The position numbers and the translations under genes were made by a program. 64,000 nt of DNA from Cephalotus follicularis (taxonomy: Eukaryota > Streptophyta > Magnoliopsida > Oxalidales > Cephalotaceae). Below, piece after piece: positions 1-64,000 of this stretch (position 1 is the first letter of the stretch; the number at the start of each line of letters is the position of its first letter). The notes under the pieces are model-generated. The model was not told the origin of the DNA and ran no database searches. It was given only the letters and a program-made list of their open reading frames with translations. The stretch lies in assembly GCA_001972305.1 (NCBI GenBank), contig BDDD01000088.1, forward strand, positions 26,147-90,146. Direction: 5' to 3'.

Positions 1-44
<44 letters not shown>
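1..44. repeat. TA/GA dinucleotide microsatellite
   Basis: About seven TA units run directly into about fifteen GA units at the window edge. It lies in what appears to be CACTA interior sequence. No function is suggested. Confidence 0.95.
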
Positions 45-50
<6 letters not shown>

Positions 51-247
51 CATACACATAAATTCACGTTTATGAGCTACATATATGTATGAGAATCAGT
101 ATCTATATGCTACGACGAATATTGATCATCAAACCTTAAACATCAGTATTTATTTTTATGCATTTAATATTTTATGTTTTCTGTTTGGTTGATCATAACA
201 TCCTCAGCATCTGATTGGAGGGCTAAGCCCAAACTTACTTTAGTTAT
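45..247. other. CACTA interior left of the Tat element; no gene seen
   Basis: This short AT-rich flank has no recognisable coding sequence. GTTAT at 243-247 is the left copy of the Tat target-site duplication. A 19-bp stretch at 173-191 recurs exactly at 11606-11624 on the other side of the Tat element. Confidence 0.6.
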
Positions 248-978
248 TGTTGATGCACGGATTTCGCCCAACAATAAATTTATATTTCCCTCCACAAGGT
301 TGGTCGACTTCGAGTCCAAGGTTCGGTGTGATGGCACCACGATCTGCAAGATGAACAAAGGTCAAGAGGTAGTTCAGGGTGGTCCTTGGACTATTCTCTG
401 ATAGTCAAGTTAGAGTTGGTCATAAGGGTAATATGTCAACGGATATTCTGAGGTTTAAGAGAATGAAGGGTATAGTGTGATATCGTACAGGTTTTATATG
501 TAATATGAGTCTGTGGCTGAAAGAAGTCCCCCATGCAAGGCTTGAACTAGACTATTTATAGGCCAAGTTGATTAATGGATTACCAGCGTACCCCTCCAAG
601 GATCGTGACGCTTTTCATATGTGTATTTTTTGAGGGTCCCTTTGATAAATGTAGCTTCGGTCGTTACTGATATCCTTCCTAATGTGGAGCCGTCATAGTA
701 GGGATTCGTTATACTATCTTTTATCCCATAAAATTCGGAGATGTGCTTTATCTTCCTATCCTTGATATTCGTGATGGATAAGTTAGAGGTCGTGATCCCC
801 TTTTGTCGTCTGGGGGTCAAGGTTTGCACTCCCTGACCCTTATCTGCTTCTCGGTAGGCCTCCGATCTCGAGGTCTAAGCCTCCTTGGATTAGCGTGACT
901 CTCTCCACGGGCTGACTATGGGACATACTCCTCTCACGTGTCCATCTCCTATTGGATAGAGAAATCTGACCATCATCA
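248..978 (-). repeat. 3' LTR of the Tat element
   Basis: This 731-bp LTR aligns along its whole length with 10866-11603. It shares the phrase TTTCGCCCAACAATAAATTT and the end GACCATCATCA. On the minus strand it contains a good TATA box (553-560). Confidence 0.92.
553..560 (-). promoter_or_regulatory. TATA box in the Tat LTR
   Basis: Minus-strand CTATAAATAG lies about 420 bp from the LTR start, a plausible U3/R promoter. The same site in the 5' LTR (11171-11178) has decayed to TTTAAATA. Confidence 0.55.
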
Positions 979-995
979 AAAGCTCCCTACTTCCA
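979..995 (-). promoter_or_regulatory. Polypurine tract of the Tat element
   Basis: On the minus strand GGAAGTAGGGAGCTTT directly precedes the 3' LTR. This is the expected place for the plus-strand primer. Confidence 0.6.
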
Positions 996-1765
996 GAGTA
1001 TACTGGTTATACTGATATGCTATGGAAGTAGAAGTATTCGCTTTGGGATAGATGGATCAGCCTTCAAGGGTCAGTAGAAAGGTTGCAACCACCCTCAGTA
1101 TTCTAAGATGTGTTGATCCTTATGGCCTGGTGGTCAATTTCTTCTGTTAGGGCTCGGTCTTTTGATTTGACCGAGGGTTAGATATCCATAAACTTGAGTC
1201 GGCAAACCAAGGAATCATACTATCCTCGATTGACCTCTTCAAACTTGTTTCACTGAGTAACGGCTTTTGCTGACTCGATGTTTTAAATAGTCTAGTATCA
1301 GACCCTTTTTGGAATGGGCTATTGTAATCGATATGAGCTTATGATTTTGTATCATTTGATGTAATAGGTCCTCTGTTCCTTGGGCTTCCCTTTGCTAACA
1401 AGGAGCTTCTCTTTTCCATGTGTCATGCCAGGAGCGGGGCTTCCTATGAGCGGGAATCAAGGCCTTTGAACTACTGGTTCGAAATTTTTTTCTCTTGTAT
1501 GAAAGGCTCAACGGCTCTTCATTTTCCTTGTTGATCCTTTTTCTCTCCCTTCTCTCTAACTTTCTCTTTTTTTTTGTACTTGGCCCACGAGGACCCTCTC
1601 TTTGTAATTATCAGGACTTTGACAAAATGAAATGGATCTTCGTATAATATCTCTTCTCTTTTGTTCGTTTGGGCATTTCCTTAGCGATATCTGGCACAAT
1701 CTCCAAGTCCACTACAACGGGCTTTGACCTTCTGACTTCTACCCCCATTTCTTAATGCCTCGGGA
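996..1765. other. Tat 3' noncoding region, part 1
   Basis: Noncoding region of the Tat element between its 3' LTR and the solo LTR insertion. It includes a pyrimidine-rich stretch at 1550-1580. No domain-bearing ORF was recognised on either strand. Confidence 0.5.
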
Positions 1766-1770
1766 CTCCT

Positions 1771-4066
1771 TGTGGCGACCCGTCCCTCAAGATAGCCACC
1801 TCGGATGAACTGCCCAGCAGGAAGGAGGAATTTCCCATCTCCTCTAAGCAAAAAACACTAACACGACAGAGAAAGAAACAAAAGAAAGAATGGAAAACCT
1901 GTAATTATCACTAAATCCAGACAACATAGTCATGCCAAAACGCATCGTTTAACTAAAGGGAAACCTGTCAGAGGAAGGACCAAGGCAGAGGACGCCAACA
2001 CTCCACGTCTTGCCCAAAAACATAAGACCAAACCCATGCCACGATCCTCTAACAAACCCAACCACACACAAAGCCATCCTTGGACATGCCCTCCTCAGAA
2101 AAAGCCATCCTCGGACATGTCCTCCTCCGATCTAAGCCCAGCAATGCTTCTATCATCCTCGGACAACATGTCCTCCTCGGACACCGTGTCCTACTCGGAC
2201 AACACTTTCTCCTCGGACGTCGTGTCCTCCTCGGACGTCGTGTCCTCCTCGGACGTCGTGTCCTCCTCGGACGTCGTGTCCTCCTCGGACAACAAGAGCC
2301 CGACCACATACTGAGTCCGAGGACCCACCCAGGCACAACACACTACATCTCAGCTCCAATAACAACCCTGAGGTTAGGATACAAGCTCTAAAGGTCTAAC
2401 CTCTACCTAGGAGATCCTCTGACCTGCCCAACCTCAGCTAGCCTTCTCGGCAAAGCTTAACTGGTCCTCGGGAAGCACACATTTCCATCTTGGCCAGGCC
2501 TACCAAGCTCAAACTAAACATAACATACACCAAACAGACGAAAAACACATATCATCATCATAAAACAAGATATATCATATCATCACAAAAGAATATATCA
2601 TAACATCATTTCTCTTTACAAAATAGGCTCAACAAAAGAATATCATCTCTCCTCATATCCGAGGACCCATACAACAGAGGAAACAAAACCCATATGCCCC
2701 ATGAATGCATGTAAGGACGAGTCCGAGAAGCCGACGAAGCCGCTTCTGTCCGAGGACTAACTTATCAACACAAAAGACTGCTCTGGCAGCCACCTCAGTT
2801 TCCTCTGCAAACCAACTGGGAGGGGAATAGTTCAACTAACTAGTGAGTAGGGACAAAGCATTCTCCAATGCATCCACAACCACTAGACGCACTAAAAGAA
2901 ACATATATCAGGTCATGCTCAACTGAGCGAAACATAAAATGATGTAGATCAGAGGAAAGCACAAACTCAGCAATACAACAAGTCCAACTCCTCAAAGTCT
3001 GCCAAAAAGGAAAAGAGTTCAATAAACAACAAGTATAGGAATCCAATAAAAGTGATTGCATCACAACATGTAATAACAACTGTGCCCGAGATCAAAAGAA
3101 GAGGAACACCACAATATCCCGTGGTCTGCCGTCATATACCATGACATCACACATCCACCACCCAATCCATGGTCTGTTGCCATATACCAGGCAAAACACA
3201 CACATCTATCCATGCCTTGCCTGCTATATCTATCCGGACCTTGTCCACTAGAATCTATCCGGACCTCGTCAGCTAATATCTATCCAGGCCGTGCCCGCTA
3301 AAAATTTATCCGGGCCTTGCCCGCTAATAATAGTCCGTACATTCCAGAGGAACCCAAGAAACACATTCGTACACTCTAGTGCACCCCACACATCAGAGGA
3401 GAACCAAAGAGTAAGAATAGGATCATCTGACAAGAATAGTAATAATCTGAGAACAAAAACACAATATATACAAAGATAACCGATATCCAAATCCCCAAGA
3501 TCACTCAACAGAGAACAATAACAGGCACATGTAAATTTTCAAGGAAAAATGAAGAGGAGAATGTCCTACTCACAAAATACCCCTCACACTACCGCTGAAC
3601 AACCCCAAGGTGCTCTGGCTCAGCAACAGGATCTTCGTCTGCAAAACTAACACATATCAAACCAAGAAGAGAAATGTAACACATGCATGAAGAGAAAACA
3701 CAACCAGCCAAACTAGGCTATCATCCTCTTCCTTGGCCCGAGCGCAACGTACCACAACACAACACAAACCAGAGAAGGTATGAACTCACCTCCACAGCTC
3801 AAAAGCAAAGACAAAGGAGGATATCCAAAATGCTCTCGGAAGAAGGAAGAAGAAGACTAGAGCTCTCTCTCTCCAAAACCGAACTCAACTTACTAAGAAA
3901 GAAACTGCCAACTACCAACTACCATGTACCTAACACAGCATTGGGAACAACAAAGCTTCTCACAAAAGCTAAACAAAATATCATATAATAACTTAAACCA
4001 TTCTTAACCATAAGATAAAAAGAGCCTTAAAATATAATCCTCTACAAACGGGTACGGGGTATTACA
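1771..4066 (-). repeat. Solo LTR of a chromovirus-like family with two putative introns
   Basis: The LTR runs from TGTGGCGACCC to GGGGTATTACA and is flanked by CTCCT (1766-1770, 4067-4071), so its ends are exact. There is no internal region, which marks a solo LTR left by LTR-LTR recombination. It resembles the LTRs of the gag-bearing element at 42910-51014, whose gene order shows that the sense strand is minus. In that sense it has a donor GTGAGT (3784-3789), acceptor TTTTGCAG ending at 3639, a 65-bp middle exon (3574-3638), a second donor GTGAGT (3568-3573) and acceptor GGTTTGCAG ending at 2805. Putative introns are therefore 3639-3789 (151 bp) and 2805-3573 (769 bp). Confidence 0.88.
2153..2296. 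repeat. 18-bp tandem repeat, 8 units
   Basis: Eight head-to-tail 18-bp units of the type TCCTCCTCGGACGTCGTG. The four central units are identical or nearly so. Because 18 is divisible by three, all frames stay open and give meaningless Ser/Asp or Arg-rich ORFs on both strands. The word TCCTCGGACAACATGT also occurs in the related LTR at 43400-43435. Confidence 0.95.
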
Positions 4067-4071
4067 CTCCT

Positions 4072-4229
4072 AGCAGACGCATTTATGAGCATGTAATCAT
4101 GGTCTCAGACGTCTTTTTGACTTCTCAAAATATTTGTTGTGGATTGATATCAAGAAGAATCAAGGGTCAGCATTCACTGTCCTTCATGGAGATCAAGGGT
4201 TACCAATTATATCCCTTTTTTAAATGACG
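4072..4229. other. Tat 3' noncoding region, part 2
   Basis: Noncoding continuation of the Tat region downstream of the integrase, after the solo LTR. No gene was seen before the promoter-like site at 4243. Confidence 0.5.
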
Positions 4230-4242
4230 TCCCTTCTGCCCA

Positions 4243-4248
4243 TATAAA
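4243..4248 (+). promoter_or_regulatory. TATA box of the antisense gene in the Tat element
   Basis: CATATAAAGC lies 91 bp upstream of the ATG at 4334. It is followed by a pyrimidine-rich leader (CTCCTTCTCTTTTGAG) typical of plant mRNA 5' ends. It lies on the strand opposite to the retrotransposon genes. Confidence 0.5.
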
Positions 4249-4333
4249 GCAGCCTCTACTTCCCCATTTCAATTCATTTGTTACTCCTTCTCTTTTGAGT
4301 TTTTTCTTTCTCGCTATAAAAAGTCTACACTTC

Positions 4334-4786
4334 ATGGATTCTCCTTCATTCTCTTCCTCTTGCGGTTCCTATATTTCTCCAGTGGAGAATGAGCTCAAAC
4401 GGGTGAAGGACCTACACCAAATTGCCCTTCGAGATATGGCAAGGGCTGGGGAGGACTTGGCTTGATCTGACCTCAGACTCAAGTATCTAGATCACCTCAT
4501 CACTGAGTAGAAGGCGCAGTTTACATTTGATGAGCTGGAGTATCTGCGGAAGCTCGTAGATATTGCCGACCAAAAAGAGCTTTACGATGACGTGATGAAG
4601 CTCAAGCATAAGATGCAGGAAACTTTTCCCGGGGTTGACCTCAAGGACTTTTTAAGGATTTCGATGACTTTTTCAAGGAGAGAGTTTGTGACCTTACTTC
4701 TCGGTGCAACGTCATCCTTCCTTAGCTTGTACTGGGCTTTTTGTGTTTTTGCATATAGACTCAATAACCCTTTTTCCTTCTGTTAA
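4334..4786 (+). pseudogene. Antisense ORF of the Tat element, coiled-coil protein
   Basis: One reading frame of about 150 codons runs from the ATG at 4334 to a stop at 4784-4786. It is interrupted only by TGA at 4463 and TAG at 4508. The product begins MDSPSFSSSCGSYISPVENE and continues with heptad-like charged and leucine-rich stretches (residues about 17-110: ENELKRVKDLHQIALRD, DELEYLRKLVDIADQKEL), suggesting a coiled coil. A hydrophobic tail follows from about residue 115. It runs opposite to gag-pol and has its own TATA box and leader, so it would be expressed separately. From general knowledge, some Tat-lineage elements carry an extra antisense ORF downstream of integrase, and this fits that position. 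I recognise no domain and assign no function. The two stops mark this copy as inactive. Confidence 0.55.
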
Positions 4787-4789
4787 TGA

Positions 4790-5700
4790 AATGAAGCTTT
4801 TCAATATTCGACCCACTCTTTATTGTTGTTTTCTTATTCTTTATCTTTAATTTTCTCGATTTTTGTCTTGACCTCCATGGTTTGGAGATTCATCCGAGAA
4901 TGTGAATTCGGGGGCTCTTCTTCGAAGAGTCTTTCCTAACCGGAGCTATTTGTTCCATTTTTGTGTTGATTTTCTATGTACTGACCAATTTTTGGGTCTT
5001 GGGTACTTTAACCAACGAAATTAACTGGACAAGCTGCCATTGATTTTTGTTAGTTTCGTTTTAACGCACTTTCACCAAAAGGTCAAGTCTTTAGTTTTTC
5101 TACTAGGTTTGCCAGACTCCTATCTAGCTTTTGGATTTTTGGTTGACCTATAGAGTCATTTTTACAAGGTGTCTTCTTGGAATTACAATCTTGCGGTACT
5201 TAACTGTTTTCCGAGACGGCTTCTCGGAATATCGTTATTATGTTTTGTAGGCTAAAAGACTTTGAAAGGTAGTTCATTGAAAGTATTTCTTCATATTTAT
5301 TGAGCTCCAAACTTTCAGTATAACCCCCCCCCCCCCACTCAAGTCTTTTAGCTTGTATGCCCTTTAACCGAGTGCTTTTGTGACCTTATACGGCCCTTCC
5401 CAGTTCATAGCTATATTTCCTCTTGCTTGCTCTGGGTTCGATGCCAAAGTTTTTCTTAGCACTAAGTCTCTGACCTTGAAGGTTCTATTTCTGATCTTCT
5501 GATTGTAGTATTTTTGGGCTCGAAGCTTTTAGGTGGATATCCTCACCGATGCTTGTTCTCGACATTCTTCTAGCAAGTCTAATCCTGGATGGAGGCCTTC
5601 TTCATTTTAAACCTCTTGGTAGTACTCTACCGGTGGGGTTATCATTCCCATCTCTAACAAGTTGACTGCTTTTGCTCCATATGCTAATGAGAATGGGGTT
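4790..5700. other. Spacer between antisense ORF and Tat integrase, with C13 tract
   Basis: Noncoding spacer. It contains an uninterrupted run of 13 C at 5324-5336, read as G13 in the sense of the element. Such a tract could be an extra polypurine-like primer site or just slippage. No coding domain was recognised; the C-terminal part of integrase may extend into its right edge. Confidence 0.45.
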
Positions 5701-5739
5701 TCCCTGGTTGTTGAAGTCGGAATGGTCCGGTACACCCAC

Positions 5740-6540
5740 AGTATGGTAGGTAAAACGTTTTCCCATTTGCCCCCTCAATCCTCTTTTTGAGTGCTTGTAA
5801 GATTATTCTGTTTATTACTTCGATTTGCCTGTTTGCTTGGGGATGAGCCACCGAGGTGGTTGTGTGTCAGATTCCCATCTCTTCAAAGAACTCCCAGAAT
5901 CTAGAATTATCGAATTGCATCCCGTTGTCCGTGATTACTGTTCTCAGAACTCTAAACCTACAGATCACATTTTTCCACAAGAACTACCTAGTGTTATTTT
6001 CGGTGATCTTTGCCAGTGCTTTAACCTCCACTCATTTCGTAAAGTAGTCGACTATGACCAATATGAATCTTCTTTGGCCTGGCGTTGGGAAAAAGGACCT
6101 AGGATGTCCATCCCCCATTGAGTGAAGGGCTAGGGAGAAACTATCGAGCTCAATCCCTCTGCTGGTTGATGTGGGATTGCTGCGAATCGTTGACATCGGT
6201 CACATTTTCTCACCAACCTGATCACATCTTCTACCAATGTCGGCTAGTATAATCCTCGCCTTAGTACTTTTTGGGCCAAAATTCTTCCTCCAATCTGATT
6301 TCCACAGGTCCCTTCATGGACCTCTTCTAACACATATTGGGCCTCAGTTGGCCTAAGAAATTTCATTAACGAGTGAGTGAATGACCTTTTGTAGAGCTGC
6401 CCACCCTTTCTGACGTACCGAAGAGACCGATACTTTATTTTCCTTGCTTTTGATGCTTTCTCAGGGAGATATCCTTCCTTTATCCATGCTAATATGGGAT
6501 CCATCCAGCTTGTTTCCATAACTAGATTATTGATCCACAT
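5740..6540 (-). pseudogene. Tat integrase (zinc-binding and catalytic core), broken
   Basis: Integrase inserts the cDNA into the genome. On the minus strand the zinc-binding part appears as EEVHEGTCGNQIGGR followed by KVLRRGLYWP, and the core as VIVDYFTKW, ITDNGMQFD and an E-bearing IEVINRI. Parts of all three acidic catalytic positions are therefore visible, in more than one frame. Internal stops and at least one frameshift (near 6090-6110) break it. It follows the second RNase H directly, as usual in a Ty3/gypsy polyprotein. Confidence 0.75.
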
Positions 6541-6558
6541 CAGTTCTCCAATGCTGGT

Positions 6559-7010
6559 TCAGGACAATGTTTCAAGAAGGACTACTCGACTATCCTTCCA
6601 AGCATCCGAGGTTACCAAGTTGGAAAGTGCATCCATTTTCCCATTCTCCTCCCTTCTAATTTGTACTATTTGGAAAGTTTGGAAGGCTTGCTTGAGTTGG
6701 GTGACCTCCCTTAGGTAAGCTGCCATAGCTGGACCTTTTTCTTCGAAGGACCCATTCACTTGATTGGCGACCGACTGAGAATTAGTGTATGTAACCAGGC
6801 TTTGTACTTTCAAGTGCTTAGCCAGTTTAAGGCCCAAGATCAAAGCTTCATACTTGGATTAATTGTTCATTGTAGGGAATTCAAATTTTAGGGCTTACTT
6901 TAGAGTCTACTGATTTGGGCTTGTTAACATTAACCCTGCTTCAACCCTTTGTTGGCATGAAGACCCATCCACATATAGGGTCCATCCCAAAGTGGTCTAC
7001 GGGGTTTCCT
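6559..7010 (-). pseudogene. Tat second (archaeal-type) RNase H
   Basis: The minus-strand frame includes LGLKLAKHLKVQSLVTYTNS, then VANQVNGSFEEKGPAM, and upstream TLYVDGSSC. These match the extra RNase H domain carried downstream of the normal RNase H in the Tat lineage (usual motifs: Y-x-D-G-S, L-x-x-G-L-x-x-A, Y-S-D-S-Q). The third motif reads YTNSQ rather than YSDSQ, so a catalytic Asp is replaced by Asn. At least three stops interrupt it. It is the main evidence for placing the element in the Tat lineage. Confidence 0.75.
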
Positions 7011-7128
7011 GCTCTTTCATTTCTATTTCGATTGGACTTGTGCACTCCATTAGAAAGTCCACCATAACTTGTGACATCATGGCCAGTCTGGGCTTGTAGT
7101 AGATGTCGAATTCGCCTAACTCAATAGC

Positions 7129-7561
7129 CTATTTGACAAGCCTTTTCGAGGTATCCTGTTTTTGAAGGACTTGCCTTAGGGGTTGATATGTCATCACATT
7201 AACTGTATGAGCTTGAAAATAAACCCTTAGCTTCCTTGCTGACACCGCCAAAGCAAATACCAATTTTTGAATTGGTAGGTATGGAGCCTCATGCTCCCCC
7301 AGTATTTTGTTGATAAAGTATATTGGCCTTTGAACCTTTTCTTCCCCGACCAACGCTGAGCTTACCATGGTGTCTGAGGTTGATAAATATAATAGTAAGG
7401 TTTCCCCCGGTTGCGGTTTTAGTGATCAACGGTGGCGACATCAGATATGACTTCAATTCTTTGAACGCCTTTTGACAATCCAACGTCCATTCAAAATCCT
7501 TTCTTGTCTTAAGTTTCTTGAAAAAGGGCAAACAACGGTCTACAGACTTGGAGATGAACAA
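7129..7561 (-). pseudogene. Tat RNase H (primary), broken
   Basis: This domain degrades RNA in the RNA-DNA hybrid during reverse transcription. Visible in sense order on the minus strand are FEWTLDCQKAFKELKSYLMS, PPLITK and, after a frame change near 7370, QRPIYFINKILGEHEAPYLP followed by KLVFALAVSARKLRVYF. These are the usual thumb/connection and RNase H blocks of plant Ty3/gypsy elements. Two overlapping frames show at least one frameshift. Confidence 0.75.
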
Positions 7562-8310
7562 GTTTAGCGTAGCTAATCGCCCATTAAGCCTCTAAATGTC
7601 CTTCACAATCGTAGGGCCTTTCATCTCAACTACCACTTTGATATTCTTAGGATTGACTTCAATTCCCCTTTGTGTCACCGTATACCTGAGAAATTTTCCT
7701 GGGGTTACTCTGAAGGCACATTTAGCAGGATTCTGCTTTAATTGATGTTTTCTCAACACCCAAAAAAATTCTTTTAAGTCAACGAGATAACTTTATGCTA
7801 ACAAACTCTTTACCAACATATCATCAATGTAGACCTGCATATTCCTCCCTAACTGATATATGAAAATTCTATTCACAAGTCTCTGGAATGTGGCCCCAGC
7901 ATTCTTCAACCCACAGGGCATCACCTAATAACAATATGTTCCCTGATCACTGATGAACGAGGTTTTTTCTTCGTCCAGCTCATACATCAGGATTTTATTA
8001 TATCTCGAGAAAGAATCCATGAAGCTTAGCAGTTGGTTTCCCAAGGTTGCATCCACCAGCTGATCTATCAGAGGCAATATGTAATTATCATTCGGACATG
8101 CATTATTCACATCAATAGAATTGATACACATCTTCTACTTGCCATTTTCCCTCTTAACTGCATCACGTCGGCTAGCCAATCTATGTAGCCGACTTCCCTA
8201 ATAAGTCCTACCTCCAACAACTTCTGAACCTCTTCCTCAGTAGCCTCCTGCCTTTGCTTAAAGGGCCTACACTTCGGTGATACCCCTGGTTTTTGATTCA
8301 TGGTCTCGGG
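7562..8310 (-). pseudogene. Tat reverse transcriptase, broken
   Basis: The polymerase N-terminal region is clear on the minus strand: KCRPFKQRQEATEEEVQKLL, then MCINSIDVNNACPNDNYILP, IDQLVDATLGNQLLSFMDSF and DEEKTSFISDQGTYCY. They correspond to the fingers and the first part of the palm of Tat elements (usual D-L-N-K-A-C-P-K-D and L-S-F-M-D-A-Y). The distal palm region with the Y-x-D-D site (about 7800-7850) is visible only in fragments. Frame changes occur near 8110-8130 and 7920. Confidence 0.78.
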
Positions 8311-8507
8311 ATCTATCCCGAGAACATCATTGGCTAACCAGGTAAATACATCCTAATTTTGGCCCAAGAACTGAATCAATTGCCCCCTTATGTCTTCTTG
8401 AAGATGAGTGCTGATATTTGTCTTTTTTCCTTATTTGATGATAACTTCTTCTAGGTCTTCTACGGGTCTTCCCTTTCCCTTCTTTTCCACTTCTACTTCT
8501 AACAAAT

Positions 8508-8720
8508 CTATCGGATCACCTTCTTTAATTTTAGCGACATGGCGTAGCGCTCTCTCACCACCTTCTGGTCCCCTCTAACTTTTATTACTCCTGCCAAAGT
8601 TGGGAACTTCATTTTCAAGTGTGGTATTGACATTACCACCTTAAGGTCTGCTTGTGCTGGCCTTCCTAGAATGGCATTATAATTCTCCAGCATTTTCACC
8701 ACCTAAAAGTCTACCATCAC
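8508..8720 (-). pseudogene. Tat aspartic protease, C-terminal part
   Basis: The minus-strand frame reads YNAILGRPAQADLKVVMSIP and then KFPTLAGVIKVRGDQKVVRE. This is the conserved C-terminal stretch of Tat protease (Y-N-x-I-L-G-R-P and I-x-G-D-Q-K-x-A-R-E-C-Y). The part with the active-site Asp should lie at about 8720-9000, but I could not follow it in one frame. The following 8311-8507 stretch links to reverse transcriptase. Confidence 0.65.
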
Positions 8721-9239
8721 AGTTGTTTGATTTTTTGGGTTCCCCCAAGATTAATGGCTAAGTAATTACTCATTCTAGCTCCAATATGTCCCCAGTAAAT
8801 CCCACCAAAGGAGAACAGATGGGATTAAACGCATCTCTCAGAAATTCATTCTTTTGAAAGCTTTGAATTATAAAACATCCGCCGAACTTTTGTCATCCAC
8901 CAGGATCCTCAGGACATTGTGGTTGACGATGTTGGCATTTATCACTAATGGGTCATCATGCGGGGCCCTGATACCGATTAAGTCTTCGTCTAAGAAGGAT
9001 ATCATTACCTCATACTTAAACTTTTTTTACTGTATCTCTACTGCCTGGACTTCTCGAGCATACTTCTTTCTTGCCGAGCTGCTTTATTCCTCAAACAACA
9101 ATCCTCCATATATCACATGAGTTGTGGAAATCATGTCTTGTTGGCATTTTCTACTTCTCTATCAACTTCGATTCTTGGAGGTCTTCTTTCTCGGTTCCCT
9201 ATGTTCAAGTGTGCTCAGGCATCCTACTGGTCCATATGG

Positions 9240-10776
9240 TGTCCCAGTCACCCTCTCCTGATCATCTTTTCAATCTCATCCTTCAAATTCCAATGTTCAT
9301 TGATATAATGCCCATAATCTCTGTGAAACTCGCACCACCAATCTTGATTGCTCTTATTATCGTTGGTTTTCATCCTTTCCGGCCACTTAAGCGTCTGATC
9401 ATTCCTGATTTCCATCAAAATTTCCTCCCTCACTATGTGTAGGGGAGTGTAGGTGTGATAAACGGTCCTCTTTTGTCTTTTGTTTTCTCTTCTATCTCCT
9501 CCTCGGCCATTTTTGCCTTGGCCTTCTCCTATCCTTGACGATCTTACTTGGGGTTCTTCATAGGTTCTCCTATCTCTTTTTAAGGCTAGTGTTCTGGTCC
9601 GTTCTTCCTTTTTTCAGGCTATCAGGGCCTTTTCTAGATTTATGTATTTCTCTGCCTTTGAGAGGAAGTCAGGCAGGTTCTTCGGCTCTCTTTTCTACAC
9701 GGATGTATGAAACTTGCCTGATCTCAACCCACTGGTAATTGCCGCTACTGTGACCCTCTGATCTAGATCCCTGAATTCTGTTGCCTCGACCCATAATCTC
9801 TTTATGTAATATCTCAAGGTCTCTCCATCTCTTTGCTTTATAGTCATCAGATTAGCGATGGTCTTCCTCTGTTTCCAGCTGCTCATGAAATAGACCATGA
9901 ATTTTGAGGCCAACTCCTCGAAAGAGGAGATCGAGTGTGGGGGAAGTGTGCCATACCAATCTCTTGCCGTCCCTTGGAGTGAAATAGGGAATATATGACA
10001 TTTTACTACATCCTCAAAAGTATTGGTAAGCAATAGGACACAAAAGTTGGCCAGGTGCACCCCTAGATCGGTGCTTCCATCATATCTATCAAATTGGAAT
10101 AGATTAAATCCTCTAGGCATTGGTTCTTCCATTATCTCATTAGTGAAGAATGTCCAATGTAGTGAATGAGATCTTCGATATACTGGTCCTCTTTCTCCAT
10201 CACCTCTACCTGCCCCAACCGCTAGTGTGCGGGTTTGCACTTTGTTACCACATTCCTGGTGTGCGAGGCCCCTACCCTGGTAATGGGACTTTAACTTGGG
10301 CTCCCTTTCTCGGCTAGGGCCTTTTTCTCAGGGATCAGCTTCTTTCATTTGACATTCGATACCCAAATCATAGCCCAATACTTCTTGGTTTTCTACTCCA
10401 ACTACCATTTGATTGGTTCTCTTTTCTTTTCCTCATCCAAGTTGAGTCTTTTGCATCTCCTTGACCTTCTTTCCCTGAGCATTGTAAGGCTGGGATTTAT
10501 CTCAGGGTCTCAGGTTCAATCCAAAGCATTGGTGACCAGTTGTAGCTGTTGTGCCATCTTTTCCATATCTACCTTTGTGGCGAATTGCTCAGTTACTCGA
10601 GCCCCTTGATTTTCAATATTCTTCTGATTCTCCACTTGACTCGTCCAAGGTATTATTTCCTCACGCTTCGGCCTCGATGGTCTACCCCCCTCGGTTCCCT
10701 GATGTTCATTCATCGGGGCTTCATTGATCGCTCTATTTTGTTGTAAGCTTCTAGTAGTCGAAGGTGCCCTCCTCAT
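9240..10776 (-). pseudogene. Tat gag (capsid/nucleocapsid), broken
   Basis: Gag forms the virus-like particle. The ATG at 10776 starts MRRAPSTTRSLQQNRAINEA and a coiled stretch. The capsid domain (10240-9695) reads PRGFNLFQFDRYDGSTDLGV, HIFPISLQGTARDWYGTLPP and SISSFEELASKFMVYFMSS, a typical retrotransposon gag domain of Tat type. The nucleocapsid-like end (9433-9248) has WCEFHRDYGHYINEHWNLKD, where the last Cys of the usual C-x2-H-x4-H-x4-C-like motif is His. Three frames are needed to cover it, so at least two frameshifts are present. It lies immediately inside the 5' LTR. Confidence 0.8.
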
Positions 10777-10865
10777 TCACCAAAGGTTCACCTTCGTGGG
10801 AAGTGTTGCAAGAACTTACAGGATGTAAACGAGATTTTGTCCGAGTTCCCACAGACGTTGCAAAT

Positions 10866-11603
10866 TGTCGATGCATAGATTTCGCCCAACAATAAATTTA
10901 TATTTCCCTCTCCAAGGCTGGTCGACTTTGAGTCCAAGGTTCGGTGTGATGGCACCATGATCTGCAAGATGAGCAAAGGTTAAGAGGTAGTCTGGGGTGG
11001 TCCTCGGACTACTCTCCAACAGTCAAGTCAGAGTTAGTCATAAGAGTAATAGGCCGATGGAGATTTCAAGGTTTAAGAGAATCAAGGGTATAATGTGATG
11101 TCGTACAAGTTTCATATGTAACACGAGTGTGTCGTTGAAAGAATTCCAGCCTGCTAGGCTTGAACTAGATTATTTAAAGGACAAGGCTGATGTCTAGATT
11201 ACTGGCATACCTCTCTGAGGATTGTGGTACTTTCCATATATTATTTTTGGAGGGTTCCTTTGGTAAATGTAGCTTTGGTCGTTACTGGTATCCTTCCTAA
11301 TGTGAAGCCATAATAGTAGGGATTGGTTACGCCATCTTTCATCTCGCAAAACTCGAAGATGTGCTTTATCTTCCTACCCCCGGTATCCAAGAAGGATAAG
11401 TTAGATGTCGTGATCCCTCTTTGTCGTCCGGGGTCCAGGGGTCAAGGTTTGCACTCCTCGACCCTTATCTGCTTCTAAATAGACCTCGGTTTCTGAGGTC
11501 TAAGCCTTCCTGGATCAGCGTGACTCTCTCCACGGGCTGATTCAGGGACATACTCCTTCCCCGTGTGCATATCTTATTGGATCGAGAAATCCGACCATCA
11601 TCA
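10866..11603 (-). repeat. 5' LTR of the Tat element
   Basis: This 738-bp LTR with TG...CA ends carries the promoter for the minus-strand element. The right target-duplication copy GTTAT follows at 11604-11608. It differs from the other LTR at many scattered sites, which indicates an old insertion. Confidence 0.92.
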
Positions 11604-11608
11604 GTTAT

Positions 11609-12039
11609 GTTTTCTGTTTGGTTGTGGCGGAACCCAACCCATAAATGATTTAGGCAATAAGAATATGTTTCATTTAAGCATTTTTTTATGAAATTTATGT
11701 TCTATTTGAGAAGAATGAGATGTTAATCTCGTTCTAAGTTGCTGAGGGTTAATGCCATCTCATACATATTTTACTGCTTCAATTCTGAGTTGCTGAGGGC
11801 AAAGTCCGAAATATAAACAGTTTTCTTTATGAGGGGGCATAAATAGTCCAATAAACGAATACTACATACCCAATTTTTTTTTTAAACTTTATACTTAGTT
11901 TTTATTTCTCTATTTGAAGAATTAACTTTTATGACTTTTAAATATTGGATTATAATTATTTTTAATGCTTTTAATAGTAAGTTTTATTTCTGTTAAATAA
12001 ATGTTTACTTATCATCGTTGTGGATTATTTTAGGTTCGT
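11609..12039. other. CACTA interior between Tat element and transposase ORF
   Basis: AT-rich, intron-like or intergenic sequence. An imperfect repeat of AAGTTGCTGAGGGTTAA / GAGTTGCTGAGGGCAAA occurs at 11737 and 11787. No coding domain was recognised. Confidence 0.5.
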
Positions 12040-13039
12040 TTCTGATTGTAGGCGATAGATGATAAGAGTAACGTTGTATTTGAGGAGCACATGAACAAAA
12101 ATGTAAGAAACTGGATGGCTCGCTATCGATTGTATATGGATCCTTGTTACAAGAGGGGAAGTCCATCGACTAGTTGGGCAATTTTCCTCTAATAGGCGTC
12201 AGGGAGGATGTCTGGCGTGTTGCCTTACCCCAGTGGCTCTAAGAGGGGTATGCAAAGCTACGGGAGACTAGCAAGTGCAATCGGCGCTCAGAGAGACATT
12301 TGACCCATACTGGTGAGTCTCGACCATTTGATGCTCTCTGACATGAGCAGGTATACATTAAATTTGTTATTGTTGTACCATGCATATTGTAAACTACAAT
12401 TAATGCCTGGTTTTAAACTTGTGTGTAGAGGATGAAGGGACAAGAGAAGTCCATCAGCTACTTCCTCCTACAAACCCACACTCGTAAATGAGACATGAGG
12501 ACATTTGTGTCTCCAAGTAGCCAGCAGCTTCACGAGTTTTACCATATACATATTGTTTACGAATTAACTTGATGTCAATTTATTATTACATTTCGATAAC
12601 ATTGTTTATCATAGATTGGATACTAGGTTTATATATCATTATTTTTTACATATGGTTGGTACACAATTTCAGGAAGCTTAAATGCAAGCTTAGTTGCTGC
12701 TGCAAGTGGTGATGGTTCTACCAGCTCATTTGCAGCCGATCCCTTGAGTTTGTTGTGGCTAGAGGTACAGTATCCCAATACCATAAAAAAGAATCGAGTG
12801 ATTGGATTTGGAAGACGAAGGCCGCGACGATACTCGGGACAACTTCTAGAACTCGTGGTTCCATGCCGAGGGAGGCTAAGTGTTTAACTTAAAAATGTGT
12901 TATTTTTAATGATTTATTTGTGGTATTTTTATGCTTGGAATAGACTACTTTGGTTGTGTTATGTTGATTTTCAGGTTCAAAGCCAAAAAGACCAAAGTGT
13001 ATGAATAATGAGCTAAATTGTGAAAAATCTACAGAAAAC

Positions 13040-13480
13040 AGAGTTAAGCGTCGACGCCTAGACTTTAAGCGTCAATGCCTAACCCCAAAGCGTTGACGGG
13101 TACACTATAAGCGTCGACGCTTCGCACTTGAGGATGAACAAATCTACAGAATTATGATTTTTGTCAACACCAATCTAATTGGCATCAACGTGCTAGGAAT
13201 TCAACATTAAGACGTCCACGCCATCATTTAGACGTTAAGGCCAAAAGTGCACAATTCGGACAGCAGCTTTACGTGTTAACGCGCAAAGAGGAAGATGTCA
13301 ACGCCATCCTGTTACACAATGTACGCGTCGATGCCTTACTTAAGCGTTGACGCTTAAGGCTCAAAGTATGACCCATAATGCACGATACAACTTGACGCTT
13401 AGCGCCTTCAACATTCAAAGCTTCAACGCAAACTCAAAGAGTCGACACCCAAGATTTAAGCGTCAACGCTTACGACAGCA
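13040..13480. repeat. Array of TCGA-centred palindromic words, Athila-like 5' LTR
   Basis: About a dozen exact or degenerate copies of AAGCGTCGACGCTT (for example at about 13047, 13108 and 13325) are spread over 440 bp. Many have one or two transitions, as expected from loss of methylated CpG. The array ends about 100 bp upstream of the TATA box. The corresponding array in the 3' LTR is at 21950-22350. Confidence 0.85.
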
Positions 13481-13577
13481 GATAGCAAATTTGGAAAGTT
13501 TTTAGCTTGTAATTATTTCCTTAAACAATTTTTAGTAGGTTAAACTTTTTCCTTTTCTTGTTGCACGAGATTTTATG

Positions 13578-13585
13578 TATAAATA
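13578..13585 (+). promoter_or_regulatory. TATA box in Athila-like 5' LTR
   Basis: TATAAATA stands within GTATAAATAGATT, about 700 bp into the LTR. It lies downstream of the palindrome array and upstream of the transcribed repeats. Confidence 0.6.
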
Positions 13586-14446
13586 GATTAAGCTAGGTCA
13601 CAAAAACGTGTGGACAAAGTTAGAGACAAGCTTTGTAGCCACTTTTATATATCAATTTCAGTTTTTGTTTGCAATGTTTTTTAGCTAACTTCTCAAGGTT
13701 TTTAGGGTTAGAACAAAACCTAGATTGTATTGTTTCAATTCCATAAATTAAAATCCCTGAAGTTTTGATTTGTTCTTCAATTTTTTGCTTTCACACACAC
13801 TTTGTCTGTCTGATTAAAATCCACAAACATCTTGTCGGTGAATAAGAACGTTGGCGAATAAATGGTTTTCAACGCGATCAGTGGAGTCTACTCATACGGT
13901 TTGTCACACCGAACACACTCCGTATAGACCTAGCATGTCTACTCATACGACTTTTCGCCGCTGTCGTACTCTGTATAGACCTAGCATGACTACTCATATG
14001 ATTTGTCATCACATTCGCACTCCGTATCGACCTATCTGCCGTTGATTATCAATGTTTGATCGTTCAAGTAAGTGAATTGTTCAATATAATCTATGGTGAG
14101 TTTCGATACCCTAAAACCATTTTTCTCGTATATATTTCGTTTAGTTTATTCCCTGTTTTGATAGTTTAATAATTTGCATGCTTTAAATCCTGTTAATTTC
14201 AATTCAGTAGCTATTCACGTTGACGCCTTGACAAAGCGTCGATGCCTATCTCCTATGTTTTATTTAATTAGTTTATTTTGTATATTTAGGAGTAGTTTTT
14301 GATAGTAAACCTCGATTTTGCATGCTATGCTTAGGTTGAATTTATTAAAATTAATTTAACTTGATTTCCTAGTGTTCGACCGGTTACTGCATAGCCGTGC
14401 ACTTGCGATATAAATTTAAAACATTCTAAACACGTAAACAAGTTTT

Positions 14447-14464
14447 TGACGTCGTTGCCGGGGA
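14447..14464 (+). other. Primer binding site, tRNA-Asp type
   Basis: TGACGTCGTTGCCGGGGA lies 6 bp inside the 5' LTR. It matches the usual Athila tRNA-Asp primer site TGGCGCCGTTGCCGGGGA except for two transitions. Confidence 0.8.
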
Positions 14465-14792
14465 AATAAGTTTAGATTAATTTTAATTTATTTAACTGAT
14501 TCGTAGTATTTGTTTTTATTTTTATTATTTTTCTGTTTATTTTTTCTGTTTATTTTTCTGTTTTTTTGTGAGTTTTCTAACAATTCTAACTTAGTTTAAT
14601 TAGGATTTATCATAACCTTTAACAAACTCTAACTTCATTGCATAATCATTAACGAACTCTAACTTAGTTTAATTAGTTTAATTTTTGTTTTAGTTTGTGT
14701 TTTGTGTTCATTAATAATTTATGTTAGCTAATCTTAGGTTTTCTTCTTTGCTTAAGTTTGTGTTCTACGTTCGTTAGTGTTTCCCTTAGTGT

Positions 14793-16650
14793 ATGCCTAA
14801 TTGGGTGCGTGGTCACAATAATCGTTTAGAAAGAATTAACCATCCAATTGCACCAATGGCTTACGTGCGCCCAATTCAAACTCTTCACGATAGATTCTAT
14901 CCCGCAATGACAGTGCAACCATCCAGTATCCTGTTGCATGCACCTCAAGGGAACAGTTTTGAGTTAAAATCCCAGTTCATTAGCATGCTTCCGCACTTCC
15001 ATGGATTACCCAATGAGGAAGCATATCTTTTCATTCGTGAGTTCGAGGAGGTATGCGCCCTCATGAAACTCTAGCAACTATCTGATGATGATATTAAGTT
15101 GCGATTCATTAATTTTGCTCTTAACGATGGAGCTAAGAAGTGGCTCTATAGTCTCCCCACTAATTCTATCTCTACATGGGATCAGTTCACAATTTTGTTC
15201 CTAAAGAAATTTTTTCCGCTTCACAAAACCAATAATCTTAGGAAGGACAATCTCCAATTTTTCCAGCAATGAATCATTTTCTTGATGCATGGAACGTTTC
15301 AAAGACCTTCCCTTAGAGTGTTCACATCACGGTTTGAACACGTGGTATTTATGCCAAATCATCTATGAAGGGATCGAGTACCAGACCAAGCAATTTGTCG
15401 AGTCTATGTGTCTTGATGGGTTCACCTCGTACACCGATGAAATCAAGGATTGGAATTTCCTATTAGATTTAGGTGAGCGAACTAGGGAGTGTGAGTCCAC
15501 TCAAGTTTCTGATAGAGCATTACCAAGTAAGGAGTACGTCATAGAAGGAGCGGTAGCTAGGGAGGCACAGTTAGAGAGTCACCTCAAGAGATTAGAGTCG
15601 ATAATTAGGGAAACTGAGCACGTGAATCAAGTAAATCAGAACATCCCTATGTGCTCTTGGTGCCAGTCACCGAATCACGTTGTTAAAGAATGCCAGAGTT
15701 ACATTGAAAATCAATACTCTCCAGAGAATGTGTCCGCAATTAACCAATACAACCCGTATAGTAACACTTACAATCCGGGTTGGAGAAATTATCCAAATTT
15801 CTCATGGAGTCAAGGGCATAACCAAAGAGGACCATCGGATTTTTCTGGTCAACCATCAAATTTTTCTGGTCAATCGTCAAACTTTTTGGGGCAACCTTTG
15901 AGCTTCGCTAGCCAGTCGGCACCACAACAGACTTATCAAAGGTTTCCACAAACTTTAAATGGCATTCGTCCATCCTTCCCACAACATCAATTCCAAAATC
16001 AACAATCACCTGGATTGTTGAACCAAAGGGAAGACACATCTAGGATTTCCTCATTAGAAAAGAACGTAGAGCTTCTCATGAGCACTGTGATGACTAGTCA
16101 ACATAACATGGGGAAGCAAATTTCTTAGCTAGCATCTGCATTGCATACGAGGGAGAAAGGAAAAATGCCTTCTTAACCTGATCCGAATCCGAGGACTGCC
16201 ATGATCCAGCCCGCGCACACCTAACCAATATCTAATCCGCAATGCTCCTCTTCCTCCTCAGGCCCACCAAGGCAATTAAATGCTCTAAATATCATGAGGA
16301 GAGGAAATGAATACCAACCAGCGGATCCATTAGAAAATGTGAGCGAGCAATTGGATGAGTCCTCAGTGGAAGAGAAATTAAATGAAAAGTTGGTTGAACC
16401 CTTTGCGCAACCAACAAATTTAAGCGCACAAGAAGAAAAGAAGGTAGAAGAAGATGAGAAGAAGAAGGAACAACCAGTGGTATTAACTGAACGTTCATAT
16501 GATCCCCCAGCTCCTTTCCCCAAAAGATTGCAAAGTAAGAAAGCCCCCACAATGGAAAAGATCATAAATACGTTTAAACAAGTCCAAATAAATATTCCAT
16601 TGCTTGATGCTATCACTCTGGTGCCCTCTTACATAAAAGTCCTGAAAGAC
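14793..16650 (+). pseudogene. Athila-like gag
   Basis: Structural protein of the particle. From the ATG at 14793: MPNWVRGHNNRLERINHPIA, then the capsid domain FHGLPNEEAYLFIREFEEVC, KKWLYSLPTNSISTWDQF and HHGLNTWYLCQIIYEGI, all typical of Athila. A zinc knuckle CSWCQSPNHVVKEC (C-x2-C-x4-H-x4-C) lies at about 15652-15693. It is followed by a Gln/Ser-rich region with imperfect SNFSGQ repeats and by an acidic linker (16294-16550). Breaks are TAG at 15072, a one-base frameshift with TGA near 15270, and stops at 16126 and about 16174. Protease follows after a frameshift in an A8 run near 16660. Confidence 0.82.
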
Positions 16651-16652
16651 TT

Positions 16653-17190
16653 ATGCACAAAAAAAAGGATCCTTCAAACACCGAAAAAGGCTTTCTTGGC
16701 AGCCGATATCACTGCGATTATTTCGCAACGAAGATTCCAAAGTATAAAGATCCTGGTTACCCAACAATCTCTTGCGTGATTGGAAATACCAAAATTGAAC
16801 ATGCTTTGCTCGATTTAGGAGCGAAAGTGAATTTTTTACCTTCTTCTGTTTTTGAGCAACTTGGTTTAGGAGAGTTGCGCCCGGCCATAATGACTTTGCA
16901 ATTAGCTGATAAGTGGTGAAAGTACTAAGAGGAAATATTGAGGATGTTTTAATCAAGGTTGGTGAGTCTTTCTTTCCTGTCGACTTCGTCGTATTAGATA
17001 CCCAACATGTTGCGAATATAAAAGACCAAATCCCAGTTATCCTTGGTAGACCATTCTTGGCCACGAGTAATGCTTTGATTAATTGCCGAAATGGTCTCAT
17101 GAAGTTGAGTTTTGGAAAGTCGTCAATGGACTTTAACATTTTTTGTTTGGGAAAGCATCAAGCTAACTTTGACGAAGTTTATGTGATACG
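16653..17190 (+). pseudogene. Athila-like aspartic protease
   Basis: Processes the gag polyprotein. The active-site motif is HALLDLGAKVNFLPSSVF (D-L-G-A is normal for Athila), preceded by KDPGYPTISCVIGNTKIEHA. The second half reads VGESFFPVDFVVLDTQ and PVILGRPFLATSNALINCRN (usual I-L-G-R-P-F-L-A-T). A stop at 16917 separates the halves, which use two frames (16653-16919 and 16913-17299). Reverse transcriptase would be expected next and is absent. Confidence 0.82.
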
Positions 17191-17199
17191 TTTGATTCC

Positions 17200-18054
17200 T
17201 GACACTTTTGACACGTATTTTGACGTCGACTTTGATCGCGACTTCATTGAGTGTATGAGAGATTTAGAGGAAAAGCAGCTACCCAAAAGGAAATGTTAAC
17301 GTGGCTGGAAAATGAGGAAGCGTTAACGTGGCTGGAAAATAAGCTCCATAAGCCAACTTCGGATAGTGAATGGGATCATCTATCCCATTACACGCATAAA
17401 CTCTCCATGCCTAACCAAACGTACTTTGACGAAGATTTTGATAGCAACTTCATGGAATGTCTAAAGGAATTCGAGGAAGTAGAAGTCACACAAAAAGAAA
17501 TTCTGAGTTGGTTGGACGATGAGATCATTGATTCCTCTTCGGATAGTCAATGGGACGATTTGTCCCATTTCACTCACAAGCTTAGCACGCCATCTCACCC
17601 TCACACCATCCTCAAAAATAATGTTTTCCCTACTGAAGACAAAAAAGGATGGAGGGTGTGCGTTATCAATGATTCAATGTTTGACTGGTTAGTTGACCAT
17701 GACTATTCTTGTTCTCTTGATGGCTTTCACTGGTGGAAATCATATTGGGACAATGCTTATATTGTAAAAATTGTTTTCTCACATTGTGTTTTTAAGATTG
17801 ATATGATATGTGTTGGAGATGCATTCAAATGTTCTTGTTCTACTGACGGTTTTTATTGGTGAATTTTTTTTTTGGATGATGCTTATATTGTTAAAACTGT
17901 TCTTTCACCTGGTATGTTTGAGTTTTCTAAGACAGGTATTGGAGACGTGATCACAATGAATAGGCAACGAGCAATAAAGTTTCTTGAATTATCCGTTGCA
18001 TTGGTAGAGGAGGCCATGGACTTTCATGAGCCTCGGTATTTTGAGCCTCCATGA
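17200..18054 (+). pseudogene. Repetitive acidic C-terminal region of the Athila-like polyprotein
   Basis: Downstream of protease the frame continues with two kinds of internal duplication in place of polymerase. The first is a unit of about 60 residues present twice (from about 17212 and 17419): it contains TYFDVDFDRDFIECM / TYFDEDFDSNFMECL, then TQKEMLTWL / TQKEILSWL and SEWDHLSHYTHKLS / SQWDDLSHFTHKLS. The second is a 126-bp unit (from 17710 and 17836): CSLDGFHWW...DNAYIVKIVFS / CSTDGFYW...DDAYIVKTVLS. Frames shift near 17275 and stop at 17860. The end is AMDFHEPRYFEPP at about 18015-18051. I recognise no domain. The repeats are conserved at the protein level better than expected for noise. 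Confidence 0.6.
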
Positions 18055-19118
18055 TTATATCCGGTAAACCCGACCCCCATTATTTTTATTTATTGATTGC
18101 ATTGTTTCGTATATATTTGCTCATTCATTGTCATTTTTACTGTGATTTTCATTGCATTGAGGACAATGCAAAATTTAAGTATGGGGGTGGGGTGTTAGAC
18201 CAAAGTTCATCTTAATTTTGGAAGTAGGAATAAATGTTGATGTGCTTAGAGATAGTAGAAAACCCCATAGGATAAATAATAAAAATTTTTGTTTTCAAGA
18301 AAAAGAAAAGGAATGCATCTCAAGGTAGTAGTTTGTGTGTAAAAAAAAATAATGAAAAGAATTAAAAAAAAAGCCTAATCTTGTTTGTTTTCAAGGTTTC
18401 ATAAAATTTTAGTAAGGAGGAAGACATGAAATTGATGTTCTTGCATATATATAACAAAAGAGAAGAATGAAAAATAAGTTATTTTACCTCTTTGAATTTA
18501 GTCTTAGTCTGTAGCCTATTTGATTCGAGTAATTAAACCTTAGGGGTGTTTTACACCTAGTTCCTTAAAGGCAACTGGTTTGAGAGTAACTGGTCAAAAG
18601 CTCGCTACATGGGTCTTATAGAAAGTTTAAGAGGCTAAGACATTACACGAATTTAATTTGGTAAAGTTTTCGTTGTTACATGTGTGAATTGCAAATTCTT
18701 AAGCTACTTAGTACTTTGGATGTTTGGTGTTTGATCTATCCATGACAATTCAGATGAAAAGGTAGTGGAGGAATAAGTTTGAGTTCAATGAAAAGAGAAA
18801 GAAAGAAAATATGTGTAAGTGCTAAAGTTCTTTGTTTGACTTCGAACTAGGATTTTATGTTGCTAAGAATGCATATCTTGATTGGTTTATATGTTGTGGA
18901 ATAACATAAATCTATTGGTAAAGCTTCTTAATTGAGATGTGTCTTGATTCTAGAACTTGGAATGAGATAATAAAATTCACGTATGGGGGTTGGCTATGAA
19001 TTTTTAAGTAGAGATACATTTTACCTATTTTCAAAGTTTTGATGAACTGAATTTTGTGTGTTTATTCGCTGGAAAACATTCACGAGACAAATCTCATCCA
19101 CTAAGGTCACCTAGGGGT
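18055..19118. other. Athila-like 3' region with a first polypurine-like motif
   Basis: No gene was seen. At 18152-18195 the sequence TTGAGGACAATGCAAAATTT and then AAGTATGGGGGTGGGG strongly resembles the polypurine tract region that precedes the 3' LTR (21750-21783). The rest is AT-rich. TTAAC at 19119-19123 is the left target copy of the solo LTR that follows. Confidence 0.6.
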
Positions 19119-19123
19119 TTAAC

Positions 19124-21616
19124 TATGACGACCCGAATTCCCTTTATGTACTGTTGAACACTGTTCATGCATATACTATATCGTATTGTACCATATTGAA
19201 CTGTATTGTAATGTATTGAATTGAGGTATTCCTATACCTATTGTTATTGTATTGATCACATGCATGTATAGTCAAGATGTTTGGGCTGAGTTTCGGAGAG
19301 TTGGCGAAATCGGCTATATAAGCCAGTTCCTTAGCCATTTCTCTCATTTCTCTCATTCTTCTCCTTCTCTCTCTTGCTGAGCAGCCTCCATCTTCCTCCC
19401 TAGCAGCCTCGGATTGCATCTCCATCAACAAGGATAGCGATTGCAAGTTGAGGGTTGCCGTTTGAGTGAGATAGCAGCTGATTCTTGGGTGATTTCAGCC
19501 GATTGTTTGTTTGGAAGCTCAACTTTTGAAGCTTCGGTTATAGGTTGGACTTCCCTACTTGAATTGCCTATTGCTTAATTGCATGATTGATTGAATTGCA
19601 TGATTGATTGAATGATTGAATGATTGTATTGTATAGAATTGAAAAACTAGGGTTTTTTTTATTGATCCCCTCGATCTAACTGATCTAGAAGGATTAAATT
19701 GAAATTAGAAGGTTGTAACAAGTTTTACTAACCTTAAATGATTGATTTTAACCCTTAGTTTTCAATGAACGGTTTTAAATTGGATTTTGACTTGAGATTG
19801 ACCACTTTTTCTGCACAAAAATCAACCCTGCCCAGCAAAGACATCGACCCCAACCCATGGACGTCGATTTCTTTCGTTTTAGAGTGCAGTATCCTTGATT
19901 CCGCAGCAAAGACATCGATGTCTTTGAAAGACATCGACTTCTTTGCCTTGAGATGTCTTCTTCCCAGGAAAGACATCGATGCTGAACATCGATGTGCATT
20001 CCCAGGCTACTTTTATTGAATCGCGTCGACGTCTTTGTTTAAAGACATCGACGTCCTTCGGCCAGATCTCTGTACAAATAGAGAAAGACATCAATGTCTT
20101 TCAAAGACGTCGATGTCCTTCTACCATTTTAAAGGAATGCCCTGATCTGCATCGATGTCTTTGTCCAAGGACATCGACGCCTTTCGGGCTAAATGGAACT
20201 TTTAACTGTTTTAAAGCTAGTTTTAAACTCCTTTTCACATTGCCACTTGACCGGAGCCTCACTTGAGGTATTCAAGGATTTGAAACACAGTTTTACATGG
20301 TTTTCAAAGATTGAATTGATAAATTGATAAAGTGACAACTTGAGCCATAGGCGACGACCCAGTGACTTTCTTTGACCGGATAGATGTTCTTTCCTGTCTC
20401 GTTATCTGATTGTCACCATTGATTGGCTATTGATTGATTTCTTGAGTCATAAGTGTCGTGAGTCTAAGTTCGGAACGTTGGACGCACATTCCCATTTCTC
20501 CATTAGACATCATTACTTATCGACATTGTATTGACATTGTACTGACAGATTGATTGTATTGTATGGATCCTATAGAGCAACCTTATGATTCATGTCGACA
20601 TGTTAGGGCATTGACTTTGTCCACCTATTTTATCGATCATTTCATTTATTGTATTGTATTGACCTGCTAACGAGCAGTACTGTATTGATTGATGATTGAT
20701 GCTCCCTTGAGGGCCGTAGCTCCCTGACGGTATAGTCGCTCCCTTGGTTGTAGCTCATCGAGACTGTATTGACCCAGCCATAGGATGGAAGATCTACGAG
20801 TTTCAGACCTGATCAGTCTGAGAACAGTAGATAGATCTCCCACCCTTTTTGAAGGACTACCTTCAGTGGGATTGATCATTTCCATTGACTGACATTGTAT
20901 TGGCCCGAGGTCGCATGCTCTATAGGATATGATTGATTGATTGGGTGTTTTATACACCACCACTGAGTGTCTGCCATTGATTGATTGTTATAGATCTTAT
21001 CCATATGTTCTGTTATGGTCCAGTGTCATACGGATAGTCCGATCGCTAATTGTATTCATGCATTTGCCATGTCATGCATTGATATTGTACACCGCACATT
21101 GATATTGCATAGACTGTCACTGATATTGCACATTGTACATGCATACACGCTGCATGAGGTTTCTGCTTAGCCAGTGTGGCTAACCTCATCCTTCGGGGTG
21201 GGGCTGTGTTGTACATTTTTTGTGTGCGGCATAGGTAGGACAGTAGGTAGCAGCAGACAGAAAGACTGAAGACTCGATTTGATCGCACGGCTGCTTGGGT
21301 ACCACTGAGCTGGTGGTGAGATATTGTAGTGAAAGGATTGAATGTATTGTTTTAAAATGACTGCTATCGTATTGTAAAAGATTGGTATTGTAGAGCGCTG
21401 GATTGTATTGTATTGTATTGAATGACTGATATGGTATTGTAACAGAACTTGTATTGTATTGCATCGTATGGATGGATAGATTATTGTGTTGTATCTTCCA
21501 CACATTGTAAAGTTTTAAGTTTTTCCGCATTTACATATTTCTAGTCCCGACCATTGTATTGTGTATTGGATTGAGAGTAATGCCACGTGCCCGCCTTGCG
21601 AGCGTGGGGTGTTACA
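19124..21616 (+). repeat. Solo LTR inside the Athila-like element, with TCGA-word array
   Basis: The ends TATGACGACCC and GGGGTGTTACA are flanked by the perfect duplication TTAAC (19119-19123, 21617-21621). The first dinucleotide has changed from TG to TA. Features on the plus strand are a TATA-like GGCTATATAAGCC (19313-19325) followed by a CT-rich leader, a palindrome array (19830-20190), many ATTGTATTG repeats (19145-19215 and 20640-21580) and a possible acceptor TTTTTTGTGTGCGGCATAG ending near 21234. The sense strand is not certain. All short ORFs here look accidental. Confidence 0.85.
19830..20190. repeat. Array of AAAGACATCGATGTCTTT-type palindromic words
   Basis: About a dozen copies of GACATCGA / TCGATGTC words, including one full 18-bp palindrome AAAGACATCGATGTCTTT at about 19912-19930. 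The words are the same as in the SIRE-type copia LTRs of this window, although the LTRs are otherwise unrelated. Here the array lies downstream of the best plus-strand TATA-like site, unlike in most other LTRs. Confidence 0.85.
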
Positions 21617-21621
21617 TTAAC

Positions 21622-21749
21622 AGCTTGTTGCATATGCTAAATGCAATCGTGATTCCTACGAAAGCGAGCTAGGTTTTTGTTTATGTTTTCTTGCTTTAGT
21701 TTCGGGTTTGTTTTTGTTTTTGTTTTCTTATTTTAGCTTTCCATTTGGT
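21622..21749. other. Athila-like 3' region between the solo LTR and the 3' polypurine tract
   Basis: T-rich noncoding sequence that continues 18055-19118 once the solo LTR is removed. No gene seen. Confidence 0.5.
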
Positions 21750-21783
21750 TTGCTTGAGGACAAGCAACGTTTAAATATGGGGG
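21750..21783 (+). promoter_or_regulatory. 3' polypurine tract of the Athila-like element
   Basis: TTGAGGACAAGCAACGTTTA followed by AATATGGGGG ends 4 bp before the 3' LTR start at 21788. It is the plus-strand primer site. Confidence 0.75.
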
Positions 21784-21787
21784 TATT

Positions 21788-24700
21788 TGTTTAACATAAA
21801 AATGTGTTTTTTTTAATGATTTATTTGTGGTATTTTTACGCTTGTAATAGACTACTTTGGTTGTGTTATGTTGATTTTCAGGTTCAAAGCCAAAAAGATC
21901 AAAGTGTATGAAGAATGAGCTAAATTGTGAAAAATCTGCAGAAAACAGAGTTAAGCGTTGATGCCTAGACTTTAAGTGTCAATGCCTAACCCCAAAGCCC
22001 TGGCGGGTACACTATAAGAGTCGACGCTTCGCACTTGAGGATGAACAAATCTGCAGAATTATGATTTTTGTCAACACCAATCTAATTGGTGTCAACGTGC
22101 TAGGAATTCAACATTAAGACGTTAACGCCAAAAGTGCACAATTCGGACAGTAGCTTTACGCGTTAACACGCAAAGAGAAGTTGCCAACGCCATCCTGCTA
22201 CACAATGTAGGCATCGACGCCTTACTTAAGTGTTGACGCTTAACACTCAAAGTATGCCCCATAATGCATGATACAGGTTGAGCGCCTTCAACATTCAAAG
22301 CGTCAACGCAAACTCGAAGTGTCGACGCCCAAGATTTAAGCGTCAATGCTTACGACAGTAGATAGCAAAATTGGAAAGTTTTTAGCTTGTAATTATTTCC
22401 TTAAACAATTTTTAGTAGGTTAAACTTTTTCCTTTTCTTGTTGCACGGGATTTTATGTTTAAATAGATTAAGCTATGTCACAAAAATGTGTGAACAAAGT
22501 TAGTGACAAGCTTTGTAGCCACTTTTATTTATCAATTTCAGTTTTTGTTTGCAATGTTTTTAACAGGACCTGTTTCCAAAACACCGGGGGAAACACGAGC
22601 TCTGCCGGGGATGGCACACCTGCCAATAACCCTCCAAACCAAACCGCCCAACAAAAGCTCTGAGCAAAGGCTCCAGGCGTCTAAACACAAAAGCCCGACC
22701 AGAAACGCCAAGGCAGAGGACCATGCGTTTCCACGCAATGTCCAAAGAAGGACTGAGGACTCAAAGGAAACTACTGGGAGACCAAGACTCACCAATTCAC
22801 TTAAGCCCGAGGAACCCCACATGCTCCCCGCACGTGCTCAGCCAAACATCCAGGTCTACCAAAAGCCAGAGGAGCCAAACGCTACAACTCTTCACCTTGG
22901 CAACAAACTCCAAAGCACATGGGCCTCAACACGAACTAGACGTCCGCGGATGCCCGAGGAGCCAAATGCCTGAGGACACCAGAATGTCCTGGGACACACC
23001 AACGCCAGAGGACGCACCAAGTCCAAGTACTCCTCAAGTCCGAGGACAACCACCAAATATCCGAGGACTTCCCAAGGTCCAGGGATACCAACCGACATAA
23101 GTCTGAGGACACCAAGTCCGAGGACTTGCACCAAGGTTCCAGGCATACCTCACGTTAGAGGACTGCCAACCAACCTAGTGGTCTGGATTCTATTTCCTAG
23201 GACCAAGGACATGCTCAGCAATGACTGTGATGGTCTGACTTCCATCCGAGGAAACCTGTCGTGTACCTAGGTCAAATCTAAGGTCAACAGAGCCCAACCT
23301 ATACCTCGTACACACATAAATATCCACAACTCACCTCTTGAGCTCGACACTAAGGTCTAAACAACCTAAAAATATTGCACAACAATATCCTCCATAGGTT
23401 CATATATGATTGTTTTACAAGGATTACAACCCAAAAATAAAACCCAAAATTATGCCCAATATGCATGAAGGGAACTAGCTGAGAAGGCCAGGGGAAGGGC
23501 TAACTCCTCTGTCTACCTCACAACAAGGTCCTTAATGTGGTCAGACGTGGGGAAGACTTCACATGCTTTCTCAACTGCAAAAACAACAACCTGGGAAGGG
23601 ATTAGTCCAAAGACTAGTGAGAGGGGAAAGAAAGCATTCCTCAGCACCATGGGAGAACAAAGCCCTGAACAACAACGACTATGCCCCAGCTGGGCTCACA
23701 AATCCAGCACGGCTCATCACCTGAACATACTCAACAAGAATCAAAGACTATTGAAGTATATTTTAAGCAAAAGATAATAAAATCAATAATGCTGTGAACA
23801 ATAAGGAGAGAAAGTAAAGCAACTGTCCAGACCAAATATCCTGAGCACCCAAATAAAGGATCTAGACTCCAAGGATCAAATTGATCAGAGGAACATTGGT
23901 ACCTGTCACCTTACCCAAACCACCTCAGCCTTTCACCTCGCCCATAATCCATACATACATCTGCTGGCACCGGATTCCACGGCAGCAATATCTCAACAGT
24001 ACCTGACCGGAGAATAAGATCATAGGCTTGCAGGGAGTACACCACCTGCCATGTATCGATATAGAGAGCCACAAGTCTTGACCTTCCACTAGAGGTGCCG
24101 ACTGATCAGTGTCGAACCCAGTCCCTGGGAGGCAAGTAGATCACGAACATCAACTGAGGGGCTAGTGAATCACCACAAGGCACCACCCTCGTTGGCAATC
24201 GTGTATGAGAACTTCGACGGGAAGGTCAGCGAATCACCGCAAGGACCATCTCTCATCGGGAATCTCTTAGAATCATACCATCAGTCACCACGGTCCCTAG
24301 TATCTAGTGTCCATACTCAACAACACATGGTATCAAGGAAAATTTATGACATATATAAATAGGATGAACAAGGGGAAATATCACCCAAAACCTCAAGCTC
24401 ACCAGCTCGGAAATCAATATCAACTGAAAAGAATATGTCATAAAGGGAAGAAACGACTCCCAGAACAAAGACACCATGGGAGGAATAGCATAAAAGCAGA
24501 GGACACACATACAGCTTAAGACTCTCAACTGTTTCAAGAATAAAGAAAGGAATGTCCCATTCACCACTTATCCGCTCCTCCGCACCTCTTCCTATAGCTC
24601 AGGATCAACGTTCAGCTCCTCAGCTACAAGAACAAAGAACATAGACTTAGCACAGTTTGTAACAAAAACAGAGGAAAAACATGCATATAGTCTACATGCA

Positions 24701-26040
24701 TGATCGCCTCCTCAGATAGTCACCCAGACCATCCACCACACTCAACATTCCACCATGGAGCACCACGATCACCATCGCCATCCCTGTCTTCACCGTAACC
24801 GGGAGGTTGGCATGCACATGCCAAACGAACAGAGGAAAGAAGACGAAGAAAGGAAGAGCTCACCTCTACGAACGCACGGATCTTGTTCTTCAAGCAACAC
24901 GTCTTCGCCAAAGGAAAACTTCATAAGGAAGAAGGAGAAAGAAGAAAGCACAGAAAACTTAGGCACTTCTTTCAACTACTTACTTCTGGCACTAACAACT
25001 ACTACAACGGCTCCTTACCTGCTCAACTGCCTCAACTTGGGGGTTAGGCACCTGACAAGGCAGGACACTGCATCTCGTACACAAACCTGCCTTCAGCACC
25101 TGCACACACCCACGTCAATGCCAACGCGCCAAACGGAGGAAGCCAAAGCACAACACCAACACTTAAGCCCAAACCAAGCCAAAGTCCAACCTCTTCTTAA
25201 CCCAAAAGAAAAAAAAAACTTCTAAGGCCCAAAACACACCAAGTCCAATACTCAAATTGGACCTGGGTCGTTACAGTTTTCTAGCTAACTTCTCAAGGTT
25301 TTTAGGGTAAGAACAAAGCCTAGATTGTATTGTTTCAATTCCATAAATAAAAATCCTTGAAGTTTTGATTTGTTCTTCAATTTTATACTTTCGCACACAC
25401 TTTGTTTGTCTACTTAAAATCCACAAACATTTTGTCGGTGAATAAGAACGTTGGCGAATAATTGGTTTTCAACACGATCAATGGAGTCTACTCATACAGT
25501 TTGTCACGCCGAACACACTCTGTATAGACCTAGCATGTCTAATCATACGATTTGCCACCGATTCCGTACTCCGTATAGACCTAGCATGACTACTCATATG
25601 ATTTGTCATCACAGTCACACTCCTTATCGACCTAGCTGCCATTGGTTATCAAGGTTTAATCGTTCAAGTAAGTGAATTGCTCAATATATTCTATGGTGAG
25701 TTTCTATACCCTAAAACCGCTTTTCACTTATATATTTCGTTTAGTTTATTCCCTGTTTTGATAGTTTAGTAATTTGCATGCTTTAAATCCTGTTAATTTC
25801 AATTCAGTAGCTATTCACGTCGACGCCTTGACAAAGCGTCGACGTCTATCTCCTATGTTTTATTTAATTAGTTTATTTTGCATATTTAGGAGTAGTTTTT
25901 GACAGTAAACCTCGATTTTGAATGCTATGCCTAGGTTGAATAGATTAAAATTAATTTAACTTGATTTCCTAGTGTTAGACCCGTTACTACACAACTGTGC
26001 ACTTGCGGTATAAATTTAAAACATTCTGAACATGTGAACA
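21788..26040 (+). repeat. 3' LTR of the Athila-like element, interrupted
   Basis: Own sequence is 21788-22560 and 25281-26040; the middle is a nested solo LTR (22561-25275). It matches the 5' LTR closely, including the TCGA-word array (21950-22350). Relative to the 5' LTR a segment around 22120 is shortened and some words differ, so the array changes faster than its surroundings. It ends CATGTGAACA at 26040, followed by CTAAG. Confidence 0.9.
22561..25275 (-). repeat. Solo LTR nested in the Athila-like 3' LTR, with two putative introns
   Basis: Starts TAACAGGACC (TG changed to TA) and ends GGTCGTTACA, flanked by GTTTT (22556-22560, 25276-25280). It is a diverged relative of the 1771 and 42910 LTRs. 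Read on the minus strand it shows donor GTGAGC (24858-24863), acceptor TTCTTGTAG ending at 24624, a 59-bp middle exon (24565-24623), donor GTGAAT (24559-24564) followed by GGGACATTCC, and acceptor GTTTTTGCAG ending at 23575. Putative introns are 24624-24863 (240 bp) and 23575-24564 (990 bp). Words of the type CCGAGGAC are scattered at 22700-23160. Confidence 0.85.
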
Positions 26041-26234
26041 CTAAGCTAGAGTCCTAGATTAGGAGGATGGAGAGTGAGATGGAGGGTATGCAGACTAAGG
26101 TGACATAGTTGATGCGGCGATATCAGAGGATGGAGGATATGTTTCAAGATACGTGTCGTACGAATTCTACTCGTACTCCATCTCTGCCACCGCCAGACCA
26201 GCGACGACAAAATATTTGTATTTTTGAACGTTAA

Positions 26235-26459
26235 ACTTTGTAGCTAGCGTTGTATTTAAGTACTGAATGTTAAACTTTGAATGCTATTCGTACTCTTAGA
26301 ACATTAAACTTTGAACGTTTTATTAAAATACTAAATTTGTTATATTAGATTGCATTGCATACTGTCTTTGTTTTTTTATTTGAATGCATGGACGTTTATT
26401 TGATTATTTGGTTGATTGATTTCTGAGTTTTTTTATTAAAATTGTATAACACGGGTGAA
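26235..26459. other. CACTA 3' region after ORF2
   Basis: AT-rich 3' flank of the transposase-like ORF. GAACGTTAAACTTTG / GAATGTTAAACTTTG words recur three to four times at 26225-26315. No gene seen. Confidence 0.5.
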
Positions 26460-26806
26460 ATTGAAAAATTAAAAATAATTTTTTTTATCAAAAATTAGTT
26501 TGGGACGAATTTTTTCGTCACAAACTGAAATTTGTGACATATTTTTTTTCAGGGAATTTACTTAGTGACGGACTAGTTCCATCACTAAATGAATCGGTGA
26601 TGAACTTTTGTCTGTCGCTGAGAAATTCAGTGACAGACTACTAAGTTAATCAGTTACGAACTGAAGTTTGTCACTGATTTGTGACGTACTCATAAGTTCG
26701 TCATAAACCCCTTTGTGACACTAATTTCTGTGATAGACCAATTTCGTCACAAACCTAAGTTTGTGACGGAATTAGTCCATCACAAATCATCCTATTTCCA
26801 GTAGTG
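26460..26806. repeat. CACTA subterminal repeats and right terminal inverted repeat
   Basis: About ten direct and inverted copies of GTGACGGA / TTTGTGACGAA / TCAGTGACAGAC-like words occupy the last 340 bp. The terminus CCAGTAGTG ends at 26806 (minus strand CACTACTGG). In CACTA elements such subterminal motifs are binding sites for the element-encoded DNA-binding protein. Confidence 0.75.
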
Positions 26807-26809
26807 AGG

Positions 26810-27470
26810 GGAGAGGAGGCCCAACCCCAAAAGAGAGCCTTCATCCTCGAGGGCTTCCAACTCCACTACCTCAAACACCCAAATATGACCTATGTCTTGC
26901 TTCTTGTGCAACAGACCTCATAGGGTTGAAGAATTCCTGCACAAAGCAACCTTGAATGCCTTACAAGCTTCAACTAGGGAAACAACATAAGAGCAAGAAA
27001 GAGGGTGGGAGCACTGAGATTTCTTAATGCACTCAATTGACACTAGAGGAGAACAAGAAGTGTCGCGAAGGTGGCCTTATGTATGTTGACATTTAAATCA
27101 ATGGGAAGACCTCCCCAGCCATGGTAGATATAAGGGCAACTCATAACTTTGTGGACGTGAAAGAGACACGGAGGATGGGCATGTGTCTCACAAAAGACAC
27201 AAGGTAGTTGAAGGTAGTAAACTAAAAACCCTTAGCTACAAAAGGGCTCATGAAGGATGTATCATTGAAGTTAGGTCCTTGGGGTTGACGAGTTAACTTC
27301 CTATTGAATCAATGGTTGATTTTGACATGGTTTTGGGACTTGAGTTTCTTGCCCAAGCTAAGGCCATTCCTATCCCTGTTGCTAATTGCTTGTTGATAAT
27401 GGGAGACCATCGTGTATTGTACCAGCATCAACTTAACCATTACAAAAGAAGAAGTTGCTTTTAGTAATCC
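26810..27470 (+). pseudogene. Gag C-terminus and protease of the chromovirus remnant
   Basis: A gag zinc knuckle reads CFLCNRPHRVEEF (usual C-x2-C-x3-G-H-x4-C, with the last Cys lost), followed by LNALQAS. The protease active site is recognisable as MVDIRATHNFV (27121-27155; usual D-S-G-A-T-H-N-F, with G changed to R). It continues through ETRRMGM and DFDMVLGLEFLAQAKA. Stops break it throughout. Gag would bind RNA and protease would cut the polyprotein. Confidence 0.65.
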
Positions 27471-27639
27471 AATTCAATAAGTGAGTCAAGCAAAGTGACC
27501 CTACTTCTGTTGCTATGCTAATAGTGCCAGAAGATGTGGAGCAAAAGCCTATTCCTTTTGTCATACAACATCTTCTAATCTCTTACCAAGACATCATGCT
27601 CGAGATGCTACCCTAGTCCTTACCACTACAAAGGAGTAT

Positions 27640-28680
27640 AGATCGTAAGATTGAAGGCTCCTTACCAAATGGCACCGTCCGAACTAACAGAATTGCGTAA
27701 GCAACTAAATAAACTCCTAGAGGTGGGTTTTATAAGGCCCTCTAAAGCTCCTTTGGAGTACTTGTTATAGGGAATTCAAGTTTTCGCTCATGCCTTTTGG
27801 ACTTACTAATGCTCTCACAACCTTCTACACCCTGATGAATCAGGTCTTTCACGATTATCTTGAAAAGTTTATGGTGGTCTACCTCAACGATATTTTGGTT
27901 TATAGTTCGGCATTAGAGGAACATGTTGAACATTTGCGTCAAGTATTTGATAGATTGAAGGAGAATTAGTTATATGTGAAGAAAGAGAAGTACGCCGTTA
28001 CTCAAGGGTGAATTCATTTCTTAGGGAATGTCATCGAGCAAGGGCATATCTGTATGGATTTGAAGAAGCTGCAAGCAATCTAAGACTAGAGAGTTCCAAA
28101 AATGTAAGTGAACTACGATCCTTTTTGGGTTTGGCTAATTACTACCTCAAGGTCATGAAAGGGTACTCCAGATGAGTGACCCCTTTGACAGAATTATTGA
28201 AGAAGGGTTACAGATGGTAGTGGGCCAACAAGTGCCAAGAAGCTTTTGATGAGTCGAAGGAATCAGTGACAACGGGTTCAGTATTGGCCCTCCCGAATGT
28301 GGTACAACCATTTGAAGTGTAAATGAATGCCTCAGACTTTACTTTGAGTGGGGTTTTACAACAAAGAGGACACCATGTTGCCTATGAGAGCCGGAAGTTG
28401 AGCGAGGCAAAGCAAAGATACACAGCCCAAGAGAAGGAGCTACTGGTAGTAATTCATTGTCTCAAAACATGGTGACTCTATTTTCTTGTTTCAAAGTTCA
28501 TACTGAAAACTGATAACATTGTCACTAGCCACTTTCTCACTCGGCCAAAGTTGATGTCAAAACAAGCAAGGTAGCAAGAATTTCTAGCTGAATTTGATTT
28601 CAACTTTAAATACAAGGCATGACACAGAAACCTAGTAGTAGATGCCCTGAGTAGACAGATACATCTAACAACTTTGAAAG
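27640..28680 (+). pseudogene. Reverse transcriptase and RNase H of the chromovirus remnant
   Basis: The start reads [20 protein letters not shown], then [13 protein letters not shown]. It then jumps at about 27765 to EFKFSLMPFGLTNALTTFYT, so roughly 70 residues of fingers and palm, including the first catalytic Asp, are deleted. The polymerase site reads VVYLNDILVYS (27877-27909), with Asn in place of the first Asp of the usual Y/F-x-D-D. RNase H follows: FTLSGVLQQRGHHVAYESRK, AKQRYTAQEKELLVVIHCLK and VVDALSRQ. Several stops are present. Confidence 0.8.
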
Positions 28681-28719
28681 CTCTATCCCATTTTGTCTGC
28701 TAGCTAAGTAAATACAACT

Positions 28720-29640
28720 TTGCAGGAGAGAATTAAGGAGAACTTAGACACGGACTCGTAAACGCAAGCTATCATGAAGTTGGCGGAGCAGGGGAAGACG
28801 CGATAATTTTGGGTTGAGGGAAGTTTGTTGATGGCTAAAGGTCACGTTTATATGTGCCTAGGGTAGGAAATATGAGAAAGAGCCTTTTGCGAGAGTGTCA
28901 TGATATTGTGTGGGCCAGCCACCAAGGTTGGAATCGAACTTATACACTTTTGAAGCAAAGCTACTATTGGCCCCGAATGAAAAGTGATGTGATGGAGTAC
29001 ATCAGGACATGTCTAGTTTGTTAGTGGAACAAAGTAAAACGATAGAAAATAGCGGCATTACTTAAGCCCCTACCTGTGCCAACAAGGTCGTGGGAAAAGT
29101 ATTTCTCTTGATTTCATCACAGGACTTCCCAAAGTAGTGGATTATACAGGCATCTTAGTGGTGGTAGATCAGCTTTCTAAATATGCTAACTTCATCCCAA
29201 CGTCAAGATTTTGTTCAGAAGAAGAGACAACACACTTGTTTTTCAAGCATGCAGTTAAATATTAGGGAACACCTCATAGTATAGTGAGAGACAGGGATGT
29301 AAGATTCACACTGTCTTTCTGGTTTGAAGTTTTCAAGCTCTTTGGGTCACAGATGAATATCTCCTCCAGTTATCACCCACATACAGATGTCCAAATAGAG
29401 AGATTCAACATGCTTAGGAGTATTTGCGTCATTTTGTGAATGCTAACCAGAGTAATTGGGTCCAACTTCTTGATACTACCCAATTTTATTTAAATATCCA
29501 ACAAAGTTCTTCGAATATGAGTCCTTCGAGATTATTATGGGCATAAAATTGAGTATTCCCCACACCCTAGATGAAGCCCACAAAGATCCCAATCCATGAG
29601 CCGACAATTTCACAAAGGATTGGAATAAAAACACTGAGAT
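28720..29640 (+). pseudogene. Integrase of the chromovirus remnant
   Basis: The zinc-binding part reads HDIVWASHQGWNRTYTLLKQ, then YYWPRMKSDVMEYIRTCLVC. The catalytic core shows DFITGLPKVVDYTGILVVVD, LSKYANFIP and IVRDRDVRFTLSFW; SSYHPHTDVQIERFN carries the Glu region. All three acidic positions seem recognisable, but stops at about 28800, 29020 and 29265 and frameshifts break the frame. Confidence 0.75.
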
Positions 29641-29719
29641 TGCTCTTGCATACTTAGAAAAAGCAACGAAGAGAACGAAGAAGTGAGTAGATGCGAGAAG
29701 AACACCAAGACATTTTGGA

Positions 29720-30173
29720 GTGTGGCACTTGGTTCTAGTTAAACTGTTACAAGAACAACTTCAATTCTTGAGGAAGCAGGATAAGAGACTAATGAGAAAG
29801 TATGAAGGGCTTGTTGAGATCCCCACGAAGGTGGGGAAAGTTTCCTACAAGATCCAACTGCCCTCATGGACGAAGATACACCCAGTGGTCCATGTAAGTA
29901 ACTTGAAGTCCTATCATGTTGATTCAAAAGATCTAGCATGAAGCTAACAGATTAGGCCTATAGTCATTGTTAAGTAAAAGAGAAAGGAAGTGAAAGAAGT
30001 ACTTGTAGAAAGAGTGGTGAAGACATCCAAAGGTTCATGATAGTGGGATCAAGTGAAGTGGACGGGACTAGGAGCAGAGGAGACGACTTGCGAGAAAGCA
30101 CAAGACCTACAACCTTTAAAGCAGAAGATTGAAGAGTTTCAAGTAGTTGAGTCAATGAGCACGTCGATAGATT
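29720..30173 (+). pseudogene. Integrase C-terminus and chromodomain-like tail
   Basis: An open stretch (29720-29941) encodes DKRLMRKYEGLVEIPTKVGK then VSYKIQLPSWTKIHPVVHVS, the standard tail of plant chromovirus integrase. A degraded chromodomain follows: KEVKEVLVERVVKTSKG, then VKWTGLGAEETTCEKA (usual L-V-R-W-K-G-L-x-x-x-E-x-T-W-E). In the family this domain steers integration toward marked chromatin. It is broken by stops. Confidence 0.7.
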
Positions 30174-30186
30174 GAGTAGGGGAGAA

Positions 30187-30699
30187 TTTCACAGAGCAAG
30201 CTTGTCCGGGGTCCTTGTTTTGCCTATGGCTGCTTGCCCCGTGTGTGTGTGTACAATGGTAGCTAGTCGTAGGTCATAGTGGCACAATTGTAATTTTGTA
30301 TTTTATCATTATGTCAACTCAAGCACATGTTGGTGCCACTATGAATTTTTCATTTTAGTCTCTTTAGAAGGGGTGAGTCAGTTACCATATAGGGTGGAAT
30401 GGCTCACTGGCTATGTATGTGTGCCTATTTTGTAAGGCCTTCTGTGCTCATGGGTGGCCCTTGCCCATGTCCTGAGTGTAATCAAGTTGCCTTATCAATG
30501 ATATGAGTAGCCCTTTTGTATTGCGTCCTATATGTGTTATTGCCATGATGTTATCTCGTGTGCTTATTTTTTGACGCTATCGATTACCTCACGATGCATA
30601 TATTGACCATTGTCTTTATTTGTGCAGCATTGCTAGCTTAATTGTTCAACATGAGTGCCTTGGATGACTCTCTTGGGTGAGACCAAGCGGAGTGTCACA
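30187..30699 (+). repeat. Putative 3' LTR of the chromovirus remnant
   Basis: It starts right after the polypurine run GAGTAGGGGAGAA with TTTCACAGAGC (probably from TGTCACAG) and ends GGAGTGTCACA. Its 513 bp fit a short chromovirus LTR. There is no second copy in the window, so the ends are inferred. Confidence 0.5.
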
Positions 30700-31198
30700 C
30701 GGCTCAAAGCTAGAGAAAAGCTTGGGTTTTTGAGATATTCTCATAACATGTCTTGAAGTCCTATATCTTCTTTCACCAAAGGGCATCCACTATTCCTCAC
30801 TTCGAGATTGGGTTTTTGAGAGATACTCATAACATGTCTTGAAGTCCTTAGGATTAGTATTGAGATCCATCAAGTAATCTCCATAAGATATATATAGAGC
30901 TTGAGGACCTGGTAACACTCGAGCCAATCTTTAGAAGTACGCATACGCCCATTACTGAACTAGCCACAGAGGACCCATGACTTTCTCTTGGAAATCCTTC
31001 TCGAGGGTTTCATTTAAGCTTGTATAAACTTGACCAAGGAAGAAAGGAGAAAGTTTCAAAGGACCAAGGCCATGATTGAAGGAATATGTCATATTAAGAA
31101 AGGTTTTGTATACATGAGTAGATGAATTGCATACCAAGAATTTGCAAATGAAGAATAAGTAGAATGAAATTTCTTCATTTGGGTATACTCGAGGACTA
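30700..31198 (-). pseudogene. Plant mobile domain (PMD) protein fragment, C-terminal half
   Basis: Read on the minus strand from 31198: VYPNEEISFYLFFICKFLVC, then GLGPLKLSPFFLGQVYTSLN, MGPLWLVQ and WAYAYF. After a gap come NPKDFKTCYEYLSKTQSRSE, then WMPFGERRY. This follows the layout of the plant mobile domain (aminotransferase-like) family, which is found in MAIN-type proteins and often inside transposons. An 86-bp direct duplication (units from 30724 and 30810) repeats part of it, and stops interrupt it. The SIRE insertion at 31204 truncates its N-terminus; the chromovirus remnant flanks the other side. Function is unknown in this context. Confidence 0.5.
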
Positions 31199-31339
31199 GT
31201 TTTTGTTGACGTTTTAGTCACAATCCTAGTTTTGATGATAACATATTTGCATTTAACAAAGTTCACTTAATGTGCAAGATGTTAGAAAGATTCACAAAAG
31301 GCAAAAGACAGTTACGTCTTTAGTGCACAAAAGTTACAG

Positions 31340-31680
31340 GTCGATTTTGAATAAAGACATCGATCCTTGTATGTGAAGACATCGACGTCAAACAAAAGAC
31401 ATCGATCCCTTTCCTTTGACATCGATGTGTTTGAAGACTCAACTGCAAAATCCAGAAAAGACATCGATCCTTCAAGAAGACATCGATGCGATGCTCATAA
31501 CCTCAAATGCTTCGATACATTCCCAGAAAAGACATTGATGCCCATGAAAGACATCGACGTCTTTTCAAATTATTTGACCCGGGAATTAAGGAACGACTAG
31601 TTAACCCACTTGCAACGGCTTGTAACCTACAAAGACATCGACTCCTTTCAAAAGACATTGACGTCTTTATCTCAGCAGGC
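31340..31680. repeat. TCGA-word array in SIRE 5' LTR
   Basis: About a dozen words of the type AAAGACATCGAT and GACATCGACGTC alternate at 15-40 bp spacing. They end about 80 bp before the TATA box. The short ORFs read through this array are accidental. Confidence 0.88.
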
Positions 31681-31762
31681 ATAAAAATAGAGTTGCATCA
31701 ACACATCATTTTTATATCTTAAATCTCCATGATTTAAGCAACGGCTACAAGACTTTTTTGAC

Positions 31763-31770
31763 TATATAAA
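31763..31770 (+). promoter_or_regulatory. TATA box of the SIRE 5' LTR
   Basis: GACTATATAAAGGAAG is conserved in the 3' LTR (41416-41423) and, inverted, in the solo LTR (CTTTTATAGCC at about 44203-44213). Confidence 0.7.
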
Positions 31771-31905
31771 GGAAGATCCAAAACCTTCAGGATCGAGAGA
31801 CACAACATTCAAGAAACAAAGAATTCAAGCATTCTAGTAAATCTCATTCTACAAAGCTCAAGTGTTCTAAAGTGTACTAAAAAATCTTCATAGCTCTATC
31901 CTTTG

Positions 31906-33009
31906 TGTCTACCTAAAAGTTGGATGCCTAAGGTCACTGCTATAGAAGAAGCAAAAGACCTCAATACTTTGCCACTTGAAGAGCTTCTTGGATCACTCAT
32001 GACACACAAAATGACAATAAAAAATCATGAAGATGGTGAAGAACAAGACAAGAAGAAAAAGAAATTCATAGCATTCAAATCTTCTACAGCGGATTCACGC
32101 GAAGAAGATAGTGATGATGAGATGGCCTTAATAACAAGGAGATTCAAAAAATTCTTAGCAAAGAAGAAGTTTGGCAACAAAAACTTTAAGAAGTCAATTC
32201 CCTCAAAATCCGAAACGAAGAACGAAGAAATCATATGCTTCGAATGCAACAAACCCGGACACTACAAAAGTGAATGTCCAAGGTTAAAGAAAGCCAAAGA
32301 AACAATCAAAAAGAAGAAAGCAATGCTAGCTACATGGTCGGACAGTGATGAATCTAGCTCTGAAGAAGAGGAGAACCAAGAAGTAGCACAATTAGCATTA
32401 ATGGCAATTGACGATCTTGATGAAGATGAAGATGAAAACGAGGTAAGTGAACTTCTTGAATTACTTGAAAAGTTTAGTCAAGAAAATACATCTCTCAAAA
32501 AGACAATAAAAGCACTTAATAAAGAGAATGTTAATTTAAAACATGAAATAGAATGTCTATCAAATAAATCCTTAGATAATAAGACTATATCTCTTGAAAA
32601 AGAAAATGAAACCCTAAAATTAGAAGTTGATGCTCTTAAGAAGACATTTTCAAAGTTTTCAAACAGTAGTGAAAAACTTGACAACCTTTTAGGACTTCAA
32701 AGGTGTGTTTTCAATAAGGCTAGCCCAGGTTATGATGAGATGAATAATGTTCAACATTTTCAAAAATATCTTGAAAAGAAAGATATTAAAAGGAACTCAT
32801 CTAGCATAACTTGTAACTATTGCAATAAAAATGGTCACACTACACACAACTGTTATCACAAGAAAAATGATATGCATAAGAGAATTATATTATTGAGAAA
32901 TCAAATGTTTAAGTTAAGAACTATATGGCTTCCAAAAGGAACATTTATCACTAACCCCCTGGACCCAAAGCAACTTGGGTACCAAAGTCTTCAACTTAAA
33001 CTCTATTGA
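31906..33009 (+). pseudogene. SIRE-type gag, N-terminally truncated
   Basis: An open frame of about 365 codons starts abruptly at LPKSWMPKVTAIEEAKDLNT, the middle of the SIRE gag (UBN2-type) domain, so the N-terminal half is lost. It then shows an acidic/Lys linker, a zinc knuckle CFECNKPGHYKSEC (32240-32281; C-x2-C-x4-H-x4-C), an acidic stretch rich in Ser/Glu, a long coiled coil (about 32440-32700) and a second knuckle CNYCNKNGHTTHNC (32813-32854). The frame itself is intact. It is fused directly to 5' LTR sequence, so no normal start codon or leader remains. Confidence 0.85.
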
Positions 33010-34483
33010 TTTGTAGATGTATCTAAAGACATCATCAAAAAGGAATCGGTGGTACCTTGATAGCGGATGCGCCAAACACATGACGGGTAACAAAAGCCTA
33101 TTTGTAACCTGGGAACCAAAAGAAGGAGGAAACGTAACCTTCAGAGACAACACAAAAGGACAAATCATTGGAACCGGTTCCATAGGTAATAAAAACATTA
33201 TTATCACTAATGTACTGCATGTTAAATGACTCAAACACAATCTCTTGAGCATGAGCAAATTGTGTGACAAGAATTGTAGAGTTATTTTCGAAAACACATC
33301 ATGTAGAATCATTGACAACAACAATAACGCTACCAAGTTTATTGGACAAAGAGAAGGCAATGTGTATGCTATAAATTTAAATGATCTTCAAAACCAAAAT
33401 GTTAAATGTCTTGTCTCTTTAAATGAAGATAGTTGGATGTGGCATAGAAGGCTTGGTCATGTTAGTATGAGAACTATTGCCAAGATTTTAAAACATGACT
33501 TAGTTAAAGGTCTTCCTAAATTGATTTTTCAAAAGGATAAAATCTGTGATGCTTGTCAACAAGGAAAACAAATTAGAGCAAGTTTCAAATCAACTAACAT
33601 TGTCTCAACTTCTAGGCAACTCGAACTACTTCATATGGATTTATTCGGTCCTATAAACATAAGAAGCTTAGGTGGTAAGTCTTATGCTTATGTTATTGTT
33701 GATGACTACACTAGGTACACATAGGTTTTCTTTTTAGCACATAAAAGTGAAGTTTTTACATTCTTTACAAATTTTTGTAAACATGTTCAAAAAGAAAAAG
33801 GACTTCCTATTTTGAAAATAAGAAGCGTTCATGGTAAAGAATTTGAAAATAACATTTTTGATAACTATTGCATTGAAAATGGTTTTAAACATGAATTTTC
33901 AACCCCTAGAACTCCACAACAAAATGGTGTTATGGAAAGGAGAAATAAAACTTTTGAAGAAATTACTAGAACCATGCTTTGCGAAAACAATCTTCCAAAG
34001 TACTTTTGGGCCGAAGCCACAAACACTGCATGTTACATTTTAAATGGAACATCGATAAGGCCAATTCTCAAAAAGACTCCATACGAGTTATGGAGAGAGA
34101 GAAAGCCTAACATAAGTCACTTCCGTGCCTTCGGATGCAAGTGTTTCATATACAACAACAGAAAGGATCAACTTGGTAAGTTCGACTCGAAAGCGGATGA
34201 AGGTATTTTTCTTGGATATTCACTTACCAGTAGAGCTTATAGATGTTTCAATAAACTAACATTGCTAGTAGAAGAGTCTATGCATGTTGTTTTTGATGAG
34301 ATACATGATTCAAGTACACATATGCATGATATCATAGACTTTCATGAACCTTATGAGAACATAGATGTAGAATCTAAGGATAGTTACCAACAAGACCTTG
34401 TAGATAAGACCTTTAAAGTAGTTAAAGATCACCCTCATAAGGCCATCCTTGGTAACATTCAACAAGGTATAGTTACGAGGTCT
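33010..34483 (+). pseudogene. SIRE-type protease and integrase, broken
   Basis: The copia protease site is WYLDSGCAKHMTGNKSLF (D-S-G, 33053-33108) and ends NVLHVK; a stop follows at 33227. The integrase N-terminus reads DSWMWHRRLGHVSMRTIAKI, then CDACQQGKQ. The catalytic core has LLHMDLFGP (first Asp) and RSVHGKEFEN, where the second catalytic Asp is Val (33827-33829). The Glu region reads TPQQNGVMERRNKT. A TAG at 33722 interrupts it. The frame then runs on to TRS at 34483, where the nested solo LTR begins. Reading resumes in frame with SANTCNYVAF after 36835. Confidence 0.85.
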
Positions 34484-36830
34484 TGTAATGACCCAAAATC
34501 CCATGTAAGATATTAATTATGGAAAATGATTGCTATTGTGTAAATTGGCAAATAGTTCAAGGGACCCGTAGTATGACCCTACGCTCGGGGGGTTCGGGGG
34601 TTCCGCTCTCTGGTGAGCGGACAGGGGGTCCCGCTGCCCAGTCAGCGGGCAGGGGCTCCCGGGCAGCGCCCCCGGAAGAAAATGGAATTTGGCTAAGTGA
34701 TGAGAAGGAAAACTGTCTTAAGCGCCGACCGTTCCACTTCAAGCGTCGACGCTTGGGTAGTAACGGTCGACGCTTAGACCCCTTCTATCTGCGCTTTAAA
34801 CCAGTACAGCGGTAAATTGGACAAAGCCCTCACACCGTCGACGCTTAGGGATAAAGAGTCGACGCTTTGGGCAACGGTCGACGCTCTAAATGTAAATGTC
34901 GACGCTTTGAAGACAAGTGTGCAGTTGACCTGGAGGAGACTTAAAGCGGTGACGCTTTGTAGGAAAGCATCAGCGCTTTAGTCGAGATAGAAGTGAAAAA
35001 CTCAGGTCAAGCCCGTGACCGCCGACGCTTAGAAAGAAAACGTCGACGCTTTGAGCTACAGACAAAACGCAAAATCTGACTTTTTGGCATTTTGTGAGTA
35101 AAAATCTTTAATTTTGGACACATGGCAGGCCAGGGAAGGATGATATGAGGTGTTATCTGGTAATCTAACAGGTGTAAACACTTGGATTGGTTGATTTTGA
35201 TCACATGGGTTGCCAAGAGAGAGAATTGAGTTGTGTGAGAGGGGGAGAAGACTTGCCTCCCAAGTAATCCTTCTATTTAATGGCTAAGAGGGTTGAACTC
35301 AGTCATTTTTGGCTGAGAAAGAAAGTGTTCCTCCTGAGAGTGAAGTGGAGAATTCGTGGAGAGTAAAAGAGAAAGAAATTCTAAAGCAAAGTAAGGAAAT
35401 TCTATACCCACTCTCTACAAAGTATCCCCTGTTTTGATTCAAAATTTTGTAGCAAATTGTTCGATTGATATCTTGTTCAATTCTTGATGAATTTTTGAAT
35501 GGTTGGATGTTTAGGAAACTTTAGGATGTCTTCTTTAAATGTTATGCTTTTCATGTTTCAAGATTCTATCTATTTCTTGACGAAAAGCCATGTTATAAAT
35601 TGCTGTTTGGGTACTGTTTTATTCCTGGATTATGCAGAAACTTCTTTAAATCATATATTTCTCGTTTATTGATTAAAAATTAAATGGTTGGATGTTTTGA
35701 AAACCTTAAGATGTCCTCTTTAACTGTTATGTTTTATGATTCTCGAAATTATGTCAAATTCTTGATGAGAATCAATGATTCATTTTACTGCTCATGCCCT
35801 ATTTTCTTATGGAACCAACCACTTTCAAAACTTCATAACGGATTCGATTCTCAACCAATTGTTATGATCTTGATCTTTCTGAATTCTTAAAGATGTATAC
35901 TTTAATGTTTATGTTTTAAGTTTTCACTGAAAAGGCTTATTTCTATATGAATTATCAGTTTTCGCAAAGCTATGCAAAACTGTTTTTATGAACTTATTTG
36001 AGTCAATTACTCAAATGAAGAGAAAAGTTTATGAATTGTGAAAGAAATGTTATGAAATAATTTTTATGATTTTTTTGAACTGATCACTCAAAGTAAATGA
36101 TGAATGAACCGCCCTTGGATTGCGATCCAAGGGGAATGGAGCGATATGCTCAATGTTAATGGAGAGAGATGCTCACGGACATGCATGTGATGTAAGGATA
36201 GTAGTCGGGGAGTGCACAATGCTCTGGTGAAGCGGTGTAAAGGGTTCATTAAGGTTTTTATGACTTCTATGTTTATGAAATGTTCTAATTACGAGTTTGT
36301 AATTAGAAAAGTGATATGCTTTATGAAATGTTCTAGTCATATGTATTGACTAGAAAAATGTCATGATGAAATGTGTTTATTTTAAAAACACCTTACTGAG
36401 CTATTTTGAGCTCATTCCTTTCAATGTTGTTTTCAAATAAAATGTTTTCAGGAAATGAATGAATGGAGATTACGAGCTTAGAGGAAGCTCTTAAGAAGGA
36501 GTTTTTGTGAAAGAAAGGCTATGCGATGATATTTGTATTAATGTTTTGATATGTAATAAGAACAAAGTTTTCCGCTGTATTAAATGTTTATGTAGAAGAA
36601 TGATCCTGTGTAATGTAGACCAACGATATGGTTATGACATCTTTATATAAGATGATTATGTGTAAAGTTTGAATTTAAGATTATGTATGATGTTGCAAGA
36701 CATGAGTTTATGGTATAGTGTACTTTTAGAGAATAGTACCAAAGGATGTAACGTTTCACACCCAACGTAACGCAACCGATCCTCGGAGTTCACTTTGAGC
36801 GATTAGCGAGCTCGGGTCGGGGTCGTGACA
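34484..36830 (+). repeat. Solo LTR inside SIRE pol, with TCGA-word array and putative intron
   Basis: Starts TGTAATGACCC, ends GGGTCGGGGTCGTGACA, flanked by the perfect duplication GGTCT (34479-34483, 36831-36835). Sense is probably plus, because the terminal words fit the sense strand of the gag-bearing element at 42910-51014. It holds a palindrome array (34715-35060), a weak TATA-like CTATTTAATGG (about 35270), a purine-rich leader, a donor AAA|GTAAGG at 35391 and an acceptor TGTTTTCAG ending at 36451 after ACTGAGCTATTTTGAGCTCA. The putative intron is 1061 bp. Confidence 0.85.
34715..35060. repeat. TCGA-word array in the solo LTR within SIRE pol
   Basis: About ten words of the GTCGACGCTT type, including the 16-bp palindrome CAAGCGTCGACGCTTG near 34740. 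The word is that of the Athila-like LTR, but here it lies in an LTR with different ends. Confidence 0.85.
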
Positions 36831-36835
36831 GGTCT

Positions 36836-38404
36836 AGTGCAAATACTTGTAATTATGTTGCATTTCTTTCTCATATTGAGCCTAAGACTTTTCTTGAAGC
36901 TGAAAAGGATGAAAACTGGATAGTTGCTATGCAAGAGGAATTAAACCAGGTTGAGCGAAACAAGGTTTGGTTTTTAGTACCTAGACCTAAGGATCACTCT
37001 GTTATAGGGACTAAATGGATTTTTAGAAATAAATTGGATAATCAAGGAGTGATAGTTAGAAACAAAGCTAGATTAGTTACTCAAGGTTTTTTATAAGAAG
37101 AAGGTATAGATTATGATGAAACATATGCACCTGTTGCTAGATTAGAATCTATTCGTTTATTACTTGCATTTGCCTGTTTTAAAGATTTCAAATTGTATCA
37201 AATGGATGTAAAAATTTCCTTTTTGAATGGTTTTATAAAAGAAGAAGTGTATGTGGAACAACCTCAATGTTTTGAGGACCATTTCTTTCCAAACCATGTC
37301 TTTAAACTAAGCAAAGCTTTATATGGTCTCAAACAAGCCCCTCGAGCTTGGTATGAGAGATTGACAAATTTTTTGAATGAAAATGATTTTAAACGAGGAA
37401 ATGTTGATATAACACTTTTTACAAAATCAAAAGGCAATGATTTACTAGTAGTATAAATATATGTCGATGATATTATTTTTGGATCGACTAACGAATCTTT
37501 ATGCAAGGAATTTTCTAACACTATGAAGTCAGAATTTGAAATGAGGTTGATGGGAGAACTCAACTTCTTCCTTGGACTTCAAGTTACACAAACCAAAGAG
37601 GGAATCTTCATCAACAAAACTAAGTACGTAAAAGAAATTCTCAAAAAGTTTGGAATGGAGAACGCTAAAACAAGTAAGACTCCTATGAGCACTTATACAA
37701 AGCTTGACAAAGACGAACAAGGTAAAAATGTTGATCAAAAGCTTTATAGAAGCATGATAGGTTCATTATTGTATCTAACTACTAGTAGACCTGATATATT
37801 GTTTAGTGTTTGCTTGTGTGCTTGTTTTCAACCAAACCCTAAACAATCTCATTTGTTTGCTGTTAAACGTATTCTCAAATATCTTGCATATACACCTACT
37901 TTAGGCTTATGGTATTCCCGAGACTCTAGTTTTGATTTACACTCATATTCGGATGCCGACTTTGGTGGATATAAAGTTGATCACAAGAGCACTAGTGGCT
38001 CATGCCAATACCTAGGAAGTATGCTTATTTCCTGGTTCAGCAAAAAGCAAAATTCTGTTGCGTTGTCTACCACTGAAGTTGAATATATTGTTGTAGGTAG
38101 TTGTTGTGCACATATTTTATGGCAAAAGCAACAATTGATAGACTATGGTGTTTGTGTGAAAGATGTCTCTATAAAATGTGATAATACTAGTAGTATTTGT
38201 CTTACTAAGAACCCTGTTCATCATTCAAGAAAAAAACATATTGATATTAGATATCACTTTTTAAGAGAGCATGTTGAAAATGGACATATTATTTTAGAAT
38301 ATATTCCTACGGAAAAACAAGTTGCTGACATTTTTACTAAGCCTTTAGATGAAAATTCTTTTTCAAAATTTAGAAGAGAACTTGGCTTATGTGATATTGA
38401 CTGA
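36836..38404 (+). pseudogene. SIRE-type reverse transcriptase and RNase H, broken
   Basis: Copia reverse transcriptase blocks: NWIVAMQEELNQVERNKVW, GTKWIFRNKLDNQGVIVRNK, YDETYAPVARLESIRLLLAF, QMDVKISFLNGFIKEEVYVE (K-I for the usual K-S/T-A), YGLKQAPRAWYERL and the active site IYVDDIIFGST (37458-37490) with both Asp kept. RNase H: WFSKKQNSVALSTTEVEYI, KCDNTSSICLTKNPVHHSRK and HIDIRYHFLREHVENGHI, ending LGLCDID at 38404. Stops at 37094 and 37454 break the first half; from 37523 on the frame is open for 293 codons. The N-terminal part of the linker follows the nested LTR directly. Confidence 0.88.
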
Positions 38405-38514
38405 ATGTTTTGATGGTTATGTTTGTGATTGCTTAAATAGATAGTAAGATGTGTTTGAATATCTTGCTTTTAAACTTGTTCTGTTTTAAGCTTGATCTGC
38501 TTGATTTTCTGACC
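38405..38514. other. Spacer after SIRE RNase H
   Basis: AT-rich spacer between the pol stop codon and the internal palindrome array. No gene seen. Confidence 0.6.
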
Positions 38515-38715
38515 AAACACGTCGATCTCTTTTCAAAGACATCGATGTCTTTAAAACACATCGATCTCTTTCATAACGCATCGATGATATTTAAAACACA
38601 TCGTTTTCTTGTTCTTTAGATCGATGCTTTTCGTTTTTTTTAAGAAAGCGTCGATGCCTTTGTAATCACGTCGATGTCTTTTACCTTTCATCGATTTTCT
38701 TCATAAAAACGTCGA
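38515..38715. repeat. Internal TCGA-word array upstream of the SIRE extra ORF
   Basis: About ten words such as AAAGACATCGATGTCTTT, CATCGATCTCTTTC, GCGTCGATGCC and ACGTCGACTCCC in 200 bp, outside the LTRs. The array ends about 200 bp before the ATG at 38919. A pyrimidine-rich leader (CATCTCTCTTCCTC and similar, 38760-38880) follows. The layout imitates the array-TATA-leader order of the LTRs, although the only TATA-like word here is a weak CATAAAAA at about 38702. Confidence 0.8.
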
Positions 38716-38918
38716 CTCCCTTCTCCACTCTCACCTTACCCTCACCCTGAACATTTCTGAAAAAAATTTCTCCCTCTAAATTTTTTTTAATCGTTCTAAT
38801 CACTCTTACAACTTCTACTCTATCATCTCTCTTCCTCAAACTCTTCTTTTCTTCTTCCAATTCCTGTTATCTTCCTATTTTTGTTTTTGTTTGTTGTGCA
38901 TTCCAACTGTTTGACAAA

Positions 38919-40250
38919 ATGCCTAGAACAAAATCTACTAGCATAAAGAAGGCTTCTAGCTCTTCCCAACCTAAGAAAATTGGCTCTAAGAGGAAGCTTA
39001 ACATTCGGGAACCTTCTCCCGATCCCGCTCTTCAATCGGATTCCGAATCTGAAGAAGAAATTCCTCTCCGCAATGTTGCATTTGTTGACAAAAGGGTAAT
39101 GGGTGGTAGGAACATAGATTTATCCTTTTGTTCCAATGAGTTTTCTTTTGTTTCTTGGCTAGAAGAATTACATCTCATTCCTTTAGATCAAATTCAGGAC
39201 ATGTTGTATGTCAAGCTTGTCAAAGAGTTTTACATGAACTTAAGGATTGTTTCTAGTCCTCATGAAGAATTTTCCCTCTCTTCAACTGTCAAAGGTCAAA
39301 GAATCTTTTTAAATGATAGGATTCTTGCATCAATTCTTCATATTCCTCACAACGGCTTGTATATCTTTGAATACAAGAAATGTCCGGAAGTCGAAGGTTT
39401 TCACCCAAACAACATTTTATCAATTCTCTACCCTAATGATCCAAACATTCATCCCAACATGTCCCTTTGCACAAACAAGCTCTCGGTTGATCATTGTCTT
39501 TTACATCTCCTCATTGTTCATCAATTTCTTCCTACCAGTGGTGGTTATGCAAAACTCACTAGGATGCAAGAATTCCTAATGTGGTGCATCATTTCCAAAA
39601 ATGAGTTTTGTTATCCACTACTTATGCTCCACACGATGGTGCGTGCCTTTTCACAGAAGAAATATGTCCTTCCTTTTGGTTGCATCTTAACCAAAATCTT
39701 CCGATACCATGATGTACGTCTTGAAGGGGAGATTGGAACTAAGCTGAAGAAGGAAGATACCTACAACAAAAGCACTTTGAATCGCATGGGCTGGAAGAAA
39801 CAAGATGGCAATTGGACTTACTGTCCAAAAAGTGACCAAGGCCAGAAAATTGAGAGAGAAGAACATGAAGAGATCCCTCCTTGGGAAGCACAAGAAGCAC
39901 CACCTGCTCAAACTCATGGCTCTTCTTCTACCAGTGAGTATGATCGGATGATGGAATTCATGAGCGCTCGATTTGATGCATTGAATACTAGGTTCGACTC
40001 GATGGAAGCATCAATTGAAGGAAAATTCCAGCAAGTAAATTCGCGCCTCGAAAATTTGGAAAAGGATCACATGACTATTCGATCCGACTTTGAGACGATA
40101 GAAGACACAATCTACTATGACTTACATGTCAGCAAAAGAGGTCTCAAGCGCTTGGAACGAAAGCTTGCTGCATCCAAGACAATCGACATATGCGAAGATA
40201 CCTTAGGCGATGAATCTTCTCATGATTCCGATCCTCCTCCTGAATGCTGA
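38919..40250 (+). CDS. SIRE extra ORF (ORF3), putative plant transposon protein
   Basis: Uninterrupted 443-codon ORF, ATG 38919 to TGA, the longest in the window. The N-terminus is basic and Ser-rich with a nuclear-signal-like stretch (KKIGSKRKL, residues about 20-28). Residues about 60-300 form a globular domain with NEFSFVSWLEELHLIPLDQI, VKGQRIFLNDRILASILHIP and PTSGGYAKLTRMQEFLMWCI, resembling the 'putative plant transposon protein' family found in retroelements. Residues about 340-420 are a heptad-like coiled coil (MMEFMSARFDALNTRFDSME and following). The C-terminus is acidic. SIRE elements often carry an ORF here called envelope-like, but I see no signal peptide and no clear membrane segment, so envelope function is not supported. 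Gag, integrase and reverse transcriptase of the same copy are broken while this frame is clean. Confidence 0.8.
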   Translation: MPRTKSTSIKKASSSSQPKKIGSKRKLNIREPSPDPALQSDSESEEEIPLRNVAFVDKRVMGGRNIDLSFCSNEFSFVSWLEELHLIPLDQIQDMLYVKLVKEFYMNLRIVSSPHEEFSLSSTVKGQRIFLNDRILASILHIPHNGLYIFEYKKCPEVEGFHPNNILSILYPNDPNIHPNMSLCTNKLSVDHCLLHLLIVHQFLPTSGGYAKLTRMQEFLMWCIISKNEFCYPLLMLHTMVRAFSQKKYVLPFGCILTKIFRYHDVRLEGEIGTKLKKEDTYNKSTLNRMGWKKQDGNWTYCPKSDQGQKIEREEHEEIPPWEAQEAPPAQTHGSSSTSEYDRMMEFMSARFDALNTRFDSMEASIEGKFQQVNSRLENLEKDHMTIRSDFETIEDTIYYDLHVSKRGLKRLERKLAASKTIDICEDTLGDESSHDSDPPPEC

Positions 40251-40730
40251 TTCTTGATTGCTGTTTCTTGCTGTTATAGCTTTAACAAGTTTTTGTTGTA
40301 ATCAAACAAGTTGTTTATGTTTTTTTAAAACTTCTATTGTGTTATAAGACAAGTGTTTGTTAATGAAATGTTTTCTATTATATATCATAATAGTGTGTTT
40401 TATACTGTTGATATTATGGTGTTATATATTGCTGATTCTTGATACTGAGATGTTATTAATCATATTATGATGATATTGATGTTATTAAAATGTTTTTTTT
40501 ACCCTCGCTTTTATTAAGGGGGAGCTAATTACATCTAACTTTTTGATGCTATCCAAAAATTGGGGAGATAGAGCTCAATAGCTTTCAATAGAACTTTCTT
40601 TTATGAACCTTTCAAGAAGGGGAGATAGCTCAATTGGATATTGCTTAATTATGCTTATTATGGGAAATAGCTCAATTGATATTGCTTATGTTCTATGATT
40701 ATGCTTTTTATGAGCAAATTTTTGTCATCA
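40251..40730. other. SIRE 3' noncoding region
   Basis: AT-rich. Phrases of the type GGGGAGATAGCTCAAT recur about three times (40560-40690), and (A/T)GGGGAG runs recur. No gene seen. Confidence 0.6.
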
Positions 40731-40731
40731 T

Positions 40732-40746
40732 CAAAAATGGGGAGAT
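40732..40746 (+). promoter_or_regulatory. Polypurine tract of the SIRE-type element
   Basis: CAAAAATGGGGAGAT directly precedes the 3' LTR. This is the usual SIRE polypurine motif. Confidence 0.8.
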
Positions 40747-41960
40747 TGTTGATGTTTTAGTCTCAATCCTAGTTTTGATGATAACATATTTGCATTTAAC
40801 AAAGTTCACTTAATGTGCAAGATGTTAGAAAGATTCACAAAAGGCAAAAGACAATTTTAAAGAAAAGACATCGATCCCTTTTCAAGAAGACATCGACGTC
40901 TTTGAGCTACCAAAGTTACAGGCCACTTTTGAAGAAAGACATCGATCCCTTTTCAAGAAGACATCGATGTTTTTAGTGCACAAAAGTTACAGGTCGATTT
41001 TGAATAAAGACATCGATCCTTGTATGTGAAGACATCGACGTCCAACAAAAGACATCGATCCTTTTCCTTCGACATCGATGTGTTTAAAGACTCAACTGCA
41101 AAATCCAGAGAAGACATCGATCCTTTAAGAAGACATCGATGCGATGCTCATAACCTCAAATGCTTGGATACATTCCCAGAAAAGACATCGATGCCCATGA
41201 AAGACATCGACGTCTTTTCAAATTATTTGACCCGGGAATTAAGGAACGACTAGTTAACCCACTTGCAACGGCTAGTAACCTACAAAGACATCGACTCCTT
41301 TCAAAAGACATCGACGTCTTTATCTCAGCAGGCATAAAAATAGAGTTGCATCAACACATCATTTTTATATCTTAAATCTTCATGATTTATGCAACGGCTA
41401 CAAGACTTTTTTTACTATATAAAGGAAGATCCAAAACCTTCAAGATAGAGAGACACAACAATCAAGAAACAAAGAATTCAAGCATTCTAGTAAATCTCAT
41501 TCTACAAAGCTCAAGTGTTCTAAAGTGTACTAAAAAAGCTTCATAGCTCTATCCTTTGAGTTCTTCCTTGTGATTCCAATTGTGTTCTGTATTATAAGCT
41601 AGATCAAACCTATTGAGAGGTTATTTTGTAAACACAATTACAAACACTTGAAAAAGAGGTGAATCCTCTAAGGTCTTGAGATCAAGGTCTTGTGATTGAG
41701 TTCAATCACCAAAAGTGTAGGGCGTAACGAATTGCTACCATAATAAATTCGAGATAGTGGAAACTCAAGGAGCTCCCTTGGGAAAAGTGGACGTAGGCAA
41801 GAGTTAGCCAAACCGAATTCTTCTCTCTTTACACTCTTGAGACGCGACCATCCACATCCATACTCAAACACTTATCTGGCATGCTTACATTGAATGTAAT
41901 CCAAAACATGCGAGAATCGACAACTTTTAAACAACTTCAATATGCGGAATATTTTGTTCA
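40747..41960 (+). repeat. 3' LTR of the SIRE-type element
   Basis: Contains the palindrome array (40855-41320), a TATA box (41416-41423) and the transcribed part. The last 120 bp are diverged, and the end is placed at ATATTTTGTTCA by resemblance to the solo LTR. A module of about 70 bp (GACATCGATCCCTTTTCAAG, then AAGTTACAGG) is repeated near 40860 and 40935 but missing from the 5' LTR. Confidence 0.82.
40855..41320. repeat. TCGA-word array in SIRE 3' LTR
   Basis: About 18 copies of AAAGACATCGAT / GACATCGACGTC words, more than in the 5' LTR because of extra modules at 40853-40968. The array ends about 95 bp before the TATA box. Confidence 0.88.
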
Positions 41961-42904
41961 AATATCTTAATTAATAATGACAAAATATTGGCATCCATGA
42001 TCATACAAATATCTGGTTACAAACCATGTGAATCAAATACATATATGATCAACTCAAACTTAATATAAGCAGACCAATATGAAAATAATAACATAAAGTA
42101 GGTCGTCATCCATAAGCAGCTACTGAGCTATATAATCACTTACCGTTACTCCATACACTCTAACATATATTATCACACCCCTTCAGAGAATGGATCAGCA
42201 ACTTGGGCTTGGTAGAAAAACTCCATATGCTATGAAGTATATAGATATCACAGATATAAATGCGTGCCATGTTAAATGCATGAATGCCACTTATGGTCAA
42301 CTCGTCTTATACCGGTGTATATGCTATAGGACCTAACCATACAAATCTACCCGTACATCTATCAGAAAAGCTATACCATGTGTGGAAGCACACTCACACA
42401 CACCTATAGAGTTAATGAGCCAGGTTTGGAGACCTAGTCGTCAGTAGTTCATGTCAACGAAAGCTCAGTCTAAGATTGCCTAGTTGCTCATGGTCGTGTC
42501 CACGAGAGCTTGATCTGGGTCATCTAGTTGCTCGTGGTTTGTGTCCACGAGACCTCAACTAGAAAGTGAAGTCAATCAGTTGAAAGAAAGAACTTATGAG
42601 GTCACTCTAATAGGCTCAAACAAACAAGTAAGGATATACCACATCTCATTTCCATTTCCATAATAACCTATGAACATAATCAATTCATTTGGCGAAGATT
42701 GATCCACGATTGATTCATTTTAAAAATGTACTAAAACCATGTTTAAAAACCATAAACGAGGCTAAGGAATTTTTTGAAAGAAAACCATTTAGAGAAAATA
42801 CCATAACAGCCTTCAACAAACTCAACTAGACAAACTTAGGAAAAGTATCATTGAGTTTCAAGAAAGACAACGATGTTTTCCTTTGTTCCTTCAAGTCTGT
42901 GAGA
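41961..42904. other. Unclassified repetitive sequence left of the gag-only element
   Basis: No coding domain was recognised. It has LTR-like character: near-repeats GTTGCTCATGGTCGTGTCCACGAGAGCT / GTTGCTCGTGGTTTGTGTCCACGAGACCT at about 42483-42560 and a few degenerate TCGA-like words at its right edge. CAAAC at 42905-42909 is the left target duplication of the element that follows. The sequence continues at 51020. Confidence 0.5.
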
Positions 42905-43662
42905 CAAACTGTGACGACCCGTCCCTCAGGATAGCCACCTCGAACGAATCACCCGACAGGAAGGACGAATTTCCTATCTCCTCTAAGCCAAAAAGAACGC
43001 CAAAACACATGGCAGGGAAGAAACAAAGAAGAAATGGCAAAACTGTAAATAAGCCTTACATAAAACCATTTCCAAAACTCACTGTTTAACTAAAGGGACA
43101 TAACAACACTGCCCAAATGCACCGTTACACTAAAGGAACATGCCAGGGGAGGGAGCCAGGGCAGAGAACGCAACAATACGTCTTGCCAGGGGTCCCAGGT
43201 AGGGGATGCCAACATCACACAACACAACACGACAAACACAAGCTAGGCCTGCACCACCATCCTAAGACATGCCTTCCCTGGATGAGCCATTCTCGGGCAT
43301 GTCCTCATTGGACGACCAACCCCGGACATGTCCACCCCAGGCATGTCTTCCCCGGGCATGACCTCCCCGGGCATGTCATCCCCGGACAACACGTTCTCCT
43401 CTGACGTCTCCTCGGACAACATGTTCTCCTCGGACAGAGCCTGACGAAAGTGCCAGACCACAACATAAACCAACCCAGCCTTAACACCCCTGAGGTCAGG
43501 ATATGAGCCCCACAGATTGACCCCCGCCCTGGAGAGATCCCCCGACCTACCCGACCTCGGGTAACCTTCTCGATAAACGAGCAAAAGATCGTAACATAAC
43601 GTTTCAAGTAAAAACACAAAAATCTCATCATTAACACAATAAAACATCACAAGAATGCATCA

Positions 43663-44938
43663 TGAAATAAAATACTCTTGCAATATACAAGAGGGGGGTG
43701 AATTGAATATTGAAGTAAATATGGAAATTTAAAAACTTTAAACGTAAAGAGACAAGGAAAGAAAAACTTCTCCGAAATTTAGAGTGGTTCGGCTAACTCT
43801 TGCCTACGTCCACTTTTCCCAAGGGAGCTCCTTGAGTTTCCACTATCTCGATTTGATTAAGGCAGCAAATCGTTACACCTCACAAATTCGTGATTGACCT
43901 CAATCACAAGACTTTGACCTCAAAGCCTTAGAGGATTCTCCTCTTTTACAAGTAATATGAAAGTGTTTACAAGAACCTCTTAAATAGGTTGATGTGAATA
44001 AATATAGCTCACAAAATGAAACACTCAGATACACTCAAAGAATGAAGCTTAGAAGCCTTGTTGAACAATGTAGAGTACTTTGAGCTTTTGGCACACTAGA
44101 ATGCTTGAATTGGATTTCTCTTGATGTTGTGTGATTGATGTAGATAATTCTGAATTGTTGTTGTTCTTGGTATTTCTTCTGAGGTTTCATGCTTCCTTTT
44201 ATAGCCAGAAAAGATTTATAGCCGTTGCTTGATTTGTGGAAGCTTTTGATTTAATAATGTGAGTTACAAATATTGAATTTAATCTCTGCTGGTATAAAGA
44301 CGTCGACTTCTTTGAGAAAGGCGTCGATGTCTTTTAGTTGGTAGCCGTTATAAGTGGTTGAACTAGCCGTTCCAGGTTTCCCGGGTCTTGTTCACTTAAA
44401 AAGGCGTCGACTTCTTTTGAAAGGCGTCGATGTCTTTTGTGGAAAATCTCCAGGTCATGAAGTTTGAACATCTCATCGATCTCTTTCCTTGGAGTCGATG
44501 CTTTTTCTGGGAATTCTGAAAATGGCGTCGATCTCTATTTAAAGGCGTCGATGTCTTTTACTTTGACGTCGATGTCTTTTGTTTAAGGATCGATGTCTTT
44601 GATTGCAAATTCATACAGTAGCTTCTGGTTTGGAAAAAGACTAAAAACGTCGATGTTATCTAGGAAGTGGTCGATGTCATCTTGAAAGTAGTCGACGTTT
44701 TTGGAAGTAGTCGATGTCTTTTGGTACGGACGTCGATGCCATTACTGGGAGGACGATGTCTTCTTTGCAGTTAATCCTGTACAAAAGACGTCGATGCTAT
44801 TTTGAAAGAGTCGACTTCTTTTTCTGCAGATAGGTTTTAGGCTTTGATATTCAACTTGTAATTCCTTGCACATCAAGTAAATTAGTTAAATGCAAATATG
44901 TTATCATCAAAACAAGGATTAAGACTAAATCGTCAACA
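43663..44938 (-). repeat. Solo LTR of the SIRE-type family
   Basis: Minus-strand TGTTGACGATTTAG to TATTTTATTTCA, flanked by CATCA (43658-43662, 44939-44943). It is 1276 bp. It carries the TCGA-word array (44285-44830) and, on the minus strand, the TATA box GGCTATAAAAGG (about 44203-44214) about 75 bp downstream of the array. It shows the full 3' end of the SIRE LTR that is missing or diverged in the element at 31204-41960. Confidence 0.9.
44285..44830. repeat. TCGA-word array in the SIRE solo LTR
   Basis: About 18 words such as GCGTCGATGTCTTTT, GTCGATGTC and GTCGACTTCTTT. The words differ from those in the 31204 element (many GCGTCGA rather than ACATCGA), so the array has diversified within one LTR family while keeping the TCGA core. 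Confidence 0.87.
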
Positions 44939-46263
44939 CATCATTTATCATTTCAAAATAATATATATCTGTTCACGAAAATATCATCCCCTGCTCAAAA
45001 GCCAGGGACCCATACAAAATAATATCATATCGTCCTCAGGCGGAGGACCATACAACAAAAGAATAAAACCCATATGCCCCCATGAATGCATGCAAGGACG
45101 AGCCCGTGAAGCCAGCAGCTCTGCTTGTCCTCCGCAGAGCACCATAGCAACCCAAGAGACTACCCTGGCAGCCACAGTAGCTTCCTCTGCAAAACAACTG
45201 GGAGAGGATTAGTCCAAATGACTAGTGAGCAAGAACAAGCATTCTCCAGAGCATCCACAACCACTGGACGCACAAGGAAAAGAAATATTTAAAATCAAGC
45301 CCCACTGGGCAAAACAGAACAAGTCAGGGGATAAACAAAGGAACACAAACTCAGCAATATCACAAGGCTCCACTCCTCGGAATCTGCCAAAGGAAAAAGA
45401 GAGTCAAATATCAATAAGCGGAGGATTTCCAACAACAGATAACATCACAAGTAAAACAACTGTGCACAAGATAAACAAAAGAAGAGGAACAACACCACCA
45501 TATCCCATGGTCAGTCGTCATACAAGGCAAAACATACACATCTATCCAGACCACAGCCCGCTAACATCTATCCGGACCTCGTCCACTAGTATCTATCCGG
45601 GCCTTGCCCGCTATCCAGCACAGTATCCGTGGTCTGTCGCCATACCAGGTCAAACACATACACACACACCACCTATCCAGGCCTCGCCTGCTAGAATCTA
45701 TCCGGACCTCGTCCGCTAGTATCTATCCGGGCCTTGCCCGCTAGTATCTATCCGGGCCTTGCCCGCTAACCTCGGCCAAATGGAAAGGAACGAAGAATAC
45801 CCCTGCACTCACACTCAACATACCATCATAGACAATAGTACGTCGCAGATCCAGGTATGAAACCCGGGGGCAGTTCCCACAAAGCATCCCATCATAGACA
45901 ATGAGAATACTAAAGAGAGTTGATTCTCGGACATACCCTTTACCACCGACCGAACCCATGCATCCCATCCGCACATCCCAATGCATCCCACATATCAGAG
46001 GAACCCAGAACAAAAGGAGAGATCGTCTGACACAAACAACAACCATCAGAGGAACAACATACATTCAACCCAAAGGACCATCCGAGCTCTCAAGCTCTGC
46101 CAAGAACAGGATAACAACATAAACAAGGGTAACAGGGATCCAAATCCCACAGAAAACGTTCAACCAGAGGATAACAATAGGCACACGAAATATCAAGTAA
46201 AAGAAAGAAGAGAATGTCCCACTCACAAATCGCCTCAAGCTACCGTCGACCAACCCCAAGATG

Positions 46264-46455
46264 CTCTATCACAGCAACAGGTTCCTCGTCTGCAAACTAA
46301 CACATATTAGATCAAGAAGAAGACATACCACATGCATGAACAGAAAACACAACTAGCCACTCTATCACAGCAACAGGTTCCTCGTCTGTAAACTAACACA
46401 TATTAGATCAAGAAGAAGACATACCACATGCATGAACAGAAAACACAACTAGCCA
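46264..46455. repeat. 96-bp tandem duplication spanning the first LTR acceptor
   Basis: Two copies (46264-46359 and 46360-46455) of a segment that occurs once in the partner LTR. It includes the putative intron-1 acceptor and the start of the middle exon. The two copies differ at only one or two sites, so the duplication is recent. Confidence 0.93.
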
Positions 46456-46878
46456 AACTAGGCTATCATCCTTCTCCTCGGCCCCAACATAACGTGCCAC
46501 CACATAATACAAATCAGGGAAGAGGAGAGCTCACCTTCACAGCTCAAAAGCAAAAGAGGGCAACCAAAACGCTCATGAAAGAAGGGGAAAGAAGAAGAAG
46601 AAGAAACCAGCTCTCTCTCACTTCTCTCTCTCAAAGCCGAACTCCACTAACCAAGAAAGCAATGCCAGCCCACTTACCAACTCCCACAATTCTTATCCCA
46701 ACGCAACCTTGGGAACAACAAGCTTCCTCAAGAAGCTAACCATTAAATCAATATAATAACCCAAACTAATCATGTTCACATGTTTAAACAACTTACCACA
46801 ATTCTCACTTAAGTCCTTTCCATGTGCCAAACAAGGCCTTAATTTATAATCCTCTAAAAACAGGTACGGGGTATTACA

Positions 46879-46890
46879 TCCCCACCTTAG
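46879..46890 (-). promoter_or_regulatory. Polypurine tract of the gag-only element
   Basis: Minus-strand CTAAGGTGGGGA lies directly before the 3' LTR (TGTAATACCCC). Preceding AATTTTGGGGACAAAATTC is the conserved end-of-pol stretch of this family. Confidence 0.75.
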
Positions 46891-46908
46891 GAATTTTGTC
46901 CCCAAAAT

Positions 46909-48306
46909 TTAAAACACGGGTGGAACATGATCTGAAGAAACAAACTTACCTTTATCCTCAGCAGGAGTGGTAAGGCATGTACCCGTCTTCAAATTGTACA
47001 CCCTTGTAGTGGCCATAGGTCTTCCAGACGGTCTACTACTACTAGCTCCCGAACCAAAGGCTTGCCGAGCAGCCACTCCACTACCCGATGCACCCAACTG
47101 TTTGGTCCTCTGCCTTGGTTCTCTGGCCGTTGACTGTACATCCGAGGATGCAAATCCTTGTGTCCCCGTTGCACCCTGCAACCTCAACGGACATCGATTC
47201 CTCAAATGCCCGGTCTAACCACAATGGTAACAAGAACGTGTCTCCACTCCATACTCACCAACATGGTGTCGACCACACTGCTGACAACGTGAGGGTGACG
47301 AAAAAGTCGCTGCACTCTCCATCTCAGGAGTTCCATGAGAAAAACTAGGGACTGGAGCCTGAGTCCGCTGCTGGGGTGATCCTCCCCAAGTCCCCTTACC
47401 AACTGGTCCACTGGCAGACGAAGGTCCCCTCGTCCTCTGATTCTTGGAGGAACTTTCCTCCACTTCAAGATTCGAAGCAGACCGTTTCTGTCCTCGGTCA
47501 TGTCTGCTCCTCTGCTCATTTATGCTTAGCTCGACCCTCATGACCGACTCCACCAGATTACCAAAAATATTCCAATCAATAGTTGCTACAGAATGTCGTA
47601 TCTCCGGCCTTAAGCTGTCCAAAAACCTCTGCCATCTCTCCTCCTGGTCAGCCACCAAGGCAGGAGCATAATGAGACAACTCCAAAAACTTATGCTCATA
47701 CTGTGCCACCGACATAGAACCCTAATACAAACGCAAGAATTCCCTCCTCTGCTCCTGGACATAGGTACGAGGAAGAAAATGTTGACGGAACTTTTTCTTG
47801 AACAAAGCCCAGGTGATCTCCAGGGGATCCTCAAACCTAGCAGTCAAAGCTTCCCACCAACGCAAGGCTCCTTGCTCGGACAAAAAGGACGCATTGCCCA
47901 CCCGCTGGTCCACGGATATATCAATCCTTTCAAATATCCTTTCCAAACGGTTTAACCAAGTCTCTGCATCAGTGGGGTTCCTAGATCCTTAAAAAAGAAC
48001 CGCTCCAAGGAGATGCATACGCTCAAGTGGCAAAGGTTGAGGTCTAACTGCCCCAACAGTTTGAGCCCAAATGGTAAAAGCCTGTAACAGCTCGGACTGA
48101 CTTCCCGCAACAACCGGAGGAGGTACTTGAGTAGTAGACTGCCCAGCATGATCCTCGACCACTGCCAGCCTGCTTTCCCTGGCCTCAACCCCCGGATTTG
48201 CCTCCACGTCCGGCTGAACATTCTGTGGTTCCCGATCCCCAGCTGGCCTCGAGCTTGTCCTGCCCCCAATCAGGCCACGACCTCTGGTACCACGACGACG
48301 CATCAT
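46909..48306 (-). pseudogene. Chromovirus-type gag of the gag-only element
   Basis: The likely start is at 48306 (MMRRRGTRGRGLIGGRTSSR). The capsid domain shows MERIFERIDISVDQRVGNAS, GALRWWEALTARFEDPLEIT, KKKFRQHFLPRTYVQEQRRE and SVAQYEHKFLELSHYAPALV, typical of Tekay/Del-like chromoviruses. A double zinc-knuckle region follows: CQQCGRHHVGEYG (last Cys changed to Tyr) and CYHCG, stop, TGHLRNRC (47215-47240), where TAG replaces a probable CAG. Another TAG lies at about 47721, and a frame change occurs near 47950-47990. Gag packages RNA. There is no protease or polymerase after it. The final frame ends near 46909, about 20 bp before the polypurine region. Confidence 0.85.
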
Positions 48307-48451
48307 CCTTCACACACATGGCAAGAAACCACCGTAACAACACATTTTATATGTATGCCATGAATGAAATGCAAAACCCAACATATAAAACCCCAGAAAG
48401 CATCAACACACAACAAAAAGGAAAAACATGCACTAGAACCACAAACCGGTC

Positions 48452-48463
48452 TCTCTGATACCA
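48452..48463 (-). other. Primer binding site, tRNA-iMet type
   Basis: Minus-strand TGGTATCAGAGA, 2 bp from the LTR end, matches the initiator Met tRNA 3' end (TGGTATCAGAGC) at 11 of 12 positions. It confirms that transcription runs on the minus strand. Confidence 0.85.
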
Positions 48464-49418
48464 ACTGTGACGACTCATCCCTCAGGATAGCCACCTCGAA
48501 TGAATCGCCCGAAAGGAAGGAGGAATTTCCCATCTCCTCTAAGCCAAAAACAACGCCAAAATACATGACAGGGAAGAAACAAAGAAGAAATGGCAAAACT
48601 GTGAATAAGCCTTACATAAAACCATTTCCAAAACTCACCGTTTAACTAAAGGGACATAACAACACTGCCCAAACGCACTGTTCCACTAAAGGAACATGCT
48701 AGGGGAGGGAGCCAGGGCAGAGAACGCAACATTACGTCTTGCCAGGGGTCCCGATCACGGGATGCCAACATCACACAACACAACACGATAAACACAAGCC
48801 AGGCCTGCACCACCATCCTAAGACATGCCTTCCCTAGATGAGCCATCCTCGGGAATGTCCTCCCTGGGCATGGCCTCCTCGGGCATGTCCTCCCCGAACA
48901 ACACATTCTCCTCTTACGTCTCCTCGGACTACATGTTCTCCTCGGTCAGAGCCCGACGACAAGTGCCATACCATAACATAAACCAACCCAGCCTTAAGAC
49001 CCCTGAGGTCAGGACACGAGCCCCACAGGTTGACCCCCACCCCGGAGAGATCCCCCAACCTGCCCGACCTCGGGTAACCTTCTCGATAAACGAGCAAAAG
49101 ATCGTAACATAACGTTTCAAGTAAAAACACAAAAATATCAACATTAACACAATAAAACATCATAAGAATGCATCATATATCATTTCAAAATAATATATAT
49201 ATGTTCACAAAAATATCATCCCCTGCTCAAAAGCCAGGGACCCATACAAAAGAATATCATATCCTCTTTAGGCCGAGGACCATACAACAAAATAATAAAA
49301 CCCATATGCCCCCATGAATGCATGCAAGGACGAGCCCGTGAAGCCGGTAGCTCTGCTTATCCTCCGCAGACTGCCTTATCAACCTAAGAGACTGCCCTGG
49401 CAGCCACAACAGCTTCCT

Positions 49419-50458
49419 CTGTAAAACAACTGGGAGGGGATTAGTCCAAATGACTAGTGAGCAAGAACAAGCATTCTCCAGAGCATCCACAACCACTGGA
49501 CGCACAAGGAAAAGAAATATATAAAATCAAGCCCCACCGGGCAAAACAGAACAAGTCAGGGGATAAAAAAAGGAACACAAACTCAGCAATATCACAAGCC
49601 TCCACTCCTAGGACTCTGCCAAAGGAAAAAGAGAGTCAAACATCAATAAGCGAAGGATTTCCAATAAAAGATAACAACACAAGTAAAACAACTGTGCCCA
49701 AGATAAACAAGAAAAGAGGAACAACACCACCATATCCCGTGGTCAGCCGCCATACCAGGCAAAACATACACATCTATCCAGGCCATAGCCCGCTAACATC
49801 TATCCGGACCTCGTCCGCTAGTATCTATCTGGGCCTTGCCCGCTATCCACCACAGTATCCATGGTCTGCTGCCATACCAGGCCAAACACATACACACACA
49901 CCACCTATCCAGGCCTCGCCTGTTAGAATCTATTCAGACCTCGTCGGGTAGTATCTATCCGGGCCTTGCCCGCTAGTATCTATCCGGGCTTTGCCCACTA
50001 ACCCCGAGCAAATGGAAAGGAACGGAGAACACCCCTGCACTCACACTTAGCATACCATCATAGACAATAGTATGCCGCAGATCCAGGTATGGAACCCGGG
50101 GGCAGTTCCCACAAAGCATCCCATCATATACAATGAGAATACTAAGGAGAGTTGATTCTCAGACGTACCATTTACCACCTATCGAACCCATGCATCCCAT
50201 CCGCACATCCCAGTGCATCCCACATAGTAGAGGAACCAAGAACAAAAGGAGAGATTGTCTGACACAAACAACAATCGTCAGAGGAACAACATACATTCAA
50301 CCCAAAGGACCATCCGAGCTCTCAAGCTCTGCCAAGAACAGGATAACAACATAAACAAGGGTAACAGGGATCCAAATCCCACAGAAAACGTTCAACCAGA
50401 GGATAACAACGGGCACACGAAATATCAAGTAAAAGAAAGAAGAGAATGTCCCACTCAC
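49419..50458 (-). other. Putative LTR intron 2 (5' LTR of the gag-only element)
   Basis: Donor GATTT|GTGAGTGGGACATTC at 50458. The acceptor region is GACTAATCC...TTGTTTTACAG ending at 49419, and the next exon starts AGGAAGCTG. A branch-point-like CTAAT lies about 30 bp before the acceptor. The same donor and acceptor blocks recur in six other LTRs, whereas the intervening 0.8-1.2 kb varies. Confidence 0.5.
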
Positions 50459-50521
50459 AAATCGCCTCAAGCTACTGTCGACCAATCCCAAGATGCTTTG
50501 TCACAGCAACAGGTTCCTCGT
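50459..50521 (-). other. Putative 63-bp LTR middle exon
   Basis: Sense sequence starts ACGAGGAACCTG and ends AGGCGATTT. Counterparts in other LTRs are 65, 59, 63, 62, 66 and 67 bp long, a tight range although the sequences differ. Confidence 0.5.
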
Positions 50522-50670
50522 CTGCAAACTAACACATATTAGATCGAGAAGAAGACATAACACATGCATAAACAGAAAACACAACCAGCCAAACCAGGCT
50601 ATCATCCTCCTCCTCGGCCTTACCACAACGTGCCACCACACAATACAAACCAGGGAAGAGGAGAGCTCAC
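50522..50670 (-). other. Putative LTR intron 1 (5' LTR of the gag-only element)
   Basis: Donor GTGAAG|GTGAGCTCTC at 50670 and acceptor GTGTTAGTTTGCAG ending at 50522; 149 bp. Equivalent introns in other LTRs are 151, 149, 197, 240 and 681 bp. Confidence 0.5.
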
Positions 50671-50977
50671 CTTCACAACTTAAAAGCAAAAGAGGGCAAC
50701 CAAAACGCTCACAGAAGAAGGGGAAAGAAGAAGAAGAAGAAACCAACTCTCTCTCACTTCTCTCTCTCAAAGCCAAACTCCACTAACCAAGAAAGCACTA
50801 CCAGCCCACTTACCAACTCTCACAATTCTTATCCCAACACAACCTTGGGAACAACAAGCTTCCTCAAGAAGCTAACCATTAAATCAATATAATAACCCAA
50901 ACTAATCATGTCCACATGTTTAAACAACTTACCACAATTCCCACTTAAGTCCTTTCCATGTGCCAAACAAGGCCTTA

Positions 50978-50984
50978 ATTTATA
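50978..50984 (-). promoter_or_regulatory. TATA box of the gag-only element 5' LTR
   Basis: Sense GGATTATAAATTAAGGC begins about 30 bp from the LTR start. A decayed version GGATTATATTTTAAGG occupies the same place in the 1771-4066 LTR. Confidence 0.5.
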
Positions 50985-51019
50985 ATCCTCTAAAAATAGG
51001 TACGGGGTATTACACAAAC

Positions 51020-51471
51020 TTGAAAGGCATTGATGTCTTTGGAAAATACATCAATGTATTTCTACTTGATCATCAATGCTTTTGTTTGCCTATACCTATA
51101 GAAGCCATTTGGAAAAGCATCGATCCTTTTCCACAAGTGCATCAAAAATTGATTTATTAGTCAACTGACTTTGCTCAAAGAAAGGCATCAATGCTTTTGG
51201 GTCTGGAGCCATCAATGAGAGAAAAATGGAATAACATCAATGTTTATGTGCAAAAGAATCAATGTTATCCCAGAATTGATGTCTTTGGAAAGAAATCGAT
51301 GTCTTTTTTAGATAGAAGCTTAAGAACATGAGTTAACCGTTTTTAACTAACAAACCTTCAAAACTCAACCCATCTCAAATTATTTCAATTAACACTCATT
51401 TATCCATAAACCAACTCATTTTAATAGTTTTAACTCCATTTAAACATCCTTTAATGCATTGAAAAAATTTA
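51020..51471. other. Degenerate CATCAATG-word array and AT-rich flank
   Basis: Continuation of 41961-42904 after the gag-only element. At 51030-51310 about a dozen degenerate words (GGCATTGATGTCTTTGG, GCATCGATCC, AATCGATGTCTTTTTT) form a faded version of the TCGA arrays, most with CG changed to CA or TG. No gene seen. Confidence 0.6.
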
Positions 51472-54400
51472 TGTCACACTCGTCTCGATCGAGACGGATG
51501 TGACCATCACGTAGCAAGCCTACTTTCAGAAACTTCCACGTGATATGTTAAAACTCGTTTGAAAACTTCTTAAAACCATATAATTAAAAATCATAAAGTT
51601 GAACTTTTCTAAAAATTTGAAAATAATTCTAACTCGTAAATATTTACGAAAATCGGGCATGTAGTATCCGTTTATCGGACTATGCCCCTTGTAAAGAAAA
51701 ACACAGTTTATAAATTGGGCTTAGCCCTCAGTAAACCACAAGAAAAATAAAAAATATGCATGGGTTGGGCTCCGCCTCAACCATATTATCAAAGCACGAA
51801 TCATAAATAGGGCTCAGCCCTTCGAAACAAAATTATATAAAAAAACATTTGTATAAAAACATAAAAATGCATAATTTAAATACTAATGTCGTGGATGATA
51901 TGCACGTGTTGGAACTCTGGTAGGCATGCCCTCGTGGTCCGACATTGACTGATGCAGGCTTAACAACTGCTTGCCATTATCTGAAATGGATAAAAAGGAC
52001 CCCGTGTCCAATTTAAGGATAAATTAAGTGTTTTGGGCCTTAAGGAAATGTTTGGTTTATTGGATATTGGGATAAGTGGTGATATAAAGCCCAAGGTAAG
52101 GAAAGGAGATATTTTGTTGTAAGGTTGCCTTGTGAAGTGCGAAGCATCTTGAGGAAGCTATTAGCTTTGTGTGCTAATACGGCTGAAACGGGCAAAGGTA
52201 TGAGTGTCCTGTCAGTTCTTGCTTTTTGGAAGGGTGTTTTGCTTGAATTATATTCCTTTCTTCTTCGTTCTTCTTTGGAGACTTTCTTCACCGAGTTCGA
52301 GTTTGGAAAGGTGAGTGCCTCTCTTCTCTGTTAGGTATAACCGTGTGATGTGCTATATCTTCCGTGTTCGGATTCGAGGCAGAGTTGCGAAAGTATGATG
52401 GCTGAATGAACAACGTTGTGGATTTTTTTGCATGTAGGCATTTATGCATGTTGCTCTGTTATGAGTAGAACAGACGGTGCTAAGTCTGTTGTGTGTTGAT
52501 CTTGTAGATGAGGATCCAGGCGTTGAATCAGTGCAACAAGGAAGCTAGTCGGAGGTTTGCGGTAAACCAGTGAGTGGGACATTCCCTTCTTTATAACTGA
52601 TAATTGAAAGTCTTAATGTGCCTTATTATCCATGATATTGATGTTGACCGGGATTTTCCTTCCCGCAGTCTTTACTTGATTTCCTAGCATGTTGAAATAC
52701 TATTTTCTGAGTATGTATTCTCGATGTCCTGGGTTGATGTGTTTTCCCCTGTTTATTTAAGTATTTCATTCTTGTTGATATCATGTGTCGTTCTCTGATG
52801 CTGAGTATTGGCAAGCTCTGGTATGTGAGATTTGCTTGGCTGAGGAGGAGTATTGCTTTGGATCCCAATTGTATTTAGCAGTTGCATTGTCTATAATGGG
52901 TTGTTAAGTGTGACTGTCCCTGAGTTCCGTTACCTGGATCTGCTCATTCCATTTGTCTATGACGGTATGTTGTGTGAGTGCAGCCGATGGATCCATTACT
53001 TCTTCTGTCAGACCATGTCAAGTGCTCTGATATGAGATTGCCGACTAGGGATGGTCTGGGCGGTGATTCGCCTAACTCTCAATCGAGGTTCTCTTTTATG
53101 ATTTCCAACAAGGGTGGATCTTGGGCGGTGATTCACTGGCCCATTAGTGGATGTTCTAACCACGTGAGTGTCGATGAGGGTGGAGCTTGCGCGGTGATTC
53201 ACCGGCCCCTCGATCGAGGTTTATTTGGTGTTGTGCTCTAGGCGTGTGGCATCTATACCAGTATACAAGGGATCTGTACAATCCTGTAGCCTATGACCTT
53301 GCCAATGTGGTTCTTGTAGAGTAGATAATGATGTGGTCATGTGGTTTCGACAGTGATGTGTATGGCCACGGTGTGGGTGGCAATGTGAGTTGTTGATCCG
53401 AGCAAGTACCAGTGTTCTCTGAATCGTATGATCCTTAGAGTCCTTGACCTTTTATTGTGATCCTTTGAGTTGATGACTTTCTTAGCACATTATTGTTTTT
53501 CATTGAGGTCGATGTCATTGAGTGGGTTACTCTGACGTTTATCTTTAACTCTCTTGCTTTTCTTGATATATTTACACTCTTCTCTGTTTTATTGAGCAGT
53601 GTTATATATATTGTTGTTAGCCCAGTTAGGGATAGCATGAGATGCTTACCTCCAGCACGTCCATTTGTTGTGGGATGCTTAGGGAATGTTTCTTTCTCAC
53701 TCACTAGTCAGTTGGACTAATCCTCTCTCAGTTTTTGTGCAGTTGAAGTGCAAGGTTGAAGTTCCTCTGATCCATCCGACCAAGGCCTGTTTTGTGATAG
53801 GTAGACCATGGCGCGAGCACCTTAGATGGCTTCTTTGGCCAGTCAAACCTGCATGCATTGGGGCATTTTGGGTTTTGTATAGACTCTTTTGTGATTCAGG
53901 GGAATTATTAAGCCTTGTATTTTGTTGATCATTCATTGATGTATAATCCATGAATTGTTGTTATTTCACATGTTATGTGGTTTCTCGGCAAGGGAATGAT
54001 CTAAATTGATGAATGAATCTCTTTTTAATGGCCATGAGATCCTTGTGATGATTTTTATGTTTAAGTATATAGGAGGCTTAGTGTAGAGCAGCAGAGGAGG
54101 AAGTGTTGAGTCCAGAGGACTCAGTAGACCATAGGTGGCGGTATAGACTTTCTCGGCAAAGGTCAGACCATTTGAGTCATTGCCAGAGCATGAAGTTAGA
54201 CCTCCCCAGCATAGGTCAGACCTCATGGTAGTCAGACCAGACCTCTAGGCTTAAGAGTAGAGAGGGCAGTACGAGAGTTAGTCCTCGATCATAGAGAATG
54301 GTGTTGAAGTGGTAGTCTGGCTTCTCGGCTTAGGTCATATCCGACCACCCACCTAGGTTAAATTCAAAATAAAGCGCGGAAGTTTTATATGCTCGGGTGC

Positions 54401-57214
54401 CGTGTGATTTAAGCGACGGAGCACGCGCTTGTTGATCAGAAAGGAGCTCTGCTAGTATATCCTCTTATGACGAGTCTTAGCGTCAGGCCTCCTAGATTTT
54501 ATCTGATCATTTGAGTTATATGTTTTTTCCGATATGGTTTGAGGTGGAGGATTGTTGAGGTGTATCCTTTCTCCTGGCGCGACCTGCCTCCTGGAGAGGT
54601 GAATGGAATGGGTCGCGTCAAGTTAGTCCAAATGACTAAGTGAGTAGGGATAAAGCATTTCCTGATACATCCATTCCAAAACTAGATGTGCTGAATAAGA
54701 GAAGTATACCATGATCAAGAATATGTACCAAAAATAATGTGAAATAATTCCATGAAAGAACTCGATCACAATAAGCCTTCACAAAAGCAAGCTTATAACT
54801 CAACAATGAAGATGAATAACAGAATCAAAATCAAGGCCACAAGCCCAAGATAGAAACAAGTAAATCCAATGAAAACAATCTCAATACTCACGGGAAGAAC
54901 TCCACAAGTACAGATGAGTCCATAGTGGAAATGAAGTACACAATAAAATCAGGACATACATATGTAATTAACAATAAAAAATCAAGAGATGTTCCCACAT
55001 AACACAAATATTTGGAGATGCCGGTACAACTATAATGTCATAATCATAAATAATGTCATCATCATATAACAGCTGCAGCAATAATAACAGGCCAATAGGC
55101 TACAGTATGTGTACATCATACTTCATATACCGGTGCAGAGTGCCTATGGTAAGCAACATGCACCCCACTCCCAACCAATGGCATGCGTGTAAGCGGCACG
55201 TACCCCACCCCTCATGATGGGCCTACGTGTAAGCGGCACGTACCCCACCCTTTACGATGGGTGTACATGTAATCACATCATAAGGGTACCAGCATCGGAA
55301 TATAAATCACAATATCACATATCACAATGATAAACATAAGGAAAGGTGACATTGTCACCTAGAGCCAGAGCACTCATATGCTCGTCAACCATATCAAAAT
55401 CATGGAAAAGGATCAATATAATCACATACGGGATCCAAATCTCAAAAACTATCATATGTCAGGAATACGAAAGGGCACATATCATATAAGAATCTTAATG
55501 ACAATAGAATAGAGGAAGGGAATGTCCCACTCACCGTATCAATGCCAATAACCCCCGTGGGCTAGCCCCTCTATGCTCTGGATCAACTATAGGATCGCGT
55601 CTACAATGCCATTACATAATGACTCATTATCCACATTTTCTATACTTATTCACATGAAATGCATGTATGAGCTACTTTATGCATTAAGAGGTCATCTTTG
55701 CCAGATTCCCCCCAATTAACACGTAACGACTTATAATTCATTATACCATTTACCTTATTTCACAATTATACTTATTACTCTCATTATCATATAACTCCTC
55801 CTTGCAACTGATTTGTATTAATACGCCACTCATATGTGCACATACGTACTAACCATAACTCATAATCAATTCTATACTCATTCCAAAGCATCACCAATGT
55901 TTACTATCCTTCACCTATACCACTTTATCACCATATCAATTAAACAACATTTAAAACCTATGCACTCTCACCATGGCCGAAGCTCCCTTACAAAGGACAT
56001 GATTAAATGGACTTAGTTTCTTAACTCCACCTATATATATGAATCTCAACATACTAGCATATCTAGCATCAAGAAATAACCAACTCCTTTCATACTTCTA
56101 CATGAGGCCAAAACCTAGAAGATAAAATTAACCATTAAATTGTGATAACATACACCAATTTCCTTATGCTAATATCATCTAACACCTTTAACACCAAGAA
56201 TTACTCAACTAAGTCGAATGAACCATAGTACTCAATTAAATCGATATAAACAATGAAATTACTACAGGAAAGGAAATTCACCTCACTGGATGTTGAAACC
56301 TAGTAGATGCATCGTGTCGTCAGATCTCCGCCGATCTCTAGCCACCTCCCCAAAGGGCCACTGCAACACTGCCCTGTAGGTATGCCACAAACTGCACAGC
56401 TCTGAAGTGCAACAGGGCCATCAATGGCCACGCAGGGGGATCATTGAGCTTCTGCAGCCTCGCCGGAGCTCCGGCAATGCCGCCAAAGTTCCGGCCACTC
56501 CACTGCCAGACCACAAAAACGTCAATCTATCAATCTCTGCTTGAGAACCGCTATGACTCGTCACTAAATCGCCTTGCCGAAGTTCCGGCCACTCGTCGTG
56601 GCTTCAACCACGCCATAACCGGCCTTCAAATTTTTCGATATGTCCATATCCGCTCATGACTCATTGTAACTCGCCACTAAATGCCTAGCTATAGCCTTCG
56701 CCATACCGAACTCGGTGAGTTAACTCAGTCAAAAAAAACTCACCGATTTTCCAGCGAAATAGAACGGAAATCGCCATGGGTGAGCCGAAATTCGATCTGA
56801 AGCTTAGCTCCACCTATAATGATCACGGCGGTGGAAAGGTGACGCTGAAAATGAAGCTCCAAGCTTCGGCGTTGATGGAGAAGAAAGAGAAACTGTGAGG
56901 AAGTGTGATGCGACGGCGAAGAGGAATCCGTTTCTCTCGCTGAACTGCCACCGGTGACGACGAACGGCAGTGAGATTGCCCGTTGACTCTCTCTCTCTCT
57001 CTCTTTACTTCGACGCCTCGTGCGTATCTCTTTTCTTTAACAAAGCGTTTGGGCCTTCAATTTTTTATATAATAATAATAATAATGCGCTCAACGCATTT
57101 CTGTGATCCACACACGTGTCTCTCTCCCAAAAAATCTAAAATCATATGCTACGATCACTGTTCATGATTTTACGGAAAACACTATACCAAACTAATTGGA
57201 ACACGGATGTTACA
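51472..57214 (-). repeat. Chromovirus-like LTR with nested LTR, two putative introns
   Basis: In sense (minus) it starts TGTAACATCCG at 57214 and ends near 51472 (plus strand TGTCACACTCG; approximate). It is interrupted at about 51995-54620. Splice-like sites in sense: donor GAG|GTGAAT (56276-56281), acceptor GGCATTGTAG ending at 55601, a 66-bp exon (55535-55600), donor CG|GTGAGTGGGACATTCCC (55529-55534), and acceptor TTATCCATTTCAG ending at 51981, beyond the nested LTR. Intron 1 would be 681 bp. Tandem repeats of about 40 bp (TAAGCGGCACGTACCCCACC type) lie at 55150-55265 and a (CT)n run at 56985-57004. The flanking 5-mers do not match, so the ends are less certain. Confidence 0.65.
51995..54620 (+). 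repeat. Nested chromovirus-like LTR, plus sense, two putative introns
   Basis: Inserted into intron 2 of the 51472-57214 LTR. It ends GGGTCGCGTCA at 54620; the left end is approximate. On the plus strand it shows donor GGAAAG|GTGAGTGCC (52311), acceptor TTGATCTTGTAG (ends 52507), a 62-bp exon (52508-52569), donor CCA|GTGAGTGGGACATTCCC (52570) and acceptor GTTTTTGTGCAG (ends 53742) preceded by GGACTAATCC. Putative introns are 197 bp and 1173 bp. Words of the type GGTCAGACC cluster at 54100-54330 in the part corresponding to U5. No coding domain is present. Confidence 0.7.
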
Positions 57215-57829
57215 GTTGTGTAAATATTAGGTCAGAACCCCCAATTTGCACAACCTCAACTCAAAATTCATCATATACTCCATGTCAGTACATCATTTTC
57301 ATCACAGTTCATTCACATATGCATTTTCAATAGTTTATAACATCTCAAAGCATTCACAAATCATTCATTTATGGTTCAAAGCATATTTTGTATTGAGGTA
57401 AAGAGTTTCTGCCAAAAAGAAGCTCCCTACGTTGAAGGCAAGAAAGACCAAGCTACAATCCAATTTCAATCTACTAGCTAAACCAAGAACAAAGGAACTC
57501 TTCCCCTTAATATTGTGTAAAACGTCTGATCTTGAGAGAAAGAGAGTGTTTGGCTTGTTTTTGGTGAGTTTGAGAGATAGAAAGTAGAGAGTGAGAGTGT
57601 AGTGAAAAATGTTAAGGCAAAAACTATATATACTACCCCTAAGTAACCCCTTATACAAATAAAGTTAGTGAACACTCCACATTTAACAAATACATGGGTA
57701 AATTTATACCCCACATAATATACCATAGTTACGCAAGTCAATTCACATAGTAAACCATATCATAAAAAAGTTATGCTATATGCTTTAGAAGAATGTTTAC
57801 CGAGGTTCATTCTCTACAAAAGGATTTAG
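57215..57829. other. Noncoding sequence between LTR and PMD pseudogene
   Basis: AT-rich. No domain was recognised in the short minus-strand ORFs at 57365-57741. Confidence 0.5.
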
Positions 57830-58533
57830 TAGTATAAGTCTGTGACTCGAAAGAAGTCCCAGTGGGCAAAAGATCGATAATACTCACGAATTATTCCATT
57901 GTGATTCCAAGCATACCAAAAGGAAAGGCGAAGAAATTGTGTAGGATTCAAAAAACATATATGGGAAGCCATTGACCCATTATCAAAAGAGTATTGTTTG
58001 GTAGATAATTTGATGGCTTCATAGATTCTTAATCTATGCCACTTGGGTTTTAAAGCTTGCTCAAGACGCCTAACCCAATCTACCCAATATGGAGTAGTAG
58101 AATACCAACCTCGAGTGGGGTTGTAAGGCTTGTACTAGGTTCTGTATTCAATTTGTTTCTCATAAGAGGCCAACAGAGGTTGTCTCTTCGTTCGAGGGTA
58201 GGCTAGGAGATAATTCTTCATAAATAGTTGAACCATCTTCAAGAGGAACAAAGGGCCCATAGAAAAGTACTCCACCAACTCAGCATCAATGTCATCATCA
58301 TTCAAGCTAGGAGAAGTATAAAGAATTTGGATGTCAGAGTTGACAACTAAGGGAATGTTGGGTAAATGTTCGACCAAGAGCTTTCCAATATAAGTTGTCC
58401 TTATTTGAATTTGAGGAGGAGAGCCAATAGGAATGGTCATGCGAGTATAGTGGTCTTGAGTCTCTTGAGAGAAATGAGCAATGGTAATTTTAGGTTGATA
58501 TTTAGAATGGATGTTGCTAGAAGAACCTACCAT
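57740..58533 (-). pseudogene. Plant mobile domain (PMD) ORF, N-terminal half, antisense to its element
   Basis: The ATG at 58533 starts MVGSSSNIHSKYQPKITIAH. The frame is open for 132 codons to TAG at 58135-58137, then continues YKPYNPTRGWYSTTPYWVDW, RRLEQALKPKWHRLRIYEAI, KLSTKQYSF. After a frameshift near 57950 it reads FPFGMLGITM and IIDLLPTG. These blocks (W-x2-W, W-x3-G-I-Y-x-A-I-x-L-S, F-P-F-G-x-x-x-x-T-x-E/D) fit the plant mobile domain. A polypurine tract and LTR start on the plus strand lie just downstream (58722-58736), so the ORF is antisense to that element. The leader upstream of the ATG is CT-rich on the minus strand. Confidence 0.55.
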
Positions 58534-58721
58534 TGTTGATTAAGGAAGAAGGACAAAGACAATTCGAGAGAAGAAGTTTGAAGAAGTAAGAGCAAATGGG
58601 GGGAAAGAGATACATTTATTGTACTTAAAAATAATCAGAATGACAAATGGTTATTATAGATAAATGCCAAATAATTAAAATAAAAATATTTATCTGTCAG
58701 AGATTAATCATTCTAATAGGT
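58534..58721. other. Leader of the PMD ORF and AT-rich spacer
   Basis: CT-rich on the minus strand near the ORF, then AT-rich up to the polypurine tract. Nothing else was seen. Confidence 0.5.
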
Positions 58722-58731
58722 AAAAAGGGGG
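58722..58731 (+). promoter_or_regulatory. Polypurine tract before a partial 3' LTR
   Basis: AAAAAGGGGG lies four bases before TGTTGGTATT. It marks the end of the internal region of a plus-strand LTR element. Confidence 0.6.
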
Positions 58732-58735
58732 TATA

Positions 58736-59093
58736 TGTTGGTATTAAATTTCTCAAAAGCAGCCCACGTGGCAATTAGTGGAGTAAAATCAAATGGGTTA
58801 GCTTTGTTAGAATTTGCAAGCCCATACGAGACTAACAAAGGGGCCTGATACAAAGTCATTGATGATTTAAATGAAACGGTGAGTATTCAACAAGACAAGC
58901 TCAAGCAAGTGACTAAAGTAACATTGGGTATTTAAAACATGGATAATTATAAAGTGCAGTTATTGGTAGTTATAATTAAAAAACGTCAAGGGAAGTTAGC
59001 AACGGTTACCAAGAACTTCCAGTGATATCGTGGGAGTGGTTGCTTCTTAAGAACAAGTATAAAAGGAGAAGATGAGTGTTAAAGAACACACAC
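58736..59093 (+). repeat. Partial LTR (U3) cut by the next insertion
   Basis: Starts TGTTGGTATTAAATT after the polypurine tract and contains a TATA box TATAAAAG at 59058-59065. It stops at 59093 where the LTR at 59094 is inserted. The remainder of this LTR is not in the window. Confidence 0.55.
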
Positions 59094-60338
59094 TGACACG
59101 ACCCATCCCACAAGGCCGTGACACCGCATAATGAGTCGTGCTTTACTACAAGTACTAAGTACGCACATCAAACATCGTGTTTTGCAAAGAACAGGGCGCT
59201 AAGCACCGAGGTCTGACTTAGCATTTCAAGCACTGCCTTAGTTTCTCGAGCTCTACCTTAGCTTCCTTACTCTAGGGTCTGACCTCTACCTTTGAGGTCT
59301 GCCTTCAGGCACCGAGGTCTAACTTTGAGCTTTGAGCTCTGATTTCTGCCTCTGGCCTCTTCCCCCGAGGTTTGCTATAACATTCAGAGCTCTGCCTTAG
59401 CATTATGAGCTCTTCCTTCAGCTGTCCGAGCTCTGCCTTAGCAGAACATCGAAAACGGTTACTAAAATGTGCAGTTCAAACCACAATTTATATTTCCACA
59501 CTCCCGAAGGAGGAATCAGCATTTCATTAAATCCAAATCCATCAGATATATGTATATCATGAACATTTAATTAAGTTTCATCTCATCATTTTAACCATTA
59601 CAACATATTTACTCAAATTATATTATCAACTCATGATCATTCTAACTCTCAAATCAAAATCGCATATATCCCAATGCATGCATGTGAAACTGGCTTGAAT
59701 TGCTAGTGAATATTGTCTGTGCCCGTGGTCTACATCTAGCAACCCAAACTATTACAGGGCTAGTGGATCAAGTAGCTCGCCAACTGCTTTCTTCAACTGA
59801 AAAATATAGATAAGAGAGGATTAGTCTAAATGACTGAGTAAGTTGAGACAATTCATTCCCTATTACATCCATACAAGAACTGGATGCGCTGAATAAGGAG
59901 ATATATCATAGCCAATGATGTAACACAAGAACCCATTGAATAATCTCGATACATGAATAAGAGCTCCGCAAACATCAATAAAATCCATGATAAAATCAGA
60001 GAACATAATAACATCAAGGTTTGTAGAGCTGATCAACAACCAAGAATCAAGGAATGTTCCCAATAAATCATGATATCCAGGAATGTTGGTATAACTATTA
60101 TGTCATCATCATATATCATATCACCATCACATAACCTGTGAACGCCATATCTCATGTCACCATTATATATCAAAACATCATAATACAACAGTTGCAGTAA
60201 TAACCTCAGCCAATAGACTACAGGATGTGTACATCATCCTTCATACACTGGTGCAGGGTTGCCTATACCTCACCCTCGTCCGAGGGGCCGACGTATCACC
60301 ACATGGACCAAGCCCTCGTTCGATAACTCAAATACGTC

Positions 60339-60583
60339 ATAACAACCATACCTCGCACAAGGGGCCTACATGTCACAGCATGCACCCCACCCTCGCTGAG
60401 AGGCTAATCCATAACAACTATACCTCGCACGAGGGGCCTGCAGCTCACCCTAGCTGAGAGGCTAACCCATAACAACCGTACCTCGCACGAGGGGCCTACA
60501 GCTCAACTTCGCCCAGAGGCTAAACCATAACAACCATACCTCGCAAGAGGGACCTGCAGTTCACCCTCGCCAAGAGGCTAACA
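60339..60583. repeat. 59-bp tandem repeat, about four units
   Basis: Units read CATAACAACCATACCTCGCA, then CGAGGGGCCTACAGCTCACC and a tail GAGAGGCTAACC, with small differences. It lies inside putative intron 2 of the LTR. Confidence 0.85.
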
Positions 60584-60614
60584 TGTCATTGGATAAGCAA
60601 ATGCGGTCCGATAA

Positions 60615-61103
60615 GGCTCCGTTTGTTTAGAGGAAAATATTTTTCTCATTTTCCTGTGTTTGGTAACATTTAGAAAATAAGTTAACGGAAAATATTTTCC
60701 AATCAACGGAAAATCTTAATATAAATATAGGAAAATGTTTTCCTTAAAAAAAGGGGAAAACATTTTCCCCTCCCTTATCTCTCATAATTTTAAAAAAAAA
60801 TTATAACAAATCGTTCTCTCTCCCCATTCAAGTAAGCTTCTCTCTCTATCTCTCTCTCTCTCTCTCTCTCAATCTCTCCCTCTATCTTTCTTTCTCTCTC
60901 TATCTCTATCTTAGTATATATATTTTAATGGACAAAAAATAATTTTATTAACAAAAGAAAATATTTTCCAGATTGTGTTCCAAACAGTGAAAAATATTTT
61001 CTAGATTATACACCAAACACAGAAAAAAATTATTTTTCAAGAAAATATTTTCCAGTGAAAATATTTTCCTCAGGAAAATATTTTCTTCCAAACAAACGGA
61101 GCC
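60615..61103. mobile_element. hAT-like MITE
   Basis: Perfect 14-bp terminal inverted repeats GGCTCCGTTTGTTT / AAACAAACGGAGCC. The 489-bp interior holds many GAAAATATTTTCC palindromes and a (CT)n run (60835-60905). There is no coding capacity. The sequence type resembles widespread plant hAT MITEs. The flanking 8-mers (TCCGATAA, GAAGTGAG) do not match, so the target duplication has decayed or the ends extend differently. It sits in the putative intron 2 of the LTR. Confidence 0.75.
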
Positions 61104-62519
61104 GAAGTGAGTAATGAAGCTCCGTTGCACTCACACTCGTCATACCATCATAGACCAACGGTATGCTGCAGATCCAAGCTATGGAAGCCTGTGGCAGTCC
61201 CACATAACACCCTATCATAGACCAACATGTATGCTAAGGAAAGCTAAGCATCGGACGTACACCTCACCATCGACCGATATCACAAGTCACAAATCACATG
61301 GCACTCAGCATCAGGGTATAGAGTACGATATCATAATCACGGTGATACATAAAATGGAAAGGTGACCTTGTCATCCAGAGCCCGAGCACTCATCTGCTCA
61401 TGAATCACATCACAATCAAAGAGCATACGGGATTCAAATTCAGATCAAATCATAACACATCATGATCACAGAGGGGCACATATATATATAAGAAGTTCAA
61501 TGACAAGAAAGATAAGAAGGGAATGTCCCACTCACAGATTTACTGCAGTCCACTACCATGGACTATCCTCTTAATGCTCCAGATCAACCACCAGATCCAA
61601 GTCTTAATATACTAGAAGAATGGATGAGAATGATTTATAAACTCGATTTCTTGAAGAAGAAGTGGAGAGCTTGAAGAAGGTGAAGTTCAGCCAACACAAA
61701 TAATAAAGAGAGGTCTCCTTCCCCCTTAAATTTTTCATACAATCCGTGTATATATATGAGTATGAAGAGCTTTGTAGAGTTTTGGAGAATTTGAGATGTA
61801 ATTGGCGAAAATTTGGGCTTTAATAAAAACATGTCCATCACAGGCCTGTCCAAACTAGGCACTTCTTGGTCAGCTCCCAGGTCTGCTCATCCTAGTCTGT
61901 TCAATCAGGTCTGCTCAACAAAGACAAAATATGCTCCCATGTCTGCTTATCCTAGACCAAGTCTGCTCAACAAAGACTAGGTCTGGTTGACCAGGTCTAC
62001 TTGACCAGGTCTGCTTCTCAATAATTACTATAGGTCTGCTCTGCTACAATTAATGTAGAGCATCACATCCTAGAGCTAATGCATTAGCCTGCGCAACTCA
62101 ATTCTGATTCCACAGCGAGGGCATCTCACAAGCCCTGCAACAAAACGCAAGTCTGCTCTGAAGCCGAGCAACTCACCAAGCAGGCCTAAACGAGGCCAGC
62201 CCAAACTGCATGCTTAACCTCATCACTATCTAGGGTTATGTCTGAAGCTCCATGCACTGCTCGGTCCCCTAACGTTAGCACCAAGATCAAGCTAACCTCC
62301 ACAGAAGCGCACTAGCAACGAAACTTCCAGAAGGATACAGAACAGCAGGAATTGAATGATCCTCAAACAACCCGGAGGGAATAACCAAGACCATACCCGT
62401 ATAGTTCACACAAACAAACCTGGAGATACATCTCCACAACTGTGGTGCTTTCCGACAAAAGAGACAGAGTCCTCACTCAAGCAAAGAGGATCCACCTTCA
62501 AGAGACATGGGGTATTATA

Positions 62520-63130
62520 GTATCCCCCCCTTTTTAGAATTTTGTCCTCAAAATTCACATACCTATTTTACCAAGGAAATATGGGTCTAAGGAAGTCCTG
62601 ATAAGATGGTCTCGTAGGGACTGATACTACAACACTAACCTCTAAGGGCTCAACTCCAGGTCAGCATAAATACAAAATGTTTGAACAATAAATGATGATG
62701 CCGATCCCATGTCAAATAAAACTATAGCATCCCATCCAAAGATAGCAGCCGTACTTATTGCCATATCAGGAGCTGCCATGGCTCATCTCTGGTCAAAGCA
62801 TAACTCTAGTGGTCGTCACAAGTCTACCTGGCTACCTGCCACTGCCAGCTCTGGGGTTACTACCCTGTGGTGCCGTAGGTCCGGTCCTCGTCACACCTAA
62901 CTGCTGCATTGCATGTACTACCCCTCTGCCCAAAGTCTGTCTATCAACAGGTGCTGGTCCCGGTGCCATTGCTGAACTGGGTGGTGGTTGCAGGCAATCT
63001 CTCATGATGTGTCTAACTTGACCACATCTATAACAAATCCGCGTCTTCGTCCTGCACTCTCCATAATAAAAACGGCCACATCTTCTGCACTGCGGTGGCT
63101 GTGAAGAGGCTGCCATTGATGAGGGATATT
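62520..63130 (-). pseudogene. Gag zinc knuckles and protease remnant of the second chromovirus-like element
   Basis: Minus strand: QCRRCGRFYYGEC and CYRCGQVRHIMRDC (62994-63092) form the double zinc-knuckle end of a Tekay/Del-like gag. A Pro/Ala linker follows, then a protease site AIVLFDMGSASSFIV (about 62690-62735; usual L-F-D-S-G-A-S-H-S-F-I, with Ser to Met at the active triad). Within about 100 bp of the protease the sequence reaches NFEDKILKRGG and a polypurine tract (62522-62540). Reverse transcriptase, RNase H and integrase are therefore missing. The N-terminal gag is cut off by copia sequence at about 63130. Confidence 0.72.
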
Positions 63131-63139
63131 TTAATTTCA

Positions 63140-64000
63140 CTCATTTTGAAAATTATCCAATTTGTAAACCCATACTAAAGGGTAAAATGACCAAAAAACC
63201 ATTTATACTAAAGAGAGAAAGATCTGCAGAACTTCTAATACTCATACATACAGATGTCTGTGATCCTATGACAGTGCCTGCAAGAGAAGGTGATCCCTAA
63301 TGTGTAACCTTTACTGACGATCACTCACGGTATGGTTTTCTGTACTTGATGAGGTACAAATCTGAAGCATTTGAAAAGTTCAAAGACTACAGGTTAGAAG
63401 TGGAGAAACAGACTGGTAAAAGTATGAAAATTCTACGATCAGATCATGGTGGAGAATAACTTTCCATAGAATTTTTAGATTGTCTCAGAGACAATGGGAT
63501 TGTCTCACAGTGAACACCTCCAGGCACACCACATCATAACAGTGTATTTGAAAGGAGGAACCATACCTTGTTAGACACGGTACGCAGTATGATGAGTCAC
63601 ACTAATCTTCTACCATCTTTCTGGGGATATGCTCTGCAGATTGCAGTTCATACCCTAAACTTGGTACCAACTAAATCTGCACCTAAAACTCCATATGAGA
63701 TATGGATAGGCAAGAAACCATGCTATGGTTTCTTCAAGATTTTGGGTTGTTATGCTTATGTTAAGCAAATAGTCGCAGACAAGTTACAGCCTAAATCCAT
63801 ACAATGTAAATTTGTGGGATACCCTAAAGAAACAAAAGGGTATTATTTCTACTATCCTCCTGAGGGAAATGTCTTCGTGTTAAGACATGCTGTTTTGTTG
63901 ATAAGGAATTCCTATTGGAAGGAAGCAGTGGGAGCAAGGTAGAGCTTGATGAGAAAACTCAAGTAGCACAAATTGAGGATCTACCTAAACCACGTCAAGT
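63140..64000 (+). pseudogene. Ty1/copia integrase fragment running off the window
   Basis: Plus strand: CKPILKGKMTKKPF, then LLILIHTDVCDPMTVPAREG (first catalytic Asp), HSRYGFLYLMRYKSEAFEKF, KILRSDHGGE (second Asp), TPPGTPHHNSVFERRNHTLL (Glu) and FWGYALQIAVHTLNLVPTKS. All three catalytic positions are kept. Stops occur at 63298, 63457 and 63511; from 63568 the frame is open to 63942 (MLDTVRSMMSHTNLLPSFWG onward). The zinc-binding start and everything upstream are missing, so it joins the gag remnant by a truncation, not by an LTR. It is a different copia lineage from the SIRE element. Confidence 0.82.

Follow-up and report, generated by a model that had tools for sequence, protein, structure and literature searches.

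The family A element and its affiliation

The window, the whole stretch of 64,000 nt of Cephalotus follicularis DNA from contig C88 analysed here, holds seven LTRs that represent six families (A-F). Two of these LTRs, both of family A, belong to one element on the minus strand, and the 5' LTR adjoins a primer-binding site whose sequence resembles the 3' end of the iMet tRNA (Table 1). When aligned, the two LTRs are 94.7%, 93.6% and 87.4% identical over 514, 1421 and 755 columns, and the 3' LTR contains an extra 1.3-kb stretch (about 43664-44938). Only pieces of gag lie between them, and no pol piece was seen in the internal region of about 1.6 kb. The gag piece is recognised weakly (Pfam E value 0.0095, below the Pfam cut-off), and 24 of its 24 protein matches are named Cephalotus follicularis. 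At two other loci (L010, L012) LTR pairs are spaced 4.2-4.3 kb apart, showing that the short gag-only form is itself a repeated element.

Tekay-like plant chromoviruses have LTRs that start with TGTAAYACCCC, an iMet primer-binding site and a PR-RT-RH-INT order with a chromodomain tail. This LTR start is exact in both family A LTRs and in family B and has one mismatch in family F. A primer-binding site was seen in family A only, and the family C 3' LTR beside the internal sequence L063 starts with TGTAATGACCC. L063, which lies between two family C LTRs, encodes in order gag, RVP_2, RVT_1, RNase H, an integrase zinc-binding domain and SH3_Tf2-1. Pfam finds no chromodomain in L063, and its tail (LDRREQ..VLWRN..EEAT) resembles plant chromodomains. 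Family A cannot be placed, since it retains gag pieces only.

Table 1. Features of the family A element and predicted splice layout in the LTRs of the window. Positions are those of the window; a slash marks a predicted splice junction. LTR borders of families C-F are those given in an earlier note on this DNA.
Feature	Position	Strand	Remarks
Family A 5' LTR (TGTAATACCCC..CA), 2549 nt	48466..51014	-	TGTAATACCCC at 51004-51014; adjoins primer-binding site; sister LTR 42910-46878
Primer-binding site TTGGTATCAGAG, iMet-like	48453..48464	-	adjoins family A 5' LTR
Family A gag pieces only	46912..48309	-	internal region about 1.6 kb
Family A 3' LTR	42910..46878	-	one element with 48466..51014; donor 2 at 46226, branch block 45206-45229
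Predicted intron 1, family A (AAG/GTGAGC .. TTTGCAG/), 149 nt	50522..50670	-	donor 1 50670, acceptor 1 50522; strong homologous donors in B, C, D
Predicted exon 2, family A, 63 nt	50459..50521	-	without ATG
Predicted intron 2, family A (GTGAGTGGGACATTC .. TTTTACAG/), 1040 nt	49419..50458	-	donor 2 50458, acceptor 2 49419
Helix 5' arm	50441..50458	-	donor 2 and next 12 nt
Conserved mid block of intron 2	50030..50154	-	TATGATGG twice; common to D, F, G and others
Helix 3' arm (GGAGAATG..GCTCAC)	49457..49479	-	ends 15 nt before presumed branch A
Branch-point block AGTCATTTGGACTAATCC	49438..49455	-	proposed branch A near 49441
Family B layout	2805..3789	-	donor 1 3789, acceptor 1 3639, exon 3638-3574, donor 2 3573, acceptor 2 2805
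Family C layout	23575..24863	-	donor 1 24863, acceptor 1 24624, exon 24623-24565, donor 2 24564, acceptor 2 23575
Family D layout	52311..53742	+	donor 1 52311, acceptor 1 52507, exon 52508-52569, donor 2 52570, acceptor 2 53742
Family E layout	51981..55600	-	exon 55600-55535, donor 2 55534, branch block near 54630, acceptor 2 ending 51981
Family F layout	59797..61602	-	exon part 61602-61536, donor 2 61535, acceptor 2 59797; without intron 1

Predicted introns in the LTRs of the window

The earlier note had proposed that two introns are built into the family A LTR, and every splice site that it placed there is present, as is the exon between them (Table 1). Its observation that the layout recurs in seven LTRs is also borne out. 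The donor-2 word occurs in 7/7 window LTRs, five times exactly and twice with one mismatch; with up to three mismatches allowed, the window holds eight matches against 1.68 expected, a number that 0 of 100 shuffles equalled. These LTRs have in common donor 2 (GTGAGTGGGACATTC) and, 0.7-1.7 kb from it, a branch-point/acceptor block (AGTCATTTGGACTAA..YAG). Donor 2 reads GTGAGTGGGACATTC in families A, D, E and F, GTGAGTAGGACATTC in B and GTGAATGGGACATTC in C; GTGAGT is present in 6/7 window LTRs, the family C copy having GTGAAT, and the exact GTGAGTGGGACATTC word is found in seven of 13 further family C copies. The acceptor side is typically CACTAGTCATTTGGACTAATCC followed by pyrimidines and CAG. 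CTAAY is the branch consensus, lying 15-50 nt before the acceptor, and this core is seen in five of the six window families, with CTATT in B. The family E LTR is interrupted by D between branch point and acceptor. Middle exons measure 63, 65, 59, 62, 66 and 67 nt in families A, B, C, D, E and F, within the range of 59-67 nt previously given.

Donor 1 was said to be clear in six LTRs and proves clear, as MAG/GTGAGY, in five (A, its sister LTR, B, C and D). It is doubtful in family E (AAG/GTAAAT), GTRAG is missing from the 350 nt that precede donor 2 in two E-like loci (L068, L070), and in family F both donor 1 and intron 1 are absent. Paired introns as a rule are therefore not supported, F and apparently E- and G-types showing intron 2 alone. 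Where present, predicted intron 1 is 149-240 nt long. Predicted intron 2 spans about 0.77-1.74 kb in the window, so that the earlier range of 0.77-1.2 kb fails for family F (1.74 kb). Ranked among the GT sites of its own LTR with an approximate donor matrix, donor 1 comes 2nd of 229 in A, 1st of 210 in B, 3rd of 257 in C and 1st of 225 in D. With the same matrix donor 2, the exon side of which is poor (TTT/, CCA/, TCT/), ranks 24, 11, 22, 10, 2 and 36 among 210-257 GT sites in families A-F.

By BLAST, family A shows weak homology to C, D, E and F, confined to donor 2 with exon 2 and to the acceptor-2 block, with an additional shared block inside intron 2 in the comparisons with D and F. Five other loci match family A at 83-88% identity in this mid block of about 125 nt. 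Conservation between families thus includes the donor and acceptor blocks, which had been called the best conserved parts, but extends beyond them. Homology between families C and D covers longer stretches. There is no Rfam match in the window at gathering scores, and 60 kb of flanking sequence (L057-L062) contains no further donor-2 word with up to three mismatches.

Occurrence across the genome

In the 1.58-Gb Cephalotus follicularis genome the exact donor 15-mer occurs 5160 times (2597 + 2563) against once for the reversed control, and the exact branch 15-mer 6964 times (3494 + 3470) against 17 for its control. In contigs C1-C16, an exact branch word lies 0.6-1.9 kb downstream on the same strand for 23 of the 73 exact donors and upstream for none of the 73; the other 50 have no exact branch word in range. 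Fifteen donor places were sampled by coordinate, one per contig, and a linked branch block was found at 13 of them. The sequence of L075 is too short to cover the block, and L072 has none within 1.88 kb. A YAG follows the presumed branch A by 24-28 nt in 12/13 sampled loci, with none there in L078. A YAG is also present at 13 nt in nine of the 13.

Among six loci chosen by the branch word, the donor was seen in two (L083 and L084), and that of L084 is disturbed by a small deletion and is not the best-pairing window there. In L080 the mid block lies near the sequence edge, which may place the donor beyond the stretch covered. L081, L082 and L085 have no donor within about 1.35 kb, and the branch word therefore also marks LTRs in which no donor was found. 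Exact donor patterns gave no matches in IMG/VR or in GTDB contigs, as expected for a plant element.

Complementarity of donor 2 to a segment before the presumed branch point

In 7/7 window LTRs donor 2 and the next 12 nt are complementary to a stretch that directly precedes the branch block at a distance of 0.7-1.7 kb, with duplex energies of -19.8 to -28.0 kcal/mol. The predicted helix has two parts, in which GTGAGTGGGA would pair with ..CTCAC and CATTCYYY with RRRGAATG, separated by 5-8 unpaired nt on the 3' side. When the donor arm was compared with windows of the same intron, 6 of 41 were as good in E, 2 of 83 in F and none in the other five LTRs. For the acceptor arm, one window of 83 was as good in each of the two family A LTRs and four of 78 in C, with none in the remaining four LTRs.

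Arms were collected from 61 LTR sequences, leaving out six that yielded no arm pair. The swap test used 14 of 20 rows, the near relatives L067, L070, L071, L073, L074 and L079 having been dropped. In this test, which ignores relatedness among the 14 families, own arms form 228 of 252 standard pairs against a permuted mean of 222.0 (fraction 0.00014), and 211 Watson-Crick pairs against 199.3 (fraction 0.00022). With six families only, the result was the best possible and its fraction, 0.0167, is the floor. Two-sided changes are seen at d7 (A-T/G-C), d14 (T-A/C-G), d16 (T-A/C-G), d17 (C-G/T-A) and d18 (T-A/C-G), and mispairs among the 14 rows include A-C at d10 in nine and G-A at d7 in five. A clean paired change is found in family G (L006, interrupted by a family A solo LTR), where CATTC to CATCC is met by GAATG to GGATG. 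L083 has unusual words in both arms, yet no window of its upstream stretch pairs better than the donor (-24.2). Whole-intron minimum-energy folds include the helix in B and D only (2/6), and the whole-intron fold of A gives it a probability of 0.29, those of C, E and F at most 0.08. The helix is thus not generally part of the global fold, and the case for it rests on covariation and duplex energy.

Character of the proposed leader

ATG triplets are unevenly distributed along the proposed leader. Their density, computed with the family E acceptor 14 nt off, is 5.0 per kb in the 150 nt before donor 1 (exon 1, four families) and 5.2 in exon 2 (six families), and reaches 39.3 in intron 1, 30.8 in intron 2 and, over the first 300 nt of exon 3, 39.4. 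Base shuffles of exons 1 and 2 taken together yield 18.8 ATGs, and the actual sequences hold five (fraction 0.0002). In 12 of the 13 block-bearing sampled loci (L066, which has no upstream sequence, was left out), the 60 nt before donor 2 contain seven ATGs, against 13.6 when shuffled (0.025) and 22.2 in intron windows (0 of 5000). Few ATGs in exons 1 and 2 would be expected of an intron-containing leader that is scanned, and exon 3 does not share this scarcity. In family A, 1112 nt with 39 ATGs lie between acceptor 2 and gag, and no third intron was seen by eye in the sequence from exon 3 to gag. The suggestion that splicing would remove most of the leader is therefore not upheld.

Candidate promoter motifs are found upstream in some families. 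They read TATAAAAAG in family G, about 170 nt ahead of donor 2, TATAAAG in L068 at 183 nt and TATATAT in F at 221 nt. Families A-D show no such match in the 300 nt before donor 1. If the matches in G, L068 and F are promoters, donor 2 would lie in the first exon there and the intron within the transcribed leader.

Conservation within family A and search for processed copies

Copies of family A were represented by the best 40 of 5293 first candidates, and those of family C by the best 40 of 3031. Conservation is flat along the family A copies (best 40 candidates). Donors 1 and 2 are kept at 0.98 and 0.88 against 0.83 for other GT (6% and 66% of controls as high), and acceptors 1 and 2 at 0.90 and 0.97 against 0.81 for other AG (59% and 21% of controls as high). 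The splice-site GT and AG are conserved between families, but are not clearly above other GT/AG within family A. The earlier note had held that GT/AG dinucleotides kept no better than their neighbours would refute its introns, and inside family A (best 40 candidates) this is the pattern found. Because the sites are among the conserved parts between families, the within-family A result is read as neutral decay of dead copies. Conservation within a family was set aside as an uninformative test of selection, though its result counts against the finding.

Reverse transcription of a genome RNA spliced in the 5' LTR would tend to yield LTRs without the intron. In family A, by exact words only, intron-2 sequence is found no more than 30 nt from exon 2 at 517 places, and exon 3, the neighbour expected in the spliced order, comes as close at none. 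The RNA from which LTRs were rebuilt thus kept intron 2 in every copy visible to these words, so that either spliced RNA is not used as genome or there is no splicing. The separation of translated from packaged RNA that had been proposed earlier fits these counts, which are equally expected without splicing.

A putative regulated intron and its alternatives

There is good support for an intron-like design under long conservation in intron 2 and, among A-D-type families, also in intron 1. Judging from the sequence, we give a probability of roughly 0.6 to the reading that the LTR leader contains, as intron 2, a genuine spliceosomal intron under regulation. It is from the same data that we infer splicing itself, the extent of R and the roles of the helix and the mid block.

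In the proposed mechanism, a large group of Ty3/gypsy (chromovirus-type) retrotransposons of Cephalotus would carry intron 2 in the transcribed LTR leader, and some families would have a second small intron before it. The helix would hide donor 2 from U1 for part of the time, with the result that only part of the RNA would be spliced. Spliced RNA would act as message. Unspliced RNA would act as genome and be reverse transcribed, which would rebuild intron-bearing LTRs and keep the mid-intron block in several families. Donor 2 is probably in R, and its hiding may also decide the use of the poly(A) site of that LTR, as in foamy viruses; the poly(A) site is assumed to lie downstream of acceptor 2. 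A more ambitious version is put forward tentatively, as possible rather than probable. It envisages a plant chromovirus superfamily with a complete LTR intron, whose 5' splice site the helix would shut against the branch region. RNA that is spliced would be committed to translation, and the mid block would mark unspliced RNA as genome.

The co-variation of the helix, the conservation of the donor block over 15 nt, beyond what a 5' splice site needs, and the third conserved block between the donor and acceptor blocks would all suit a conserved RNA structure that acts in packaging, dimerisation or strand transfer and has the blocks as its arms, the likeness to splice sites being incidental. However, a helix needs no branch consensus, pyrimidine-rich stretch, downstream YAG, acceptor 1 or donor 1, and it does not account for ATG being rare in proposed exons 1 and 2 and common in the proposed introns, so this explanation appears unlikely. 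It is also quite unlikely that donor 2 serves U1 and polyadenylation control by the logic of foamy viruses, with splicing minor or absent. Such control would agree with a donor 2 that is weak on the exon side and complementary to the 3' arm, but leaves unexplained the branch-like block with a YAG 24-28 nt behind it (12/13), the first intron of families A-D and the ATG-poor exon 2. Most of its evidence is shared with the regulated intron, and both may hold together.

Regulatory DNA is usual in LTRs and the mid block contains TATGATGG twice, yet promoter or chromatin elements acting at the DNA level are a very improbable source of the blocks, because their fixed strand and order (23/73 downstream, 0/73 upstream) and co-varying complementarity point to RNA. 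Capture by the LTR of a host 5' UTR with introns, leaving sites that are relics without present use, is hardly credible: ATG-poor exons, GTGAGY donors and a CTAAY branch do resemble a plant gene leader, but families whose LTRs can otherwise hardly be aligned have the sites, the exon length and the co-varying helix in common.

An intron wholly inside an LTR bears sharply on how plant retrotransposons split one RNA between translation and packaging: it would disappear unless the RNA that enters reverse transcription is spared from splicing. The donor-hiding helix of a regulated intron would offer a testable answer, with thousands of natural variants. If true, it is the LTR itself that would encode this retrovirus-like split between message and genome. 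Gene annotation would be affected too, since LTRs of this kind lying near genes could provide promoters already equipped with leader introns.

Comparison with known systems

A close likeness is to maize CRM4TR, tandem repeats derived from the LTR-UTR of the chromovirus CRM4, which are transcribed and have yielded a cDNA spliced in the LTR part (PMC3648361). In both cases a plant LTR-UTR region is involved, that of a chromovirus, transcribed and spliced, in maize and that of chromovirus-type elements, predicted to be spliced, in Cephalotus. CRM4TR differs in consisting of tandem-repeat derivatives rather than elements, and the accessible portion of that report describes no cross-family donor and acceptor blocks, fixed middle exon or paired intron ends. 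The earlier note had known of no description of paired introns inside plant LTRs. Titles and abstract openings of the open-access papers retrieved likewise give no description of paired intron ends there, but LTR splicing in a plant chromovirus derivative is already on record with CRM4TR. What appears new against this literature, as far as its available text extends, is the complementarity between donor and branch region with co-varying pairs across 14 families.

In foamy viruses the major splice donor lies in R of the LTR, and RNA structure is thought to govern U1 access (PMC3694450). R of the prototype foamy virus measures 193 nt, whereas each Cephalotus LTR contains the donor, the branch point and the acceptor, with arms that would pair over about 0.7-1.7 kb. 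In HTLV, by contrast, the splice acceptors are far downstream, outside the LTR, and RNA export depends on Rex. HTLV-1 and HTLV-2 splice within R, and a repressive element of the 5' LTR (R-U5) is intact only in unspliced RNA (PMC3434621).

Among plant elements, Ogre, EVADE/EVD, BARE1 and the sunflower elements Tyran and Varan have spliced forms beside full-length RNA (PMC12786077, PMC7730604). In these, splicing gives subgenomic gag RNA or other coding isoforms, and the accessible text of the sources mentions no LTR intron. Soybean Diaspora, which has a very long leader, has five donor sites in the LTR far upstream of gag (PMC1142308), all of them prediction only. The same 2005 paper, in its accessible text, knew of no report of an intron upstream of gag in any LTR element (PMC1142308), and a 2025 review describes plant LTR elements as generally without introns, with Ogre and EVADE among the exceptions (PMC12786077). 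Long-range pairing has a parallel in human pre-mRNAs, in which conserved complementary regions have been linked to processing (PMC8052449), there in host genes and not in LTRs.

Conserved block and repeats within the proposed intron 2

The proposed second intron of the LTR leader (intron 2) contains a block of about 125 nt that recurs within the window and at loci elsewhere in the Cephalotus genome, with identity between families reaching 88%. TATGATGG occurs twice in the block, for which only weak structure was predicted (-9.2, RNAalifold). The block is a candidate mark of the genome RNA, which in the proposed scheme would remain unspliced. Tandem-like repeats are also present in intron 2 of family A (49725-50003), and were found in family B and in the sister LTR of A.

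Features in the window and at related loci
Feature	Position	Strand	Remarks
Gag-only element (family A)	42910-51014	minus	two LTRs of ~2.5 kb each, 1.6 kb internal
Intron-2 block, family A	50030-50154	minus	~125 nt
Intron-2 block, further window copies	45922-45783; 61243-61126; 52885-52983
Intron-2 block, outside window	L065, L068, L070, L072, L077, L078, L006
L006 (family G)	C3972:91482-97080		intron 2 holds solo LTR of family A
Ty1/copia-like open frames	31903-38404	plus	zinc knuckle, integrase and RT-like pieces, judged by eye

Leader and element organisation

In G, a seventh family, a clear TATA-like box is present, and the strong intron 1 donor form (MAG|GTGAGY) was not found in the 200 nt upstream of donor 2, where only TCA|GTGAGA occurs. 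Between acceptor 2 and gag in family A (48306-49418, minus strand), 39 ATGs are left, together with several upstream ORFs, the longest of 109 aa. ATGCAT lies inside exon 3, roughly 90-120 nt past acceptor 2, in all six window families.

The gag-only element is probably non-autonomous, and a distance of ~4.2 kb between LTR copies is seen repeatedly across the genome. The plus-strand open frames look, from their sequence, like a Ty1/copia element.
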